Assembly (NCBI GenBank): GCA_015066445.1 | Contig: SVOK01000002.1 | Coordinates: 1-64,000 of the forward strand | Direction: 5' to 3' | Source: Oscillospiraceae bacterium | Lineage (GTDB): Bacteria; Bacillota; Clostridia; Oscillospirales; Acutalibacteraceae | DNA length: 64,000 nt | Program-made: the position numbers and the translations under genes | Shown here: piece after piece, positions 1-64,000 of the stretch | Layout: each line of letters starts with the position of its first letter | How positions within the stretch are numbered: the stretch's first letter is position 1 | The notes under the pieces: model-generated | Told to the model about the DNA's origin: nothing | The model's input: the letters and a program-made list of their open reading frames with translations, nothing else | Database searches by the model: none

Positions 1-119
1 AGTACGGATTTTTGTTCAGTCAAGGCACAAAACGCAGTAAATCCTGACGGATTTACGAGTATTTTAACACGGAATGAGCGAAAATCCGCCTTTTTAAAAC
101 GATGTTCGGATTATTCGCT
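1..119. other. Intergenic palindromic sequence downstream of spoIIP
   Basis: There is no gene here. Two inverted repeats are visible: positions 37-56 (GTAAATCC, loop TGAC, GGATTTAC) and positions 76-120, where GAGCGAAAATCCG faces CGGATTATTCGCTC. The second begins at the spoIIP stop codon and could end that transcript on the minus strand, although no long T-run follows. The two hairpins together look like a small dispersed repeat, but there is no second copy in this window to prove it. Confidence 0.3.
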
Positions 120-1193
120 CTACCCTAAATTATTCAATAATGTTATGAGGCTTTCCCCAACTAATTCTGCCGAGTATTTTGCTTCTTCCAATGAATTGGC
201 ATCGGTGCCGAATTCTATAAGTAAAGAGCCGTTTGAGAGGCTCTGATTATAATTTTTTGACATCAGACTCAAAGGACGGGCAAGCGTGGGGTATTTTACC
301 TCCATAGTTTGCTGAAGCTTTAATGCAAGCTTTAAATTTTCTTTCCAATTTGGAAAATTAGTAACCGAGCCGCTTTGCGAGCCCATAACTAACATCACCT
401 GAGCAGCCTTTTTGCCGTTTATTTCGGTAACAAGTTTAACTTTATCATTTCCGCCTGCAGAAATGGCGTCACGGTGCAAATCAAGCACAATTTTAATGCT
501 TGGATATTTCTTTAAATAAGAATTAACAGTCTTTGCAGAGCGTGTATAGCTTCCGCTATACTGCGGATAATCGTGCTGAGTGGTATCATGCAAAGTTTTT
601 ATTCCCTCTTTATTTAGTTTTTCCGCTATAATTCTTCCTATCTCTGCCATATTTTTACTGTTATCAGTAGTGCGGGAAGTATAATCCTCTCTATAAACCC
701 CACTATCATCATTTACATAGGTTTCGGTTGTATGAGTGTGCATAATAAGGACCTGCGGCTCGGTGTTTTTTTCGATTTTATAGCCCAAATTGCCAGATAA
801 AAGCGTTTTTAAATTTATATCAAGCCCTGTGCTGTTTTTAACATAAACATTGTTATAGGAAAGTCCTGCCGAATAAGGAGAAATATACTGCTCTTTTATA
901 TTTCCTTTAACTGCCGCCGCAGAAACCTGTGTTGTTGATTCTGCTTTATTTTCCTCTTTTTCTGTTGATTTTTCTTCTTTTTCGCTTTCTTTTGGTGAAT
1001 CCACCTTTTTAGTATCTTTAATGCTGTTTTCGGTTAAAAAATCACTGTTTCCAAAATTTATTACCGCATTATTTTTAACTGTTTTAAATTCTTCTGTTGT
1101 GTTTATTTTAATTGCAGAGCCAAAATTATAAATCAAAACTGTTAAGGCTATCAAGCAAACCGATAAAAATCTAAAAATTGCATTAAGCTGCAT
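120..1193 (-). CDS. spoIIP: Stage II sporulation protein P (SpoIIP)
   Basis: SpoIIP is a peptidoglycan amidase/endopeptidase that acts with SpoIID and SpoIIM to thin septal wall and drive engulfment of the forespore. The 357-residue protein has an N-terminal membrane anchor (about residues 7-25), a charged Lys/Glu linker (about 60-90) and a C-terminal hydrolase domain. That domain contains the segment LIMHTHTTETY (about 149-159) and a second histidine in LDLHRDA (about 238), as in the SpoIIP amidase family. The ATG start follows a GGTGAT ribosome binding site. It lies 37 bp after gpr on the same strand, the pairing also known from Bacillus. The identification rests on motifs and on this neighbour. 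Confidence 0.93.
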   Translation of the reverse strand: MQLNAIFRFLSVCLIALTVLIYNFGSAIKINTTEEFKTVKNNAVINFGNSDFLTENSIKDTKKVDSPKESEKEEKSTEKEENKAESTTQVSAAAVKGNIKEQYISPYSAGLSYNNVYVKNSTGLDINLKTLLSGNLGYKIEKNTEPQVLIMHTHTTETYVNDDSGVYREDYTSRTTDNSKNMAEIGRIIAEKLNKEGIKTLHDTTQHDYPQYSGSYTRSAKTVNSYLKKYPSIKIVLDLHRDAISAGGNDKVKLVTEINGKKAAQVMLVMGSQSGSVTNFPNWKENLKLALKLQQTMEVKYPTLARPLSLMSKNYNQSLSNGSLLIEFGTDANSLEEAKYSAELVGESLITLLNNLG

Positions 1194-1230
1194 ATTATCA
1201 CCAAGAAATATTATGCTTTTTTTTTAAATT

Positions 1231-2067
1231 TTATACCAGCGAAAAAATTATTTCCTCATCAATTTCAGGCTGTAAAAAAATATTGAGAGCCTCAGCTAAA
1301 ATTTCACTTATACGGTGAGATAAAAGGTCACTGTCCTTTGGAGTTACCACCAAATCTGTATCGGTTTGGCTTTCTTTTCCGGTAAGCTCAAAAGCCAATG
1401 TTAAAGCATCTACCACAGTAGGCACTCCCAATGCTATTACAGGCACGCCGAGTGTTTGAAAGCTTAATTCTTTTCGTGAATTTTTAACACCCGACCCCGG
1501 TGAAATACCGCTGTCTGACAGCTGTACCGTCCTGAAAAGACGGTCAATACTGCGAGACGCTAAAGCATCTATCGCAATTACTGCATCAGGCTTAATTTTT
1601 TGTACCAAGCCCGATATAAGCTCGGTTACTTCTATGCCTGTTTTACCTAAAACATTTGGTGTTATTACAGCCACAGACCGAAGCCCTTTAAGGCCTATAT
1701 TTTCAGCAAATTCCCCTGCAATATGGCGGGTTGCAAGTAGTCTTGCCGCAGTTTTCGGACCTATGGAATCGGCAGTTATTTCCATATTTCCGAGCCCTAC
1801 CACAAGTATATTTTTATACCCTTCCGGTAACAGCATTTTTAATGCCTTTTTTATACCCTTTTTTATATCCTCATAACCGTTTATTTTTTCGGTGGAAGGG
1901 AATTCGATGGTTATATATTTTCCCTTTCTTTTACCTATTTTTTGGGCTTTTTCTTCATCAGAAATTTCTACCGTGCAAAATTTCACTTCACCTATATTTT
2001 CTTTTAAGATATTAATGCCATTTTCGGCTATTTTTTCCTCAATTGTAAGGTCTGTTCTTACACTCAT
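1231..2067 (-). CDS. gpr: Germination protease GPR
   Basis: GPR cleaves the small acid-soluble proteins that coat spore DNA, releasing amino acids at germination. It is made as a zymogen in the forespore. This 278-residue product begins with the family-typical RTDL segment and contains conserved blocks around VVGLGN (about 88), SVAVITPNVLGKTGIE (about 131-146) and IAIDALASRS (about 164), where the family's acidic catalytic residues lie. It is somewhat shorter than Bacillus GPR (about 370 residues). The start has a strong AAAGGAG site 6-7 nt upstream. It is the first gene of a gpr-spoIIP operon and is divergent from dnaA, so it is co-directional with the leftward replication fork. Confidence 0.93.
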   Translation of the reverse strand: MSVRTDLTIEEKIAENGINILKENIGEVKFCTVEISDEEKAQKIGKRKGKYITIEFPSTEKINGYEDIKKGIKKALKMLLPEGYKNILVVGLGNMEITADSIGPKTAARLLATRHIAGEFAENIGLKGLRSVAVITPNVLGKTGIEVTELISGLVQKIKPDAVIAIDALASRSIDRLFRTVQLSDSGISPGSGVKNSRKELSFQTLGVPVIALGVPTVVDALTLAFELTGKESQTDTDLVVTPKDSDLLSHRISEILAEALNIFLQPEIDEEIIFSLV

Positions 2068-2154
2068 TTTTTCTCCTTTTTTTACATTAAAATTTCTTCT
2101 CTAATAAAGTGAACAAAATTGTATAAATTTATGCAATTTTTACCTTCAAAAAAG

Positions 2155-2183
2155 TTGAAAAATATTTGTTTCTATGATATACT
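2155..2183 (+). promoter_or_regulatory. dnaA promoter
   Basis: TTGAAA at 2155-2160 and TATACT at 2178-2183 are separated by 17 bp, a near-consensus vegetative sigma promoter. It precedes the dnaA ribosome binding site by about 35 bp. No perfect DnaA box is visible in this upstream gap. Confidence 0.6.
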
Positions 2184-2232
2184 AATATAGATTAATATTA
2201 TATTAATATTATATATAAAGGTGGTTTACATA

Positions 2233-3573
2233 ATGCCTATTAGTTCTCTTGACGATATTTGGAATTTAGTTTGCGAAGAATGCAAAGAAATGATATCCGA
2301 AACTGCCTTCAACTGTTTTTTAAAGGATTTAAAGCCTATCTCTTTTAATGCAGGAGAATTTGTTGTTTCCTGCAATGATGAATATGCAAGGGGTATTGTT
2401 GAGGAAAATTATTCAAGTGTTCTTAAAAAAGCACTTAATGCTGTAATGGGAATTGATATTAACGTAAGAGTAGTTTATGAAGAAGACGAAGAAAAAATTT
2501 TGAGAGCTGAGCAGTTCAGCGAAGGTCTTTCCTTTGAAGATTTTTTCTCTTTTGAAAACTTTATAGTAGGTTCTACAAACCGTTTTGCTCACGCTGCATC
2601 CTTAGCTGTTGCAGATAATGCCAATATTATTTATAACCCGCTTGTTATTTACGGTCCTTCAGGTGTGGGTAAAACTCACCTTATGCTGGCCATTAAAAAC
2701 CACATAAGAAAAAAGTTTCCTTTTAAGGTTGTGGAATTTATTCGAAGTGAGGATTTCACCAACCAGCTTATCAAAGCTTTGCAGGACGGTAAATTAGGAC
2801 TTGGAACAATTGATGACTTCCGCCATAAATACCGCAATGTTGATGTTCTTCTTATAGACGATATTCACTTTATTGCAGGTAAGGAACAAACTCAGGAAGA
2901 ATTTTTTAACACCTTTAATACTCTTTTGCAAAATAACAAGCAGATAGTGGTAACCCTTGACCGCCCTCCACGTGAGGTTAAAACTCTTGACAACCGTATC
3001 CGTTCACGTCTTGAAAGCGGACTTTTTGCGGATATAACTAATCCCGATTTTGAAACAAGAGTAGGAATTATAATTAAAAAAGCGGAACAGCTGGGCTTTG
3101 AAATTCACGAAAACCTTGTTTTTTATATAGCTGAAAATATTAAATATAATATCCGCCAGCTTGAAGGTGTTGTTAAAAAGCTTCACGCACATATCTCTAT
3201 TCAGAACAAAACCCCTAATCTTTCGGTTGTTCAGAATATTATAAGAGATGTTATAAACGATACTCAGCCTGAGCCAATTAAAATTGAAAAAATTATTTCC
3301 GAGGTTGCTAAAACCTACAATGTTACCGAGGAAGAAATTCTTTCTAACAGAAAAACCGCTAATCTTGTTTTAGCGAGACAGGTTGCGATGTACATTTCCC
3401 GCAAAACCACAGACCTCTCCTTTAAAGCTATAGGAGAAAGCTTTGGTAAGGACCATACAACTGTTCTTTACAATGTAACAAAAATTGAAGAATGGCTAAG
3501 GGACAAGCCTTATCAAAAAGAATTGGTTGACGATATTATTAAAAATTTAAAAAGTAATAACGAACAATATTAA
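2233..3573 (+). CDS. dnaA: Chromosomal replication initiator DnaA
   Basis: DnaA binds DnaA boxes and, in its ATP form, melts oriC and loads helicase. The 446-residue protein has the usual four domains: an N-terminal interaction domain, a short linker, an AAA+ domain with Walker A GPSGVGKTH (about 141-149) and Walker B LLIDDIHF (about 206-213), and a C-terminal DNA-binding domain with DHTTVLYNV. The longest frame opens with a GTG at 2221, but that GTG lies within the Shine-Dalgarno sequence AAAGGTGG (2217-2224). The ATG at 2233, 8 nt downstream, is therefore the start. Transcription runs rightwards into dnaN across the putative origin. Confidence 0.98.
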   Translation: MPISSLDDIWNLVCEECKEMISETAFNCFLKDLKPISFNAGEFVVSCNDEYARGIVEENYSSVLKKALNAVMGIDINVRVVYEEDEEKILRAEQFSEGLSFEDFFSFENFIVGSTNRFAHAASLAVADNANIIYNPLVIYGPSGVGKTHLMLAIKNHIRKKFPFKVVEFIRSEDFTNQLIKALQDGKLGLGTIDDFRHKYRNVDVLLIDDIHFIAGKEQTQEEFFNTFNTLLQNNKQIVVTLDRPPREVKTLDNRIRSRLESGLFADITNPDFETRVGIIIKKAEQLGFEIHENLVFYIAENIKYNIRQLEGVVKKLHAHISIQNKTPNLSVVQNIIRDVINDTQPEPIKIEKIISEVAKTYNVTEEEILSNRKTANLVLARQVAMYISRKTTDLSFKAIGESFGKDHTTVLYNVTKIEEWLRDKPYQKELVDDIIKNLKSNNEQY

Positions 3574-3780
3574 GTTTATCCACTTTATTAACCTTAATTA
3601 ACCTGCGAGTTATTAAAACACAGTGTGGATAACTTAAATAAACTCTTTTAACCTCTTTTTATTAAATCTTTTATTAACCTATAATTTTCTTTATTTATTA
3701 GCCTTTAAAGAGTTTATCCACCAAATCCACCGTACTTATTATTACTGTTATTTTTTTATTTTCTTTAAGGAGGAAAAAAT
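3574..3780. other. oriC: Putative oriC with DnaA boxes
   Basis: The dnaA-dnaN gap holds one perfect DnaA box, TGTGGATAA at 3624-3632 (reverse complement of TTATCCACA), and two 8-of-9 matches: TTATCCACT at 3576-3584 and TTATCCACC at 3714-3722. Between them lies very AT-rich DNA with repeated TTAACCT words, suitable as an unwinding element. Strand bias switches just to the left of this region. The dnaN ribosome binding site AAGGAGG lies at the right end. Assignment as origin follows Firmicutes practice and is not proved by sequence alone. Confidence 0.75.
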
Positions 3781-4881
3781 ATGATTTTTTCTGTTGAAAG
3801 AGCAAAGCTTTTAGATGCTGTATCAAGACTTCAGCGAGTTGTAGGTTCAAAAACCTCAATGCCGGTACTCGAAGGTATTCTTATTTCTGCTGAACAGGGA
3901 AAAGTTACCCTTATTTCATATAATCTTGAAATGGGAATGAAAAAAGAGATTTATGCTAAATGTGATGAAGCTGGCGATATTGTTATTAATGCACGCTTGC
4001 TTGCTGATATTTTAAGAAGAATGAACGGACTTCAGGTTGAAATTTCTGCTGATAGCAAATTAAACTGCCATATAAAAAGCGGTGAAGCTACTTTTGATAT
4101 TATGGGTATGGCTGCAACAGACTTCCCTGAAATGCCATCTGTTTCAGGAAATAACGCAATATCTGTTGAAGGCAAGCTTTTAAACGATATGGTTAAAGGC
4201 ACAATTTTTGCAACTGCACAAACAGAAGGGGCAAAACCCATTTTAACAGGTATTAATATTTCTGTGAATGACGGAATTTTGCAGTTTGTTGCAATAGATG
4301 GTTACAGATTAGCTATAAGAAAAGAAAAAGCTAATATTGAAAACGAAGTTAATTTTACAGTTTCAGGAAAGGCTATCGGCGAAGCAGTTAAGCTTATAGA
4401 TGAAGAAACTGAAAATGTTGAAATAAATGTTGGGGATAGACTTATTTGCTTTAATGTGAGCGGATATACCTTTATTTCAAGACTTTTAGAGGGTGATTTT
4501 GTTAATTATCAAAAAACTCTTATTCAAGGTCACCAACAGCGAGTTGTTGTTAACACAAGAGAACTTATTAATACAATTGAGCGTGTATCCTTACTTATAA
4601 GTGAATCTTTTTCAACACCTGTACGTTGTTATTTTAATGAGCTTAATGTTGTTTTCACCTGCGCTACCTCGATGGGACGTGCTACTGAAACCTTTAATAC
4701 CAAGCTTGAAGGACCTAATTTTGAAATTGGTCTTAACAGCCGTTATCTTTTAGAGGCTTTAAAGGCAGTTGAAGCAGAAACAGTTCAGATTTTATTTAAT
4801 GGACCTAACGCTGGCGTTGTAATTCTTCCTTTAGAGGGTGAAGAATTCAAATATATGATAATGCCTATGAGGTTGAAATAA
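3781..4881 (+). CDS. dnaN: DNA polymerase III beta subunit (sliding clamp)
   Basis: DnaN forms the dimeric ring that tethers the replicative polymerase to DNA. At 366 residues it matches the family length and spans three clamp-fold domains. Recognisable blocks include SKTSMPVLEGILI near residue 25, TDFPEMP near 113, VAIDGYRLAIRK near 171 and the C-terminal ending MPMRLK, which closes the hydrophobic cleft strand. AAGGAGG lies 6 nt before the ATG. The stop TAA shares its last A with the ATG of the next gene, so dnaN and yaaA are translationally coupled. Confidence 0.98.
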   Translation: MIFSVERAKLLDAVSRLQRVVGSKTSMPVLEGILISAEQGKVTLISYNLEMGMKKEIYAKCDEAGDIVINARLLADILRRMNGLQVEISADSKLNCHIKSGEATFDIMGMAATDFPEMPSVSGNNAISVEGKLLNDMVKGTIFATAQTEGAKPILTGINISVNDGILQFVAIDGYRLAIRKEKANIENEVNFTVSGKAIGEAVKLIDEETENVEINVGDRLICFNVSGYTFISRLLEGDFVNYQKTLIQGHQQRVVVNTRELINTIERVSLLISESFSTPVRCYFNELNVVFTCATSMGRATETFNTKLEGPNFEIGLNSRYLLEALKAVEAETVQILFNGPNAGVVILPLEGEEFKYMIMPMRLK

Positions 4882-5093
4882 TGGAAGAAAAGAAAATTTC
4901 TATAAAGGAAGACTTTATCAGGCTTGACAGTGCAATGAAATTAGCTGATATGGTTGTAACAGGAGGCCACGCAAAAATGGTTATCCAGAACGGCGAAGTT
5001 AAAGTTAACGGTGAAATTTGCACTATGAGAGGAAAAAAACTCAGAAGCGGCGATAAGGTTGAATTTGAAAATAACAGATTTTTTATTGTATGA
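4881..5093 (+). CDS. yaaA: S4-domain RNA-binding protein YaaA
   Basis: This is a 70-residue single-domain S4 protein of the YaaA/RlbA type that sits between dnaN and recF in most Firmicutes. The S4 fold is visible as FIRLDSAMKLADMV, then GGHAKMVIQNGEVKVNG, then the basic RGKKLRSGDKVEF. A role in ribosome or RNA binding is assumed from the domain. It overlaps dnaN by one base and recF by four (ATGA), so the three genes form one tightly coupled unit. Confidence 0.93.
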   Translation: MEEKKISIKEDFIRLDSAMKLADMVVTGGHAKMVIQNGEVKVNGEICTMRGKKLRSGDKVEFENNRFFIV

Positions 5094-6154
5094 GAGTTTT
5101 AGAGCTTAATTTAAAAAACTTCAGGAATATAGATGAGCTTTCTATTGAACCTTGCGAAGAAATGAATGTTATTTGCGGGGAAAATGCTCAGGGAAAAACA
5201 AATTTACTTGAAAGTATCTGGCTTTTTACAGGAGCTAAAAGCTTCAGAGGAGCAAAGGATAATGCTTTTATTAAATTTGGCTGTGAAGCTGCAACTGCAA
5301 AACTTTCATTTTTAAGTGAAGAAATTGAAAAAAATGCCGAGCTTAAAATAACAGATAAAAGATATGCTTTTTTAAATGAAAATAAGCTTAAAAGTGCTTC
5401 TCTTTTAGCAGGAAATTTTAATGCTATTGTTTTTTCTCCTAATGATTTAAGGCTTGTGACCGACGGGCCGAGTGTAAGAAGAAGATTTTTAGACACTGCT
5501 TTAGGTCAGCTTTATCCTGTTTATATAGAAATTCTTAAAAATTATGTAAGAGCTGTAACACAGAGAAACAAAATTATTAAGGATTATAAGTATGATTCAA
5601 CTTTAAGCGTTATGCTTGATGTTTTTGAAAATGAAATAGCTGAAAATGGAAGAAAAATAGTAGAATTCAGAAAAAAATATATTGAAATAATAAACAGCTT
5701 TTTACCTGATATATATGAAGGGCTTTCAAATGGAAATGAAAAGCTTGATACTTATTATTCCTGCTGTACTGAAAGTGAAAATTTAGAAGAAGCACTTAAA
5801 AATGCCCGAAAAGAGGATATGTTCAGCGGAGTTACCTCGGTTGGCCCTCACAGAGACGATATTGAGTTTAATATAAACGGTATAAGCGCAAGAAGCTTTG
5901 GCTCACAGGGTCAAAAAAGAAGTGTTGCACTTAGTCTTAAATTAGCAGAGGCAGAGGTTATAAAAAAAGATGTCGGTGAATGTCCTGTCTGCTTGTTAGA
6001 TGATGTAATGAGTGAGCTTGACCCTAATCGTCAGAACTTTATTTTAAACCACATAAAAGGAATGCAGACCTTTTTAACCTGCTGTGACCCTGATAATGTT
6101 AAAAATTTAAAGGCAGGTAAAATATTTTCCGTAAAGGAAGGTAAGGTTTTTTAA
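5090..6154 (+). CDS. recF: DNA replication and repair protein RecF
   Basis: RecF is an SMC-like ATPase that helps load RecA at gaps together with RecO and RecR. The 354-residue protein has Walker A CGENAQGKTN (about 29-38), the ABC-type signature around GSQGQKRSVAL (about 267) and Walker B VCLLDDVMSELD (about 300). Length and motif order are typical. Start and stop overlap the neighbours by four bases (ATGA) and one base respectively, indicating co-translation with yaaA and remB. Confidence 0.97.
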   Translation: MRVLELNLKNFRNIDELSIEPCEEMNVICGENAQGKTNLLESIWLFTGAKSFRGAKDNAFIKFGCEAATAKLSFLSEEIEKNAELKITDKRYAFLNENKLKSASLLAGNFNAIVFSPNDLRLVTDGPSVRRRFLDTALGQLYPVYIEILKNYVRAVTQRNKIIKDYKYDSTLSVMLDVFENEIAENGRKIVEFRKKYIEIINSFLPDIYEGLSNGNEKLDTYYSCCTESENLEEALKNARKEDMFSGVTSVGPHRDDIEFNINGISARSFGSQGQKRSVALSLKLAEAEVIKKDVGECPVCLLDDVMSELDPNRQNFILNHIKGMQTFLTCCDPDNVKNLKAGKIFSVKEGKVF

Positions 6155-6405
6155 TGTATATTCATTTAGGGGAGTCTACTGTTGTAAGAGATGATGAGAT
6201 AATTGGTTTTTTTGATTTGGAAACTACCACCGTTTCAAAGCATACAAGAGATTTTCTTAAGTATGCCGAGAAAAGGAAAGAGGTTGTGAATGTTTCCTAT
6301 GAGCTTCCAAAATCTTTTATTCTTTGCAGTAAAGGTAAAAAAAATAAAAAGGTTTATATTTCGCAAATTTCTTCTACAACGCTTTTGAAGCGTTCAGAAA
6401 TTTAA
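6154..6405 (+). CDS. remB: RemB/YaaB-like regulatory protein
   Basis: This 83-residue protein matches the RemB (YaaB, DUF370-related) family, which lies between recF and gyrB in Bacillus and is linked there to biofilm matrix gene control. The N-terminus MYIHLGESTVVRDDEIIGFF and the central FDLETTTVSKHTRDFL are family hallmarks. Its ATG overlaps the recF stop. It is followed by a 41-bp gap and gyrB, so it is likely the last gene of the dnaA-recF unit. Function in this organism is not known. Confidence 0.88.
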   Translation: MYIHLGESTVVRDDEIIGFFDLETTTVSKHTRDFLKYAEKRKEVVNVSYELPKSFILCSKGKKNKKVYISQISSTTLLKRSEI

Positions 6406-6446
6406 ATATATAAATTATTAAATTTAAATGAGAGGATTTAAATTTT

Positions 6447-8393
6447 ATGAGTAACGAAGTAAATGTGCCTGTAAGTGGCAATTATGACGAAAATTCCATA
6501 CAGGTACTCGAAGGTCTTGAAGCAGTTAGAAAGAGACCGGGTATGTATATCGGCTCTACAGGTGAAAGAGGTCTCCACCACCTTGTATATGAAATTGTGG
6601 ATAACGCAATAGACGAGGCACTTGCAGGCTATTGTGACAAAATCACAGTAGATTTGCTTGATGACGGTGTTATAAGAGTAACCGATAACGGTCGTGGTAT
6701 ACCTGTAGGTATTAATCCTCAAAAGGGAATACCTACCGTAACTGTTGTATTTACTATTCTTCACGCAGGAGGTAAGTTCGGCGGTGGCGGATATAAGGTA
6801 TCGGGCGGTTTGCACGGTGTTGGTGCATCTGTTGTTAATGCACTTTCAAGCTGGCTTGAGGTTGAAGTTAAGGACGGAAAAAATATACACAAAGAGCGCT
6901 ATGAAAAGGGTGTTGTTGCCGAAAAGCTTCATATTATAGGCGATACTAATGAAACAGGAACTACTGTTACCTTTAAGCCTGACCCTACAATATTTACCGA
7001 TACTACCCGTTATGATTACGATATTCTTTTGCAGAGACTTCGTGAGCAGTCATTCCTTAATGCAGGTATAAGAGTAGTTCTAACTGATAAGAGAAGTGAC
7101 GCTGATTTGCCTGACAGAAGTGATGATTTCTGTTACGAGGGCGGTATTAAATCCTATGTTGAGTTTATCTTAGAGGGTATGAAAAAGGATAAGCTTAATA
7201 AAGATGTTATTTATTTCAGCGCTACCGACGGTGAGGACAGTACCGCAGAAATAGCACTTTTGTGGTCAACCGCTTATGACAGTAAGGTTATTTCCTTTGC
7301 TAATACACTCCATACTATAGACGGTGGTACTCACGAGCAGGGCTTTAGGCAGAGTCTTGCAAATGTTGTTAATAAATACGCATTTGACTTTAAAAAGCTT
7401 AAAGAGGGTAACGCGCGCTTAAAGGGTGACGATATTTTAGAGGGTGTTGTAGCTATTGTATCTGTAAAACTTGCTGATGCGCAGTTTGAAAGCCAGACTA
7501 AGGCTAAGCTTGGTAACACCTCAATAGGTAAATTGGTGCGTGACCTTGTAAACGAAAAGCTTTATCAGTATTTAGAGGAAAATCCTGATGATGCTAAGAT
7601 TATTATAGATAAGGCTATTGCAGCATCAAATGCGCGAGAGGCTGCACAAAAAGCGCGTGATGCTTCCCGTAATAAGGCAGGTATAGGAGGAAAAACCCGT
7701 ATGCCTGAAAAATTAAAGGACTGTATTTCCGACGACCCGACAAAGACTGAAATCTTTATCGTCGAGGGAGACAGTGCGGGCGGTAGTGCTGTAGAAGGCA
7801 GAAACAGTACCTATCAGGCAATATTACCTCTTTGGGGTAAAATGCTTAATGTTGAAAAGGCAAGAGTTGATAAGGTTTACGGCAACGATAAATTAACACC
7901 TGTAATTGTAGCTTTAGGTACAGGTATTGCTGAAAACTTTGATATAAACAAGCTCCGTTACGATAAAATTGTTATTATGGCCGATGCCGATGTCGACGGT
8001 AGCCACATAAGAACACTTCTTTTAACATTCTTCTTCCGTTATATGCCTGAGCTTATTGAAACAGGTCATATTTATTTAGCTCAGCCACCGCTTTACCGAG
8101 TTGCAAAGGGTAAAAGATATTTTGATGCCTTTACAGACGAGGAAAGAGACAGATATATTGAAGAACTTGGCGGAAATGTTGATGTTCAGCGTTATAAAGG
8201 TCTTGGTGAGATGAACCCCGAACAGCTTTGGGAGACTACACTTGACCCCGAGCACAGAACAATGCTTAAGGTTACAATGGCGGATGCCGCTATTGCAGAC
8301 GAAACCTTTACCATTTTAATGGGTGAGGAAGTAGAGCCAAGAAGAAAATTTATTGAAGAAAACGCAATTTTTGCGACAGATTTGGATATTTAA
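6447..8393 (+). CDS. gyrB: DNA gyrase subunit B
   Basis: GyrB supplies the ATPase and metal-binding half of DNA gyrase, which introduces negative supercoils. The 648-residue protein contains a GHKL ATPase domain (EIVDNAIDEALAG near residue 48, GGKFGGGGYKVSGGLHGVGA near 109), a transducer domain, and a TOPRIM domain with EGDSAGGSA (about 439) and DADVDGSHIR (about 513). It ends with YKGLGEMNPEQLW. The length is that of classic Gram-positive GyrB. An AGAGGA site precedes the ATG. gyrA follows after 19 bp and is almost certainly co-transcribed. Confidence 0.97.
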   Translation: MSNEVNVPVSGNYDENSIQVLEGLEAVRKRPGMYIGSTGERGLHHLVYEIVDNAIDEALAGYCDKITVDLLDDGVIRVTDNGRGIPVGINPQKGIPTVTVVFTILHAGGKFGGGGYKVSGGLHGVGASVVNALSSWLEVEVKDGKNIHKERYEKGVVAEKLHIIGDTNETGTTVTFKPDPTIFTDTTRYDYDILLQRLREQSFLNAGIRVVLTDKRSDADLPDRSDDFCYEGGIKSYVEFILEGMKKDKLNKDVIYFSATDGEDSTAEIALLWSTAYDSKVISFANTLHTIDGGTHEQGFRQSLANVVNKYAFDFKKLKEGNARLKGDDILEGVVAIVSVKLADAQFESQTKAKLGNTSIGKLVRDLVNEKLYQYLEENPDDAKIIIDKAIAASNAREAAQKARDASRNKAGIGGKTRMPEKLKDCISDDPTKTEIFIVEGDSAGGSAVEGRNSTYQAILPLWGKMLNVEKARVDKVYGNDKLTPVIVALGTGIAENFDINKLRYDKIVIMADADVDGSHIRTLLLTFFFRYMPELIETGHIYLAQPPLYRVAKGKRYFDAFTDEERDRYIEELGGNVDVQRYKGLGEMNPEQLWETTLDPEHRTMLKVTMADAAIADETFTILMGEEVEPRRKFIEENAIFATDLDI

Positions 8394-8412
8394 GAAAGGG
8401 GGAGCATAAAAA

Positions 8413-11001
8413 ATGGCAACACAGGAAAAGGTTTATTGGCCAAGTGATGAAGAAACTAAAATTGTGCCGGTAGAAATTGTTGACGAAGTTAAGCAGAGTA
8501 TGCTGCAGTATTCAATGTCGGTTTTGGTTGGCCGTGCTATCCCCGATGTGAGAGACGGTTTAAAGCCTGTTCACAGAAGAATACTTTATACTATGTACGA
8601 AAACGGACTTACCCCCGATAAGGCATACCGTAAGTGTGCTGATACGGTAGGTTCGGTGCTGGGTAGATACCATCCACACGGTGACGCCAGCGTTTATGAT
8701 GCAATGGTTCGTATGGCACAGGATTTTTCACTCCGTTATCCCCTTATTGATGGTCACGGTAACTTCGGTAATATTGACGGTTATCCTGCCGCTGCATACA
8801 GATATACAGAGTCAAGAATGAACCGACTCTCTTTAAGTATGCTTGACGATATTGATAAGGAAACGGTTGATTTTAGTCCTAACTACGATAACCGTCTTGA
8901 AGAGCCACAGGTTTTGCCTGTTCGTTTCCCACAGCTACTTGTTAACGGTTCTTCGGGTATAGCAGTAGGTATGGCTACCGAAATTCCGCCTCACAATTTG
9001 GGTGAGGTTATTGACGGTATGTGCTGTCTTATTGACAATCCTGATGCAGAATTATCGGATATTTGCGAGTATATTAAGGGACCTGACTTCCCGACAGGCG
9101 GTATTATTATGGGAAGAAGTGGTATCCGTGCCGCTTATGCTACAGGCAGAGGAAAAATTATACTCCGCGGTAAAGCTGAAATTGAGGAAACTAAAAACGG
9201 AAAGTTCCGTATAATTATTACCGAAATTCCTTATAAGGTTAAAAAGCAGGAATTAGTTAAGAATATTTATGATTTAGCGGCTGACAAACGAATTGAGGGT
9301 ATTGACGATGTTGTTGACTATTCTTCTAAGCGTGACGGCGGTATTAAAATCATAGTTGACCTTAAAAAGGATGCTAATCCACAGGTTGTTCTTAATAAAA
9401 TTTACCGTTATACTGCTTTGCAGTCTACTTTTGGTGCAATTTTACTTGCTATTGTTAATGGTAAGCCACAAATTTTAACCCTTAAAGAAATGCTCCAGAA
9501 TTGCATTGATTTCCAGTATGATATTATCTATAGAAGAACTGCTTTTGATAAGCGTAAGGCAGAGGAAAGAGCGCATATTTTAAAGGGCTTAAAGATAGCT
9601 CTTGACTTTATTGATGAGGTAATTTCTATTATCCGTAACAGCAAGACTATTCCTGAAAGTAAGGAAGCTTTAAGCGAGCGTTTCGGTCTTGATGATATTC
9701 AGACTACGGCTATTGTTCAGATGCAGTTAGGTAAATTGGCAGGTCTCGAAAAACAGAAAATACTTGATGAATTACAGGAAAAATTAGATTTCATTAAGGA
9801 ATGTGAAGAAATTTTAGCCAGCAGAGAAAGAATACTTGATATTGTTAAGACTGAGGCTTTAAATCTTCGCGATAAATACAGTGATGACAGAAGAACAGAA
9901 ATTACCGACGTTGCAGGCGAGGTTGATATTGAGGACCTTATCCCTGAAGAGGAATGTGTTCTTACCAAAACTGTAAACGGTTATATTAAGAGACTTCCCG
10001 CTGATACCTATAATGTACAAAACCGTGGTGGCAGAGGCATTACAGGTATGACAACCAGAGAAGAAGACTCTGTTGAGAATATGTTTGTTTGTTCTTCTCA
10101 CGATTATATTATGCTGTTCTCTAACCTTGGAAGAATGTATAGAATTAAGGCTTACGAAATTCCTGAGGGTTCGAGAACCAGTAAGGGTATGAATCTTGTA
10201 AATATTCTGCCCTTAATGCCTGACGAAAAGATTACAATTATCCTGCCTGCAAGCGAGCTTGACGAGGAAAAATATATTGCAATGGTTACTAAGAAGGGTA
10301 CTATTAAAAGGACTAAGGTATCCGAATTCAGGAATACCCGTAAGAGCGGTATTATTGCAATTTCTATTGATGAGGATGACGAGTTAGGCTTTGTTCGTAT
10401 GACCGACGGAGACCAGAATATCTTTATATCTACGAGAGACGGTCTTGCAATTCAGTTTAACGAAACTCAGGTCAGAGCTATGGGTAGAACTGCCCGCGGT
10501 GTTCGTGCAATTAATATGCGTGAGGGCGACTGTGTAATTGATATGGCAATTACAGAGCCTGACACCAAGATTTTAACTGTTACAGAGACAGGCTACGGCA
10601 GAATTAGTAATATTTCCGATTACCGTCTGCAATCCCGTGGCGGTAAGGGACTTACCAACTACCGTACCGAAAAATACGGTAAGGTTGCGGCTACTATACC
10701 TGTAACCGAGAATGACGATATTATAATGATAGCTTCAAACGGTATCATTATCCGTATTTATGCCGGCGATATTTCTACCTTTAACCGCCCTGCTAAGGGT
10801 GTAAGAGTTATGCGTGTGGCAGAGGGTGAGAAGATTTTATCTGTAGCCCTTACAGAGCATAACGAGGAAGAAGTAACCGAAAAGCCTGAAGAGGCTACTG
10901 CTGATGCTATGGAGGGAGCAGAAACTCCCGAAGAGGCGGCTGCAAACGAGATTGAAGAAGTAATTGCAGACGATATAGCAGAGGAAAACGGTGAAGAATA
11001 A
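8413..11001 (+). CDS. gyrA: DNA gyrase subunit A
   Basis: GyrA cleaves and rejoins DNA in gyrase. In the 862-residue protein the active-site tyrosine is Y131 in AAYRYTESR. The C-terminal wrapping domain starts with a GyrA box, QNRGGRG (about 534), which marks gyrase rather than topoisomerase IV. The quinolone-determining segment reads HPHGDASVYD (88-97 or nearby), so the position equivalent to E. coli Ser83 is Ala92 while Asp87 is conserved (Asp96). The last 45 or so residues are a strongly acidic tail. The AAAGGGGGAG site lies just before the ATG. Confidence 0.97.
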   Translation: MATQEKVYWPSDEETKIVPVEIVDEVKQSMLQYSMSVLVGRAIPDVRDGLKPVHRRILYTMYENGLTPDKAYRKCADTVGSVLGRYHPHGDASVYDAMVRMAQDFSLRYPLIDGHGNFGNIDGYPAAAYRYTESRMNRLSLSMLDDIDKETVDFSPNYDNRLEEPQVLPVRFPQLLVNGSSGIAVGMATEIPPHNLGEVIDGMCCLIDNPDAELSDICEYIKGPDFPTGGIIMGRSGIRAAYATGRGKIILRGKAEIEETKNGKFRIIITEIPYKVKKQELVKNIYDLAADKRIEGIDDVVDYSSKRDGGIKIIVDLKKDANPQVVLNKIYRYTALQSTFGAILLAIVNGKPQILTLKEMLQNCIDFQYDIIYRRTAFDKRKAEERAHILKGLKIALDFIDEVISIIRNSKTIPESKEALSERFGLDDIQTTAIVQMQLGKLAGLEKQKILDELQEKLDFIKECEEILASRERILDIVKTEALNLRDKYSDDRRTEITDVAGEVDIEDLIPEEECVLTKTVNGYIKRLPADTYNVQNRGGRGITGMTTREEDSVENMFVCSSHDYIMLFSNLGRMYRIKAYEIPEGSRTSKGMNLVNILPLMPDEKITIILPASELDEEKYIAMVTKKGTIKRTKVSEFRNTRKSGIIAISIDEDDELGFVRMTDGDQNIFISTRDGLAIQFNETQVRAMGRTARGVRAINMREGDCVIDMAITEPDTKILTVTETGYGRISNISDYRLQSRGGKGLTNYRTEKYGKVAATIPVTENDDIIMIASNGIIIRIYAGDISTFNRPAKGVRVMRVAEGEKILSVALTEHNEEEVTEKPEEATADAMEGAETPEEAAANEIEEVIADDIAEENGEE

Positions 11002-11017
11002 TTTTTAATTTTAAAGG

Positions 11018-11046
11018 GCAGTTAAAGGCATTTGCTTTTTAACTGC
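11018..11046 (+). terminator. Hairpin after gyrA
   Basis: An inverted repeat, GCAGTTAAA facing TTTAACTGC with an inner GC-ATTT-GC, lies 17 bp after the gyrA stop. It makes a strong stem but lacks a T-run on the plus strand. It may be a weak or factor-assisted terminator, or a processing stem between gyrA and the next gene. Confidence 0.4.
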
Positions 11047-11084
11047 TCAAACTAAAATAATCCTCAGGAGGATAAGAATTTTTA

Positions 11085-12221
11085 ATGTTTGATGAAAATA
11101 CTAATTTAAATGAGGAGAAAATTGCGGAAAATAAAGAAATTGAAGAAGAAAATGCTCCTGTTTTAGAAAACAGTCAAGTAACGAGCCAAAATAATGGATT
11201 TTCTGAAAATCAAATTACCCCGCCTGCTTTTGTTTCACCGCAATATGTTTATACTGTTCCTGTTTTAACAAAGGAAAAGTATGAAAAAATGCAGATAAAA
11301 AGACTCAGTTTGGTGGCAGGCTTATCTTTTTTGGTATTATTAAGCATTATGTGGGTGTTTAATATCATAGCAGTTTTTTTATTAAAACTGTTTTTATCAG
11401 ATACAGATAAAGTTATGAGTTTACTTTCCGAGCCTGCTTTAATGCAGGTGCAGCAGATAGTATTTTCTATTACAATGTTTACATTACCCTTTATCTTTAT
11501 TTATAAGCTTTTCAGGTTCAGAATAAGCGACCTTATAAGCTTTAAATTACCAAAGGGTAAAAACAGTTTTTACCTGTTTTTGCTTGGAATTTCTTTTTGC
11601 TCCTTTGCAAATATTGCATCTTCAATGTTAGAACAGATATTTGACCGAGCAGGAATAAACTATGAGGTTGATTTTGGTGAAAGTCCCGAGGGTGTTTTCG
11701 GTTTTTTGCTTTCTTTTATTGCAACAGCGATAGTTCCTGCTTTAGTTGAGGAATTTGCTTGCAGAGGAATTTTGTTAGGCTCTCTTAAAAAATACGGTGA
11801 GGGCTTTGCGGTTATGGCGTCGTCCTTGCTATTTGGTTTAATGCACTCTAATTTTGAACAAATTCCTTTTGCCTTTTTGGTGGGCCTAGTTTTAGGATAT
11901 ATAACTATTAAAAGCGGCTCACTCTGGGTGGCAATTTTAGTGCACGCCTTTAATAACAGCATTTCTATAGTTTATACCTATCTTTTAAGTGGACTTCCCG
12001 GTGTGGTACAAAACATAAGCTATATTATTTTCCTTATTTTATGTATGCTTGCAGGTCTTTTTGCTATGGTGAAATTAAGCAAGCAGGAAAATATGCTGAC
12101 TTTTAGTGAAAACGAAACAAAATCCACCTTTTCACAAAAAATCAGATGGTTTTTGATTTCTCCCACAATTATAATTTTTTCCTCTGTTTGTATATTAGAG
12201 TCGTTTTTATTTTTCTTCTGA
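11085..12221 (+). CDS. CPBP-family intramembrane protease
   Basis: This is a 378-residue multi-pass membrane protein of the CPBP (Abi, Rce1-like) glutamic protease family. After an acidic, Asn/Glu-rich cytoplasmic head (about 1-70) come about eight hydrophobic segments. The catalytic motifs are E222-E223-xxx-R227 (VEEFACRG), H254 (GLMHSN) and H287 (HAFNN). Family members cleave prenylated-type or membrane substrates, and in bacteria some serve in bacteriocin self-immunity or membrane signalling; the substrate here is unknown. AGGAGG precedes the ATG. The next gene starts 13 bp downstream. Confidence 0.85.
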   Translation: MFDENTNLNEEKIAENKEIEEENAPVLENSQVTSQNNGFSENQITPPAFVSPQYVYTVPVLTKEKYEKMQIKRLSLVAGLSFLVLLSIMWVFNIIAVFLLKLFLSDTDKVMSLLSEPALMQVQQIVFSITMFTLPFIFIYKLFRFRISDLISFKLPKGKNSFYLFLLGISFCSFANIASSMLEQIFDRAGINYEVDFGESPEGVFGFLLSFIATAIVPALVEEFACRGILLGSLKKYGEGFAVMASSLLFGLMHSNFEQIPFAFLVGLVLGYITIKSGSLWVAILVHAFNNSISIVYTYLLSGLPGVVQNISYIIFLILCMLAGLFAMVKLSKQENMLTFSENETKSTFSQKIRWFLISPTIIIFSSVCILESFLFFF

Positions 12222-12234
12222 AAGGAGCATTTAG

Positions 12235-12807
12235 ATGACAACGGTAATTACTCTTTTTTTGGGGATAACGGCATTATTTAGCCTTTTGGTTTTTGTTTTA
12301 AAGGGTCTGGGATTTTTTAAATTAGCAAAGTTAGAAAATTTTGAAAAGCCCATTCTCGCTTTTATTCCGGTAGCCAATAATTATGTTTTAGGAAGCTTGG
12401 CAGAGAATAAGGAAAAGCCTTCAAATTTAAAAAAATTGCTTCTAATACTCAATATAATTGCAATAATTACTGTGGCGGTGTTTTTAGTAAGCTCCGGTTT
12501 TGCAATATCTTCAGTTTTTGAAAGTGCAAAGCTTGCAATTGAAACCGATGTGGAGCTTACTTTATCGGAACTAAAGCCTTTTATCCTTGTTCTGGTAACC
12601 TTTGTTTTAGCAGTTGCAGCTGTGGCGGTTTATAAAGTTTTTTATTATATTTCTCTTTGGAGAGTGTATAACAAACAGGATAAGAGCAAGGCTTTAATGG
12701 CGATAATTTTATCTGTTATATTTGCTTTTTTGGTTCCTGTTTTCCTTTTGGTTTTAAAAAAGCAGGAGTCTTATAGCGAAAACGGGTTGCCACAAGAAGC
12801 AGAATAA
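12235..12807 (+). CDS. Hypothetical membrane protein
   Basis: This 190-residue protein has about four hydrophobic segments: 1-26, 65-88, 120-145 and 160-180. A cytoplasmic-looking segment, AFIPVANNYVLGSLAE (about 42-57), resembles the FIPxxNxYxL motif seen in several small Firmicutes membrane proteins. I do not recognise a family with a defined function. It follows the CPBP protease by 13 bp with a good AAAGGAG site, so the two are probably one transcript. Confidence 0.65.
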   Translation: MTTVITLFLGITALFSLLVFVLKGLGFFKLAKLENFEKPILAFIPVANNYVLGSLAENKEKPSNLKKLLLILNIIAIITVAVFLVSSGFAISSVFESAKLAIETDVELTLSELKPFILVLVTFVLAVAAVAVYKVFYYISLWRVYNKQDKSKALMAIILSVIFAFLVPVFLLVLKKQESYSENGLPQEAE

Positions 12808-12814
12808 AAAAATA

Positions 12815-12839
12815 AAAGGGTCGATTTGTTCGGCCCTTT
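12815..12839 (+). terminator. Possible terminator before tadA
   Basis: AAAGGGTC and GGCCCTTT form an 8-bp stem with a 9-nt loop directly after the stop of the preceding membrane-protein gene. The plus-strand T-run is short, so read-through into tadA is likely. Confidence 0.4.
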
Positions 12840-12856
12840 AAGTTTAGGTGAAATTA

Positions 12857-13300
12857 ATGGATAAGAAATTTATGCGCGAAGCATTAAATTTAGCTAAAAT
12901 TGCCGCAAGTGAGGGTGAAGTTCCTGTTGGAGCGGTAATAGTTAAGGACGGTAAAATTATAGCTAAAGGCAAAAATGAGCGAGAAAAAAAGCAAAACGCC
13001 CTTTCCCACGCTGAAATTGAGGCTATTAATAATGCTTGTAATGCTCTCGGTAGCTGGCGGCTTGACGGTTGCGAAATGTATGTTACCTTGGAGCCTTGTC
13101 CCATGTGTGCAGGAGCGATTATAAATGCAAGGATAAAAACCTTGATTTTTGGAGCTTACGACAGCAAAATGGGGAGTATTGATAGCGTTATAAATCTTTG
13201 CGATTATCCGTATAACCACAAGGTTGAGGTTTATGGCGGTATATGCGAGGATGAAGCCCTTGCTGTTTTGAAGGATTTTTTTAAAGATTTGAGAGGATAG
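12857..13300 (+). CDS. tadA: tRNA adenosine(34) deaminase TadA
   Basis: TadA deaminates adenosine to inosine at the wobble position of tRNA-Arg(ACG). The 147-residue protein has the zinc-dependent deaminase signature: H51-A-E53 (HAEIE) and PCPMC (C81, C84). SWRLDGCEMYVTLEP immediately precedes this motif. The open frame could begin at a GTG at 12848, but AGGTG at 12846-12850 is the ribosome binding site. The ATG at 12857, 6 nt further on, gives the normal N-terminus. Confidence 0.92.
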   Translation: MDKKFMREALNLAKIAASEGEVPVGAVIVKDGKIIAKGKNEREKKQNALSHAEIEAINNACNALGSWRLDGCEMYVTLEPCPMCAGAIINARIKTLIFGAYDSKMGSIDSVINLCDYPYNHKVEVYGGICEDEALAVLKDFFKDLRG

Positions 13301-13306
13301 TTAAAC

Positions 13307-13356
13307 TTTTTCACCTTGTCCAATATACAAGCATATATTGGAATGAGGTGAGAAAA
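13307..13356 (+). promoter_or_regulatory. Leader hairpin covering the ribosome binding site
   Basis: TTTTTCACCT (13307-13316) can pair with AGGTGAGAAAA (13346-13356), and inside this TCCAATATA (13319-13327) pairs with TATATTGGA (13334-13342). The outer stem includes the Shine-Dalgarno AGGTGAG and ends just before the ATG at 13358. Translation of the downstream membrane protein would be masked unless the hairpin opens. No ligand-binding domain is recognised. Confidence 0.5.
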
Positions 13357-13357
13357 T

Positions 13358-13768
13358 ATGTCATTATTCTGTTGTGATAACCGTCGCAGTTGTGTGACCG
13401 CTGCTGTGATAGCAAGTGTTATTGTTGGTGTGGTTGCCGCTTTTTTGACCTTTGCGGGAACTATAGCTGTAACCCCTGCTTTTTTATGGGTGGTTTTCGG
13501 AATTGCGGTGGGCTTTTTAGCGATAGCCTTGGCTTCAACTTCGTTAATTCAGGGCACTGTGCCCTGCCGTAGCTTTTGTTCGGCCCTCAATGCATTGCTG
13601 ATAGGCGTTTTGGGTACTGTATTGTTTGCGTTGGTGCTTTTGGCTGTAAGCTTTGCTGCAACAAGCATAATCGGAGCAATAATAACAGGTGCTTTACTGC
13701 TTTTCTTTGCACTTGTCCTGACTGCTGCCGCTTGTCTGGTTAAATGTATTGTAAACTGTAATAACTAA
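13358..13768 (+). CDS. Small cysteine-tipped membrane protein
   Basis: This 136-residue protein is almost entirely hydrophobic, with about four membrane helices separated by short turns. It opens with MSLFCCDNRRSC and closes with AACLVKCIVNCNN, so cysteines cluster at both ends, with CRSFC in the middle loop. I do not recognise the family. The Cys clusters suggest lipidation, metal binding or disulfides, but none can be proved. Its ribosome binding site is buried in a leader hairpin (13307-13356), and it ends at a good terminator, so it is a single-gene unit under possible translational control. Confidence 0.65.
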   Translation: MSLFCCDNRRSCVTAAVIASVIVGVVAAFLTFAGTIAVTPAFLWVVFGIAVGFLAIALASTSLIQGTVPCRSFCSALNALLIGVLGTVLFALVLLAVSFAATSIIGAIITGALLLFFALVLTAAACLVKCIVNCNN

Positions 13769-13773
13769 ACCTT

Positions 13774-13811
13774 AAAAAGCCGTCTTTTTAATAAGGCGGC
13801 TTTTGTTTTTT
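13774..13811 (+). terminator. Rho-independent terminator
   Basis: AAAGCCGTC and GGCGGCTTT form a stem around TTTTTAATAA and are followed by TTGTTTTTT. This is a clear intrinsic terminator for the 136-residue membrane protein gene. Confidence 0.8.
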
Positions 13812-13828
13812 ATAAGTCAAAAAAATTA

Positions 13829-13857
13829 TTGCAAATTAAATAAAAGCTGTTTATAAT
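13829..13857 (+). promoter_or_regulatory. Promoter of the ABC exporter operon
   Basis: TTGCAA at 13829-13834 and TATAAT at 13852-13857 are separated by 17 bp, about 33 bp before the ABC ATPase start codon. Confidence 0.6.
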
Positions 13858-13890
13858 AAATATTAACGAGCATTAAACAGGAGGGATTAT

Positions 13891-14814
13891 ATGGGCAGTA
13901 TACTTACCACAAATGCGCTGTCTAAAAAATATAAGAACCATATGGCTGTAAACTGTGTTGATATGAACATAGATAAAGGCGATATTTACGGCTTTGTTGG
14001 GGAAAACGGGTCTGGAAAAACTACCGTTATCCGTTTGATTACAGGGCTTATCTCTCCTTATTCGGGAAGATTTTCCCTTTTTGGGGTTGATAACAGTTCG
14101 AAAGCCATCGGCTCTGCCAGAAGCCGCATAGGAGCTATTGTTGAAAAGCCTTCTATTTATATGAATATGTCGGCTTATGATAATTTAAAAACCCAATGCA
14201 CAATACTCGGTATTGAGGATAACGGTAAAATTGCTTCGGTGCTTAAGGACGTGGGTCTTGAAGCGGTTTATGCTGACAAAAAGCACGCAAGCAATTTTTC
14301 TCTTGGTATGAGGCAGCGTCTTGGAATTGCTATGGCACTTTTAGGTGACCCCGAATTTTTAATTCTTGATGAGCCGTTAAACGGTCTTGATCCGGCAGGT
14401 ATTGTGGAAATAAGAGAGCTTATTTTAAAGCTTAATAAAGAGCGCGGAATAACATTCCTTATTTCTTCTCATATTTTAACCGAGCTTTCCTTGGTTGCCA
14501 CAAAATACGGTATAATTTCAAAGGGTAAAATAATTAAAGAAATCACCGCCGAGCAGCTTCATAACGAATGTTCAAAAAACACTGAAATTACTGCAGACGA
14601 ACCCAAAAAGCTTTTAGAGGTAATATCGGGAATTATTCCCCAAGACCGAGTTAAGGATATTCAAAATGGTGTCAGAATAATGGGCGAGGTTGATTTAACC
14701 GAAACACTTTCGGCTTTAATTTCTGCAGGAATTAAAATTTTAAGTGTTAATTGCAACGAAACCAGCTTTGAGGAATATTATTTATCCGTAATAGGAGGTG
14801 GCGTGCATGATTAA
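13891..14814 (+). CDS. ABC transporter ATP-binding protein (BcrA/NatA type)
   Basis: This 307-residue ATPase belongs to the ABC-2 exporter class typified by bacitracin/lantibiotic immunity BcrA and NatA. Walker A is GENGSGKTT (about 38-46), the signature is LGMRQRLGIAM (about 141) and Walker B is FLILDEPLNGLDP (about 157). The C-terminal 85 residues form the small accessory domain usual in this class. GGAGG precedes the ATG. The stop overlaps the permease start by 8 bp, so the pair works as one exporter. The substrate is not evident; cell-envelope antimicrobials are a family-based guess. Confidence 0.87.
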   Translation: MGSILTTNALSKKYKNHMAVNCVDMNIDKGDIYGFVGENGSGKTTVIRLITGLISPYSGRFSLFGVDNSSKAIGSARSRIGAIVEKPSIYMNMSAYDNLKTQCTILGIEDNGKIASVLKDVGLEAVYADKKHASNFSLGMRQRLGIAMALLGDPEFLILDEPLNGLDPAGIVEIRELILKLNKERGITFLISSHILTELSLVATKYGIISKGKIIKEITAEQLHNECSKNTEITADEPKKLLEVISGIIPQDRVKDIQNGVRIMGEVDLTETLSALISAGIKILSVNCNETSFEEYYLSVIGGGVHD

Positions 14815-15631
14815 TCTTTTGAAAGCGGATTTAAGACGTGTTTTAAAGGACAGGCTTTTAATAGTGCTTGGCATTATAGCTGTTGGCTTTGCTCTTGTTA
14901 CACCTCTTTTATATGTTGTGCTATTTAACGGCGTTGGAATGGCAGATGACCCGATGATTTCGGGGCTCATTTCAGGAAAAGCGCAGTTTTTCAGCTCTTT
15001 TTCTATGGGAAATAATTTAGGACTCATAGCGCCTGTGTTGATAGCAATTATTCTCTGCAAAGATTTTTCTTATGGTACTGTCAGGAACAAAATCATTTCA
15101 GGTAAAAGCAGAACTGCAATTTTTATGTCACTTTTTTCAGTTTGCTCAGTTGTTCTTATTGCAGTAATGCTGCTTCACGCATTTATAACACTTGGTTTTT
15201 GCCTTATTTTCTTTGATTATCAGGCAACAGCGTTTACACTTTCGGATTTCTGGTATTTTATTATATCATTAGGGTTAGAATTACTTGTTCTTTTATTTAT
15301 TGCTGCATTGCTTTCTTGGCTCTGCGCCGCTATGAAGAATGTGGGTCTTGTAATTGTGCTTTATGTTGCAATTTCCTTTGTGCTTGTGATGATAGGAAGT
15401 ATTATTCAGGTGATTTTAACTGTTCTTGAAGCATCAGGCGGCAACCAGACCGCTATTGATATTTTGAATTTTGTAAACCGGATAAATGTTGGCAATTCAG
15501 CGCAGTATATTGGAAAGGGAATGGAGTATTCTGCAAAGGATTTACTTTATCTCACAATACCGCCGATAGTGGGAATTTTCAGCTTTTTAGGTCTTGGAAT
15601 TTTGAAATTTAATAAAAAGGATTTGAAATAA
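14807..15631 (+). CDS. ABC-2 type permease
   Basis: This 274-residue membrane partner of the upstream ATPase has about six transmembrane segments, in the ABC-2/BcrB pattern. The first segment follows a short basic N-terminus (LLKADLRRVLKDR), and a large extracytoplasmic loop carries the stretch near residues 45-75. The frame could begin at a GTG at 14798, but that lies in the Shine-Dalgarno GGAGG (14794-14798). The ATG at 14807 has an 8-nt spacer and is preferred. Confidence 0.85.
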   Translation: MINLLKADLRRVLKDRLLIVLGIIAVGFALVTPLLYVVLFNGVGMADDPMISGLISGKAQFFSSFSMGNNLGLIAPVLIAIILCKDFSYGTVRNKIISGKSRTAIFMSLFSVCSVVLIAVMLLHAFITLGFCLIFFDYQATAFTLSDFWYFIISLGLELLVLLFIAALLSWLCAAMKNVGLVIVLYVAISFVLVMIGSIIQVILTVLEASGGNQTAIDILNFVNRINVGNSAQYIGKGMEYSAKDLLYLTIPPIVGIFSFLGLGILKFNKKDLK

Positions 15632-15639
15632 TTCTATTT

Positions 15640-15682
15640 AAAAAGAGAACCACTCCTTGCGGAATGATTCTCTTTTAATTTT
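15640..15682. terminator. Terminator shared by ABC permease and the tRNA-Arg copy
   Basis: AAAAGAGAACCA and TGATTCTCTTTT form a stem, with T-rich tails on both strands. On the plus strand it ends the ABC permease transcript. On the minus strand it lies directly behind the duplicated tRNA-Arg 3' end, in the same position as the terminator at 15819-15856 behind the real tRNA. Confidence 0.7.
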
Positions 15683-15803
15683 TGGCTGCTCGAAGGGATT
15701 TTGTCTCGATGCTCCCGCACCTATCGCCTCGCTACGCTCGTTGCCGCGCCTAAAAAACCGTCCACTGGACTGTTTTTTTTACGGCTTGTTCGAATCCCTT
15801 CGC
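15683..15803 (-). repeat. tRNA 3'-end duplication element behind tRNA-Arg
   Basis: Read on the minus strand, the order after the tRNA-Arg terminator is as follows. First comes an inverted T-arm copy (15788-15803, GCGAAGGGATTCGAAC). Next is a hairpin with AACAGTCC, loop AGT, GGACGGTT and a T-run (15752-15780). Then a GC-rich spacer follows (15705-15750), and last a direct copy of the tRNA 3' end (AATCCCTTCGAGCAGCCA, 15683-15700). The same arrangement occurs behind tRNA-Pro at 36.5 kb. No protein is encoded. Confidence 0.7.
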
Positions 15804-15818
15804 AAATAGAAGATAATT

Positions 15819-15856
15819 AAAAAAAGAACCAATCTTTAAGGACGGATTCTTTTTAA
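15819..15856 (-). terminator. Terminator of tRNA-Arg
   Basis: On the minus strand AAAAAGAATCC pairs with GGTTCTTTTT around a 13-nt loop and is followed by further T residues. It lies 4 bp after the tRNA CCA end. Confidence 0.75.
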
Positions 15857-15859
15857 AAT

Positions 15860-15936
15860 TGGCCCGCTCGAAGGGATTCGAACCCCCGATCTTCAGAATC
15901 GGAATCTGCTGCGTTATCCAACTGCGCCACGAGCGG
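15860..15936 (-). tRNA. tRNA-Arg (anticodon CCG)
   Basis: The acceptor stem is CCGCTCG/CGAGCGG, with D-stem GCGC/ACGC and an anticodon stem of four pairs around the loop TTCCGAT (anticodon CCG). The T-arm is GGGGG-TTCGAAT-CCCTT with two G-T pairs. Discriminator G and CCA are encoded (15863-15860). Position 27-43 appears to be a G-A mismatch. The gene reads leftwards and ends at a terminator at 15819-15856. Confidence 0.95.
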
Positions 15937-15957
15937 AAATATTAAATTAGATACTAA

Positions 15958-15985
15958 AACGGGCGGGCACAAAGACCCGCCCCTG
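15958..15985 (-). terminator. Terminator of galE
   Basis: On the minus strand GGGCGGG and CCCGCCC form a GC-rich stem with an 8-nt loop, followed by GTTTTAG. It lies about 10 bp after the galE stop. Confidence 0.7.
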
Positions 15986-15993
15986 AGTTTTTA

Positions 15994-17007
15994 TTATTCT
16001 TCGTATCCCTTAGGGTTGCCGCTTTGCCAGCGCCAAGTATCCTCGCACATTTCTTCTACACCGTATTTAGCGGTCCAGCCGAGAATATTCTTTGCCTTTT
16101 CGGCGTTAGCATAAACCTCGTCAGGGTCGCCGGGGCGACGGGGGTCGATAACATAAGGAACATCAACGCCTGTAACCTTAACGAAAGCGTCACGAAGCTG
16201 TAAAACACTGGTGCCGTTACCGGTGCCAAGGTTGAATGCTTCACAACCGAGGTTATCAAGTGCCCAGTCAATTGCTTTAACGTGACCCTGAGCTAAGTCA
16301 ACAACGTGAATATAATCACGCACGCCGGTGCCATCAACAGTATTATAATCATTACCGAAAACGTGAAGCTTTTCAAGCTTGCCAACTGCTACCTGACTAA
16401 TGTAAGGCATAAGGTTATTGGGAATACCCTTGGGGTCTTCGCCGATAAGACCTGATTTATGAGCACCGATGGGGTTGAAATAGCGGAGAAGCGCAATGCT
16501 CCACTCCTTATCGGCAACATAAAGGTCACGTAAAATTTCTTCTATGAAATATTTAGTTCTGCCATAAGGGTTGATAGCGCCTAAAGGCATACCCTCTACA
16601 AGAGGCATTTCGGTTGCAACACCGTAAACTGTGGCAGAAGAAGAGAAAACTATCTTTTTAACGCCAAATTCATTCATAACCTCTAAAAGAGCGATGGTGC
16701 TGATAAGGTTATTATCGTAATACATAATAGGCTCTCTTACAGATTCACCAACAGCCTTAAGACCTGCAAAGTGAATTACAGCCTCAATTTTGTTCTCTGT
16801 AAAGATTTTGCGGAGCGCTTCTTTATCACGCACATCCTCTTTATAGAATTTTACTGCCTTATTTGTGATTTTTTCAACACGGTTTAAGGATTCGCTGCTG
16901 CTATTGTCAAGATTATCAATTACAACAACATCATAACCAGCATTAATCATTTCAATACAGGTATGGCTACCAATATAGCCGGCGCCACCAGTAACAAGAA
17001 TGGACAT
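15994..17007 (-). CDS. galE: UDP-glucose 4-epimerase
   Basis: GalE interconverts UDP-glucose and UDP-galactose for galactose use and envelope sugar synthesis. The 337-residue SDR protein opens with the NAD-binding VTGGAGYIGSHT (about 5-16). The catalytic Ser/Thr is in SSSATVYG (about 122-129), and the Tyr-Lys pair is in PYGRTK (about 147-152). Length is as expected. AGGAGG lies before the ATG. It is a single-gene unit on the strand opposite to its neighbours, with its own promoter and terminator. Confidence 0.94.
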   Translation of the reverse strand: MSILVTGGAGYIGSHTCIEMINAGYDVVVIDNLDNSSSESLNRVEKITNKAVKFYKEDVRDKEALRKIFTENKIEAVIHFAGLKAVGESVREPIMYYDNNLISTIALLEVMNEFGVKKIVFSSSATVYGVATEMPLVEGMPLGAINPYGRTKYFIEEILRDLYVADKEWSIALLRYFNPIGAHKSGLIGEDPKGIPNNLMPYISQVAVGKLEKLHVFGNDYNTVDGTGVRDYIHVVDLAQGHVKAIDWALDNLGCEAFNLGTGNGTSVLQLRDAFVKVTGVDVPYVIDPRRPGDPDEVYANAEKAKNILGWTAKYGVEEMCEDTWRWQSGNPKGYEE

Positions 17008-17038
17008 AAAAAATCTCCTCCAAAATTTACTACTGTTA

Positions 17039-17067
17039 ATTTTATATCATATAAGCTGTTTTGTCAA
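17039..17067 (-). promoter_or_regulatory. galE promoter
   Basis: On the minus strand TTGACA (17067-17062) and TAAAAT (17044-17039) are separated by 17 bp, about 30 bp upstream of the galE start. Confidence 0.65.
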
Positions 17068-17109
17068 GAAAAGGGGCGGCGAATTTTAAAAAATCAAGAA
17101 TTATTGCTA

Positions 17110-17138
17110 TTTACAAATAGAAATATACTTGATATAAT
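17110..17138 (+). promoter_or_regulatory. Promoter of the dnaD-dnaI-mnmG operon
   Basis: TTTACA (17110-17115) and TATAAT (17133-17138) are separated by 17 bp, just upstream of the DnaD-domain gene. Confidence 0.6.
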
Positions 17139-17167
17139 TAAAATACTAATTAAAATGGAGTAGTGTG

Positions 17168-18085
17168 ATGAATTTTTATATAAATCCAGCCTGCCTTACA
17201 TCTGCTTTTACGGTGCCTGCCGCTGTGGTGGACAACCATCTTAAATTTACAAAAGCAGAGCACCTCAAAGTTTTATTATTTGTTATGTGTAATATGATGA
17301 GCGATGTTTCCGAGCAGGCTATAGCTGAAGCTACCGATTTAAGTGAATATGATGTAAATGAAGCTTTACTTTATTGGGCAGATGCAGGAATACTTTGCCC
17401 CAAGCAAAATGCGGTGACAGCAGCGCCTAAAAAAGAAAAGGAAAAAGTGGTTGCAAAATCCGAAAAGCCTACCCGTGCAGATGTTGCAAAGAGAGGTAAC
17501 GAGGACCCGAAAATCCGTTATTTACTGCGTGAGACACAGTTAAAGCTTGGAAGAAACCTTAAAAGTAATGAAACCAACACTTTAGTCTGGCTTTATGATG
17601 ACCAGGGACTTGATGTATCGCTGATACTGCTTATAATTCAGTATGCTGTGGCGCATAAAAAGGCAAATATACGGTTTATTGAGTCGACAGCGGTTGACTG
17701 GATAGACAAGGGAATTGATAACATAATAGATGCAGATGCTGAGCTCAGGCGAATGGCAACAGGCGAGCAGGCGTGGGGAATTGTCTCATCGGCATTTGGA
17801 TTAGAGCGCAGAAAACCCAGCAAAAAGGAAACAGAACATTCTGTTTTATGGGTTGAGGAATGGAAGCTTTCCCGTGAGATGCTTATTGCCGCTTACGAGG
17901 AATGTGTTAATCATAAATCAAAATTTTCTTTCCCTTATGTTGCGAAAATATTGGAAAACTGGCACGAAAAGGGTTACAGCCGACCTGAGGATATAGAAAG
18001 CAAGCCAAAGACGGCAGAAAACAAAAATGATATTGCAGCTTATGACCTTGATTTGTTTGAAAAAATGATAAGCTCAAAGGAATAG
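17168..18085 (+). CDS. DnaD-domain replication protein
   Basis: This 305-residue protein has an N-terminal winged-helix-like region (about 1-85) and two C-terminal DnaD/DnaB_2-type helical domains (about 125-200 and 225-280). The second ends in FPYVAKILENWHEKGY, the hallmark YxxxILxxWxxxG of this domain. In Firmicutes such proteins act with DnaA and DnaI in helicase loading. The frame has a GTG at 17165 immediately before the ATG at 17168; GGAG at 17157-17160 favours the ATG with a 7-nt spacer. It lies 6 bp before a DnaI-like loader, which supports a primosomal role. Confidence 0.88.
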   Translation: MNFYINPACLTSAFTVPAAVVDNHLKFTKAEHLKVLLFVMCNMMSDVSEQAIAEATDLSEYDVNEALLYWADAGILCPKQNAVTAAPKKEKEKVVAKSEKPTRADVAKRGNEDPKIRYLLRETQLKLGRNLKSNETNTLVWLYDDQGLDVSLILLIIQYAVAHKKANIRFIESTAVDWIDKGIDNIIDADAELRRMATGEQAWGIVSSAFGLERRKPSKKETEHSVLWVEEWKLSREMLIAAYEECVNHKSKFSFPYVAKILENWHEKGYSRPEDIESKPKTAENKNDIAAYDLDLFEKMISSKE

Positions 18086-18091
18086 TGAAAT

Positions 18092-19054
18092 ATGATTACA
18101 AAAGAAGCTACATACAAAAAAGCCTTTGAAAACAAGGCGCAAAGACTTAAAGCTAAAACACAGAAAAGAGAAGCGGTTTTAAAGGCGGCTTATTTAGCAG
18201 AGCCGAGGCTTTCGGAAATTGACCAAAAGCTTTCAAATATCGGCTCGACTATTGCTATAACCGCTCTTTCGGGTAACAGCGATAAGCTTGAGGCTTTAAA
18301 AAAGCAATCTGTTGCGCTGACAGCCGAAAAAACCGCTTTACTCAAAAAGATGGGTGTGCCTGATATAGAATACGAATGTGAAAAGTGTTCTGACACTGGC
18401 TTTATTTCAGGCAAGATTTGTGACTGCATAAAGCGTGAAGCCGCTTTTGTTATGATTACCGAGCTTTCCCGTGAAATGCCCTTAGGAGAAAGCAAATTTG
18501 AAAGCTTTGATTTGAAATATTATCCCGATAAAACTGATGAAAACGGCGAAAATCCACGTAGAAGAATGACCTCGGTTTTAAAGCTTTGCCGTGAATATGT
18601 GATAAACTTTGACCCTAACAGTTCAAAGAATTTACTGTTTATGGGAAGTGCAGGGCTTGGCAAAACCCACCTTACATTGGCTATTGTTTCGGGGGTTATT
18701 GAAAAAGGCTTTTTGCCGGTTTATGGCTCGGCAGAAAATCTGTTTTCACGCATTGAGGCAGAAAAGTTTTCGGGTGAAGGCAAGGGCACTTATGAAGCTA
18801 TGCTAAACTGCGACCTTCTTGTTATTGACGATTTGGGAGCTGAAATGGCAACTGCTTTTACAAAGTCTGCGCTATACAATTTAGTTAATACCAGAATACT
18901 AACCCGAAAGCCAACCATTATTAATACTAATCTATCTCTTAAAGAGATAGAAACCAAATATTCCGCAAGAATATCTTCCCGTTTTATAGGCGAATATGAA
19001 TGGAATAAGTTTTTGGGTGTTGACATTCGTCAGCAAAAATTGTTGAAAAAGTAA
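18092..19054 (+). CDS. dnaI: DnaI/DnaC-like helicase loader ATPase
   Basis: This 320-residue AAA+ ATPase likely loads the replicative helicase. An N-terminal helical region (1-90) is followed by a zinc-type cluster (C96, C99, C110, C112 in CEKCSDTGF and CDCIK). Walker A is GSAGLGKTH (about 185-193), Walker B is LLVIDDLGAE (about 246), and the sensor region contains NLSLKEIETKYSARISSR. The Cys cluster matches Gram-positive DnaI proteins. It lies directly after a DnaD-family gene, so both appear to work in one primosome step. I use dnaI for the functional class; sequence cannot separate it from DnaC-like paralogues. Confidence 0.85.
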   Translation: MITKEATYKKAFENKAQRLKAKTQKREAVLKAAYLAEPRLSEIDQKLSNIGSTIAITALSGNSDKLEALKKQSVALTAEKTALLKKMGVPDIEYECEKCSDTGFISGKICDCIKREAAFVMITELSREMPLGESKFESFDLKYYPDKTDENGENPRRRMTSVLKLCREYVINFDPNSSKNLLFMGSAGLGKTHLTLAIVSGVIEKGFLPVYGSAENLFSRIEAEKFSGEGKGTYEAMLNCDLLVIDDLGAEMATAFTKSALYNLVNTRILTRKPTIINTNLSLKEIETKYSARISSRFIGEYEWNKFLGVDIRQQKLLKK

Positions 19055-19068
19055 TTGAGGCGATATTT

Positions 19069-20937
19069 TTGTCAATTAAAAGTTATGATGCGGGCTGCTA
19101 TGATGTAGCTGTAATAGGCGGCGGTCACGCAGGAATAGAGGCGGCGCTGGCTTCGGCAAGGCTTGGTTGTAAAACTGTTATGTTTACAGTAACACTTGAC
19201 TGGATAGGTAATATGCCCTGCAACCCATCAATTGGCGGTACTGCAAAGGGTCATTTAGTGCGTGAGCTTGACGCCCTCGGCGGCGAAATGGGTAAAGCGG
19301 CGGATAAACACACATTGCAAAGCCGTATGCTGAACCTTGGAAAAGGTCCTGCTGTTCACTCTTTGAGAGCACAGATAGACCGCAGGGCTTACAGTGAATA
19401 TATGAAGCACACAGTTGAGCTTCAAAAAGGGCTTGATGTTAAACAGTGCGAAATTACCGATGTTTATAAAGACGGTGATAATTGGCATTGTGTATCCCTT
19501 TTGGGAGCTGATTTTACCGCAAAGGCGGTTATTATTGCAACAGGAACCTTTTTGGGTGGTAGAATTTATGTGGGAGAAGTGAATTACGCCTCGGGACCTG
19601 ACGGCAGCTTCCCTGCAACGGCGCTTTCAGAGTCGCTTAAGAAATTGGGTATTCCGTTAAGGCGATTCAAGACAGGAACTCCTGCAAGAGTTGCACGGGA
19701 CAGTATTGATTTTTCCGGACTTGAGGTGCAACCGGGTGACGAGCACACCGTACCTTTCAGCTTTTCTACCAAGCAAGACCCTCAGAACAAGGTAGTTTGC
19801 CACATATCCTACACAAATGATGAAACCAAGCGAGTGATACTCGAAAATATTGACCGTTCACCGCTTTATGCAGGTGAAATTGAGGGCGTTGGTCCACGGT
19901 ATTGCCCAAGTATTGAGGATAAAATAGTTCGTTTTGCGGATAAAAAGAGACATCAGTTTTTTATTGAGCCTTGCGGAGAAAACACAGAAGAGATGTATTT
20001 GCAAGGACTTTCGTCCTCACTGCCGGAGGAAGTGCAGATAGAGCTTTATAAAACTATTGACTGCCTGAAAGATATTAAAATTATGCGCAACGCCTATGCT
20101 ATTGAATATGACTGTGTTGACCCTTTGTTTTTAAAGGCAACGCTTGAAATGAAAGAGCTTGATGGGCTTTACGGCGCGGGTCAGTTCAATGGCTCATCGG
20201 GTTATGAGGAGGCGGCAGCGCAGGGACTTATTGCAGGCATTAATGCGGCGCTTAAAATTAAAGGTGAGGAGCCGCTTGTGCTCTCCAGAGCATCGTCATA
20301 TATAGGAACTCTTATTGATGACCTTGTTACAAAAGGCTGTATGGACCCATACAGAATGATGACCTCACGAAGTGAATACCGATTACTTCTGCGTCAGGAT
20401 AACGCCGATGAGAGACTTATGCCGATAGGCTATAAGATAGGTCTTGTGAGCGAAGAAGCTTATAATGATTTTCGTTTAAGGTGCAGTCTTAAAGAGCAGG
20501 AAATTGAGCGTGTTAAATCCACCTTTTTAGGTCCTAATGAGGAGTTAAACCGCCTTTTAGAGGAAAAGGGCACAGCCCAAATGACTACCGGTATGCGCCT
20601 TTCGGACCTTATCAAGAGACCGCAACTGGGCTATGACATGTTAGCACCTTTTGACAAGGAGCGCCCCGAGCTTCCCTATTCTGTGAGAGAAAAGGTGGAG
20701 GTTGAAATTAAGTATGAGGGTTATATCACCCGACAGCAGGCGCAGGTAAACGAAATGCTGAGGCTTGAAAGCCGACAGATACCTCAGGATATTAATTATG
20801 ACAGCATTAAGGGACTCCGCCTTGAAGCTATAGAAAAGCTTAAAAAAATAAAGCCCGCCAATATAGGTCAGGCTTCGAGAATTTCGGGCGTTAGCCCTGC
20901 CGATGTTTCGGTATTACTGATTTATTTATCAAAATAA
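19069..20937 (+). CDS. mnmG: tRNA uridine-5-carboxymethylaminomethyl modification enzyme MnmG
   Basis: MnmG (GidA), with MnmE, adds the (carboxymethyl)aminomethyl group to wobble uridine of several tRNAs using FAD. The 622-residue protein has the FAD-binding GGGHAGIEAA (about 17-26), WIGNMPCNPSIGGTAKGH (about 45-62), the family block PSIEDKIVRF (about 284) and GAGQFNGSSGYEEAAAQG (about 368). The start is a TTG with GAGG 8 nt upstream; no in-frame ATG precedes the FAD motif. In many Firmicutes this gene lies left of dnaA next to mnmE and parAB. Here it is 15 kb to the right. Confidence 0.95.
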   Translation: MSIKSYDAGCYDVAVIGGGHAGIEAALASARLGCKTVMFTVTLDWIGNMPCNPSIGGTAKGHLVRELDALGGEMGKAADKHTLQSRMLNLGKGPAVHSLRAQIDRRAYSEYMKHTVELQKGLDVKQCEITDVYKDGDNWHCVSLLGADFTAKAVIIATGTFLGGRIYVGEVNYASGPDGSFPATALSESLKKLGIPLRRFKTGTPARVARDSIDFSGLEVQPGDEHTVPFSFSTKQDPQNKVVCHISYTNDETKRVILENIDRSPLYAGEIEGVGPRYCPSIEDKIVRFADKKRHQFFIEPCGENTEEMYLQGLSSSLPEEVQIELYKTIDCLKDIKIMRNAYAIEYDCVDPLFLKATLEMKELDGLYGAGQFNGSSGYEEAAAQGLIAGINAALKIKGEEPLVLSRASSYIGTLIDDLVTKGCMDPYRMMTSRSEYRLLLRQDNADERLMPIGYKIGLVSEEAYNDFRLRCSLKEQEIERVKSTFLGPNEELNRLLEEKGTAQMTTGMRLSDLIKRPQLGYDMLAPFDKERPELPYSVREKVEVEIKYEGYITRQQAQVNEMLRLESRQIPQDINYDSIKGLRLEAIEKLKKIKPANIGQASRISGVSPADVSVLLIYLSK

Positions 20938-20943
20938 ATTAAA

Positions 20944-20972
20944 TTTAAGCCTTCCCATTTTGGGAAGGCTTT
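20944..20972. terminator. Bidirectional terminator
   Basis: AAGCCTTCCCA and TGGGAAGGCTT form a near-perfect stem with a 3-nt loop between the convergent mnmG and AraC-family genes. The tail on the plus strand is TATTATG. Confidence 0.65.
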
Positions 20973-20982
20973 ATTATGTGGA

Positions 20983-21864
20983 TTATTTTATTATTGACCG
21001 TTTATACTCGCTCGGGGTCATTTTTGTAATCCCCTTAAAGCATTTGCTGAAATACTGAGGAGTATCAAAGCAGAGCAAATCAGAAATTTGGGAAATATTA
21101 TATCTTTCCTCCCTGATAAGGCGCTTAGCCTCTTTGATTTTGAGAAAATTATAGTATTTTATTATTCCGTGATAATCGCAAAACAGCTTTTTAACACTGC
21201 TTTCGCTTTTGCCCACAGCCTTTGCCACGTCTTTTACTGTTATTTTGCCGTAAATATTATCCCTTAAAATATCGATTATTTCCTTGACGTCATACGGCAC
21301 ATTAACGCCGTCTATAAGATAGCTTCGGCGCATTTTTTTAGTTACAACATCGGTATTGCGGCAAAGCCTGATAAGAAATATTTCGAGCAAATTTTTTGTC
21401 ATCTGGCTGCTACCAAAAGGTGCGGTCGGAAGTTTTTTAATTTTTTGGAGAAGAGGGTTGGTTTCGTCCTCTAACTTAAAGCAGGAAAGCCCTTCCTCGA
21501 AAAGGGAGGAAAGTAAGTTTTTTTCTTCGGCGCTGAGCTTGAATATTTTACCCTCAAAATGTTTCATTGCTTTGCTTTTACATTCAAAGGTAATGATGCT
21601 AACATTAGGAGCAGTGCTGTTATTGCCTGAAAGATTATGAAATTCGTTAGGCTTGTGAAAGGTCATTTCACCGCTTTTGAGTATAAACTCGTTTTTATCT
21701 GCTGTGCATATCATCTCGCCCTTATCAATATAAATCATTTCCCAAAAATCATGGCTTTCACCGTCATAGCAGAAGTTTTTGGAAAGCTCCATATAAAAAA
21801 TGGTGATAAGCTTTTCAACGTTGAATATTTTTTCAAAGCTCAAGCGTGTAAATTTATCTCCCAT
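20983..21864 (-). CDS. AraC-family transcriptional regulator
   Basis: This 293-residue regulator has an N-terminal cupin-type sensor domain (about 20-150, with EMIYIDKGEM and FHKPNEFHNL) and a C-terminal AraC double helix-turn-helix (about 195-290). The second recognition region reads YFSKCFKGITKMTPSEYK. It is transcribed away from the PIG-L/NagB-like pair, with only about 110 bp between the start codons. It is therefore the likely regulator of that pair, sensing a sugar-derived ligand. The ligand cannot be read from sequence. Confidence 0.9.
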   Translation of the reverse strand: MGDKFTRLSFEKIFNVEKLITIFYMELSKNFCYDGESHDFWEMIYIDKGEMICTADKNEFILKSGEMTFHKPNEFHNLSGNNSTAPNVSIITFECKSKAMKHFEGKIFKLSAEEKNLLSSLFEEGLSCFKLEDETNPLLQKIKKLPTAPFGSSQMTKNLLEIFLIRLCRNTDVVTKKMRRSYLIDGVNVPYDVKEIIDILRDNIYGKITVKDVAKAVGKSESSVKKLFCDYHGIIKYYNFLKIKEAKRLIREERYNISQISDLLCFDTPQYFSKCFKGITKMTPSEYKRSIIK

Positions 21865-21972
21865 AAAAATACCTCATTACCCGAATTTATAAGTATTATA
21901 GCCGATTTTACTCTTAATTTCAATAGTAGGAATGGTATAATTAATTCAGAAATATTAAAAGGAGGTAAATTT

Positions 21973-22680
21973 ATGTATACAGTATTGGCAATTTCCTGTC
22001 ATCCTGACGATATGGAAATTAACTGCGCAGGTACTCTTTTAAGGTGCAAGGAGAGAGGAGATAGAGTGGTTGTTTGCCATGTTGCCAACGGAAATATGGG
22101 ACATATGGAAATAATGCCCGAGGAATTGGGAGCAATGCGTATTGGAGAGGCTAAGCGTTCTGGTGATTCGGTTGGTTTTGAAACTGTTACCTGTGATGTG
22201 GGCGATCTTCTTGTAAGCGCTGCCAGCAAAGAACAGCACGATAAAATCGTTGAGGTTATAAGAAAATATCAGCCTGATTTTATAATAACTCACGGTCCAG
22301 ACGATTATATGGGCGACCATGTTGAGGTATCAAAGCTTGTTTTTGCGGCTTCCTTTGCGGCAAGTGTGCCTCATTATGAGCCACAGCTCGGAGATGCTGC
22401 TGCTGTCACCCCGATATTTTATATGGAAAATTCGGGACTTCTTAACTGCGACCCCACAGAATATGTAGATATAACCGACCATATTGAAACAAAGCTTAAA
22501 ATGTTAAGCATGCACGAAAGTCAGATAACCTGGCTTGGTGACCACGACGGTAACGATGTCCTTGAAAATACCCGTATGTTTGCCCGTGTAAGAGGTATTC
22601 AGTGCGGTGTTAAGTATGCCGAGGGCTTTAGACAATGCAATGTTGACCACAGAAATACAACAAAAAGGCTTTTGCCATAG
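21973..22680 (+). CDS. PIG-L family deacetylase
   Basis: This 235-residue protein belongs to the zinc-dependent LmbE/PIG-L N-deacetylases that remove acetyl from GlcNAc-type substrates. The metal-binding HPDD is at 10-13 and the second site lies in DYMGDH (about 111-116). The open frame extends back to 21637, but GGAGG at 21961-21965 and the canonical N-terminus MYTVLAISCHPDD fix the start at 21973. It is followed after 15 bp by a NagB-like isomerase, suggesting a deacetylate-then-isomerise route for an N-acetylated amino sugar. BshB-like bacillithiol function is an alternative but would not explain that neighbour. Confidence 0.88.
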   Translation: MYTVLAISCHPDDMEINCAGTLLRCKERGDRVVVCHVANGNMGHMEIMPEELGAMRIGEAKRSGDSVGFETVTCDVGDLLVSAASKEQHDKIVEVIRKYQPDFIITHGPDDYMGDHVEVSKLVFAASFAASVPHYEPQLGDAAAVTPIFYMENSGLLNCDPTEYVDITDHIETKLKMLSMHESQITWLGDHDGNDVLENTRMFARVRGIQCGVKYAEGFRQCNVDHRNTTKRLLP

Positions 22681-22695
22681 AAAGGAAAATAGAAA

Positions 22696-23643
22696 ATGGA
22701 TTTTAATTCAACAGTAAAAGGCTCTGCTTTAGAGGGTTTTTATCCTGCAGGCTGGGATTTTGAGAAAATTGACGCATGTATTGATGCACCTGAAAAAATC
22801 TGCGATAGACAGCAGTTCTGGAATGACGGTTTTACACCCGTAAAGTGCGACAGTCTCGGTGAGTTCGAAACCTATATGGGACACGAGATTGCAATGCAGA
22901 TTAAAAAAGCACACGAAAGAAATGAGAAAATTGCATTTATTTTGCCTGTAGGCCCTATGGGTATGTATAAATGGGTGGTTTATTTCATTAAAGAGTGGGG
23001 TATATCTTGCGATCATGTTTATACCTTTAATATGGACGAATGGGCAGACGGCGAGGGTAACACCTTAGCTCCCGATAATCACGGTTCTTTCCAGTATGCA
23101 ATGGAGCAGGCTCTCTTTAATCCATTAGGCGAGCTTACTGTACCCAAAAACCAGAGAAATTTTGCAACAAAGGATAATCTTCCTACATATCCTGCAAAAA
23201 TTGATGCTTTAAAGGCAGAGGGCGCAAAGCTTGTTTTAGTTTACGGTATAGGCAGAATGTGCCACATAGCTTTCTGGGAGCCTACTTTTGCGGCAGATTA
23301 TGCGACTGCAGAAGAATGGGAAGCAGCGCCCTACAGAATAGGCGCTAAAATTCACCCCTTGACCGTTGAGCAAAACGCACTTACGAGCTTCAAATCAAGA
23401 ACTCCGTTAGTGCCTTGCAGAGCTAATACTATAGGCCCAGGTCTTTTCTTAAAGGCTGACTATGCAATAGGCGGTGCAGACGGCACACTCGGCAGAGGTA
23501 TGCAGTGGCAGGGACTTTCTCTTTGGATGACCTTGCGCCACGGTAAAACTCCTTGGATTACTTCTTCTTATATTCCAACTCTTGCAGGCAGACTTTTCTT
23601 CTTGAAAGAATTAGCCGGTCCGTTAGAGGCAGAGTGCAACTAA
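22696..23643 (+). CDS. Glucosamine-6-phosphate deaminase-like (NagB superfamily) protein
   Basis: This 315-residue protein of the NagB/sugar isomerase superfamily has the segment [10 protein letters not shown] (about 111-120), matching the NagB FNMDEY region. It also has [13 protein letters not shown] (about 187), corresponding to the GxGxxGHIAFNEP active-site block of NagB. Changes within that block (Cys for Gly, Trp for Asn) and the longer length show that it is not classic NagB. It is probably a divergent isomerase/deaminase acting after the PIG-L deacetylase. AAAGGAAAA precedes the ATG. It ends only 5 bp from the convergent flippase gene. Confidence 0.78.
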
Positions 23644-23648
23644 ATTTA

Positions 23649-25172
23649 TTATTTAATAATATTTTTAATTTCATCAAATGTTACTGTTCCAAAAAGTAAT
23701 AACAGTAACAAATAAGAAGATATAGATATGGCACACAAAAGTATTATGTAAACCAAATTGCTGTTTATGGCAAAAATATTAAGAAGCGTGCTTGAAAGCA
23801 AGGCAACGGTTAAAGCTGAAACGAGAGGTATGATTATTTCTCCCAAAAGCTCTAACCTTGCCTTGCTTATTTTTATTAGTCTTGTAATATGCAAAAGGCA
23901 GGTAAAAAGATTTGAAAAATACATAATAATTATAAAACCGTTAAGACCCATAAAAGGCAAAAGGGCTATAACTAGCACAATTCTTAATGAAGAATCGGAA
24001 AGAGCGGTAAAAAAGGTGTAATTTTGCTGGTCGAGCCCTTTTAAAATGCCGTCGGAAATGCTGTCAAGATACATAAGCGGTACTATGGGCGAAAGCACCT
24101 TTAACAAATAGCCCACAGAGGGGTCTTTATAAATAAGAATTCCGATTTTATCCCCTGCGGTATAAAAAATTGCTGCAAAAATAAAGGCAATGACCGCTGT
24201 CAACTTTAAAATTTTTTCGGTGGTTGATTTCACTATCTGTGTGTGTTTTCGTGCTGCCGCTTCGCTCATTTCGGGTATCAAGAGGGTTGAAACTGAATTA
24301 AGCACCGCAGAGGGGAAAAAGAGTATCGGCAAAGCCATACCTTTTATCATACCAAACTGAGAAAGTGCATTATCTGTGCTCGGTTTATACTTTGCAAGGC
24401 TTTGAGGGACTAAAATATTCTCCCCTGTTCTGAGAGCAGTATTAAGATACCTCCCCGAGGTTATAGGCAGGGCAATATCTGTAATTTTTTTAACAATTTT
24501 ATAGGGCGGTCGGCTTCTGCCTGAAAGAGAAGACAGCTTATTGCGGTCAAAAGCGAAGGTGAGAGCTAATAAAAGACAGCCTGCAAGCTCTGAAATAACA
24601 TCTCCGAGCATTACCGCCGCACAGCAAACAGCAATACCCTTTTTGACAAAGGCTTTAACAAGGAAAACAACCAAGAAAATTCTTATTGCCTGTTCGGTAA
24701 GCTGAGACACTGCTCCGGGGGAAGCTTTTCTGCGGGCTATAAAATATCCCTTTAGGCATGAGGTTATGCCCATAAAGGGCAAGGAAAATGGCAAAACCTT
24801 AAGAGCTGATGCTGCTCTGACATCTTTTAAGAGGTTGCTTGCTATAAATTCCGCACCGAAATAAACAATTGCTAACGAAATCAATGCTATTATAAGAGTT
24901 ATTTCTATACTGCGCTTTAAAATTTTAAGCGTGCCTTTTTTACTGCCAAGCGCCAATTCTTCAGCAACAAGGCGAGTCACGGCGGTGCTTATTCCTGAGG
25001 AAGCAAAGGTTGATACCAACATATACACGCTGAAAACAAGCTGATAAAGACCGATACCCTCACTACCGATAAGTGCGGCAAGCCAAACCTTGAAAATTAT
25101 GCCTGCAAATCTTAAAATTAAAGAAGATGCGGTCAATATTGCCGCATTTTTAATAAAAACTGTTTTTTTCAC
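23649..25172 (-). CDS. SpoVB/MurJ-type oligosaccharide flippase
   Basis: This is a 507-residue polytopic protein with about 14 membrane segments from the MOP superfamily (SpoVB, MurJ, Wzx). The N-terminus (AAILTASSLILRFAGIIFKV, EGIGLYQLVFSVYMLVS) is the SpoVB-type pattern. Members translocate lipid-linked precursors; SpoVB is needed for spore cortex. SpoVB is favoured because of the spore-forming background, but a vegetative lipid II flippase role is possible. It sits on the minus strand, tail to tail with the NagB-like gene with almost no gap and no visible terminator between. Confidence 0.85.
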   Translation of the reverse strand: MKKTVFIKNAAILTASSLILRFAGIIFKVWLAALIGSEGIGLYQLVFSVYMLVSTFASSGISTAVTRLVAEELALGSKKGTLKILKRSIEITLIIALISLAIVYFGAEFIASNLLKDVRAASALKVLPFSLPFMGITSCLKGYFIARRKASPGAVSQLTEQAIRIFLVVFLVKAFVKKGIAVCCAAVMLGDVISELAGCLLLALTFAFDRNKLSSLSGRSRPPYKIVKKITDIALPITSGRYLNTALRTGENILVPQSLAKYKPSTDNALSQFGMIKGMALPILFFPSAVLNSVSTLLIPEMSEAAARKHTQIVKSTTEKILKLTAVIAFIFAAIFYTAGDKIGILIYKDPSVGYLLKVLSPIVPLMYLDSISDGILKGLDQQNYTFFTALSDSSLRIVLVIALLPFMGLNGFIIIMYFSNLFTCLLHITRLIKISKARLELLGEIIIPLVSALTVALLSSTLLNIFAINSNLVYIILLCAISISSYLLLLLLFGTVTFDEIKNIIK

Positions 25173-25235
25173 GCTTTACACTCACTCTGCATTAATCTTA
25201 TTTAATACTATGTTGCGGTCAGGCTTTAAAATCAC

Positions 25236-25264
25236 TTGAAAAGTGACGGATTTTTTGGTATCAT
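25236..25264 (+). promoter_or_regulatory. Promoter of rarA
   Basis: TTGAAA (25236-25241) and TATCAT (25259-25264) are 17 bp apart, about 33 bp before the GTG start of rarA. Confidence 0.5.
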
Positions 25265-25297
25265 AAAGAAAAGTATATCTATAAAGGCGGTGGGAAT

Positions 25298-26563
25298 GTG
25301 AATTCACCTTTGGCGGACAGATTAAGACCTAAAATAATAAGCGAGGTTGCAGGACAGAAACATCTTTTATCAGAGGGTAAGGTTCTGCGCCGAATTATCG
25401 ATTCGGGAGAACTGCCTAATCTTATTTTTTACGGTCCTTCGGGCGTTGGAAAAACCACCGTTGCAAATATTATCGCTGAAAACTGCGGCAAAAAGCTCTA
25501 TTATCTTAATGCTACAACCGCTTCAACCGCTGATATCAAAGAAATTATTAACAGCATTGGTACTATTGAGAGTATGGGCGGTATTTTACTCTATCTTGAC
25601 GAGATACAGTATTTTAATAAAAAACAACAGCAGATATTGCTTTCATATATAGAAAACGGTGATATCACACTTATTGCATCTACCACCGAAAACCCATATT
25701 TTTATGTTTACAATGCAATTTTAAGCCGTTCAACTGTTTTTGAGTTCAAAACCCTTTCGAGTGCGGATATTTTTACTGTTTTAGAGCGTGCTATAGGTAT
25801 TTTATCAGCTGAAAAAGGAAAGGCTATAAAAATAAGTGATGAAGCGGTAAGAAAAATTGCAACTGCGGCTGCAGGTGATGTCAGGCGTTCGCTTAATATG
25901 CTGGAGCTTTGCGTGCTTACGGCAGATGTGACCGAGGATATCGCTGTCAGCAATGAAACAATTGAAGAAATACTTGCTTCAAATTCAGTTCGTTATGACC
26001 GTGAGGGTGACGAGCATTACGATATTATTTCGGCTTATCAGAAATCTATGCGAGGTTCTGACCCTGATGCCGCAATTTATTATTTAGGAAGACTTTTAGC
26101 GGCAGGAGATTTGCCAAGTGCCTGCAGAAGACTGCTTGTTTGCGCAAATGAAGATGTCGGTCTTGCCTATCCGCAGATAATACCAATAGTAAAAGCTGCT
26201 GTTGATACAGCTATGATGGTGGGTCTGCCCGAAGCACGCTTACCTTTAGCAAATGCTGTAATTTTGGTGGCTAATTCGCCAAAATCGGTCAGCGCCCATG
26301 ATGCTATTAATGCCGCTATGGCTGATATTGAGCGGGGTATCGGAGGAGATATTCCCCGTCAGCTACAGAATAAGCATTTTGACGGCGAGGATGCCAAGGT
26401 AAAGGGACAGAACTATAAATATCCGCACAGCTTCCCTGGACATTATGTAAACCAACAATATTTGCCCGATAATATCAAGAATAAGAAATATTATAATTAC
26501 GGTGACAATAAAACCGAGCAGAAATTCAAGGAATATTGGGACGCAATAAAGAAAAACAAATAG
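25298..26563 (+). CDS. rarA: Replication-associated recombination protein RarA (MgsA)
   Basis: RarA is an AAA+ clamp-loader-like ATPase that acts at stalled forks. The 421-residue protein starts with the family motif PLADRLRPK and has Walker A GPSGVGKTT (about 46-54), Walker B LLYLDEIQYF (about 96) and the sensor region AAAGDVRRSLNMLE (about 189). The C-terminal tetramer domain contains RYDREGDEHYD (about 231) and the GHYVNQQYLP ending. The start is a GTG in a GC-rich ribosome-binding context; no in-frame ATG fits better. It seems to be expressed from its own promoter. Confidence 0.95.
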   Translation: MNSPLADRLRPKIISEVAGQKHLLSEGKVLRRIIDSGELPNLIFYGPSGVGKTTVANIIAENCGKKLYYLNATTASTADIKEIINSIGTIESMGGILLYLDEIQYFNKKQQQILLSYIENGDITLIASTTENPYFYVYNAILSRSTVFEFKTLSSADIFTVLERAIGILSAEKGKAIKISDEAVRKIATAAAGDVRRSLNMLELCVLTADVTEDIAVSNETIEEILASNSVRYDREGDEHYDIISAYQKSMRGSDPDAAIYYLGRLLAAGDLPSACRRLLVCANEDVGLAYPQIIPIVKAAVDTAMMVGLPEARLPLANAVILVANSPKSVSAHDAINAAMADIERGIGGDIPRQLQNKHFDGEDAKVKGQNYKYPHSFPGHYVNQQYLPDNIKNKKYYNYGDNKTEQKFKEYWDAIKKNK

Positions 26564-26605
26564 TTTTTCTTCTGCTCAAAACAATTATTTTAAGAGAGGT
26601 GCGTA

Positions 26606-27040
26606 ATGAGGGATTATAAGCTACCACGCAAAGCCCTGCTTTTATGGGAATTGAGATTAGCTATTATAGAATTGCTGATTTTGGGAATATGCAGATACTT
26701 TTATTTAAAGCTTTCCTTTTTATATATTGTGAGTATTGTTTTAACGGCTGTTTTTATTATATCCTTAGTATGGTATTTGCCGGCTTTCCTTAAAAGCTAT
26801 AAAATAAGGCTTTCTAAGGACGGAGTTATAATAAGGCGAGGCGTAATAATTAAAAATACCCATATTTTGCCATTTTCTCGCTTAATTTACACACAAACTC
26901 TTGTTACTCCATTGGCAAAGATTTTGAAGCTAAAGGCTATTACTTTAAAAGCCGCACGAAGTACAATTATTGTGCCTGAAATGAGCGCTGAGGATGCAGA
27001 TTGCCTTTTGACCTTGCTTGCAAACGGTGATGAAGAATGA
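26606..27040 (+). CDS. PH-domain membrane protein (YdbS-like)
   Basis: This 144-residue protein has two N-terminal membrane helices (about 15-35 and 40-62) and a bacterial PH (bPH2) domain that begins near YKIRLSKDGVIIRRG (about 73). It resembles YdbS. Its stop overlaps the start of the next, YdbT-like gene by 4 bp. In Bacillus the YdbS/YdbT pair contributes to resistance to certain antimicrobial peptides; that role is only an analogy here. GAGAGGTG precedes the ATG. Confidence 0.8.
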   Translation: MRDYKLPRKALLLWELRLAIIELLILGICRYFYLKLSFLYIVSIVLTAVFIISLVWYLPAFLKSYKIRLSKDGVIIRRGVIIKNTHILPFSRLIYTQTLVTPLAKILKLKAITLKAARSTIIVPEMSAEDADCLLTLLANGDEE

Positions 27041-28461
27041 AAAAGATATTTAAAGCTCATCCTTTAATGATTTTTACTTTTATGAAGCCTTTTTTGTTCG
27101 TATTGGTCTTCCCGTTCATAAAAGCGTTGATACAGTATTTTTTGGATAAACACATAACTGATGTGCTTAGCATAGAGCTTACAATATTTGTAATTTTAAG
27201 TGTAATTGCTTTTTTCAGGTACCGTGCATATAAAATTTACTGTGACGAGGAAAACATAACGGTTAAAACAGGTTTCATATTCAGAAAAACAGCGGTAATA
27301 AAAATATCTAACCTTTCTTCAGTTCAGGTAACTCAAAATCCGATAGAGGCGATTTTTTCTGCTGTTACGGTCTGCATTAATACAGAGGCCGGCACCACAA
27401 ACCGTTCTGATTTCAAGCTTAAGATGTGGAAAAAGGATTATTCCGATTTGATTTCTAAGCTGTATTCGGGCGAAGTTATTTCAAAAGTTCGTTTTTCTGC
27501 GTTACGTGTTGCGATTATGGCGGCGGCAACCTCGTCGGCTTTTTCGGGAATAATTATCGGTGTTCCCTTAATAAACCGAGCCGGTAAGCTTTTAGGAATA
27601 GGCTTAAGCGAAATGCTTTTAGAGGAGCTTAATCACGTTTCTTCAAAAATTGAAACCTATTTTCCGCCTGCGGTTAATACCGCCACTCTTATTTTGTTGC
27701 TGTGTTATGCAGTTTCCTTTGCTTATTCGTTCTTTAAGTATATAAATTTCAAACTGCTTTTAAATGATGAAAAATTAGAGGTGCATACAGGTTTTTTTGT
27801 AAAAATTAAAACCGCTTTTAAAAAAACCTCAGTTAATGACGTAATGATAGTACAGACACCTTTAATGCTGTTTTTACGCAGATATGCAATGAAGGTAAGC
27901 GTTGGCGGCTTTGGTGAGGCTAAGAGCGAATCGCAAATTGTTGTTCCTGCAGGAACTTATAAGGAAATAAAGGGCGATTTTGCCGAATACTTTCCTTTTT
28001 TGTTGCCTTCGGGCAATTCTTTGCGTGCCAAAAGGCATATTCTGATAAAGGGCAGATTTTTATTCTGGCCGTCTATTTATTTATTATTAATTCTTGGCGC
28101 CTCGATAACTTCCTGCTTTTTGTTTAATGAATTTACGCGATTTATTTTCTTTGTTACAATAGTTTTGCTATGCGTTGTGTTTTACTATGCTTATATCTGC
28201 CTGTTTGAATATGAGTACGGTAAACTGAAGTTTGGCGACAGTGTAATGGCAAAAAGCACAAAGGGATTCCGTACTTGCCGACTTTATTGTCCAAAAGAAA
28301 AAATAGGCGAGATTAAAATCACGAGATTTTTCACTGATTTTTATTACAAAACCTGCCGTGTGAGGATTACCGTTCGTTCTGAGGGTGCGGACACTATGAG
28401 AGTGCGTCATCTTAATTATTATGAGGTAATAAAAGAAATTTACCGAACTTTTGATTTATAA
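27037..28461 (+). CDS. PH-domain membrane protein (YdbT-like)
   Basis: This 474-residue protein alternates pairs of membrane helices with three bacterial PH (bPH2) domains. The first begins near YKIYCDEENITVKTG (about 66), the second near LLNDEKLEVHTGF (about 244) and the third near FEYEYGKLKFGDS (about 389). This is the YdbT architecture. It is translationally coupled to the shorter YdbS-like gene (ATGA overlap). Its end is followed by a 36-bp palindrome that contains a parS site and may also stop transcription. Confidence 0.82.
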   Translation: MKKIFKAHPLMIFTFMKPFLFVLVFPFIKALIQYFLDKHITDVLSIELTIFVILSVIAFFRYRAYKIYCDEENITVKTGFIFRKTAVIKISNLSSVQVTQNPIEAIFSAVTVCINTEAGTTNRSDFKLKMWKKDYSDLISKLYSGEVISKVRFSALRVAIMAAATSSAFSGIIIGVPLINRAGKLLGIGLSEMLLEELNHVSSKIETYFPPAVNTATLILLLCYAVSFAYSFFKYINFKLLLNDEKLEVHTGFFVKIKTAFKKTSVNDVMIVQTPLMLFLRRYAMKVSVGGFGEAKSESQIVVPAGTYKEIKGDFAEYFPFLLPSGNSLRAKRHILIKGRFLFWPSIYLLLILGASITSCFLFNEFTRFIFFVTIVLLCVVFYYAYICLFEYEYGKLKFGDSVMAKSTKGFRTCRLYCPKEKIGEIKITRFFTDFYYKTCRVRITVRSEGADTMRVRHLNYYEVIKEIYRTFDL

Positions 28462-28484
28462 GAATAAGTTTGATAATTTTGCAG

Positions 28485-28520
28485 AAAATAAGAATGTTTC
28501 ACGTGAAACATTCTTATTTT
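28485..28520. promoter_or_regulatory. parS: parS site 1 within a 36-bp perfect palindrome
   Basis: TGTTTCACGTGAAACA at 28495-28510 is the exact ParB-binding parS consensus. The symmetry continues outward to a perfect 36-bp palindrome at 28485-28520, flanked by TTG on the right. The extension, with its T-rich right arm, means it could also act as a transcript end for the upstream gene. The parAB genes are 0.5 kb away. Confidence 0.95.
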
Positions 28521-28535
28521 TTGTGAGGAACATAT

Positions 28536-28904
28536 ATGGATATTTTTATAAGTTGCTTAAAGGCTTTTTTGGTGGGCGGGTTTATTTGCCTTATAGGTCA
28601 GGTGTTAATAGATTATACGAAACTTACTCCTGCAAGAATACTTGTAAGTTTTGTGGTGAGCGGCGTTATACTGACAGCTATAGGGATTTATGAACCGATA
28701 GTCGAATTTGCAGAAGCGGGTGCCACAGTTCCGCTTACAGGCTTTGGATACAGTCTTGCAACGGGTGTTAAGGAAGCGGTTAAGGAATACGGTCTTATAG
28801 GTGCGCTTTCTGGCGGTATTACTGCTACCTCCGCAGGAATTGCCGCTTCGGTAACATTCGGCTTTATAATGGCACTGTTATTCAAATCGGGAGACAAAAC
28901 TTAA
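28536..28904 (+). CDS. SpoVAE-like spore membrane protein
   Basis: This 122-residue membrane protein resembles SpoVAE (SpoVAEb). Diagnostic stretches are GGFICLIGQVLIDYTKLTPA (about 14-33) and the C-terminal hydrophobic repeat after GATVPLTGFGYSLATG (about 63). SpoVA proteins form the channel for dipicolinic acid in spores. Normally spoVAC, spoVAD and spoVAE are adjacent; here the gene stands alone between a PH-domain gene and parA, with a parS site in front. It has its own hairpin terminator at 28920-28944. Confidence 0.85.
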   Translation: MDIFISCLKAFLVGGFICLIGQVLIDYTKLTPARILVSFVVSGVILTAIGIYEPIVEFAEAGATVPLTGFGYSLATGVKEAVKEYGLIGALSGGITATSAGIAASVTFGFIMALLFKSGDKT

Positions 28905-28919
28905 TATTATACAAAATTT

Positions 28920-28944
28920 GGCTGAAAGATTTTATCTTTCAGCC
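28920..28944 (+). terminator. Hairpin after the spoVAE-like gene
   Basis: GGCTGAAAGAT and ATCTTTCAGCC form an 11-bp perfect stem with a TTT loop. The downstream tail is only moderately T-rich (ACTAATATTTTC). Confidence 0.6.
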
Positions 28945-28956
28945 ACTAATATTTTC

Positions 28957-28985
28957 TTTACAAATATATTATGTGTTGGTATAAT
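28957..28985 (+). promoter_or_regulatory. parAB promoter
   Basis: TTTACA (28957-28962) and TATAAT (28980-28985) are 17 bp apart. The second parS site lies just downstream in the leader, so ParB binding could repress the operon. Confidence 0.65.
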
Positions 28986-29013
28986 TAAAAATACGAACTT
29001 TAAAATACAGTAA

Positions 29014-29029
29014 TGTTTCACGTGAAACA
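29014..29029. promoter_or_regulatory. parS: parS site 2
   Basis: TGTTTCACGTGAAACA is an exact parS match, between the parAB promoter and the parA ribosome binding site. Its ATG-like start in the same frame as parA makes a false N-terminal extension (MFHVKH). Confidence 0.95.
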
Positions 29030-29060
29030 TTTTAAACGAGTTATTAATCGGAGGGCCAAA

Positions 29061-29831
29061 ATGGGCAAAATTATATCAATAGTTAACCAAAAAGGCGGCG
29101 TTGGTAAGACCACAACGGCGGTAAACCTTGCTTCTGCGATAGGAATTGCGGGCAAAAAGGTGTTGCTTATAGATGCCGACCCGCAGGGAAATTCAACAAG
29201 CGGATACGGAATTAACAAAAAAACCACAAAAATCACCTCGTATGAGCTACTGATAGGAAAAGGAACTGCAGAAGCGGCAGCAATTGAAACAGAATATAAA
29301 AATGTAGATATCGTGCCGTCTTCAATGAATTTAGCGGCTGCCGAGGTTGAGCTTATTGAAATTGAACACCGAGAGGCACAGCTGAAAATGGCGCTTGCAA
29401 CTGCCAGAGAAAAATATGATTACATATTTATTGACTGTCCGCCATCTTTGGGACTCATAACAATTAATTCACTTAATGCAAGCGATACGGTTCTTGTGCC
29501 CATACAGTGCGAATACTTTGCGCTTGAAGGTCTTTCTCAGCTTATGGCAACCGTCCGTCAGGTAAAGAGGCTTTATAATCCAACCCTTGAAATAGAGGGA
29601 ATAGTGCTTACTATGTATGACGGAAGACTTAATCTCACAGGTCAGGTTGTGGGAGAGGTTAAAAAATATTTTGCAGATAAGCTTTACAAAACCGCTATTC
29701 CAAGGGCGGTAAGACTTTCCGAAGCTCCAAGCTACGGTATGCCTATTCAGTATTACGACAAGCGCTCAAAAGGAGCAAATGCCTACAACGATTTGGCAAA
29801 AGAATTTTTAAAGAAGAACAGGAGACGTTAA
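29061..29831 (+). CDS. parA: Chromosome partitioning ATPase ParA (Soj)
   Basis: ParA is a deviant Walker ATPase that binds DNA nonspecifically and works with ParB in origin segregation and DnaA control. The 256-residue protein opens with the Walker A motif KGGVGKTT (11-18), followed by [11 protein letters not shown] (about 40) and FIDCPPSLG (about 121). The open frame runs back to 29013 through the parS site, but GGAGGG at 29050-29055 and homology of the N-terminus fix the ATG at 29061. It is followed by parB after a single base. Confidence 0.96.
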
Positions 29832-29832
29832 A

Positions 29833-30681
29833 ATGGCAGCTAAAAAAGGCGGACTTGGAAAGGGACTCGACACCCTTTTTAATGAGAATGCAACCGATAA
29901 TGAGGGTGCTGTTACCCTTAATATAAATGAGATTGAGCCTAACCGAAATCAGCCCCGAAAGGACTTTGATGAGGGTGCTTTAAATGAGCTTGCGGATAGC
30001 ATCGCAAGGCATGGTCTTATACAACCTATTGTGGTTCGTCCAAATTTAGATGGAACATATATGATTATTGCAGGTGAACGCCGTTGGCGAGCCTGCCGCA
30101 TTGCAGGGGTTGCAGAGGTGCCTGTAATTATAAAGGAAACTGATGATAAAACCCTTATGGAGCTGGCTCTTATTGAGAATTTACAGCGTGAGGATTTAAA
30201 CCCTGTTGAAGAAGCCTTGGGTTACAAGGCGCTGATTGAAGATTTTTCTCTCACTCAAGAAGAGGTTGCCCACCGAATGGGTAAATCGAGAAGCGCTGTT
30301 ACCAATGCGCTCAGACTTTTGGCTCTTAACGAGGCTGAACTTGAAGCTCTCAGAAAAGGAATGATTACCGCAGGTCACGCAAGAGCGCTGTTATCCTGCG
30401 AGAATGAGGAGACGAGACAAAAGCTTCTTATTTTGGCTGTAGAGGGCGCATCTGTGCGTGAGCTTGAGCGAATGGCAAGCTTCGGCAAAAAGGGTGGCTC
30501 TGTTAAAAAGGCCGAAAAAACTAAGCCTAATTTTTATAGTGAGGTAGAATTATCTCTTAAAAACGAAATTGGTAGAAAGGTTAACATAAAACCGACAGGC
30601 AAAGGCAAAGGTACACTTACAATTGAGTTCTACAGCGACAAGGAATTAACCGAATTTGCCAAGAAATTAGCAGGAGAATAA
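29833..30681 (+). CDS. parB: Chromosome partitioning protein ParB (Spo0J)
   Basis: ParB is a CTP-dependent DNA clamp that loads at parS and spreads. The 282-residue protein has an N-terminal ParA-interacting LGKGLDTLF (8-16), the NRNQPRKDFDE box (about 37-47), the CTP-binding GERRWRA (81-87) and a central helix-turn-helix, LTQEEVAHRMGKSRSAV (about 141-157). The C-terminal dimer domain closes the protein. Two cognate parS sites lie 0.8 and 1.3 kb upstream. Confidence 0.96.
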   Translation: MAAKKGGLGKGLDTLFNENATDNEGAVTLNINEIEPNRNQPRKDFDEGALNELADSIARHGLIQPIVVRPNLDGTYMIIAGERRWRACRIAGVAEVPVIIKETDDKTLMELALIENLQREDLNPVEEALGYKALIEDFSLTQEEVAHRMGKSRSAVTNALRLLALNEAELEALRKGMITAGHARALLSCENEETRQKLLILAVEGASVRELERMASFGKKGGSVKKAEKTKPNFYSEVELSLKNEIGRKVNIKPTGKGKGTLTIEFYSDKELTEFAKKLAGE

Positions 30682-30785
30682 TTTTATTAGAAATTTGGAT
30701 TTATATATTTTAAAAGCAGTAATCCGCATTAACAAGTTTACATAATACTGCCGATTTTTCTTCTGAATTATTTAGGTCTTAAGCA

Positions 30786-30814
30786 TTGACTTATTTTTTT
30801 CAGTATGATATAAT
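30786..30814 (+). promoter_or_regulatory. SCIFF peptide promoter
   Basis: TTGACT (30786-30791) and TATAAT (30809-30814) are 17 bp apart, close to consensus. The 5' leader is about 28 nt and carries the TTGGAGG ribosome binding site. Confidence 0.65.
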
Positions 30815-30848
30815 ATTTAAAAATATTAACCCTTGGAGGAAAACTAAT

Positions 30849-30995
30849 ATGAAGCGTATCCAGACTTTAGATACTAAGAATCTTTGTGAAAGTGCTAAGA
30901 ATGGCGGTTGCGGCGAATGCCAGACTTCCTGCCAGTCTGCTTGCAAGACCAGCTGCGGTATTGCAAATCAGGAATGCGAAAACGAAAATAAGTAA
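30849..30995 (+). CDS. SCIFF ranthipeptide precursor
   Basis: This 48-residue peptide matches the SCIFF family (six cysteines in forty-five residues), the substrate of a radical SAM maturase that makes Cys-to-alpha- or gamma-carbon thioether bonds. The core CGECQTSCQSACKTSCG with a last Cys at 43 is essentially the family consensus. A seventh Cys is present at position 13 in the leader. The open frame extends upstream to 30786, but TTGGAGG and the conserved MKRIQTL leader set the start at 30849. The maturase gene follows after a terminator-like hairpin. Confidence 0.95.
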   Translation: MKRIQTLDTKNLCESAKNGGCGECQTSCQSACKTSCGIANQECENENK

Positions 30996-31018
30996 TTATT
31001 TGAGCTTTCAAAAAATGC

Positions 31019-31048
31019 AAATGCCGCCTTTTTGGCGGCATTTTTTAT
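31019..31048 (+). terminator. Attenuating terminator between SCIFF and its maturase
   Basis: ATGCCGCC and GGCGGCAT form an 8-bp stem with a TTTTT loop followed by TTTTTTAT. It sits between the peptide gene and the maturase gene, so partial read-through would give much more peptide message than enzyme message. Confidence 0.8.
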
Positions 31049-31063
31049 GAGAAGGGAAAAATT

Positions 31064-32446
31064 ATGATTCATTGCTATAAATTAGGCGGTCTTAATATCG
31101 TGCTTGATGTATACTCAGGCTCGGTGCATCTTGTTGACGAGGTGGCTTATGATATTATTGAGATGTATGAAACCAAGTCGAAAGAGGAAATAACCGCCGC
31201 AATACTTAAAAAATACAACGGCAGAGAGGATATAACCGCTGAGGAAATATCCGACTGTTTAGATGATATAGAGGAGCTTAAAAAGGCGGGAAAGCTTTTC
31301 AAAGAGGATACCTTTGAGCCGATGGCAGGGGATTTGAAGAAAAAGAGCGCAGGTATTGTAAAGGCACTTTGCCTGCACGTGGCGCACACCTGTAATCTTA
31401 ACTGTTCCTATTGCTTTGCAAGTCAGGGAAAATACCATGGTGACAGAGCTATAATGAGCCTTGAAGTGGGCAAAAGAGCGCTTGATTTCCTTATTGAAAA
31501 CTCGGGTACACGCCGAAATCTTGAGGTTGATTTCTTCGGCGGTGAGCCGCTTATGAATTTCGAGATGATAAAGGAATTAGTAGCCTATGCCCGTGTGAGA
31601 GAAAAGGAAGCTAATAAAAACTTCCGTTTCACTCTTACAACTAACGGAGTTCTGGTGGACGACGATGTAATTGACTTTGCAAACAAAGAAATGAGCAATG
31701 TAGTGCTTAGTCTTGACGGCAGAAAAGAAATTCACGACCGTTATAGAGTTGATTTTGCAGGTAACGGCAGTTGGGAGAAAATTGTTCCCAAATTTCAGCG
31801 TTTTGTTGAAAAAAGAGGCAATAAAAATTATTATATGCGAGGCACATTTACCCACGCTAACCCCGATTTTTTAAAGGATATTGAAGAAATGCTCGCTTTA
31901 GGCTTTACCGAGCTTAGTATGGAGCCGGTTGTTGGCGCTCCTGATGAGCCTTCGGCTTTAACCAAAGAGGATTTGCCCATTGTTATGGAGCAATACGAGA
32001 AATTGGCAGAATTAATGCTTAAAAAGTACCAAGAGGGCAAGCCCTTTACATTTTATCATTATATGCTTGACCTTAAAAGCGGTCCTTGCATTTACAAGCG
32101 AATTTCGGGTTGCGGAAGCGGTACAGAATATATGGCGGTTACCCCTTGGGGTGATCTGTACCCTTGTCATCAGTTTGTGGGTGAGGAAAAGTTTAAGTTA
32201 GGTAATGTATGGACAGGCGTAGATAACACCGATATGCAGGACGAATTTGCCGCTTGTAATGTTTATACCCGTCCGGAGTGCAGGGATTGTTGGGCAAAGC
32301 TTTATTGTTCAGGCGGTTGTGCCGCAAACGCTTATCACGCAACAGGATCTGTAAACGGAATTTACAGCTATGGCTGTGAGCTTTTCAGAAAACGAATGGA
32401 ATGTGCTATTATGCTTGAAGCCGCAAAGACAGTGGGAAAAGAGTAA
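31064..32446 (+). CDS. SCIFF radical SAM maturase
   Basis: This 460-residue radical SAM enzyme forms the thioether cross-links in SCIFF. The N-terminal 80 residues look like a peptide-recognition (RRE) domain. The radical SAM cluster motif is C110-xxx-C114-xx-C117 (CNLNCSYC), followed by FFGGEPLMNF (about 152-161). The C-terminal SPASM/twitch region supplies many cysteines (about 340-450, with CRDCWAKLYCSGGC) for two auxiliary 4Fe-4S clusters. It lies directly behind the SCIFF gene. Its stop overlaps the next gene by one base. Confidence 0.95.
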   Translation: MIHCYKLGGLNIVLDVYSGSVHLVDEVAYDIIEMYETKSKEEITAAILKKYNGREDITAEEISDCLDDIEELKKAGKLFKEDTFEPMAGDLKKKSAGIVKALCLHVAHTCNLNCSYCFASQGKYHGDRAIMSLEVGKRALDFLIENSGTRRNLEVDFFGGEPLMNFEMIKELVAYARVREKEANKNFRFTLTTNGVLVDDDVIDFANKEMSNVVLSLDGRKEIHDRYRVDFAGNGSWEKIVPKFQRFVEKRGNKNYYMRGTFTHANPDFLKDIEEMLALGFTELSMEPVVGAPDEPSALTKEDLPIVMEQYEKLAELMLKKYQEGKPFTFYHYMLDLKSGPCIYKRISGCGSGTEYMAVTPWGDLYPCHQFVGEEKFKLGNVWTGVDNTDMQDEFAACNVYTRPECRDCWAKLYCSGGCAANAYHATGSVNGIYSYGCELFRKRMECAIMLEAAKTVGKE

Positions 32447-33795
32447 TGACTACGCCTATTGTTGATTTTGTGAGGAATTATGCCGCTAAAAAGGCATTAA
32501 GACTGCATATGCCCGGTCATAAGGGTAACAGTGTTTTAGGAATTGAAGCCCTTGATATTACTGAAATAGAGGGCGCAGATGTTTTATATAACGCAAAAGG
32601 TATTATAAAGCAAAGCGAGGATAACGCCGCTAAAGTTTTCGGCAGTGCAAAAACGGTGTACTCAACCGAAGGCTCGTCTCTTAGTATCAGGGCAATGCTT
32701 TATCTTACAAAAATTTATGGTAATACTAAGAATAAAAGACCGTTTATTGCCGCAGGAAGAAATGCGCATAAAACCTTTATTACAGCGGCGGCGCTTATGG
32801 ATTTTGAGATTGACTGGCTATTGCCTTCCGACGCAGATACCCTTATTTCCTGTAATATAACGCCTCGGTTTTTAGAGGAATATTTTAAAAATTCCACAGA
32901 AAAGCCCTTGGCGGTTTATGTGACAAACCCTGATTATCTTGGCAATACGCTTGATATAGCCGCCTTATCTGAGGTTTGCAAGAAGTACAACTCACTGTTG
33001 CTTGTGGATAATGCTCACGGCGCATATTTAAGCTTTTTGCCTGAAAATTTACACCCGATAGCGCAGGGAGCGGATATGTGCTGTGATTCGGCGCATAAAA
33101 CTCTGCCTGTTTTAACGGGAGGCGCGTATCTTCATATAAGCTGTGATGCACCGAAGCTGTTTTTAAATCAGGCGGAAAATGCGATGTCGGTCTTTGCTTC
33201 AACAAGCCCTTCTTACCTGATTTTACAGTCGCTTGATATGGCGAATAAATATTTAAGCGATGGCTACAGTGAGCGGCTTTGCGCCTTTACAGAAAAAACC
33301 GAACAGCTTAAAAAGGAGCTTAAAGAAATTGGATATAAGCTTTACGGTGACGAGCCATTGAAGCTGACAATAGCTCCAAAAAGCTTTGGTTATACGGGCT
33401 GCGAATTAGCAGAAATTCTTGAAGAAAAAGGTATAGTATGCGAATTTGACGATCCGGATTTTGTGGTAATGATGCTAAGCTGTGATATGGGTGAAAAAGG
33501 GCTTACTTTTTTAAGAAATGCCTTGTCAGGGATTGAAAGAAAAGCGGAAATAACCGCAAAGCCTCCTCGGGTTAGAGCTTATAAAAAGCAGATGTCGCTT
33601 GAAAAAGCAATTTTTTCTCCAAATGAGGAGCTTCCTGTTAAGGAATGCTGCGGCAGAACCTTAGCAACAGCCTCGGTAAACTGTCCCCCTGCGATACCGA
33701 TTGTGGTTTGCGGGGAGGAGATAACAGACGAGGCAATAGAATGTTTCGAGTATTATGGAATTAAATCCTGCTCTGTGGTAACAGAGTTAAAATAA
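32446..33795 (+). CDS. Orn/Lys/Arg decarboxylase-like PLP enzyme
   Basis: This 449-residue fold-type I PLP enzyme is of the basic amino-acid decarboxylase family (YaaO/SpeA-like). The N-terminus has the family LRLHMPGHKG (about 18-27). The cofactor lysine is K218 in DSAHKTLP, with D188 and H191 in VDNAHGAY. It lacks the N-terminal wing domain of the large E. coli enzymes, which is usual for Gram-positive members. The substrate (Arg, Lys or Orn) cannot be told. It overlaps the SCIFF maturase by one base. Confidence 0.85.
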   Translation: MTTPIVDFVRNYAAKKALRLHMPGHKGNSVLGIEALDITEIEGADVLYNAKGIIKQSEDNAAKVFGSAKTVYSTEGSSLSIRAMLYLTKIYGNTKNKRPFIAAGRNAHKTFITAAALMDFEIDWLLPSDADTLISCNITPRFLEEYFKNSTEKPLAVYVTNPDYLGNTLDIAALSEVCKKYNSLLLVDNAHGAYLSFLPENLHPIAQGADMCCDSAHKTLPVLTGGAYLHISCDAPKLFLNQAENAMSVFASTSPSYLILQSLDMANKYLSDGYSERLCAFTEKTEQLKKELKEIGYKLYGDEPLKLTIAPKSFGYTGCELAEILEEKGIVCEFDDPDFVVMMLSCDMGEKGLTFLRNALSGIERKAEITAKPPRVRAYKKQMSLEKAIFSPNEELPVKECCGRTLATASVNCPPAIPIVVCGEEITDEAIECFEYYGIKSCSVVTELK

Positions 33796-33813
33796 TAAGC
33801 AAAGGAAAAATTT

Positions 33814-34767
33814 ATGAAACCTGTACTTTATATCGTAATTCCCTGCTATAATGAAGAAGCGGTGTTGCCTATTACTGCACCCACTTTTAAAGAAAAAATT
33901 GAGTCTCTGGCTAGCAGAGGTTTAATAAGCGGCGAGAGCCGAGTGCTTTTTGTGAATGACGGCAGTAAGGACAAAACCTGGGATATTATCTGTGATTTGG
34001 CTAAAAGCGACCCGATTTTCAAGGGCATTTCACTTAGCCGTAACAAGGGTCACCAAAACGCTTTGCTTGCAGGTCTTAACGAGGCGTCAGAGCTGTGCGA
34101 TATTTCCATTTCTATTGACTGTGACGGTCAGGACGATATAAATGCAATGGATAAAATGGTGGAGGAATATCTGGGCGGCGCTGATGTGGTTTACGGAGTG
34201 CGAGCCAACAGAGAAACCGATACATTTTTTAAGCGTACCACAGCGCAGGGCTTTTATAAATTTATGAAGCTTTTGGGAGCAGATGTTGTTTATAATCACG
34301 CTGATTATAGATTAATGTCGGCTAAAGTGCTCAAAGAGCTTAAAAATTTCAAAGAGGTTAATCTGTTCCTGCGTGGTATTGTGCCGCTTGTCGGCTTTAA
34401 GTCCACCTGTGTTTATTACGAGCGTAAGGCTCGCCTTGCAGGAAAAGGGCATTATCCCTTAAAGCGTATGATTTCTTTGGCTCTTAACGGAATCACAAGC
34501 CTTTCTATAAGACCTATCAGAATTATAACCGCTCTCGGCTTTATAGTAGCAGTTATAAGCCTTGTTGGTATAATATGGTCGGTAGCTGTAACCCTGATGG
34601 GCAAGAGTGTTGCGGGCTGGGCTTCAATTGTAAGCATTACCTGTTTTTTGGGCGGAATTCAGCTTTTAAGCCTTGGCGTAATAGGCGAGTATATTGGAAA
34701 AATGTACCTTGAGGTAAAGGGCAGACCCCGATATATTATAGAAAAGCGTACTGAGGAGGAAGTATAA
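33814..34767 (+). CDS. Family 2 glycosyltransferase (DPM1/GtrB type)
   Basis: This 317-residue protein has a GT-A glycosyltransferase domain (about 1-220) with IPCYNEEAVLP (about 8), LFVNDGSKDKTW (about 49) and the metal-binding DCDGQDD (about 108). Two C-terminal membrane helices follow (about 235-255 and 265-290). This is the architecture of polyprenyl-phosphate sugar transferases such as GtrB and ArnC, which charge a lipid carrier at the inner membrane. Sugar donor and pathway are unknown. AAAGGAAAA precedes the ATG, and mtaB starts 5 bp after the stop. Confidence 0.88.
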   Translation: MKPVLYIVIPCYNEEAVLPITAPTFKEKIESLASRGLISGESRVLFVNDGSKDKTWDIICDLAKSDPIFKGISLSRNKGHQNALLAGLNEASELCDISISIDCDGQDDINAMDKMVEEYLGGADVVYGVRANRETDTFFKRTTAQGFYKFMKLLGADVVYNHADYRLMSAKVLKELKNFKEVNLFLRGIVPLVGFKSTCVYYERKARLAGKGHYPLKRMISLALNGITSLSIRPIRIITALGFIVAVISLVGIIWSVAVTLMGKSVAGWASIVSITCFLGGIQLLSLGVIGEYIGKMYLEVKGRPRYIIEKRTEEEV

Positions 34768-34772
34768 AAAAT

Positions 34773-36062
34773 ATGAATATAGCTTTTTATACATTGGGCT
34801 GTAAGGTAAATCAGTACGAAACCCAAAGTCTGCGCGAAGCCTTTATGCGCTTGGGGCATACGCCTGTCGGAGAGGACGCTCCCTTTGATGCGGTGGTTAT
34901 AAATTCCTGTACAGTAACTGCAGAAAGCGACCGCAAAACAAGGCAGGTGTTACATAGATTTCGCCGTGAAAACCCTAATGCGGCAATAGTGCTCACAGGC
35001 TGTATGGTGCAGGCTTTTTCTGATGAGGCAAGGCAGCTTCTGTCGGACGCTGATGTTATTGTTGGAAATACAGATGTTATGAAAACGGTAGAGCTTACCG
35101 AACGCTTTTTGAAAGATGGCGAAAAGATCTGTGAAATTCTGCCCCATACAAGAAAAGAGCGCTTTAACACCCCCGATATAACCGATTTTGCCGAGCGCAC
35201 AAGGGCTTATATGAAAATTGAGGACGGTTGTGACCGATTTTGTAGCTATTGTATTATTCCAACGGCGAGAGGTTTTGTCCGTTCTAGGCCGAAAGAGGAT
35301 ATAAAAAAGGAAGCCGAGGAATTGGCTAAAAAAGGTTTTAGCGAAGTGGTTCTTGTGGGAATAAACCTCTCTTCCTACGGCAAGGGCGAGGATATGGACC
35401 TTTGCGATGCGGTTGATGCTGTGTGCGAGGTTGAGGGAATAAAGCGAGTGCGTTTAGGCTCATTAGAACCCGACCATATAAGTGACAGTATGTTAGAACG
35501 GTTTAAAAACCAACCTAAATTCTGTCCGCAGTTTCATTTGTCGTTGCAGTCTGGCTGTGACAGAACCTTAAAGCGAATGAACAGGCATTATGATACGGCT
35601 TTTTACACCGATTTGGTGAGAAGAATAAGAAAAATGTTCCCCTCTGCCGCAATTACTACCGATATTATGGTAGGCTTTGCGGGTGAAACCGAGGAAGAAT
35701 TCAAAGAAAGTGTTGATTGTCTTAAAGCTATAGGCTTTGCTAAGGCTCACGTTTTTGCCTATTCAAGACGAAAGGGTACTGTTGCCTACGGCTTGCCTGA
35801 GCAGGTGACAAAAGCGGAAAAATCAAGAAGAAGCCGAATTATGTGTGAAGCGGCGGCTGAGTGCGAGGCAGAGTTTCTTAAAACAATGGTTGGCAGTACA
35901 CAAAAGGTTCTGTTTGAAACTTATGAAAACGGTAAGGCTTTTGGCTATACCGAGAATTATTCAAGAGTTTTTGTTTCCTCCCCCGAGGATTTAAATGGAA
36001 AAATCAAAGAGGTTAACATAATCTCTGCTACAGCAGATTGCCTCGCAGGTGAAATGTTATAA
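34773..36062 (+). CDS. mtaB: tRNA t6A37 methylthiotransferase MtaB
   Basis: MtaB adds a methylthio group to N6-threonylcarbamoyladenosine at position 37 of tRNAs reading ANN codons. The 429-residue protein has an N-terminal UPF0004 domain with Cys10, Cys46 and Cys77 for one 4Fe-4S cluster. The radical SAM motif is C153-xxx-C157-xx-C160 (CDRFCSYC), and a C-terminal TRAM-type domain is present. The opening FYTLGCKVNQYE is typical of MtaB rather than MiaB or RimO. Confidence 0.93.
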   Translation: MNIAFYTLGCKVNQYETQSLREAFMRLGHTPVGEDAPFDAVVINSCTVTAESDRKTRQVLHRFRRENPNAAIVLTGCMVQAFSDEARQLLSDADVIVGNTDVMKTVELTERFLKDGEKICEILPHTRKERFNTPDITDFAERTRAYMKIEDGCDRFCSYCIIPTARGFVRSRPKEDIKKEAEELAKKGFSEVVLVGINLSSYGKGEDMDLCDAVDAVCEVEGIKRVRLGSLEPDHISDSMLERFKNQPKFCPQFHLSLQSGCDRTLKRMNRHYDTAFYTDLVRRIRKMFPSAAITTDIMVGFAGETEEEFKESVDCLKAIGFAKAHVFAYSRRKGTVAYGLPEQVTKAEKSRRSRIMCEAAAECEAEFLKTMVGSTQKVLFETYENGKAFGYTENYSRVFVSSPEDLNGKIKEVNIISATADCLAGEML

Positions 36063-36098
36063 ATTAATGTTTATTTGCGATAAATATTAAAAGAATAT

Positions 36099-36173
36099 TG
36101 TAGGGGCAGGTCTCTGTGCCTGCCCGCTAATTAGTGATTTTTTTGCGGGAGGGCATTGAAACCCTCCCCTACA
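36099..36173. repeat. Short inverted-repeat (MITE-like) element
   Basis: A 75-bp sequence is bounded by TGTAGGGG and CCCCTACA. Inside are two GC-rich hairpins: GGGCAGG/CCTGCCC and GGGAGGG/CCCTCCC. No open frame is present. The form is that of a dispersed palindromic repeat of clostridial genomes; there is only this copy in the window. Confidence 0.65.
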
Positions 36174-36355
36174 AATCGGATTTACTTTACACTGCTAAAC
36201 TTTAATTTACCTGAAACTTTCCAGAGGAGTAGAGTTTTTGCAAAGCGCTAATTCTTAACGAACCAATCACCAATACCCTTAGCAAACAATAATTTGTGAA
36301 AAAGCATTGACTTTTGGAATAAAAATATATATAATTATAGGGCTGTTTAAATAAT

Positions 36356-36432
36356 CGAGGCGTGGCTCAGTTTGGTAGAGCGCCGCGTTCGGGACGCGGA
36401 GGCCGTGGGTTCAAGTCCCGTCGCCTCGACCA
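36356..36432 (+). tRNA. tRNA-Pro (anticodon CGG)
   Basis: The acceptor is CGAGGCG/CGCCTCG with discriminator A and encoded CCA. The D-arm is GCTC/GAGC, the anticodon stem CCGCG/CGCGG with loop TTCGGGA (anticodon CGG), and the T-arm GTGGG-TTCAAGT-CCCGT with a G-T pair. The fold is complete. An intrinsic terminator follows directly. Confidence 0.97.
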
Positions 36433-36475
36433 AAAATCCAATTCCAACCGATAGCTTGGGGTTGGATTTTTTATT
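36433..36475 (+). terminator. Terminator of tRNA-Pro
   Basis: AAATCCAA and TTGGATTT close a stem around a second CCAA/TTGG pairing and run into TTTTTTATTT. A second, almost identical terminator is at 36641-36683. Confidence 0.8.
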
Positions 36476-36483
36476 TAAAAACA

Positions 36484-36683
36484 GACGGGACTTGAACCCT
36501 AAGAGGGCTGCGAATGTTAAGAGAAACAGTCCGACGGACTGTTTTTTAATGAGCAGGTGCGCAGACGGGTACTGTTGCAAGGCAACGGTCGTCAAGCAGG
36601 GCAGATTGCCGCAGGCAAGGTGCGTCCCGTCGCCTCGACCAAAAATCCAATTCCAACCGATAGGTTGGGGTTGGTTTTTTAAT
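36484..36683 (+). repeat. tRNA 3'-end duplication element behind tRNA-Pro
   Basis: The order is: an inverted T-arm copy (GACGGGACTTGAACCC, 36484-36499, exact reverse complement of tRNA bases 36407-36422); a hairpin AAACAGTCC-GAC-GGACTGTTT with T-run (36524-36547); hairpin ACTGTTGC-AAG-GCAACGGT (36571-36588); hairpin TTGCC-GCA-GGCAA (36606-36618). Last come a direct copy of the tRNA 3' end with CCA (36624-36643) and a second terminator. From 36624 the sequence repeats 36415 onward with a 209-nt offset. Open frames through this region are artefacts. Confidence 0.75.
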
Positions 36684-36734
36684 TTTTGCGGTATTTAATT
36701 GTCAATTAAAAAGAATTTTGTGGCGAGGGGAGTG

Positions 36735-36763
36735 TTGACAAAAACAATACTTCGTGATATGAT
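36735..36763 (+). promoter_or_regulatory. PadR operon promoter and possible operator
   Basis: TTGACA (36735-36740) and TATGAT (36758-36763) are 17 bp apart, close to consensus. AATAC and GTATT form an inverted repeat that overlaps the spacer and -10 element, a plausible autoregulatory PadR operator. Confidence 0.6.
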
Positions 36764-36787
36764 GTATTGCGTTAGAGGAGGTATGTT

Positions 36788-37108
36788 ATGGATATTCAGT
36801 TAAAGCGAGGTCTTTTAGACGTATGCGTCTTGGCGGCAATTAAAGGTGAGGATTCATACGGATACAAAATAATAAAAGATATGAAGCCTTATATTGAGCT
36901 TTCGGAATCGACCTTATATACCATTTTAAAACGCTTGGAAACGGCGAATATGCTGACAGTGCGTACTGCTGAGCACGCAGGCAGACTCCGTAAGTATTAT
37001 CGTATTACCGATGAGGGAATACGGCGTATTGAGGATTTTAAGGAAGAATGGAAAGAAATTTTATCTATATATAGGTTTGTAACAAAGGAGGATGAGGCAA
37101 ATGAGTAA
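36788..37108 (+). CDS. PadR-family transcriptional regulator
   Basis: This 106-residue protein has a winged helix (about 1-85; YGYKIIKDM, TLYTILKRLE, RKYYRITDEG) and a short C-terminal dimer helix, the PadR-s2 class. It starts with AGAGGAGG 7 nt before the ATG. Its stop overlaps the DUF1700 gene, and a DUF4097 protein follows. This triad is common in Firmicutes and is linked to envelope stress sensing, with PadR as repressor of its own operon; that role is inferred here. Confidence 0.92.
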   Translation: MDIQLKRGLLDVCVLAAIKGEDSYGYKIIKDMKPYIELSESTLYTILKRLETANMLTVRTAEHAGRLRKYYRITDEGIRRIEDFKEEWKEILSIYRFVTKEDEANE

Positions 37109-37700
37109 ACAAGAGTTTTTGCTGGGGTTGCGTAAAGGCTTGGCAGGGCTTTCTCAGGAAGATATTGAGGAACGCCTGAATTTTTACAGTGAAATGATAG
37201 ATGACCGCATTGATGAGGGACTTTCGGAGGAGGCTGCTGTTAGCGAAATTGGCAATGTGGATGATATTGTATCGCAGATTATAGCGGATATGCCGATTAC
37301 AAAGCTTGCAAAGGAAAGAATTAAGCCGAAAAGACGGCTAAAAGTGTGGGAAATAATACTTTTAGCGTTGGGCTCACCAATATGGCTTTCATTATTAATA
37401 GCTGCTTTTGCCGTAATTGCTTCGCTTTATATCTCACTTTGGGCTATGATAATTTCGCTTTGGGCGGTTTTTGTCTCTGTTGCAGGCTGTTCATTAGGCG
37501 CAATTGCTTCAGGTATCGGGTTTACTTTTAACGGCAACGGTCTTACAGGCGTTGCTATGATAGGTGTGGGTGTTGTTTGTGCAGGTCTTTCCGTTTTTCT
37601 GTTTTACGGATGCAAGGCTGCAACAAAAGGAATACTGATACTTACAAAGAAATTGGCTTTAGGTGTAAAAAGCTGTTTTATTAAAAAGGGGGAGGTATAA
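37101..37700 (+). CDS. DUF1700 (HAAS-type) membrane protein
   Basis: This 199-residue protein has an N-terminal helical signalling domain (about 1-70) with LAGLSQEDIEERLNFYSEMI and GLSEEAAVSEIG, diagnostic for DUF1700. Three to four membrane segments follow. An ATG at 37092 is in frame but abuts the Shine-Dalgarno AAAGGAGG, so the ATG at 37101 (9-nt spacer) is chosen. It overlaps padR by 8 bp and is followed 3 bp later by the DUF4097 gene. Confidence 0.85.
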   Translation: MSKQEFLLGLRKGLAGLSQEDIEERLNFYSEMIDDRIDEGLSEEAAVSEIGNVDDIVSQIIADMPITKLAKERIKPKRRLKVWEIILLALGSPIWLSLLIAAFAVIASLYISLWAMIISLWAVFVSVAGCSLGAIASGIGFTFNGNGLTGVAMIGVGVVCAGLSVFLFYGCKAATKGILILTKKLALGVKSCFIKKGEV

Positions 37701-37703
37701 GTT

Positions 37704-38669
37704 ATGAACAAAACTAAAATATGGCTTATTACAGCAACCTGCCTTGTTATAATAGGAAGTATAATTTTTGTGGGAGTGATGGCAGTGCTCAAATGGGATT
37801 TTACAAAATTACAGACAGCTAAATTTGAAACCAACAATTATGAAATTAACGAAAATTTTAAAAATATATCGGTTGTAACGGATACAGCTGATATTGTGTT
37901 TAAGGTTTCCGAAAATCAAAAAACTGCGGTTGTTTGCTATGAGCAGAAAAACGCAAAGCACTCGGTTTCTGTAAAGGAAGATAGTCTTGTAATTGAGATT
38001 ATGGATACAAGAAAATGGTATGAGCATATAGGGATAATGTTCGGCACGCCTGAAATAACAGTATATATTCCTCAGGGTGAATACGGCGAGCTGCTGGTAA
38101 AAGGGAGCACAGGCGATGTAGAAATACCTAAGGATTTTAAGTTTGGAAGCATTGATATTGCAAAAAGCACAGGCAATGTGAGAAATTACGCTTCTGCTTC
38201 AAAAAGCATTAAAATAAAGACCAGCACAGGCGACATTAAAGTTCAGAATGTGAAAGCTCGCAAAATCGACCTTTCTGTTTCTACAGGAGAGATTAATGTA
38301 AGCTCTGTAAACTGCGAGGGTGATATTTCTGCAAAAGTATCTACAGGAAAAACAAATATGACTGATATTAGCTGCAAAAATATTGTATCGGGCGGAAGTA
38401 CAGGCGGTATTCTTCTGAAGAATGTAATAGCAGTGGAGAAATTTACGGTCGAAAGAAGTACGGGAGACATAAGGCTTGAAAAATGCGATGCCGCAGATAT
38501 TCTGATTAAAACCGATACAGGCGACATAAACGGAACACTGCTTTCGGGAAAGATTTTTACTGCAAATAGCGATACCGGAAATGTAAAAGTTCCTGAAAGT
38601 GAAGCAGGAGGCAAATGTAAGATTACCACAGACACGGGCGATATAAAAATAAGCATAAGCAATAATTAA
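37704..38669 (+). CDS. DUF4097 beta-helix-like surface or membrane protein
   Basis: This 321-residue protein has one N-terminal membrane helix (about 5-27). An extracytoplasmic region is made of repeated beta strands with recurrent STGD/STGN and DTGD/DTGN turns (for example about 133, 155, 176, 196), the mark of DUF4097/adhesin-like repeats. It resembles LiaG-type proteins and closes the PadR-DUF1700 operon. A role in sensing or buffering envelope stress is likely but unproved. Confidence 0.82.
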   Translation: MNKTKIWLITATCLVIIGSIIFVGVMAVLKWDFTKLQTAKFETNNYEINENFKNISVVTDTADIVFKVSENQKTAVVCYEQKNAKHSVSVKEDSLVIEIMDTRKWYEHIGIMFGTPEITVYIPQGEYGELLVKGSTGDVEIPKDFKFGSIDIAKSTGNVRNYASASKSIKIKTSTGDIKVQNVKARKIDLSVSTGEINVSSVNCEGDISAKVSTGKTNMTDISCKNIVSGGSTGGILLKNVIAVEKFTVERSTGDIRLEKCDAADILIKTDTGDINGTLLSGKIFTANSDTGNVKVPESEAGGKCKITTDTGDIKISISNN

Positions 38670-38782
38670 AGCTTATATGTTGCTATTGACAATTATTAAG
38701 GAGCAGTCATTTTGTGTTATTTTTATTTAAATTACGAGATTTAAAGTGGATAATTTAAGGCAGTATGATGAGGCTTTTTTAG

Positions 38783-38811
38783 TTGACAAACTCTATGCGA
38801 TGTGATAACAT
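38783..38811 (+). promoter_or_regulatory. xpt promoter
   Basis: TTGACA (38783-38788) and TAACAT (38806-38811) are 17 bp apart. The 60-nt leader lacks the conserved core of the purine riboswitch that controls xpt in many Firmicutes. The gap from 38670 holds nothing else recognisable. Confidence 0.5.
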
Positions 38812-38869
38812 AATCGTATATAAAAAAGTAATATTTTGTCACTTTAATACCTTTTTTGGGGGAAAGCTT

Positions 38870-39445
38870 GTGAAAGCTCTTGAAGAAAAGATTTTAAAGG
38901 AAGGAAAGGTCCTTCCCGGAAACATTTTAAAGGTTGGCTCTTTTTTAAACCATCAGATAGATGCTGATTTTATGATGGAAATGGGCAAGGAAATAGCCGA
39001 ATTGTTTGCTGATAGTGGTGCTAATAAGATACTCACAATTGAAACCTCGGGTATAGCTATTGCTATGGGAGCTGCCGTTGCAATGCATCTGCCGATGGTG
39101 TTCGCCAAGAAGAACAAAAGCAGTAATATCGGCGCAGATGTTTATAAAACCGTGGTTCACTCTTATACCCACAATACCGATTATACTGTGGTAGTCTCAA
39201 AGGAATTTATTTCTGCAGGGGACAAGATTTTAATAATTGACGATTTCCTTGCTAACGGTAAGGCGCTTTTAGGACTTATTGATATTGTTGAGCAGGCAGA
39301 CGCTAAGGTTGTGGGCTGCTCCTGCGCTATTGAAAAGGGCTTCCAGCAGGGCGGAGATAATCTGCGTGCTAAGGGAATCAGAGTGGAGTCCTTGGCGATA
39401 GTTGAAAGTATGGATGATACTGCGCTCACATTCAGAAAGCATTAA
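38870..39445 (+). CDS. xpt: Xanthine phosphoribosyltransferase
   Basis: Xpt converts xanthine and PRPP to XMP. The 191-residue protein begins KALEEKILKEGKVLPGNILK and has SFLNHQID (about 24), IETSGIA near 62 and the PRPP-binding LIIDDFLANGKAL (about 119-131). The frame extends upstream but the GTG at 38870, 7 nt after GGGGG, gives the family N-terminus. It sits directly before a nucleoside ABC importer, which fits purine salvage. Confidence 0.95.
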   Translation: MKALEEKILKEGKVLPGNILKVGSFLNHQIDADFMMEMGKEIAELFADSGANKILTIETSGIAIAMGAAVAMHLPMVFAKKNKSSNIGADVYKTVVHSYTHNTDYTVVVSKEFISAGDKILIIDDFLANGKALLGLIDIVEQADAKVVGCSCAIEKGFQQGGDNLRAKGIRVESLAIVESMDDTALTFRKH

Positions 39446-39542
39446 ACAGGTAAGGCTTTTTAAAATTTATATTGTATGTAATTTAAATTTACATAAAAAA
39501 GAAGCAATTTGCTTCAAAATTTAAAAAGAGGAGATTTTTAAA

Positions 39543-40814
39543 ATGAAAAAGTTACTCGCAATTGTTTTGTCACTTTGCATGCTTTTAGCATTTGCAGGCT
39601 GTAGTGACGCAAACACAAGTTCCGGTAGCGACGCTGATGAGGCAAAGGTTCTCTCTATTGATGAGGTAGAGCTTACTGTTGCTGATAAAATCGAAGCTGT
39701 AGCTAAGGAAGACCTTAAGGTTGGTTTCATCTTCTTACACGATGCAAACTCTACCTATGACAAGAACTTTATCGATGCTGCTAACGCTGCTTGCGAAGCT
39801 CTTGGCATTAAGGACGATCAGGTTATTATGAAGACCGGTATCCCCGAGGGTGAAGAGTGCTACACAACCGCTAAAGAGCTTGTAAACGCAGGTTGTCAGG
39901 TTATTTTTGCTGACTCTTTCGGTCATGAGCCCTATATGGTAAAGGCTGCTAAGGAATATCCTAAGGTTCAGTTCTGCCACGCTACAGGTGTTCGTGGTAA
40001 GACCGAGGGTCTTGGCAACTATCACACCGCTTTTGCTGAGATCTACAAGGGTCGTTACCTTGCAGGTATCGCAGCAGGTATGAAGCTCAATGAGATGATC
40101 AAGGCTGGCAAATTCACTGCTGAAGAAGCTAAGATCGGTTACGTTGGAGCATTCCCTTATGCTGAAGTTATTTCCGGTTACACCTCTTTCTACCTTGGTG
40201 TTAAGTCTGTATGCCCCACCGTTAAGATGGAAGTACAGTATACACAGTCTTGGTTCGATATCGAGAAGGAAAACACCGCTGCTAAGGCTCTTATAGCTAA
40301 CGGCTGCAAGCTTATCAGCCAGCACGCTGACTCTTCAGGTGCTCCCTCTGCTTGTGAGGCTGCAGGTGTTCCCAACGTTGCTTACAACGTAGACACCTCT
40401 AACATCGGTCCTAACACCGCTATCATTTCTTCCAAGATTTCTTGGGTACCTTATATGACTATGATGATCAAGGCTATGCTCGAAGGCACATCTATTCCTG
40501 CAGACTACTGTGCAACTCTTGAAGAGGGCGCTGTTCAGCTCACCGCTCTTACAAAGAATGCTGCTCCTGGAACTCAGGAAGCTATCGATGCTGCAAAGGC
40601 TAAGCTTAGTGACGGTAGCCTTAAGGTATTTGATACAAAGAACTTTACTGTAGATGGTAAAGAGCTTACCACTTATCTTGCTGACGTTGTAGATATGGGC
40701 GACTTCGTTCCCGATACAGAGGCTGTTGTTGACGGTCGCTTTATCGAGTCTGAAAAGAGATCTGCTCCTTACTTCAACGTAATTATCGACGGTATCACAG
40801 TACCTAAGAACTAA
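39543..40814 (+). CDS. BMP-family nucleoside-binding lipoprotein
   Basis: This 423-residue extracytoplasmic solute-binding protein has a lipoprotein signal peptide (LLAFAGC, Cys20) and the BMP/Med domain fold. It has KVGFIFLHDANSTYDKNF near 60, GCQVIFADSFGHEP near 119 and FAEIYKGRYLAGIAAG near 164. Homologues bind purine nucleosides (BmpA, NupN). It lies between xpt and the ATPase and permease genes. GAGGAG precedes the ATG. Its codon use favours the frequent codons, as in a highly expressed gene. Confidence 0.92.
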   Translation: MKKLLAIVLSLCMLLAFAGCSDANTSSGSDADEAKVLSIDEVELTVADKIEAVAKEDLKVGFIFLHDANSTYDKNFIDAANAACEALGIKDDQVIMKTGIPEGEECYTTAKELVNAGCQVIFADSFGHEPYMVKAAKEYPKVQFCHATGVRGKTEGLGNYHTAFAEIYKGRYLAGIAAGMKLNEMIKAGKFTAEEAKIGYVGAFPYAEVISGYTSFYLGVKSVCPTVKMEVQYTQSWFDIEKENTAAKALIANGCKLISQHADSSGAPSACEAAGVPNVAYNVDTSNIGPNTAIISSKISWVPYMTMMIKAMLEGTSIPADYCATLEEGAVQLTALTKNAAPGTQEAIDAAKAKLSDGSLKVFDTKNFTVDGKELTTYLADVVDMGDFVPDTEAVVDGRFIESEKRSAPYFNVIIDGITVPKN

Positions 40815-40826
40815 TTAACCTACTCT

Positions 40827-40864
40827 AAGGCGGAGTGCATAAGTGCTCCGCCTTATTTGGTTTT
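40827..40864 (+). terminator. Attenuating hairpin after the binding-protein gene
   Basis: AAGGCGGAG and CTCCGCCTT form a 9-bp stem with a 10-nt loop, followed by ATTTGGTTTT. Partial termination here would give more binding protein than membrane components, as in many importer operons. Confidence 0.65.
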
Positions 40865-40932
40865 ATGTTTTGAAAGGATTATTTGTGTAAACAGTTCTTT
40901 CAAAGCAAAAAACAACAGAAAGGAAAAGCAAA

Positions 40933-42471
40933 GTGGAAACTAAAGCGGCTATTGAATTAAAAAACATAACCAAAACCTTTGGTAGCGTTGTCGCTAATAA
41001 GGACGTAAATCTTACTGTTAACCGCGGTGAGATTTTATCTATATTAGGCGAGAACGGAAGCGGAAAAACCACACTTATGAATATGATTTCAGGAATTTAT
41101 TTTCCTGATCACGGTCAAATTTTCATTGACGGTGAAGAGGTTGTTATCCGCTCTCCTAAGGATGCATTTGACTATAAAATAGGTATGATACATCAGCATT
41201 TTAAGCTTGTTGATGTTTTTACTGCTACAGAGAATATTATTTTGGGCCTTAAAGAGGGCGGAAAATATGATATTAAGCAGGCGGCAAAAAGCATTAAGGA
41301 AATCGCTGATAAATACACTTTTGATATCGACCCACTTAAAAAGATTCACGAAATGAGTGTTTCTGAAAAGCAGACGGTTGAAATTATCAAGGTGCTTTAC
41401 AGGGGTGCTGACATTCTTATTCTTGATGAGCCTACAGCCGTGCTTACTCCTCAGGAAACACAAAAGCTTTTCAATGTGCTTCGCCGTATGAGAGATGACG
41501 GTAAGGCAATTATAATTATCACCCACAAGCTTCATGAGGTATTGTCCCTTTCGGACAGGGTTGCGGTTCTTCGTAAGGGTGAGTACATCGGTACGGTTGA
41601 AACCGCTTCTACAAGCGAGTCCGAGCTTACCGAAATGATGGTGGGTAAAAAGATTTCGCTTAATATTGAAAGAAGTGAGCCTCAAAACCCGCAGGACAGA
41701 CTGGTTGTTACTGACCTTGAATGTATTAACCGTGAGGGCGTTAAGGTGCTCGATGATATAACCTTTACCGCACGCTCTGGTGAAATTCTTGGTATTGCAG
41801 GTATTGCAGGCTCGGGTCAGCGTGAGCTTTTAGAGGCTGTTGCAGGACTTCAAAAGGTGCAGTTCGGAAGTATTGTTTATAACGACCCAAAAACCGGCAA
41901 AGAAGAAAACCTTAAGGATAAAACTCCTTTGCAGATAAGAGAGCTTGGCGTTCGTCTTTCCTTTGTTCCTGAGGACCGACTCGGTATGGGACTTGTAGGA
42001 AATATGGATATTGTGGATAATATGATGCTAAGGAGTTACCGCAAGGGCAAGTCTGTTTTCCTTGAAAGAAAAGCTCCTAAGGATTTGGCGGAGCATATTA
42101 TTGAGGATTTAGAGGTTGTAACACCGGGTGCTAATACTCCTGTAAGAAGACTTTCGGGTGGTAACGTTCAAAAGGTTTTAGTAGGCCGCGAAATTGCTGC
42201 TTCTCCAACTGTTTTAATGGCGGCCTATCCTGTAAGAGGACTTGATATCAACTCTTCTTACACCATTTACAATCTTCTCAATGAGCAAAAGAAAAAAGGC
42301 GTTGCAGTTATATTTGTCGGCGAGGACCTTGATGTTCTTATTGAGCTTTGTGACAGAATTATGGTTATAGGCTCGGGACGTATTACGGGTATTGTGGACG
42401 GCAGAACTGCAACCAAAGAAGAAATTGGTCTTCTTATGACTAAATCAAAGGAAGGTGAGCATAATGACTGA
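40933..42471 (+). CDS. Nucleoside ABC importer, double ATPase (NupO-like)
   Basis: This 512-residue protein fuses two ABC domains. Domain 1 has Walker A GENGSGKTT (about 36-44), a degenerate signature MSVSEKQ (about 140) and Walker B DILILDEPTAVL (about 159). Domain 2 has a P-loop variant GIAGSGQREL (about 290), the signature LSGGNVQK and AAYPVRGLDI in place of a standard Walker B/D-loop. Asymmetry of the two sites is normal for the sugar/nucleoside importer class. The GTG start follows AAAGGA by 9 nt. Confidence 0.9.
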   Translation: METKAAIELKNITKTFGSVVANKDVNLTVNRGEILSILGENGSGKTTLMNMISGIYFPDHGQIFIDGEEVVIRSPKDAFDYKIGMIHQHFKLVDVFTATENIILGLKEGGKYDIKQAAKSIKEIADKYTFDIDPLKKIHEMSVSEKQTVEIIKVLYRGADILILDEPTAVLTPQETQKLFNVLRRMRDDGKAIIIITHKLHEVLSLSDRVAVLRKGEYIGTVETASTSESELTEMMVGKKISLNIERSEPQNPQDRLVVTDLECINREGVKVLDDITFTARSGEILGIAGIAGSGQRELLEAVAGLQKVQFGSIVYNDPKTGKEENLKDKTPLQIRELGVRLSFVPEDRLGMGLVGNMDIVDNMMLRSYRKGKSVFLERKAPKDLAEHIIEDLEVVTPGANTPVRRLSGGNVQKVLVGREIAASPTVLMAAYPVRGLDINSSYTIYNLLNEQKKKGVAVIFVGEDLDVLIELCDRIMVIGSGRITGIVDGRTATKEEIGLLMTKSKEGEHND

Positions 42472-43597
42472 TACCAAATTAAAGCAAAATCACGAGCCTC
42501 TTATACATATCACCAAGCGTGATGACAGCGGTTTTTGGAAATCGGCTTTGGTGCATTTAATAGGTATAGTTATAGCATTAATGCTCAGCAGCCTGCTTAT
42601 TATTGCAGTAACAGGTCAAAATCCGATGGCTCTTTTCAAATCAATGTATGAGGGTGTAATCGGAACTCCTATTGCAAATTCCGGAATAAATAAGAAGTAT
42701 GTTGAATCACTTCATATAGTTGCTATTCTGCTTTGCATATCCCTCGCAGTTACTCCTGCATTTAAAATGAAGTTCTGGAATATCGGTGCTGAGGGTCAGG
42801 TGCTTATGGGCTGTCTTGCATCAGCTTACTGTATGATAGAGTTCGGTGGAAAGATGGATAATACAGTTCTGCTTTTGGTTATGCTGGCGGCAAGTATTCT
42901 TGTGGGTGCTATCTGGGCTGTTATCCCTGCAATTTGCAAGGCTTTTTGGAACACTAATGAAACCCTGTTTACCCTTATGATGAACTATGTTGCTATGACT
43001 CTGGTTTCTTATTTTATTATGGTAAAAGATAAATCGGGCAGAAGCGACCTTGGTATTATCAACGAGCGTACTGGCTACGGTTATTTACCGAATTTATTTG
43101 AACGCAATTACATTTTTAATATTATAATTGTAGCGGCTGTTACTGTACTTATGTTTATATATCTTAAATACAGTAAACAGGGCTATGAGATTTCAGTTGT
43201 TGGTGAAAGTGAAAACACTGCAAGATATATAGGTATCAATGTTAAAAAGGTAATAATCAGAACAGTTGCTATCTCGGGCGCTATTTGCGGTCTTGTTGGC
43301 TTTATGATAATTGCGGGCGATAAGCATTCCATAAAAGACGATATCGTTGGCGGTCAGGGCTTTACAGCTATAATGGTTTCCTGGATGGCAGGCTTTAATC
43401 CTATAGTAATGATTCCCGTTTCAATGCTTATTGTTTTCCTTAGTGTTGGAAGTAAGTTTGCAACTTCTGCATTCAAGCTTGATAACAGTATCGGTGATAT
43501 TCTTACTGCTATAGTTATTTTCTCAATAATTGCTTGCGAATTCTTTATAAGATATAAGGTTAACTTCCGCAAAAGTGTAAAGGGGGATAAATCATGA
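42464..43597 (+). CDS. Nucleoside ABC importer permease (NupP-like)
   Basis: This 377-residue protein has about eight to ten membrane helices of the BPD_transp_2 family, with GAEGQVLMGCLA (about 108) and the coupling region EISVVGESENTARYIGINV (about 242). A GTG at 42455 is in frame but sits in the Shine-Dalgarno AAGGTG; the ATG at 42464 is chosen. It overlaps the ATPase gene by 8 bp and the second permease by 4 bp. Confidence 0.9.
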   Translation: MTDTKLKQNHEPLIHITKRDDSGFWKSALVHLIGIVIALMLSSLLIIAVTGQNPMALFKSMYEGVIGTPIANSGINKKYVESLHIVAILLCISLAVTPAFKMKFWNIGAEGQVLMGCLASAYCMIEFGGKMDNTVLLLVMLAASILVGAIWAVIPAICKAFWNTNETLFTLMMNYVAMTLVSYFIMVKDKSGRSDLGIINERTGYGYLPNLFERNYIFNIIIVAAVTVLMFIYLKYSKQGYEISVVGESENTARYIGINVKKVIIRTVAISGAICGLVGFMIIAGDKHSIKDDIVGGQGFTAIMVSWMAGFNPIVMIPVSMLIVFLSVGSKFATSAFKLDNSIGDILTAIVIFSIIACEFFIRYKVNFRKSVKGDKS

Positions 43598-44580
43598 GTT
43601 TTGCATTGATAATAGCATTTATCCAGCAGTCTATAAGACTTAGCTCCACCCTTTTGCTTGGCTCTACAGGTGAAATCTTAACCGAAAAGTCGGGTAACCT
43701 TAATCTTGGCACCCCCGGTATTATGGCAAGTGGCGCTATAAGCGGTATTATCGGCGCTTATTTTTACACAAAATCCTCGCTTCCGTTTAATCCCCTTATA
43801 AGTGTGCTTATCACAATGCTTTGTTGTATTGTCGGCGCATTATTGGTTTCGCTTATTTATTGTTTCTTAACTATCACTCTTAAAACCAACCAGAATGTTA
43901 CAGGTCTGGCTCTTACTACCTTTGGCGTTGGTATGAGTAATTTCGTGGGTAGTCTTATAAACAGTCAGATGGGCGGTACAGGTATTGCGGCTTTCCCTGA
44001 AATCGGTAAAGCTTACCGTGCAGCGTTACCTTTTGCCGATAAATTAGGAGTGTTCGGTGAGATATTCTTCTCTTACGGATTTATGACCTATCTCGCCATA
44101 GTGATAGCAGTTGCGGCAGGCATGATAATAACCAAAACCCGCATAGGACTTAATTTGCGTGCTGTTGGTGAGAACCCTGCAACAGCCGATGCGGCAGGTA
44201 TAAACGTTGGCCGTTATAAATATTTTGCCACCTGTATCGGTGGAATTATTTCGGGTCTTGGCGGTCTTTGTTACGTTATGGACTTTGCTGCGGCTAACTG
44301 GCAGAACAACATTCTTGATCAGTTTGGTTGGCTTGCAGTAGCGCTCGTAATCTTTGCGGTATGGAAGCCCAATATGGCAATTATAGGCTCAATTATATTC
44401 GGTGCTTTATATGTTGTCGGTTCTTTCTTGCCGAGTCTTACAACCAAGGACCAAAAGCTTCTTGAAATTTTGCCTTATGTTGTAACTATTGTAGTTCTTG
44501 TTATTATTAGTATGAGAAACAAGAAAGAAAATCAGCCTCCTGAAAGTTTGGGAATGTCTTATTTCAGAGAAGAAAGATAA
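43594..44580 (+). CDS. Nucleoside ABC importer permease (NupQ-like)
   Basis: This 328-residue BPD_transp_2-family permease is the second membrane subunit of the importer. Typical segments are STGEILTEKSGNLNLGTPGI (about 25-44) and the coupling loop LRAVGENPATADAAGINV (about 188). The ATGA overlap with the preceding gene shows coupled translation. A strong terminator follows, ending the purine salvage operon. Confidence 0.9.
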   Translation: MSFALIIAFIQQSIRLSSTLLLGSTGEILTEKSGNLNLGTPGIMASGAISGIIGAYFYTKSSLPFNPLISVLITMLCCIVGALLVSLIYCFLTITLKTNQNVTGLALTTFGVGMSNFVGSLINSQMGGTGIAAFPEIGKAYRAALPFADKLGVFGEIFFSYGFMTYLAIVIAVAAGMIITKTRIGLNLRAVGENPATADAAGINVGRYKYFATCIGGIISGLGGLCYVMDFAAANWQNNILDQFGWLAVALVIFAVWKPNMAIIGSIIFGALYVVGSFLPSLTTKDQKLLEILPYVVTIVVLVIISMRNKKENQPPESLGMSYFREER

Positions 44581-44585
44581 AATAT

Positions 44586-44624
44586 AAAATCAGCCTTTTT
44601 AATTCAAAAGGCTGATTTTTTTAA
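44586..44624 (+). terminator. Rho-independent terminator of the importer operon
   Basis: AAAATCAGCCTTTT and AAAAGGCTGATTTT form a 14-bp perfect stem with a 6-nt loop, followed by TTTAATTTTTT. Confidence 0.9.
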
Positions 44625-44691
44625 TTTTTTGCTTACATAAAAAGTTTTTATCTGTTAAAATATAAGTGAAAACAAAAAGACGGTGATATTT

Positions 44692-45186
44692 ATGTTTGCA
44701 AAGGGAGAAAAAATTGTATATGGCAACACCGGTGTTTGCTATATTGAGGATATCTGCGAAAAAGAGCTTATCCGAAATCAGAAAAAGCTTTATTATGTTT
44801 TAAAGCCGATTTATCAGCAAAATAATGTTATCTATGCCCCTGTGGAAAACGGCATGGTTGCTATGCGACCTGTTATGACGGCAGATGAGGCAGAGGCTTT
44901 GATTTCAAAAATACCTGAAATTAAAGAAAAAAATCCTTTGGTTAATCTTTCTGGTGAGGATTACCGCAACGAGCTTTCGGGTCACGAGTGTGCCGACCTT
45001 GTAAGGCTTACGTCAATAATTTATGAGAAAAAGAAAGCGGCACAGGCAAATAATAAAAAGCTGGGCTTTATTGATGAAAAATATATGCGTCTTGCAGAAA
45101 GTCTGCTTTTCGGTGAATTGGCAGTATCGCTTGATATTCCTTATGATGATGTACCTAAATATATAGAAAAGAAAATCAAAGCTTAA
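44692..45186 (+). CDS. CarD/CdnL-family RNA polymerase-binding regulator
   Basis: This 164-residue protein has the CarD/TRCF RNA-polymerase-interacting domain (about 1-60; FAKGEKIVYGNTGVC, YYVLKPIY) and a C-terminal helical DNA-contact domain. CarD proteins stabilise the open promoter complex, especially at rRNA promoters. The frame could begin at a GTG at 44683, but GGTGA at 44682-44686 is the ribosome binding site for the ATG at 44692. It is a single-gene unit ending at a bidirectional terminator. Confidence 0.88.
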   Translation: MFAKGEKIVYGNTGVCYIEDICEKELIRNQKKLYYVLKPIYQQNNVIYAPVENGMVAMRPVMTADEAEALISKIPEIKEKNPLVNLSGEDYRNELSGHECADLVRLTSIIYEKKKAAQANNKKLGFIDEKYMRLAESLLFGELAVSLDIPYDDVPKYIEKKIKA

Positions 45187-45223
45187 AAAAGCTCTGTTCG
45201 CTATATAGCGAGCAGAGCTTTTG
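45187..45223. terminator. Bidirectional terminator
   Basis: AAGCTCTG and CAGAGCTT, with inner TCGCTA/TAGCGA, form a long stem between the convergent CarD-like and amidohydrolase genes. T- and A-rich flanks are on both sides. Confidence 0.8.
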
Positions 45224-45227
45224 TTCA

Positions 45228-46022
45228 TTATTTTATTCCAAGCAATTTTTTCGCATTCTCTGAGGTTATTTTTTTCATATCTTCAGCCCTTAGCATCAGA
45301 TTATTCAAAAGCCGCATTTCCATTTCTGCAGTGTGCCAAGGGGTGTCTGTTCCAAAAAGAATTTTATCGGTACTGTGCTTTTCCAAGATTTTTTCGGCAT
45401 AGAACCTTGGGAGCATAGAGTATCCAAAGGACACATCAAAGTAAATATCCTTTCCGCAAAGCAGGTCTAAAACCCCCTGATTACAGTTAACTCCGCCCCA
45501 GTGAGCGGCAATTACAGGAGACTCAAACCAACTAAGCGCCTTTGCGAGCTTTTCGGGAGTGGCGCCGTATGGTGGGGGAAAACCGTAATCGAAGCCTGCG
45601 TGAAAAACTGTGATAAGACCTAAATCGGATATTTTTTTATAAATCGGCTTCATTTTTTCATCGTCAACATTAAAGCCTTGATAGTCTGGATGGAGCTTAA
45701 CACCTTTGAGTCCCAACGCTTTTATGCGCTCAAGCTCATAAAGAGCATCCTCGCTGTCGGGAAAAACTGAGCCAAAGGAAAAAATATCCTGACAGTTGTT
45801 AATGCTTGCAGCAAAATCGTTAACATTTTTTTGCTGATGCGCATTTGTTGCAATATTAAGAACAACCGAAGCGTCCACACCGCCTTCCTTCATTGAGCGG
45901 CGCAAGCCTTCTACAGTACCGTCGGTATGGTATTTGAGTCCGCCCGAAGCAAAGGAAAGCTTTTCAACCGCTTTTGCGGCTATTTTTTCAGGAAAACAGT
46001 GTGTATGAAAATCTATAAGCAT
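45228..46022 (-). CDS. Amidohydrolase family protein
   Basis: This 264-residue TIM-barrel metal-dependent hydrolase belongs to the Amidohydro_2 type. Metal ligands are visible as H6-T-H8 (DFHTHCF), H in VKLHPD (about 122), H in VFHAGFD (about 151), HWGG (about 182) and D in GTDTPW (about 237). Family members include decarboxylases and hydrolases of small organic acids; the substrate is not evident. It is transcribed leftwards. The outward promoter of the invertible segment at 46322-46350 currently points toward it, about 300 bp away. Confidence 0.83.
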   Translation of the reverse strand: MLIDFHTHCFPEKIAAKAVEKLSFASGGLKYHTDGTVEGLRRSMKEGGVDASVVLNIATNAHQQKNVNDFAASINNCQDIFSFGSVFPDSEDALYELERIKALGLKGVKLHPDYQGFNVDDEKMKPIYKKISDLGLITVFHAGFDYGFPPPYGATPEKLAKALSWFESPVIAAHWGGVNCNQGVLDLLCGKDIYFDVSFGYSMLPRFYAEKILEKHSTDKILFGTDTPWHTAEMEMRLLNNLMLRAEDMKKITSENAKKLLGIK

Positions 46023-46158
46023 TATAAAACCTCTTTAAGCGTTTATATAAGTCGATTATATTGTCTTGGACATAATAAAACTATATTCGTTATTATAATT
46101 TAAAACTCAGTTTTCGTCAATATGTTAGTTTATCCAACGTTTTTAACATTATGTAAAT

Positions 46159-46192
46159 AACCGACCCTGCTGAAAATTACAGTAGGGTCGGT
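46159..46192 (+). terminator. Hairpin between the amidohydrolase and the invertible segment
   Basis: AACCGACCCT and AGGGTCGGTT, with inner CTG/CAG, form a strong stem with an AAAATTA loop. A T-run (AAAATTTTTTATG) follows on the plus strand. On the minus strand the tail is less T-rich. It may partly block leftward transcripts leaving the invertible segment. Confidence 0.6.
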
Positions 46193-46235
46193 TAAAATTT
46201 TTTATGATTGTTTATATTAATAATTATAATTTATA

Positions 46236-46247
46236 TTGGCGTATGTG
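46236..46247. repeat. Left direct repeat outside the invertible segment
   Basis: TTGGCGTATGTG lies 2 bp outside the left inverted repeat. An 11-of-12 match, TTGGCGTATCTG, is at 47709-47720, outside the right inverted repeat in the same orientation. It could be a duplication left by insertion. Confidence 0.5.
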
Positions 46248-46249
46248 TT

Positions 46250-46272
46250 GTATAGAACTATAACTTCTAAAC
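46250..46272. repeat. Left 23-bp inverted repeat (recombination site)
   Basis: It is perfectly complementary to 47681-47703. Internally the site is itself nearly palindromic: arms GTATAGAA and TTCTAAAC (one mismatched pair) flank the 7-bp centre CTATAAC. This is the arm-spacer-arm form of a tyrosine recombinase core site. The asymmetric centre gives direction, so recombination between the two copies would invert the DNA between them. Confidence 0.85.
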
Positions 46273-46321
46273 AGCCCGATTTTGACAAAAAAGTATATTA
46301 TTCGAGCATTATAGATACCAT

Positions 46322-46350
46322 ATTATACCACCCTAAAATTTTTTTGTCAA
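46322..46350 (-). promoter_or_regulatory. Invertible consensus promoter
   Basis: On the minus strand TTGACA (46350-46345) and TATAAT (46327-46322) are exactly 17 bp apart, a perfect sigma-A consensus. Transcription would exit leftwards across the left inverted repeat 50 bp away. After inversion of the segment the -10 element would lie at about 47626-47631 and read rightwards into the gene starting at 47782, leaving a leader of roughly 140 nt with no obvious terminator. Confidence 0.8.
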
Positions 46351-46400
46351 TTGTATAAGCCGAATTTTTTAACTTTTTTCTTATTTTTTATTAATATTTT

Positions 46401-46429
46401 TTGAACATGCAAAGAAATGCGTATAGAAT
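46401..46429 (+). promoter_or_regulatory. Recombinase promoter
   Basis: TTGAAC (46401-46406) and TAGAAT (46424-46429) are 17 bp apart, about 60 bp before the recombinase ribosome binding site. It flips together with the gene, so recombinase expression does not depend on orientation. Confidence 0.55.
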
Positions 46430-46498
46430 TACAATTATTTATGGTCAGAAATTAGGGTCAACTTTGCTTGATGCCAATAACAGAAAGGAGATACATCT

Positions 46499-47611
46499 AT
46501 GTCAAGACGAGGGGACAATATACACAAAAGGAAAGACGGTCGATGGGAAGGAAGGTATAAAAATGGTGTAAAATCAAACGGCTCTGCAAAATACAGCTCT
46601 GTTTACGCACATTCTTATTCTGAATGTAAATCAAAGCTTTGGGAAGCTATGTTATATAGCCCAACTAAGATGATACAAAAATCCGATGTGAGATTTTCCG
46701 AAATTCTTTATAGATGGCTTTATTCCAACAGGATAAGGCTGAAAGGAGCTACCACAATTAAGTATAACAATATAATACAGTCACATATTATTCCTATCCT
46801 CGGGGGTATGAAAATTTCTGAAATTGATTCTGTGATAATCAACTCATTTTTAGAAAAAAAGCTATCCAGCGGAGGAATCAAACAAAACAAAGCCCTTTCC
46901 CCATCTTATGTAAAAACTATGGCGATTATTATTGAAGCAGCAATTAATTTTGCCGTTTTAGAAGGGTTGTGTAATCCTCTTAAAACCCCTATAAACAAAC
47001 CTACTGTTTCAAAAAAAGAGCTTAATGTGTTAAGTAAAATATCCGAAGAAAACTTAACTAAAATGCTTATTAAAGAAAATTCAAAGGTTGCATTGGGGGC
47101 ATTGTTGGCATTACAGGCAGGATTACGCATAGGAGAAGTATGTGCGTTACGTTGGAGAGATATAGAACTCGAAAACAATATAATTCATATTTACCATACG
47201 GTATCCCGTATTCCATCACCTGACAGCACACAAAAGACGCTGCTGGTACTGGATACTCCTAAAACTAATGCTTCCCGCAGAGACATTCCTATTCCTTTTA
47301 CACTTCACACAGCTTTATGTAACGCTTATAAATCGAAAAAATCCGAATTTGTTGTTTCAGATACTGTCTCCTTTGTGGGAACACGAACATTTGATTATAG
47401 ATACAAAAAAATGCTTAAAAAGAAAGGTATTCAAGCTATCCGCTTCCATACACTTAGACACACCTACGCTACGAGATGTGCAGAAGCAGGTATGGATGCC
47501 AAAACTTTAAGCAGGCTTTTAGGACATTCCTCCTCGACAATATCGCTTAATATCTACGTTCATCCGTCTATTGAGACCACAAAACAGCAAATAGAAGCGA
47601 TTTTTTCTTAA
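46499..47611 (+). CDS. Tyrosine recombinase (integrase/invertase)
   Basis: This 370-residue site-specific recombinase has an N-terminal basic domain with RRGDNIHKRKDGRWEGRY (AP2-like integrase DNA-binding motif), a central SAM-like core-binding domain (about 65-165) and a catalytic domain. Catalytic residues can be read as R210 (QAGLRIGE), K255 (TPKTNASR), H317-xx-R320 (FHTLRH), H343 (LLGHSS) and nucleophile Y353 (NIYVH), so it looks active. It follows AAAGGAG by 8 nt. The gene lies wholly inside a pair of perfect inverted repeats and no phage or conjugation genes are near, which favours a local DNA inverter over a prophage or ICE integrase. Confidence 0.92.
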   Translation: MSRRGDNIHKRKDGRWEGRYKNGVKSNGSAKYSSVYAHSYSECKSKLWEAMLYSPTKMIQKSDVRFSEILYRWLYSNRIRLKGATTIKYNNIIQSHIIPILGGMKISEIDSVIINSFLEKKLSSGGIKQNKALSPSYVKTMAIIIEAAINFAVLEGLCNPLKTPINKPTVSKKELNVLSKISEENLTKMLIKENSKVALGALLALQAGLRIGEVCALRWRDIELENNIIHIYHTVSRIPSPDSTQKTLLVLDTPKTNASRRDIPIPFTLHTALCNAYKSKKSEFVVSDTVSFVGTRTFDYRYKKMLKKKGIQAIRFHTLRHTYATRCAEAGMDAKTLSRLLGHSSSTISLNIYVHPSIETTKQQIEAIFS

Positions 47612-47680
47612 CTGAAAATGGTCAAAAATGTGGTCAAAAAATACTGGAAGCCAAACAATATCCGACTTTCCTTATTTTTT

Positions 47681-47703
47681 GTTTAGAAGTTATAGTTCTA
47701 TAC
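47681..47703. repeat. Right 23-bp inverted repeat (recombination site)
   Basis: Exact reverse complement of the left repeat at 46250-46272. It lies 69 bp after the recombinase stop and 78 bp before the start of the downstream protease gene. Confidence 0.85.
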
Positions 47704-47708
47704 TGATT

Positions 47709-47720
47709 TTGGCGTATCTG
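47709..47720. repeat. Right direct repeat outside the invertible segment
   Basis: TTGGCGTATCTG matches 11 of 12 bases of 46236-46247 in direct orientation, 5 bp outside the right inverted repeat. Confidence 0.5.
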
Positions 47721-47781
47721 CGGTGTGAACGGTTGAAACCGATTACATAATAAAATACAAATTCAATGCGGAGGAGTAAAA

Positions 47782-49476
47782 ATGAAAATCACAGAAACCA
47801 AGAGAATCCGCCTTTTAGGCCGCATTCTCGCAATCGCAATGGCAGTATGCTTAATTTTTAGCATGGCTGTTACAGCAAACGCTGCTACTGTTAATCAGGC
47901 AGTAACAAGCGCAAAAGATGGCGTTGTTCAGATTCAGGTTTGGTTTAACGACCCTGAAACAGCATCTGAAGAACCCCTTCACTACGGCACAGGCTTCCTT
48001 GTAAACGATACAACGGTTGTAACCTGTCAGCATGTAGTTACAGCTTTCCCTGATGAGTTCTATGTAGCATGGGCAAAAGAAACCGAACGTACAGCAGAGC
48101 AGGTTAAGGAATGCCTCGAACTTCGTGTTATGCTTTATCGCGGAACTTATGTTAAGGCAAAGCTCACCAATTCAAACGCTGAGTTGGATTTAGCTGTTTT
48201 AACCTTGAACCAGAAAATCGCTCGTACACCTTTAGCAGTTCGTAGCAGTGATGAGCTTAAGCAGACCGAGGAAGTATTTGCAATCGGTTTCCCTGCTGAC
48301 CTTCTTGATTTAGATGACAAGCAGACCTATGATATCGACGATATTGCTATCACCAGTGGTAATGCTAATAAGGTTGGCGATATGACCTTTAGAACCATTG
48401 AAGGTCACCTTTATGATAGCGTAAACTGCATCGAGAGCAGCGCTCGTATTTCGGGTGGAAACTCCGGCGGTCCTTTGGTTGATAAGGATGGTAAGGTTGT
48501 AGGTGTTAATGCTGCAGGCAGTGATACAAGCTTTATCGCTGTAAGTAGTAAAGAGCTTATCACATACTTAACAGCTCTTAATATTGATTATAGTGGCAAC
48601 AGCGCTTCTGTTGTTACCCCTGACGTTGAAGAGCCCGATGCAGAGGGCGAAGCACTCGATACCAGCAAATTAGAAAGCTTGATTTCTGATGCAGAGGAAA
48701 AGAATGCTGCTGAGTATACCGAAGATTCTTATAAAGCTTTAGAGGACGCTCTTGAAGATGCAGAGGATGCTTTATCCGCTGAATCTCAGGACGAAATTGA
48801 TTCTGCTGCTGACGAGCTTAAGTCTGCTATCAGAGGCTTAGTAGAAGCTAAGGGCGGCTCAATGATGGATAAGTATGCATTAATTGGTGTTATTGCTGTT
48901 GTAGCAGTAATTATCATTGGTGTAGTTGTTGTACTTATCGTTGTTCTTAGCAAAAAGAAGAAGGTTCCTGCAGCTCCCCAGGCCCCTGTAGCTCCTGTAG
49001 CTCCCCAGGCCCCTGTAGCTCCCGTAGCTCCCGTTGTTCCTCAGGCTCCCGCAGCTCCCGTAGCTCCCCAGGCTCCTAAGGCTCCTGTTTCTGCTGAAAC
49101 CACAGTTCTTTCACAGGGCGCAGGCGAAACCACAGTTCTTTCACAGGGTGCAGGCGAAACTACAGTTCTTTCTCAGGCTGTAAACGGCGGTTCACTTGTT
49201 CGCACCAGCAATAACGAGCGTATCCCGATTACTGCTGCTGAGTTTACTATCGGCAGAGAGCGCAGCAATGTTGACTACTGTGTAGGCGGTAACTCCAACA
49301 TCAGCCGTGTTCATGCAAGATTTATTGTTCGTGACGGCGCTACCTACATTGTTGACAATAAGGCTGCTAACGGCACCTTCGTAAACGGTGTAAAGGTACG
49401 TGCAGGTCAGGAAGTTGAGCTCAAGAACGGTGACAAGGTTCTTCTTGCAGACGAGAAGTTTGAGTTTAACAAATAA
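47782..49476 (+). CDS. Membrane-anchored trypsin-like protease with cytoplasmic FHA domain
   Basis: This is a 564-residue modular protein. It has a signal peptide (about 10-34) and an extracytoplasmic HtrA-like serine protease domain with triad H84 (TCQHVV), D136 (ELDLAV) and S228 (GGNSGGP). A helical FIVAR-like segment (about 294-355) and a transmembrane helix (about 366-390) follow. The cytoplasmic part has a Pro/Ala-rich linker (395-436), three ETTVLSQ repeats (439-465) and a C-terminal FHA domain (about 472-564) with GR491-492, S509-x-x-H (SRVHA) and NGTFVNG. The FHA domain binds phosphothreonine, so it likely docks TTVL motifs phosphorylated by the operon's kinase. GGAGG precedes the ATG. 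It is the first gene after the invertible segment. Confidence 0.9.
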   Translation: MKITETKRIRLLGRILAIAMAVCLIFSMAVTANAATVNQAVTSAKDGVVQIQVWFNDPETASEEPLHYGTGFLVNDTTVVTCQHVVTAFPDEFYVAWAKETERTAEQVKECLELRVMLYRGTYVKAKLTNSNAELDLAVLTLNQKIARTPLAVRSSDELKQTEEVFAIGFPADLLDLDDKQTYDIDDIAITSGNANKVGDMTFRTIEGHLYDSVNCIESSARISGGNSGGPLVDKDGKVVGVNAAGSDTSFIAVSSKELITYLTALNIDYSGNSASVVTPDVEEPDAEGEALDTSKLESLISDAEEKNAAEYTEDSYKALEDALEDAEDALSAESQDEIDSAADELKSAIRGLVEAKGGSMMDKYALIGVIAVVAVIIIGVVVVLIVVLSKKKKVPAAPQAPVAPVAPQAPVAPVAPVVPQAPAAPVAPQAPKAPVSAETTVLSQGAGETTVLSQGAGETTVLSQAVNGGSLVRTSNNERIPITAAEFTIGRERSNVDYCVGGNSNISRVHARFIVRDGATYIVDNKAANGTFVNGVKVRAGQEVELKNGDKVLLADEKFEFNK

Positions 49477-49498
49477 TCGGCATTGAATTTAATTATAT

Positions 49499-49529
49499 AG
49501 AACAAGGGCGGGTTTTCCGCCTTTGTTCT
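49499..49529 (+). terminator. Intercistronic hairpin
   Basis: AGAACAAGGGCGG and CCGCCTTTGTTCT form a 13-bp stem (one G-T pair) with a GTTTT loop. No T-run follows, so it is more likely a processing or stability stem than a terminator, which keeps the protease and the downstream genes in one operon. Confidence 0.5.
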
Positions 49530-49595
49530 ATTGCCGCTTAATGGTATCTTGTAAAAAGTTATTTATTAATTTGAAAGTTCAAGGGGTTGCAATAT

Positions 49596-50363
49596 ATGGA
49601 TTTTATTGTTTCGGCTACAACCGATATCGGTATAGTAAAGGATACTAATCAGGACGGCTTGTCCGTTAAGGTTATAAATACACCGCAGGGTAAAATGACC
49701 TTTGCAATTCTTTGTGACGGTATGGGTGGTCTTGCTAAGGGTGAGGTCGCAAGCACCACAGTTATCGCAGCATTCAATGACTGGGTACATCAGCAGTTGC
49801 CTGTATTATGCAAGGCGCCTATTGAAGATTCGGTTATAAGAAGTCAATGGGAGAATATTGTTGTGAGCCAGAATAATATTATCAAGGCTTACGGTGCAAG
49901 ACAGGGTATAAGACTTGGCACCACCATTGTTGTAATGTTGCTTACTCAAACGAGATACTACATTTTAAATATAGGCGATTCCCGAGCTTATGAAATTTCT
50001 GATACACTTCATCAGCTGACAGTTGACCAGACCTTTGTTGCAAACGAAATAAGAATGGGCCGTATGACGCCTGAACAGGCTAAGGTTGACCCAAGAAGAA
50101 ATGTTTTGTTGCAATGTGTCGGGGCATCCGAAGATGTATATCCTGATATGTTTTTCGGAGATGTCAAGAAGGATGCAGTATATATGATGTGTTCTGACGG
50201 TTTCAGACACGAAATAACACCTGATGAAATATATGAGAAATTTCATCCGAACGTTTTAATAAGCGCAGATGCTATGGATAACAGCGCAAGGCAGTTAATT
50301 GAATTAAATAAGCAACGTGCAGAGCGAGATAATATATCTGTATTGCTTATAAGAACATATTAA
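49596..50363 (+). CDS. PP2C-family protein phosphatase
   Basis: This 255-residue Ser/Thr phosphatase is of the PrpC/Stp class. Metal-binding motifs are visible: TNQDG (about 20), LCDGMGG (about 43), GDSR (about 124) and MCSDGF (about 191), with a late D in RDNIS. The frame has a TTG at 49587, but AAGGGG at 49581-49586 points to the ATG at 49596. It precedes the kinase by 11 bp. As in PknB/Stp pairs, it should reverse the kinase's phosphorylation, including that of the TTVL motifs. Confidence 0.92.
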   Translation: MDFIVSATTDIGIVKDTNQDGLSVKVINTPQGKMTFAILCDGMGGLAKGEVASTTVIAAFNDWVHQQLPVLCKAPIEDSVIRSQWENIVVSQNNIIKAYGARQGIRLGTTIVVMLLTQTRYYILNIGDSRAYEISDTLHQLTVDQTFVANEIRMGRMTPEQAKVDPRRNVLLQCVGASEDVYPDMFFGDVKKDAVYMMCSDGFRHEITPDEIYEKFHPNVLISADAMDNSARQLIELNKQRAERDNISVLLIRTY

Positions 50364-50374
50364 GGGGTGGCGGT

Positions 50375-52054
50375 ATGTTAGAAGTAGGTTCACTCGTTGA
50401 CGGAAAATACAAAATACTGAATAAAGTCGGTCAAGGCGGTATGAGCGTTGTTTATCTCGCCATGAACGAAAGAGCAAATAAGCAATGGGCGGTAAAGGAA
50501 GTTCGTAAGGACGGTGTTCTGGACTTTGAATCTGTAAAGCAGGGTCTGGTTGCTGAGACTGATATACTAAAAAGATTAAGTCATCCTCATTTGCCAAGTA
50601 TTGTAGACGTTATTGATACTGATGATTCATTTATTATTATAATGGATTATGTTCAGGGTAACTCTCTTGATAAAGCGCTTAAGGAGTTTGGCGCTCAGCC
50701 TCAGGAGGAAGTTATTGAATGGTCCAAGCAACTTTGTGATGTTTTAGGATATTTACATACAAGACAGCCTGCAATTATTTACCGTGATATGAAGCCGGCT
50801 AATGTAATGCTTAAACCTGATGGTAATATTTCACTTATCGACTTTGGTACTGCTCGTGAGCATAAGGCTTCTAAAGTAGAGGATACCACCTGCCTCGGTA
50901 CACGTGGATATGCTGCTCCTGAGCAATATGGCGGTATGGGTCAGACAGATGCCCGAACTGATATTTATTGCTTGGGCGCTACTATATATCATCTTGTAAC
51001 AGGTATGAACCCGAGTCAGCCTCCTTATGAGATACGTCCTATAACCGAAATTAACCCTGCTCTTTCAACAGGTCTTGAAAAAATTATTACCAAATGTACT
51101 CAAAACAACCCTGCGGACAGATATCAATCCTGTGCAGAGCTCATGTACGATCTGGAGCATTATAAAGATTTTGAAGATGAGCATATAAGACAACAAAGAA
51201 ACAAATTAAAGCTATTTGTTTCTTCGGTAGCTTTAACTGTTGTTTTTGCGGCTGTGTCTGTTTGGGCACTTTTATCCGGTCAGGCAGCCAAAAGTGCTGA
51301 CTATGATGTAAGATTAGGTAAGGCGGACAATGTTCAGGCATATTATGATACCATTTTGGTTGATCCAACCCGCACTGAAGCTTATATCGGAATTGAAAAT
51401 ACTGATACGATGGGCTTGATAGATTTTCTTATTGACGACGGTGAACTTTCTGCTGACGATAATAAGGTGCTTTCAACCCTTAGTGTGGCTCTTGATGACA
51501 ACTCGGGTAAATATACCAAATCTGTCGATGTTCTGGAGAAGCTTAAAGATAGCAATCCGGAGGGTTATAAGCAAGTATGCTATGAAATCGGCGAAACCTA
51601 TATTTTCTATTACAATGTAGGTGTTGAAAAGGATAAATATCAGGCTGCTTCTACCTGGCTTAAGGAAACGGTTGATGATTATCCTGTTGCAAAAATTTAT
51701 TGTGATATTTCAAGCTCCTTGCAAAACATTGATAAATATGTAAAGGCTGAGCAGACTGCAAAGCTTTATGAGGAATTTGAAAACCTTTGGGGCGAGGTTG
51801 AAACCCTGCACGATGAGGTTGCAGATTCTGAAGATGACCTTAAAATCCATGTTTGGAATGCCATAGTTAGTATGATAAATTCCAACTGTAAGGAGTTTTG
51901 CGAGGTTGCCTCCAAAAACGAGCTTAAATCTATGTTAAATAAGATTTCTGCTGAGACGAAGACTATAACCAACACTTTCCTTAAAGATAAAATTGCGGAA
52001 TTACAGTCAAATACAGAAATAACAGTATCAAAAATAGATACTGTTAAGGATTAA
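50375..52054 (+). CDS. Transmembrane Ser/Thr protein kinase
   Basis: This 559-residue protein has an N-terminal Hanks-type kinase domain (about 12-265). The glycine loop is VGQGGMSVVY (18-27), the ATP lysine K41 is in AVKE, the catalytic YRDMKPAN has D138, DFG is at 156-158, and the activation segment ends in GYAAPEQ. A membrane helix (279-301) is followed by about 255 extracytoplasmic residues of helical, TPR-like character in place of PASTA repeats. A cell-wall muropeptide sensor of the PknB type is therefore unlikely; the ligand is unknown. It lies between the PP2C gene and a membrane protein with TTVL repeats, its probable substrate. Confidence 0.93.
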   Translation: MLEVGSLVDGKYKILNKVGQGGMSVVYLAMNERANKQWAVKEVRKDGVLDFESVKQGLVAETDILKRLSHPHLPSIVDVIDTDDSFIIIMDYVQGNSLDKALKEFGAQPQEEVIEWSKQLCDVLGYLHTRQPAIIYRDMKPANVMLKPDGNISLIDFGTAREHKASKVEDTTCLGTRGYAAPEQYGGMGQTDARTDIYCLGATIYHLVTGMNPSQPPYEIRPITEINPALSTGLEKIITKCTQNNPADRYQSCAELMYDLEHYKDFEDEHIRQQRNKLKLFVSSVALTVVFAAVSVWALLSGQAAKSADYDVRLGKADNVQAYYDTILVDPTRTEAYIGIENTDTMGLIDFLIDDGELSADDNKVLSTLSVALDDNSGKYTKSVDVLEKLKDSNPEGYKQVCYEIGETYIFYYNVGVEKDKYQAASTWLKETVDDYPVAKIYCDISSSLQNIDKYVKAEQTAKLYEEFENLWGEVETLHDEVADSEDDLKIHVWNAIVSMINSNCKEFCEVASKNELKSMLNKISAETKTITNTFLKDKIAELQSNTEITVSKIDTVKD

Positions 52055-52069
52055 TAGGGGGTGCAGGAT

Positions 52070-52639
52070 ATGTCGTATGATATTTATAATTACATTTTCA
52101 TCGGTTCTCTTGTTCTCGCTATTGTAATGCTTGCCGTTACAGTTTTGTTGTATTTTGTTTTAAATATCAAAGGTGCTATCGGCGATGTTACGGGTAAGAC
52201 TAAGCGCAAGGCTATAGAAGATATTCATAATACCAGTGCTGCGGCATCTACCAGACTCAAGAAAACAACAAAGAAAACTTATAATCCTGAAGATTTGTCT
52301 GAGTCAGCAAGATTAGCTGCCGAATCGGTTGAAACTTCTAAAATCAGTGTTCAGGACCGCTTTGATCACTTTGAAGCAGGTCAGACCACAGCTCTTGATA
52401 CAGAGGAAGCTTCTGCCACAACAGTTTTAAGCAATGAGAATGCCGGAACAACAATTCTTAATAACACAGCTTCTGAAACAACGGTATTAAGTGATAACGG
52501 CTCAACGGATACAACCGTTCTTGATAATAGTATTGCTTCTGAAACTACTGTACTTGGTGTTGCATCAAACGAAGCAGATCCCGATTTTGTTATCGAAATA
52601 GATATCACCTATGTTCATTCAAATGAGGTAATACGATGA
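52070..52639 (+). CDS. Membrane protein with a TTVL-repeat cytoplasmic tail
   Basis: This 189-residue protein has one N-terminal membrane helix (about 9-33) and a basic juxtamembrane stretch (41-70). Its tail has six TT-[A/V/I]-L motifs near residues 106, 117, 127, 137, 148 and 159, spaced 10-11 apart. The same ETTVL unit occurs three times in the protease-FHA protein. These look like multi-site kinase phospho-acceptors that FHA domains read. The frame starts with a GTG at 52061 within the GGGGGTG ribosome-binding stretch; the ATG at 52070 is preferred. It overlaps the next gene by 4 bp. No known family recognised. Confidence 0.75.
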   Translation: MSYDIYNYIFIGSLVLAIVMLAVTVLLYFVLNIKGAIGDVTGKTKRKAIEDIHNTSAAASTRLKKTTKKTYNPEDLSESARLAAESVETSKISVQDRFDHFEAGQTTALDTEEASATTVLSNENAGTTILNNTASETTVLSDNGSTDTTVLDNSIASETTVLGVASNEADPDFVIEIDITYVHSNEVIR

Positions 52640-53109
52640 GAATCGTTTCTCGATTTTCGTGGGATCTGACTATAATGATTGTAGGCTCTGCGGTTTCATC
52701 CGTTTCTTTTATAGCGGCTATTCTTGAGGGAGAAACCTTAACATCACGGATAATTAAAATTCTGTGCGCATTGTTGTTTTGGTCGGGTCTTGCTGTCGAA
52801 CAGATTTTTATGTGGAAGGCTAACAAAAGACGTTTAAAAATTGAAAGCATTGTATCAGGCAGAAGAATTACGGGAATGTCAGGTATATTCTCGTTTCTTA
52901 AGACCGAGTTTGGTTTTTTCACAGATGCAACATTAGCGATTTCGTTAATTACCTATATTGTTTTGGTAATAGGTAATTGGGGAGAAAATGTTGCGCAATA
53001 TATTTTCTTGTTTTTGATAGTTTTATCGTTTCGCTTACACTGTATAGCAAACGGAAAAAACTATAGATATAAACTTTATTTGCAGAAAAGGAGAGCAGAT
53101 GATGATTAG
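52636..53109 (+). CDS. Hypothetical small membrane protein
   Basis: This 157-residue protein has about four membrane helices (about 10-30, 37-55, 95-113 and 117-135) and basic loops. I do not recognise the family. Both ends overlap neighbours: the start by 4 bp with the TTVL-repeat gene and the end by 8-11 bp with the large surface-protein gene. It is thus firmly part of the operon and may assist assembly of the surface protein or of the kinase complex. Confidence 0.65.
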   Translation: MRIVSRFSWDLTIMIVGSAVSSVSFIAAILEGETLTSRIIKILCALLFWSGLAVEQIFMWKANKRRLKIESIVSGRRITGMSGIFSFLKTEFGFFTDATLAISLITYIVLVIGNWGENVAQYIFLFLIVLSFRLHCIANGKNYRYKLYLQKRRADDD

Positions 53110-56100
53110 TTCAAAATTTAGATTGAGTAATCGTGTACTGGCAATAGTTTTATCAGTATTAATGCTGGTTGCTATGCTGCCGGTGGGCTTGTTCACTATG
53201 GCACTTGATGAGTCTAACCCCAGCGTTATAACTACTGATATTAACACAAAAACATTTAATGTTGGTACTACAACCGAGTTTACCTTTACTACTACAGGTA
53301 ACGGCGATGCAGGTACTATGGTATTGGGCTCTTTTGAGTTCTTAGATGCCAACGGTAACGATGCCAAATATGCTATCGACAGCCTTCAATACTTGGAGGT
53401 TCAGTCAGGCAATTGGTTTGAGTTTTACGGTGACTTCGGTCCTGCCGCAACAGGTTTCGAGTTGCAGGCGGCTGCCACCACAAGCACTTTCAAAGTTACC
53501 TTTAATAAAGCCGGCACATATACCGTTACAGGTTTTGTAAAGGAATTTGGCACAGAAAACAGATTGTGCTCTGTTGTGGCTGATGTAACTGTATACGGCA
53601 CAAGCACTCTTACCACCACTATAGCTGACAGTCACTATGTTGTTGGCAGACAGAAGGAATTCACCTTTACAACAGTAGCTAATACCGATGCAGGCGCTAT
53701 GGTATTAGGTTCGTTCGAATTCCTTGACGGTGAGGGCAATGATGCTGCAAGTGCAGTTGAAAAGCTTGAATACTTAGAAGTTCAGTCAGGCAATTGGTTT
53801 GAGTTTTACGGTGACTTCGGTCCTGCCACAACTGGTTTCCCTCTCACCGATGCCACAAGCCGTTTCCGTGTTACCTTTGCTAAAGATGGTAATTATGTTG
53901 TTAACGCTTGTATGAAAACCTTTGCTGAGGGCACAGTTTTGTGTGCTGTTACTAAGGATATAACAGTAAAAGCACAGGCTGTTCTTACTACTGATGTTGA
54001 TACCAAGGAATTCGTATATAATAAGGCTACTGAATTCACATTTACCACCACCGCTAACGGTGATGCAGATACTATGGTTTTCGGAACATTTGAATTAGCC
54101 GATTCTGAAGGTAACGATGCTTCATCGGCTATTGCAAAGCTTGAATACAAGGAATCTAAGGACGGTAATTGGTATCCCTTTACAGGTGATTTTGGCCCTG
54201 TAGGTACAGGTTTCCCCCTTACAGATGCTACAAGTAACTTCCGTGTCACCTTTAATAAAACAGGTAGCTTTAAGCTCACAGCTTCTATGGTGACTGCTGA
54301 TGACAGAGCTGTAATCTGCTCAAAGACAGATGATATTACTGTTATTAATGCTGACATTGTTATTGATGATATTACATTATCTATCGCAGACAAAGACGCA
54401 GATGGTAACGCAGATAGATTTGTATTTACCGAAAATAAGCTTTACACAGTTGAAGAGCTTATTTCTGTTACAGGCACAGAGAACGGTGACGAAATTCTCT
54501 ACAGCTTAACAGGTCAGGACGGCACTTTCTTGCCTGCCGACCAATTCAAGCTTATTGAGGATTCCGCAATTACTGCTACTCCTGCAGGCAATTATAATAT
54601 TTATGTAATGATTAAGCGTCAGTATCATAACAATGCTATTCTTGTACCCAAGCCTATTACTGTAACTATTGAAAAGGCTACAATTGCTGAAGGGGATATC
54701 ACTATAAAGGGTTATTCTGCTACTTATGATAAGGAAGAACACAATATTGTTGACTCCATTTCAAGCATTGATTCCCGTGATACCTTTACCTTTGCAAAGC
54801 CCAACGAAACTACATTTGATAATGAAATCAAGGTAACAAATGTTGCTGAGAGCGGCAAGTATATTGCAAGAGTTTACAGAGATGACAACTATGAGACTTT
54901 AGATATTGAATTCGACGTTGTAATCGAAAAGGCTCAATTAATTGTTTACTTTGAAGATACCGAAGATGTTACCTATAAGGAAGACAATTATTTTAAGTAT
55001 GAAATTGAAAAAATCTGCGGTATTGATGAAAATGGCGATGAATTTTTAGCTGACGATGTAACACATACTCCTATTTTCTCAACCGATAGCACTTTTGCTT
55101 CTGTTGCGGCTGACGGTACTGTTACATACACCTCTGTTGGAGATATTACCGTAAAGGCAACTCTTAACGATGTTTATGATAACTATAAGGTTACCAACGG
55201 TACTATGGACAGCTATAAGGTTAATGTTTATAACGTTAATCCTCCTGCCTGGTTAGTTACCGGTCCCGATAAGTACACTGCAAACTCAATTGACTGGTAT
55301 AGCGGTAAGAGCAATGTAATTATTGCTGAGAACGATAATGATGCTAAATGGTATATCATTGAGAGCAGTAATGCTTTAGGTCAGAATGGCTGGGCGGATA
55401 CTATTGAAAAGACCGCAGAGCAGATGTATACCGATGTTAAAATAGCATTTAAGAACGCTGCTGGTGAAATTACTGCTTTAATTGATGTTCCTACATTTGC
55501 TATTGATAATTCTGCTCCCACAATTCCTGATAAGGGTATTAAGTTCGAGCAGAAAAACGGCACTACTTTTGCTAATGTGCTTAATTTCCTCACCTTCGGT
55601 TTATTCTTCAATGAAACACTTGAAGTAACCGTTACAGCAGAAGATTTTATTGATACCAATGTAGCAGGCTCAGGTACATATAAATATGCTTTAACTTTCT
55701 ACGATGAAAACGGCACAGAGGTTAAAGCTACAGACGAGCAAACAAGCAATGTTTTCAAAATTGATTATGACGAGCTTGAAAACTTCAAGGGTACTGTAAA
55801 AATCACCTTAAGAGACAATGTTGATAATGTTGAAACTTACGATATTACAGTAGATAATTCTAATCTCGTTGAAATAAATGAAGAAATTGAATTTATGCTT
55901 GAGAACGATGCGCCTGTAATCGGCGATATTACTCCTGCAAACGGTTCAATACACAAAAATGATTTCAGCTTCAAATTCTCTATCAGCGATATAATCGACG
56001 GTAAGGAATATCATTCTGATATTAATTCTGTTAAAGTTACCGTTAACGGAGAAACAGTTTTAAAGACCGATTATAATATGGCTATGTCACAGGACGACTA

Positions 56101-58987
56101 TGAACTCCCTGTTGATATATTAGCGAGAGGCATAAACGGTGTAGGTCTTACTAATTGGAATAACGGTGTGCTCGAAATTAAGGTTAATGCTTATGACAAT
56201 GCAGGCAATAAGGCTGTAGAAAAGACTTCTGTGGTTTACACAGACCAGACAGCTCCCGTTATTAAGGGCTTTGATTTCAGCCTTACCAATAATATAGATG
56301 TGGAAAAAGAAGATGGCATTTTCAAGGCAGTTTCTGTTGAAGACTATGGCTTCTACTTCAAGCAGGATGTGGTTGTTACAATCACTGCTGAAGATTTAGT
56401 CGATTCTGACGAAACCAAGGCTTCTGGTGTTAAGAGCATAACCTATAAGGCTGTTGATATAAATGGCGAGGTTAAGTACGAGGGCACACAGAATGGTGAT
56501 AAAGCTGAATTTACCATTAAGGCTGAAGAAAACTTCAAAGGTCAGATTTATGCTTACGCTACCGATAACGTTGGCAATACTCCTAATGACTGTGTAGATT
56601 GCCTTGATGACAAAGTAATTAAAACAGGTGATTATAAGGGATTTGTTCATCCTAACGGCTCTATAGTTGAAAGCGCTAAAAAGCATAATGACACTTCTGA
56701 TATAGCTATCGATGCTCCTGATAAGGTTGACACTCAGAACAATGCTTTCAAATTTAATTATAAGGGCACCGCTGAGTCTATTGACAAAACCAAGGATTAC
56801 GATGATACCCAGAAGGTTCCGCTTTACAGCTATGCTGATGGTATCGTATTTAAGGTAAACGTTAAGGATACATATTCAGGTATTCGTAGCGTTAAGTGGA
56901 CTGTATTTGAGGGCGAGGACGGCGCTGTCGCAATCGAAAAGACAGTTAAAGTAAATAATGAAGGTATACTTGAAGGCGATAAGGACGAATGGACTATCGT
57001 ACCTGATGAAGAAAACGACACAAATCTTGTTTACAATATTACCGGTGAGCTTACAGTAAAGGGCAACCATAACAATATGGCACTTCTTATTGAGCTTACT
57101 GACCGTGCAGGTAACACAAGCTATGATTACTATGTATTCGGTATTGATGCTACTGCTCCTGTTATTAAGGTTGAATACAACGATGACAAGGCTAAGAATG
57201 ACACCGAATATACCGACCACTTCAGCACAGACCGTACTGCTACTATTACTATAACAGAGCGTAACTTCAGAGCAGAAGATGTGGTATTTGCTATTACAAA
57301 TACTGATAAGGTTATTCCTGCTATTGATTTAACCGATTCTAAGGTTTGGACAGAAAAGGTTGATAAGAACGATCTTGACAAAACTACATATACTGCTACA
57401 ATAAGCTACACTGCAGATGGTGATTACACCTTTGAAATTTCTTATACCGATAATGCAGGTAATAAGAATAAGGATGTAGATTATGGCAAGTCCATCGCTC
57501 CTACAAAGTTTACAATTGATAAGACTTTGCCTACTCTTACTGTTGAGTATGATAACAATTCTGCTCAGAACGGTAACTACTATAAGGCACAGCGTATCGC
57601 TACCATTACTATTGTTGAGCACAATTTCGATGCTAACCGTGTAAAGATTATTGGTACAACTACTGAGGCAGCTTATCCCACACTCAGCGCTTGGACCGAC
57701 AATGGCGATACTCATACAGCAACTATTACTTATGCTGACGATTCCAAGTACACTCTCGATATCGAGTTCAATGACAAAGCAGGAAACAGTATTGCTGATT
57801 TCGCAGTTCAGGAATTCACAGTAGATAAAACAAATCCCACACTTGCAATTTCGGGTATTGTTGATAATTCTGCAAATGCTGATGAGGGTAACATAGGATT
57901 CGTTGTAACTGCAACAGATACAAACTATAATGGATTCGCTCCTGTTTTGACTGCTGTAGTTATGAATGAGGGCAGCTTCGAGATTAAGGAACTTACCATC
58001 GGCAGTACAGAGGATATTGCAAACGGACAGAGATATACTGTTACTAATATTGATACTGACGGTATCTACAGTATTACCTGTACACTTGTTGATAAAGCAG
58101 GCAATGCTTACAGCGAGGTAATATTAGAGGATGCTAACGGAAAAACTTATATTGAGAAGCGTGCAGCAGGCACAAAGCTTGTAACCTTCTCTGTAAACCG
58201 TAACGGTTCTGTATTTACACTCGATACCTATACACAGGATCTTGTAAAAGAGTACTATGTAAAGAACGTTGAGAAAGAAGTAACAATTATCGAAATTAAT
58301 GCTGACCCCATTAAGGAACACAGCGTAACTCTTAACGGTAAGGCTCTTGTAGAGAATACAGATTATACAGTTAAACTTGCAAACGGTGAAGGCTCTTGGT
58401 ATAAGTATTCTTATGTTCTCAATACCAAGCTTTTCGAAAAAGAAGGCGAGTATAACATAATCGTTTCTTCAAGAGATAAGGCTAATAACGAAGCTTTCAG
58501 TGATATCAAAGATGTAACTGTTAAGTTTGTAGTAGACAGAACCGCTCCTATCGTTACGGTTGCTGGTCTTAAGAAGGACGGTAGATACCAGATAGACAAA
58601 CAGAAGGTAACACTTGTTCCTTCTGATGACGGTGGTTCATTAAAATCTCTTATCGTTCGTACTGTGGATAAAGACGGCAAAAAAATCAAGGAGCTTCTTA
58701 ACCTTTCAGGTGAGGCACTTGAAGAGGCTTTAGCTGCAGGTAGCATTACCTTTGAGCTTGGTCAGGGACTCTATCAGAACGTTCAGATTATCTGTGAAGA
58801 CCATGCAGGTAACATCAGCGGTTCTACCGACAATGACGTTTATGATAATGTTTCAATTTCCACAAATGGATTTATGATTTTCTGGGCAAACAGAGGCTTG
58901 CGTTGGGGTTGTATTGCAGGCGTTGCACTCTTAGCAGCAGCAATTGTTATCTTTATAATACTCAAAAAACGTAAAGCAAATTCATAA
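53102..58987 (+). CDS. Giant Ig-like repeat surface protein
   Basis: This protein has about 1961 residues. A signal peptide (about 10-35) is followed by three tandem N-terminal repeats of about 125 residues (about 40-165, 166-290, 291-415; shared words EFTFTT and GDFGP). Next come MBG/Ig-like beta-sandwich domains and then a row of bacterial Ig-like modules that begin with DxTAPxI or DKTLPTL phrases. A membrane helix (about 1932-1954) and basic tail KKRKANS close it. It lacks LPXTG and is therefore held by the helix, not by sortase. A role as adhesin or cell-surface stalk is inferred. ATG codons exist at 53099 and 53102; the GGAG at 53090-53093 favours 53102. The gene ends at a strong terminator. 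Confidence 0.85.
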   Translation: MISSKFRLSNRVLAIVLSVLMLVAMLPVGLFTMALDESNPSVITTDINTKTFNVGTTTEFTFTTTGNGDAGTMVLGSFEFLDANGNDAKYAIDSLQYLEVQSGNWFEFYGDFGPAATGFELQAAATTSTFKVTFNKAGTYTVTGFVKEFGTENRLCSVVADVTVYGTSTLTTTIADSHYVVGRQKEFTFTTVANTDAGAMVLGSFEFLDGEGNDAASAVEKLEYLEVQSGNWFEFYGDFGPATTGFPLTDATSRFRVTFAKDGNYVVNACMKTFAEGTVLCAVTKDITVKAQAVLTTDVDTKEFVYNKATEFTFTTTANGDADTMVFGTFELADSEGNDASSAIAKLEYKESKDGNWYPFTGDFGPVGTGFPLTDATSNFRVTFNKTGSFKLTASMVTADDRAVICSKTDDITVINADIVIDDITLSIADKDADGNADRFVFTENKLYTVEELISVTGTENGDEILYSLTGQDGTFLPADQFKLIEDSAITATPAGNYNIYVMIKRQYHNNAILVPKPITVTIEKATIAEGDITIKGYSATYDKEEHNIVDSISSIDSRDTFTFAKPNETTFDNEIKVTNVAESGKYIARVYRDDNYETLDIEFDVVIEKAQLIVYFEDTEDVTYKEDNYFKYEIEKICGIDENGDEFLADDVTHTPIFSTDSTFASVAADGTVTYTSVGDITVKATLNDVYDNYKVTNGTMDSYKVNVYNVNPPAWLVTGPDKYTANSIDWYSGKSNVIIAENDNDAKWYIIESSNALGQNGWADTIEKTAEQMYTDVKIAFKNAAGEITALIDVPTFAIDNSAPTIPDKGIKFEQKNGTTFANVLNFLTFGLFFNETLEVTVTAEDFIDTNVAGSGTYKYALTFYDENGTEVKATDEQTSNVFKIDYDELENFKGTVKITLRDNVDNVETYDITVDNSNLVEINEEIEFMLENDAPVIGDITPANGSIHKNDFSFKFSISDIIDGKEYHSDINSVKVTVNGETVLKTDYNMAMSQDDYELPVDILARGINGVGLTNWNNGVLEIKVNAYDNAGNKAVEKTSVVYTDQTAPVIKGFDFSLTNNIDVEKEDGIFKAVSVEDYGFYFKQDVVVTITAEDLVDSDETKASGVKSITYKAVDINGEVKYEGTQNGDKAEFTIKAEENFKGQIYAYATDNVGNTPNDCVDCLDDKVIKTGDYKGFVHPNGSIVESAKKHNDTSDIAIDAPDKVDTQNNAFKFNYKGTAESIDKTKDYDDTQKVPLYSYADGIVFKVNVKDTYSGIRSVKWTVFEGEDGAVAIEKTVKVNNEGILEGDKDEWTIVPDEENDTNLVYNITGELTVKGNHNNMALLIELTDRAGNTSYDYYVFGIDATAPVIKVEYNDDKAKNDTEYTDHFSTDRTATITITERNFRAEDVVFAITNTDKVIPAIDLTDSKVWTEKVDKNDLDKTTYTATISYTADGDYTFEISYTDNAGNKNKDVDYGKSIAPTKFTIDKTLPTLTVEYDNNSAQNGNYYKAQRIATITIVEHNFDANRVKIIGTTTEAAYPTLSAWTDNGDTHTATITYADDSKYTLDIEFNDKAGNSIADFAVQEFTVDKTNPTLAISGIVDNSANADEGNIGFVVTATDTNYNGFAPVLTAVVMNEGSFEIKELTIGSTEDIANGQRYTVTNIDTDGIYSITCTLVDKAGNAYSEVILEDANGKTYIEKRAAGTKLVTFSVNRNGSVFTLDTYTQDLVKEYYVKNVEKEVTIIEINADPIKEHSVTLNGKALVENTDYTVKLANGEGSWYKYSYVLNTKLFEKEGEYNIIVSSRDKANNEAFSDIKDVTVKFVVDRTAPIVTVAGLKKDGRYQIDKQKVTLVPSDDGGSLKSLIVRTVDKDGKKIKELLNLSGEALEEALAAGSITFELGQGLYQNVQIICEDHAGNISGSTDNDVYDNVSISTNGFMIFWANRGLRWGCIAGVALLAAAIVIFIILKKRKANS

Positions 58988-58997
58988 TGAAATAACA

Positions 58998-59035
58998 AAA
59001 CCCTCTTGAGGATACTCAAGAGGGTTTTGATTTTG
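58998..59035 (+). terminator. Operon terminator after the surface-protein gene
   Basis: AAAACCCTCTTGAG and CTCAAGAGGGTTTT form a 14-bp perfect stem with a GATA loop and a GATTTTGG tail. It closes the operon that starts at 47782. Confidence 0.88.
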
Positions 59036-59088
59036 GTAACGGATGGTCAAATATTTCGATAAGCTGCAATTATAATGGAATAGGTTAG

Positions 59089-59160
59089 GCGAAACAATTC
59101 TGTTTCGCTACAAAATCAAAGATTTGGTGTCGAAATAGTGTGGATTTACACTATTTCGAC
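59089..59160. repeat. Paired palindromes in a convergent gap
   Basis: GCGAAACA-ATTC-TGTTTCGC (59089-59108) is followed by GTCGAAATAGTGT and ACACTATTTCGAC (59129-59160), a 13-bp perfect stem with a 6-nt loop. The second could end the minus-strand acetyltransferase transcript, though T-runs are short. The pair could be a dispersed repeat. Confidence 0.45.
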
Positions 59161-59175
59161 TTTCTATAGCCATTA

Positions 59176-59787
59176 TTATAAAACAGAGTAATCGATTTTG
59201 CGGTTTTTAAAATAATATTCCTTGTCACGCTCGCCGATTTCTCTCAAAATCCGACAAGGATTACCCACGGCTACAACGTTTGACGGAATATCCTTGGTTA
59301 CAACACTGCCTGCCCCTATTACCACATTGTCACCAATAGTAATGCCAGGTACAATTACAGCGCCTGCTCCTATCCAACAGTTTTTGCCAATAGTAACAGG
59401 GAAGTTGTACTGATAACCCTTTTGACGAAGCTCAGGTAAAATTGGGTGTCCCGCAGTAGCTACAGTTACATTGGGCCCTATCATTGTATAGTCACCAATA
59501 TAAATGTGGGTATCGTCAACAAGCGTTAAATTGAAATTGGCGTAAACATTTTTGCCAAAATGGCAATGCTTTCCGCCCCAATTTGAATGAAATGGTGGCT
59601 CAATATAACAACCGTCACCAATTTCAGCAAACATTTCTTTAAGCATTTTCTCACGTTTTTCGTATTCTGTGGGTCTTGTTGCGTTAAAGTTATACAGTTT
59701 TTCAAGGCAAAGCAGTTGTTCTGCCATAATATCCTTATCGTTAGGCAAATAAAGCTCGCCCGAGTGTATTTTATCCTTTTCCTGCAC
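59176..59787 (-). CDS. Sugar O-acetyltransferase (maltose/galactoside acetyltransferase type)
   Basis: This 203-residue enzyme has an N-terminal MAC domain (about 5-60) and a left-handed beta-helix of hexapeptide repeats. The catalytic His is in ATAGHP (about 113-118) and the acetyl-CoA region in VIGAGSVVTKDIP (about 164). It acetylates sugars with acetyl-CoA; the true acceptor is unclear in this family. The frame extends to 59826, but AGAGGTG (59794-59800) precedes a GTG at 59787 by 6 nt, which gives the usual N-terminus MQEKDKIHSGELY. Confidence 0.9.
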   Translation of the reverse strand: MQEKDKIHSGELYLPNDKDIMAEQLLCLEKLYNFNATRPTEYEKREKMLKEMFAEIGDGCYIEPPFHSNWGGKHCHFGKNVYANFNLTLVDDTHIYIGDYTMIGPNVTVATAGHPILPELRQKGYQYNFPVTIGKNCWIGAGAVIVPGITIGDNVVIGAGSVVTKDIPSNVVAVGNPCRILREIGERDKEYYFKNRKIDYSVL

Positions 59788-60308
59788 GGTAATCACCTCT
59801 TGGATTGTTTGTCTTAATTTTAACACAGAAGTCTGTCGAAATAAAGCATTATTTATTATACGACATTGTTTTTACGGTTTTATTCATAACAATTAACCTC
59901 TTTCTTTATTTTGTATACAAAGTTTAATCCTTTGATGTTTTTGTGGTGTTTGTAAAATGTTTGAAAATTGTCAAATTCCAATTACTTGAACAGGGCACAT
60001 GAATATAATACCGAAATAAAAAAATAGCTAACAGACTTTGTAACAAAAATCTGTTAGCTATTTATTTATGAATAATCTGAAATTGTTGTCAAAATGTTGT
60101 CACGAGGCTTTTTAATCCTCAAAAAACTAGTGTTTATGCGGGTTTTCAGCGTTTCCCCGTATTACGAGGTAAAACCCAATATTCTCAAAAGGGCAATTCC
60201 CCGTATTCTCCATTTCTCTCATAGTAACTCGACTTTTTCCCTCATCTCTGCCCGCACCTTTTTCTTTCTCGCTCTATCATTTATCTTGCGTCTTCACAGT
60301 CTGCAAAA
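59788..60308. other. Long gap without genes
   Basis: About 520 bp separate the acetyltransferase start from the end of the cassette at 60.3-62.5 kb. The gap holds a strong hairpin at 60020-60064 and AT-rich DNA. A right part (60065-60308) includes two copies of TCCCCGTATT (near 60152 and 60198) but no coding frame I can support. The short frame at 60094-60312 has no ribosome binding site and no family resemblance. Confidence 0.6.
60020..60064. terminator. Strong hairpin terminator
   Basis: AAATAGCTAACAGA and TCTGTTAGCTATTT form a 14-bp perfect stem with A- and T-rich flanks on both sides. It may end minus-strand transcription from the two-gene cassette to its right. Confidence 0.7.
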
Positions 60309-61844
60309 TTAATAATAACCAATATTAAAAACCCCAACTATGCCGCGTCTTACTATCGTGACGCCAACATGCTCATATTGAAATCCTTGATAATTGAAGT
60401 TTTCGGATTCGAAACTTTCAGAAACGAATAAAGGTAAATCAATTGATTCTTCTTTAAAAGTTGAAAGTCCTATATCTTTTAGTAATTTCTCATCGATTTG
60501 ATAATCTTGCTTGACTAGACCGAAAAATGTAAATCCCGATTCTATGCAATAAGAAAGAAACACTTTCTCTGTTACGTTATATAAAAAACCTCCTAATGCC
60601 GAACCAACAAAGCTACCTAGCAAATATGGTATAACGGGCACTTCTGCAAATATTGCTTGGGCTGCCATACCTAAACCAACAGAAGACGCTGAAATAAACA
60701 TTGAGCGCATCATTGTTTGGGCGTACTCTTGTTTAGATATTTTTCCGTTTGCAACTTTTATGCCATTTTCAATAGCAGTAAATACTAAAACTACTGTTGC
60801 ACCTATTAATGTAGGATCGGCTGAAGTCATTATGTTGCCAAGATACCCAGCTTGTGCTGCAATTGTAACTCCGCTTGAAATCGCGCCTAACAAAAAACTT
60901 TTTGCGGTTTGGGTAAGTGCATCAAAACCTTGTTTTTTTAATTGTTCTACATCTATTTCTCCACGTTGTACCATCTGAGAAAAAGCATTGATTATAATTG
61001 GCGCAACATTCATTACAAAGGATAGTGCTGCTGCAGAAAGACCTGCCTTAAAAGCTTCACGCAACATATCGTGTGGCTTAATCAAATCTTTTAGGGTTAT
61101 ACCCAACTTTTCTAAAACTTCATCAAGTGTGCCATCTTTAGAGGCTTTTGCTAAAAGTTCAGCTTGTTGTTTAGTAAGACGAATTGAAGTGTTTCCTTTA
61201 CCGTCATCAATTGTATCGGTCAGAGAATTAAGTACCTCTTGTAGATTATTAGCAACGTCTGTTCTTCCAGATGAACGCTCTTTTGCAATTCTTTTTTGTA
61301 ATAAAGACTTAGCTTGTGCGAGTTGGTCAGAAGGAATTAATCTACCTTGCGTATAATAAATAGATTCGTTAGCGCTCTTGGTGTTTGGAAAATATTTTTC
61401 TAAATATTCTTCTAGCGAAAGAAAGGATTCACCGCGTTTTTCCGCATTCTTTTTTAATATCTCGTATCTTGCGCGAATGGTTGTAGCCTGCTGACCGACA
61501 GATTGCGAAGCGGTTCCATAATATTTACTACTATATGCTTGACCGTTGTCAAGCACTATATCAGCAGAACCTACTGCCGTACTTTCTGGCATATAAGCAG
61601 AAGATGATTGGCCGTTTACGGCAGCATTTATTCTTTGGGTATATGTATGCCAAACTTCAGCGTCAAAACCTTTTAAGAATTCATTACTCAAATTTGCTCT
61701 TCTATCTGCTTCTTCATACAATTTAAATATCATTTGATCTATTTCTTTTTTAATAGCGCCTGTATATTGATGAGCAGATACGCTACCGAAAATAGTAGAT
61801 AAGTTTGATGCTACATAATCAAAGCCGTTTTTAAAATAATCCAT
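60309..61844 (-). CDS. Unidentified protein with glycine-rich hydrophobic segments
   Basis: This is a 511-residue protein of no family I can name. The first 250 residues are polar and helical, with AEVWHTYTQRINAAV (about 65) and SADIVLDNGQAYSSKYYG (about 93-110). The second half carries several Gly/Ala-rich hydrophobic stretches (about 270-290, 315-335, 345-362, 385-402, 408-425) that could insert in membrane. A polar C-terminus follows. It starts 3 bp after the stop of the upstream gene, so the two are coupled. Base composition is more AT-rich than the housekeeping genes, suggesting acquisition. A membrane effector is a guess only. Confidence 0.6.
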   Translation of the reverse strand: MDYFKNGFDYVASNLSTIFGSVSAHQYTGAIKKEIDQMIFKLYEEADRRANLSNEFLKGFDAEVWHTYTQRINAAVNGQSSSAYMPESTAVGSADIVLDNGQAYSSKYYGTASQSVGQQATTIRARYEILKKNAEKRGESFLSLEEYLEKYFPNTKSANESIYYTQGRLIPSDQLAQAKSLLQKRIAKERSSGRTDVANNLQEVLNSLTDTIDDGKGNTSIRLTKQQAELLAKASKDGTLDEVLEKLGITLKDLIKPHDMLREAFKAGLSAAALSFVMNVAPIIINAFSQMVQRGEIDVEQLKKQGFDALTQTAKSFLLGAISSGVTIAAQAGYLGNIMTSADPTLIGATVVLVFTAIENGIKVANGKISKQEYAQTMMRSMFISASSVGLGMAAQAIFAEVPVIPYLLGSFVGSALGGFLYNVTEKVFLSYCIESGFTFFGLVKQDYQIDEKLLKDIGLSTFKEESIDLPLFVSESFESENFNYQGFQYEHVGVTIVRRGIVGVFNIGYY

Positions 61845-61847
61845 ATA

Positions 61848-62516
61848 TTACCCCATAAATATTTCCAAATATTCTAAATAGAACTTTAGGGTAGCATAAC
61901 GATAAGCCTGATCCAGGATTTCGTTTTCAGTAGCCGAAATGCTACTATGTTCTTTTATAGCAAATGGTAAAATAAATGGACATATAAGTAATGTGGCAGC
62001 ATCTAAAACAAGAGCCTTTTTATGTGATGAACCTTTTTGTATTGCATTCTCTGCTTTAGCACGATAACTATCTAATAATGCTTCATATTTTTTTCTGAAT
62101 TTTTCTGTGTACAAAGAGTGATTTTTAACTAAAGTATCATCTATATAAATACAAGCTTTATTACCAAACCATCCATAATATATTCCTAGTGAAATATCTT
62201 CTTTTATATCGGTTCTTTCCTTGGTTCCCGATTGTTCAAAATTAATGTTTGGAATAATATTTTTAGCCGAGCCTTTATTCCCAATAAATAGAAATTTTTG
62301 ACGAGAAGACGTGTGAGCACGGTTGTCACGATATATTTCATTTGTCCAAATAGCTGTATCAACCGAACCGTCGGTAATGCCAATAATTTTGGTTTTATCG
62401 TTACCTTCTTCGGAAATATCATCTGCAACACTAATTAGCATAGACAAATATTCGCAATAAACATCTGTGTCCGTATCCCCAACAATTATTAATTTTTTTG
62501 GTGTTCCACTAAACAT
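61848..62516 (-). CDS. Unidentified Rossmann-like protein paired with the gene below
   Basis: This is a 222-residue protein of unknown family. Two likely beta strands with adjacent acidic residues, KLIIVGDTDTDVYCEYL (about 7-23) and TKIIGITDGSVDTAIW (about 42-57), suggest a Rossmann-like or TIR-like sensor fold. A hydrophobic stretch (about 176-190) may be membrane-associated. It is the first gene of a two-gene unit with its own promoter (TTGCAC, 17 bp, TATAAT on the minus strand) and an AAGGAG site. Confidence 0.6.
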   Translation of the reverse strand: MFSGTPKKLIIVGDTDTDVYCEYLSMLISVADDISEEGNDKTKIIGITDGSVDTAIWTNEIYRDNRAHTSSRQKFLFIGNKGSAKNIIPNINFEQSGTKERTDIKEDISLGIYYGWFGNKACIYIDDTLVKNHSLYTEKFRKKYEALLDSYRAKAENAIQKGSSHKKALVLDAATLLICPFILPFAIKEHSSISATENEILDQAYRYATLKFYLEYLEIFMG

Positions 62517-62544
62517 ATTATTTTTCTCCTTGTTATTTTTTTAC

Positions 62545-62573
62545 ATTATATCATTTCAAAAATCAAAGTGCAA
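62545..62573 (-). promoter_or_regulatory. Promoter of the two-gene cassette
   Basis: On the minus strand TTGCAC (62573-62568) and TATAAT (62550-62545) are separated by 17 bp. The start codon is about 29 bp downstream. Confidence 0.65.
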
Positions 62574-62609
62574 GTTTTCATATTATTTACACAGGTTTTT
62601 AGATAAACA

Positions 62610-62653
62610 AACGACCTTGTGTAACACGTAACTGTGTGTTACACAAGGTCGTT
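62610..62653. terminator. Terminator of guaA
   Basis: AACGACCTTGTGTAACAC and GTGTTACACAAGGTCGTT form an 18-bp perfect stem with a short loop. It separates guaA from the two-gene cassette; T-rich sequence lies on the plus side (GATTTCTTATTTTTTC) and weaker T's on the minus side. Confidence 0.75.
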
Positions 62654-62747
62654 GATTTCTTATTTTTTCTTAGGGCAACTCAGGATATCAATTTTTACCC
62701 TTTTGGAAGAAACCCGCGATGAGAGGGGTTACCCTGAAATATCCCGA

Positions 62748-63749
62748 TTATTCCCATTCGATAGTGCCGATGGGTTTTGGTGTCAGATCCATAAGAACTC
62801 GGTTAATGCCTTCAACCTCGTGGGTGATGCGGTCGGTTATGTGATGGAGCAGGGGGTAGGGGATTTCTTCGATAGTAGCGCTCATTGCGTCGGTAGTGTT
62901 AATCGCGCGGATAATTGCGGGCCAGCCTTCGTAACGGCTTTCATCTTTAACGCCAACGCTCTTAATATCGGGGATAACCACGAAATACTGCCAAACCTTG
63001 CCGGCAAGACCGTTTTTATCGAATTCTTCTCTAAGTATTGCATCAGCCTCTCTAAGAGCATGAAGTCTGTCCCTTGTGATAGCGCCGAGACAGCGAACAC
63101 CAAGGCCCGGACCCGGGAAGGGCTGACGGTAAACCATTGCGTGGGGAAGACCCAAAGCCTCGCCCACAACACGAACCTCATCCTTGAAGAGCAGTTTTAT
63201 AGGCTCAACAAGCTCGAACTGCAAGTCTTCGGGGAGACCGCCAACGTTGTGGTGTGATTTAACTGCTTTTTTGCCTTCTGCTTGCTTTACGCTTTCGAGG
63301 ATATCAGGATAAATAGTTCCCTGAGCCAGAAAAGAGATATCGTCCAACTTGCGGGCTTCATCAGCAAAAACATTAATAAATTCTGCACCGATGATTTTTC
63401 TTTTCCTTTCAGGGTCAGAAACGCCAGCGAGTAAATCGAGGAAACGGTCGGTAGCATCAACATAAACAAGGTTAGCATCAAGCTCGTTACCGAACATTTC
63501 AATAACAGCTTCGCTTTCACCCTTGCGCATAAGACCGTGGTTAACGTGAACGCATACCAATTGCTTGCCGATAGCCTTAATAAGAAGTGCGGCTACAACC
63601 GAGCTGTCAACACCGCCTGAAAGCGCTAAAAGCACCTTTTTGTCGCCAACCTGAGCGCGAACCTCGGCAATTTGCTTCTCGATAAAAGCATTAGCTAATT
63701 CTTTTGTGGTAATACGAGACATTGAATCAGGACGTACATTACTGCTCAT
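62748..63749 (-). CDS. guaA: GMP synthase, ATP-pyrophosphatase subunit only
   Basis: This 333-residue protein matches the C-terminal two-thirds of GMP synthase, which turns XMP into GMP with ATP and ammonia. The PP-loop SGGVDSS (44-50) and VHVNHGLMRKGE (about 72-83) are intact, as are the XMP/dimerisation blocks RQPFPGPGLGVRC (about 209) and the ending KPIGTIEWE. The N-terminal glutamine amidotransferase domain of usual bacterial GuaA (about 190 residues) is absent. A strong GGGAGG site before the ATG shows this is a true start. The enzyme would need a separate amidotransferase subunit or free ammonia. Confidence 0.92.
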   Translation of the reverse strand: MSSNVRPDSMSRITTKELANAFIEKQIAEVRAQVGDKKVLLALSGGVDSSVVAALLIKAIGKQLVCVHVNHGLMRKGESEAVIEMFGNELDANLVYVDATDRFLDLLAGVSDPERKRKIIGAEFINVFADEARKLDDISFLAQGTIYPDILESVKQAEGKKAVKSHHNVGGLPEDLQFELVEPIKLLFKDEVRVVGEALGLPHAMVYRQPFPGPGLGVRCLGAITRDRLHALREADAILREEFDKNGLAGKVWQYFVVIPDIKSVGVKDESRYEGWPAIIRAINTTDAMSATIEEIPYPLLHHITDRITHEVEGINRVLMDLTPKPIGTIEWE

Positions 63750-63769
63750 TATTTTTTCCTCCCGTATAA

Positions 63770-64000
63770 TTAATTGGTATAGTTATCAAAGTAGCCTTGA
63801 ACAAGAACAACAGGAGTACCCTTATCACCTGAGCCGCTTGTTAAGTCACAAAGAGAGCCGATAAGGTCGGTGAGCTGACGAGGAGTTGTACCCTGAGCTG
63901 CCATATTACCTACAAGGCTGCCGGATTTTGCTTTGATACTGTCTGAAATAGCTTTTTTAAGCTCGTCACCCGAAAGATTGCTGAAGTCGTTATCAGCCAA
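63770..64000 (-). CDS. C-terminal part of an unidentified protein (partial)
   Basis: A reading frame enters from the right edge and ends 20 bp before guaA. Its last 76 or so residues are visible: an acidic/polar stretch, then a segment with SGSGDKGTPVVLVQGYFDNY at the end. It shows no amidotransferase motif, so it is not the missing GuaA glutaminase half as far as can be seen. No family is recognised. The start lies outside the window, or at the TTG at the very edge. Confidence 0.5.
   Translation of the reverse strand: MADNDFSNLSGDELKKAISDSIKAKSGSLVGNMAAQGTTPRQLTDLIGSLCDLTSGSGDKGTPVVLVQGYFDNYTN

Follow-up and report, generated by a model that had tools for sequence, protein, structure and literature searches.

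Introduction

When the asymmetric centre of a tyrosine recombinase core site is inverted between two copies of the site, exchange between them yields inversion of the intervening DNA. In the RecV switches of C. difficile and in fimS of E. coli, the recombinase gene lies outside the flipping DNA, whereas in the Hin switch of Salmonella both the recombinase gene and an outward promoter lie inside the flipping segment, and the enzyme is a serine recombinase. Pilus, secretion, kinase/phosphatase, sugar transferase, LRR and SLH genes are the kind of target usually found under phase variation.

According to one account, recombinases are occasionally located within an invertible segment, and the example it gives is Hin (PMC5903667). 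Another describes PsrA of S. pneumoniae as a tyrosine recombinase encoded inside the cod locus that it rearranges (PMC7096588), and in a third an arm-binding domain is tied to mobile elements (PMC8138268). A survey that sought invertases within 5 kb gives the median number of invertons per genome as 3 for the Clostridia-like members of its community (PMC11892184). Surveys that look for short promoter segments with an outside invertase may overlook elements that carry their own enzyme. In the open literature that we searched, no Clostridia family is described in which a tyrosine recombinase rides within the invertible promoter segment that it would flip, though papers elsewhere may exist.

Here we describe a candidate for such a segment in a stretch of 64,000 nt, hereafter the window (positions 1-64,000 of the forward strand of contig SVOK01000002.1, assembly GCA_015066445.1, Oscillospiraceae bacterium). 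Its features (Table 1) and their counterparts in other genomes lead us to read it, with a probability of roughly 80%, as a self-contained promoter-inversion cassette that would act as an ON/OFF switch for the operon at 47782, and that would be OFF in the present assembly.

Table 1. Features of the putative switch and its neighbours, in window coordinates
Feature	Position	Strand	Remarks
Divergent amidohydrolase	45228..46022	-	Faced by the promoter in the present orientation; not regarded as the target
Left inverted repeat / recombination core site	46250..46273	+	8-nt arms, 7-nt centre CTATAAC
Outward promoter	46322..46350	-	TTGACA-17-TATAAT, TG before -10; directed leftward and outward
Candidate arm-type site pair, left end	46442..46460	+	TGGTCA 46442, GGGTCA 46455; putative function
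Tyrosine recombinase	46499..47611	+	370 aa; nearest solved relative is the Int protein of 6emy
Candidate arm-type site pair, right end	47619..47636	+	TGGTCA 47619 and 47631; putative function; direction as left pair
Weak hairpin before the right repeat	47635..47681	+	T-rich 3' arm; -8.3 kcal/mol for 47612-47690
Right inverted repeat / recombination core site	47680..47703	-	
Trypsin-like protease (HtrA-like) with FHA domain	47782..49476	+	564 aa; first gene of the putative target operon
PP2C-type phosphatase	49587..50363	+	Putative target operon
Ser/Thr protein kinase	50375..52054	+	Putative target operon
Rest of the probable operon	52061..58987	+	Two proteins of no known family (192 and 157 aa) and one of 1962 aa with a weak Ig-like match

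Results

A recombinase gene enclosed by inverted core sites

The segment measures 1454 bp (about 1.45 kb) with both repeats included, and 1406 bp separate the arms. The original prediction had described perfect inverted repeats of 23 bp; they are perfect, and their length is really 24 bp. Its 8-nt arms around a 7-nt asymmetric centre hold, with 7 of 8 arm positions complementary, and a palindrome scan gives the core site as GTATAGAA-CTATAAC-TTCTAAAC. Other perfect inverted 18-mer pairs with arms hundreds of bases apart, within 5 kb, are absent from the window, with the sole exception of a short palindrome that recurs near 28.5 and 29.0 kb. In that region (28485-29030) lie copies of TGTTTCACGTGAAACA, a palindrome which we take to be the ParB/Noc-type parS consensus and which may mark a region near the origin. 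Just outside both inverted repeats, at 46233-46247 and 47706-47720, is a 15-nt imperfect direct repeat (87% alike, with a TTGGCGTAT core), which we considered as a target duplication and rejected, as it has no family-wide counterpart. The element is present once in the genome (42 contigs), where the remaining recombinase matches are distant, and an Rfam scan of window positions 40000-60000 gave no match.

As had been predicted, the repeats enclose a single open reading frame for a tyrosine recombinase with a full catalytic set: R210, K255, H317, R320, H343 and Y353 are invariant in an alignment of eight rows. Pfam recognizes a Phage_integrase domain (3e-24) and a SAM-like core-binding domain (1.2e-10), and the best match of solved structure is the Int of 6emy (8.8e-30, profile positions 130-368), named 'Int protein' by its depositor and presumably Tn1549 Int. 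A short conserved N-terminal part precedes the core-binding domain, and in the same alignment its first 20 residues are strikingly conserved. Five N-termini gave no relevant Pfam match and the window's own gave no solved-structure match; two relatives have weak AP2 matches (0.031 and 0.37).

The perfect left-pointing promoter claimed for the left end is there, and it is the only 12/12 site on either strand of the 64-kb window; it points away from the operon at 47782. That operon belongs to a + strand gene run starting 79 bp beyond the right repeat. Were the segment flipped, the promoter would end 151 nt 5' of the operon's ATG, and in the relative L004, which is assembled ON, the distance from promoter to start is likewise 151 nt (4853 to 4702). 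Before the operon is a weak 9/12 promoter-like site (47733-47761), and the operon may therefore not depend wholly on the promoter of the element. The hairpin before the right repeat was called as a terminator by neither of two scans. Left of the element, a strong terminator-like hairpin with a T-run lies on the + strand at 46158-46194, with no + strand gene directly before it.

We propose that the recombinase would recognize the two inverted core sites, with arm sites inside the two ends probably keeping them together, and that the whole 1454-bp segment, recombinase gene included, would then flip, such that the promoter fires into the 47782 operon (ON) or away from it (OFF, the present form). 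This supposes that it is this recombinase that flips the segment, that the arm motifs bind it, that the operon depends on the promoter, and that flipping takes place in living populations.

The layout recurs around related recombinases

To the window and seven relatives (L004-L010) we added 120 fetched stretches, which are part of the listed places with weaker matches left out, giving 128 loci with related recombinases, nearly all of which score at least about 290 bits (L200, 236). Inverted repeats scoring at least 15 surround 104 of the 128, compared with 1 of 384 first-order Markov shuffles. Nine of the 24 loci without a detected repeat lie within 700 bp of a contig end. By the same method, repeats were found in 0 of 28 loci with recombinases below 235 bits, several of which overlap; the control locus L031 showed a perfect 15-nt inverted match when 1200 bp on each side were scanned, and none within the 600 bp used for counting. 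In each of L004-L010 (33 to 59% identical to the window's recombinase), an inverted repeat flanks the gene at similar positions; L011 (25% identical and excluded from the 128), the last of the eight relatives first found, has no inverted repeat. Core-site centres, where a palindrome scan found clear arms (54 loci), are 5 nt in 26 loci, 7 nt in 23, and 6 or 8 nt in 5.

The promoter recurs with the repeats. Counted over the repeat-bearing loci (104, or 103, for promoters, arm motifs and terminators alike), an outward-left promoter of at least 11/12 lies inside the left repeat in 54 of 104 and is 12/12 in 35, leaving 50 with no outward promoter of 11/12 or better. Controls gave 0 of 104 in shuffled copies, 0 of 104 for the right end reading outward, 1 for the left end reading inward, and 3 of 101 outside the left repeat. 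At the left end, a 12/12 promoter directed outward is present in all six relatives at 52-59% identity and missing in L009. A 51% relative in a genome of the window's genus (L016) has repeats matching at 20 of 21 positions and an 11/12 promoter.

Two further features recur inside the ends. Paired NSGTCA motifs 11-13 bp apart occur at the left end of 46 of the 104 loci, at the right end of 41, and at both ends of 24; their median distance to the repeat is about 153 bp at the left end and 52 bp at the right. They share direction at the two ends, with 0 on the other strand and 0 in shuffles, and we suggest that they may be arm-type sites of the recombinase. A terminator-like hairpin stands between the recombinase and the right repeat in 36 of 103 members, with 6 expected from shuffles, and 25 are terminator-like on the opposite strand too. 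Such a hairpin could block recombinase transcription from entering the target in the OFF state.

When genomes were searched with a profile, 115 of 394 in the order and 59 of 391 in the class had a match at E <= 1e-60, counts that include lower-scoring integrases without the layout. One member with 20-bp repeats and a 12/12 promoter (L262:4858-6154) resides on plasmid pRUMAL02 of the cultured Ruminococcus albus 7; downstream of it are a second integrase and a gene with a helicase-associated domain. In viral contigs, a single-protein scan found no relatives, and an alignment search found 31 loci, 4 of 18 examined having repeats and an 11/12 outward promoter (L266, L269, L270 and L282), so that phages may carry the switch or prophages may harbour it. 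The viral contigs L264 and L265 come from two data sets; they match exactly over 9434 bp and show no repeat. A phage collection holds relatives in 9 records. At L162 (about 6157-7847, the same element as L092:1115-2805) the inverted repeats reach 166 bp, 155 of them alike, and so extend beyond the core site; perhaps target sequence has been duplicated at both ends.

The gene types of the window's right-hand operon recur beside the element in 8 loci, the window included. This operon type is rare, and its first protein is found at E <= 1e-60 in 7 of 398 genomes of the family. Among those 7, the switch is present in the three of highest identity (the window and two at 56%), and the other four (36-49% identity) have no switch within 1.5 kb. 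A Pfam scan that covered some 18 neighbours of elements adds a signal peptidase accompanied by a member of the camelysin family, an FtsK-FHA protein, a helicase, a sugar transferase, UDP-galactopyranose mutase, MMPL, LRR/dockerin, an SLH-peptidase and a large DUF7601 protein. Tad pilus genes define a group of seven loci, on the right in every one, L110 among them having no detected repeat. The names SipW, EssC and Tad go partly past the Pfam matches and are presumptive; in the window's own genome, the EssC-like gene gave a distant match only. In the near-identical loci L119, L120 and L121, from three genomes, the element and its left flank are identical, and an erm(B)-like methyltransferase is encoded by the second gene past the right end. 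L005 (4142-4702), L006 (6245-6820) and L008 (6321-6827) each have, on the far side of the element, a small gene that is directed towards it and whose product has no known family; relative to this gene, the element occurs in opposite orientations.

The same operons are found on either side of the element

We draw the recombinase rightward and the promoter leftward, such that a target on the right is OFF and one on the left is ON. Both orientations, which the original prediction proposed to look for in related genomes, are found: the window-type operon stands OFF, to the right, in the window, L005 and L010, and ON, to the left, in L004; for a related FHA/PP2C/kinase operon the side is left in L007 but right in L098 and L104. 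The operon flanks of L004 and L010 are 73% identical over 2520 bp, starting 18 and 30 bp outside the repeat, and their elements align in their own sense at 72% over 1364 bp; these alignments show an element inverted in situ with respect to the operon. Shared targets also lie on opposite sides for the FtsK-FHA (EssC-like) gene (L006/L008 versus L103), the SipW-like group (L105/L107 versus L125), L133 versus L179 and L185, and L205 versus L206, L208 and L209. These contrasts are seen between species and between paralogous loci. L208, in the same genome as its sister L205 (element 82% identical), has no clear repeat pair and may be a locked switch.

Across the 104 loci, an outward gene stands on the right only (OFF) in 35, on the left only (ON) in 18, on both sides in 25 and on neither in 7, and 19 meet a contig edge. 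We could label the orientation of 83 loci, 65 of them by a target common to another locus, with three near-copies dropped for the tree test, and parsimony on the recombinase tree requires 19 changes of orientation (81 labelled loci, 28 ON). Since the promoter is directed towards orthologous operons in some species and away from them in others, the segment inverts over evolution. The proposed invertible promoter switch, seen OFF with the 47782 operon as its target, is thus supported by a layout common to many loci and by orthologous operons that lie on opposite sides of it in different species.

Alternative readings of the locus

The segment could instead be a cassette that inverts now and then in evolution, with its orientation fixed in each lineage and no phase variation within populations, which we regard as unlikely though worth weighing. 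It would account for the shared orientation within all 10 independent sets of elements whose DNA is at least 85% identical (one set, L193/L212, has no detected repeat, so flipping there could not be expected). Crossings appear only at 82% identity or below, in 4 of 15 pairs at 70-83% and 11 of 16 pairs below 70%, these pairs not being independent. Orientation is also mildly inherited on the tree, since 300 label shuffles give 23.3 +- 1.9 changes against the 19 observed (P 0.037). Enterococcus raffinosus megaplasmid records, whose recombinases are 34-35% identical to the window's, likewise show no strain-level flip (4, 3 and 2 records at three loci, the two-record locus including one partial match); a fifth record matches the first locus only in part. 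Against such fixity stand the 19 changes on the tree by parsimony. Also against it, 89 of 97 core differences in 28 compared pairs are common to both repeat copies of an element, a figure biased by the picking of repeats for likeness, and 18 contig ends fall within 400 bp of elements where 3.9 are expected (120 loci), as mixed orientation would cause and multi-copy repeats could too. Because close relatives and strains share orientation, the comparisons do not support rapid random ON/OFF switching. Either flipping is slow or strongly biased, or the assemblies show a common dominant state.

That the segment is a one-gene mobile element, IS-like or a miniature of Tn916, whose repeats are transposon ends and whose promoter drives neighbours by happenstance, we consider improbable. 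The 6emy Int is its recombinase's nearest solved relative, several matches occur in some genomes, and related recombinases adjoin different operons (L099, a Tad locus, groups with the window, with a support of only 35). Yet the element has no cargo and, as a family rule, no target duplication, the two flanks of a locus, over 99 loci, matching in direct orientation no better than mismatched flanks do (mean 5.68 versus 5.60). Conservative tyrosine integration leaves whole core-site copies direct, and here they are inverted. In an excised circle, moreover, the promoter would run antisense to the recombinase and so would not be a circle-activated int promoter. A search for an empty site through amidohydrolase synteny in the genus covered 11 loci, whose neighbours differ, and none was informative. 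Slightly more doubtful still is the idea that the present orientation is the active one, the promoter serving the amidohydrolase and the right operon being independent. The promoter does point at this gene, which begins 228 bp beyond the left repeat. The amidohydrolase, however, has its own 11/12 promoter-like site (46120-46092) and clusters with no gene adjoining any other element, whereas the right-operon gene types do recur. A degenerate integrase between chance repeats is hardly credible given the family-wide layout and the intact catalytic residues.

Discussion

With relatives in other gut bacteria that stand in both orientations before the same surface and signalling genes, the promoter-inversion cassette looks like a portable self-flipping on/off switch. 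We lean, with some reserve, towards a wider reading, in which the window would belong to a widespread and undescribed family of one-gene promoter-inversion cassettes in Clostridia, with further members on megaplasmids of Enterococcus and in a small number of viral contigs, and made from arm-binding Tn916-type integrases. Core sites that are inverted rather than direct, together with arm sites inside both ends, would turn excision into a reversible flip, and a consensus promoter, a recombinase and often a terminator would form a portable module placed before pilus, secretion, fibre, capsule and kinase operons.

If this is true, many clostridial gut bacteria carry self-sufficient on/off switches before pilus, fibre, secretion, capsule and signalling genes, and the order of core sites alone can make a gene switch of a mobile-element integrase. 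It would also provide a compact and portable inversion module for study, including in R. albus 7, a cultured rumen bacterium.

The RecV switches and fimS likewise have inverted sites around a promoter, a tyrosine recombinase and surface or signalling targets, and the window differs from them in that its recombinase lies inside the flipping DNA, in a segment of about 1.4 kb. The likeness to Hin noted in the original prediction holds for the layout and fails for the enzyme, which is of the tyrosine type and has core sites of another form. PsrA, in S. pneumoniae cod, swaps hsdS coding sequences, whereas the window's element carries a promoter; psrA itself reportedly lies inside the flipped stretch. 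The window's element resembles the IntTn916 subgroup (Tn916, Tn1549) in the nearest solved relative of its recombinase, the 6emy Int, in a small conserved N-terminal part before the core-binding domain and in candidate paired arm sites inside both ends. The candidate arm sites and the similarity to Tn1549 Int suggest that the enzyme is a Tn916-type integrase that has become an invertase. By its core match, the recombinase is a relative of the integrases of this subgroup, and it is not classed with their mobile elements because cargo and target duplication are absent. Unlike those of Tn916 and Tn1549, core sites of the window's type are inverted, and such an element, with no cargo and no target duplication, should flip instead of excise.
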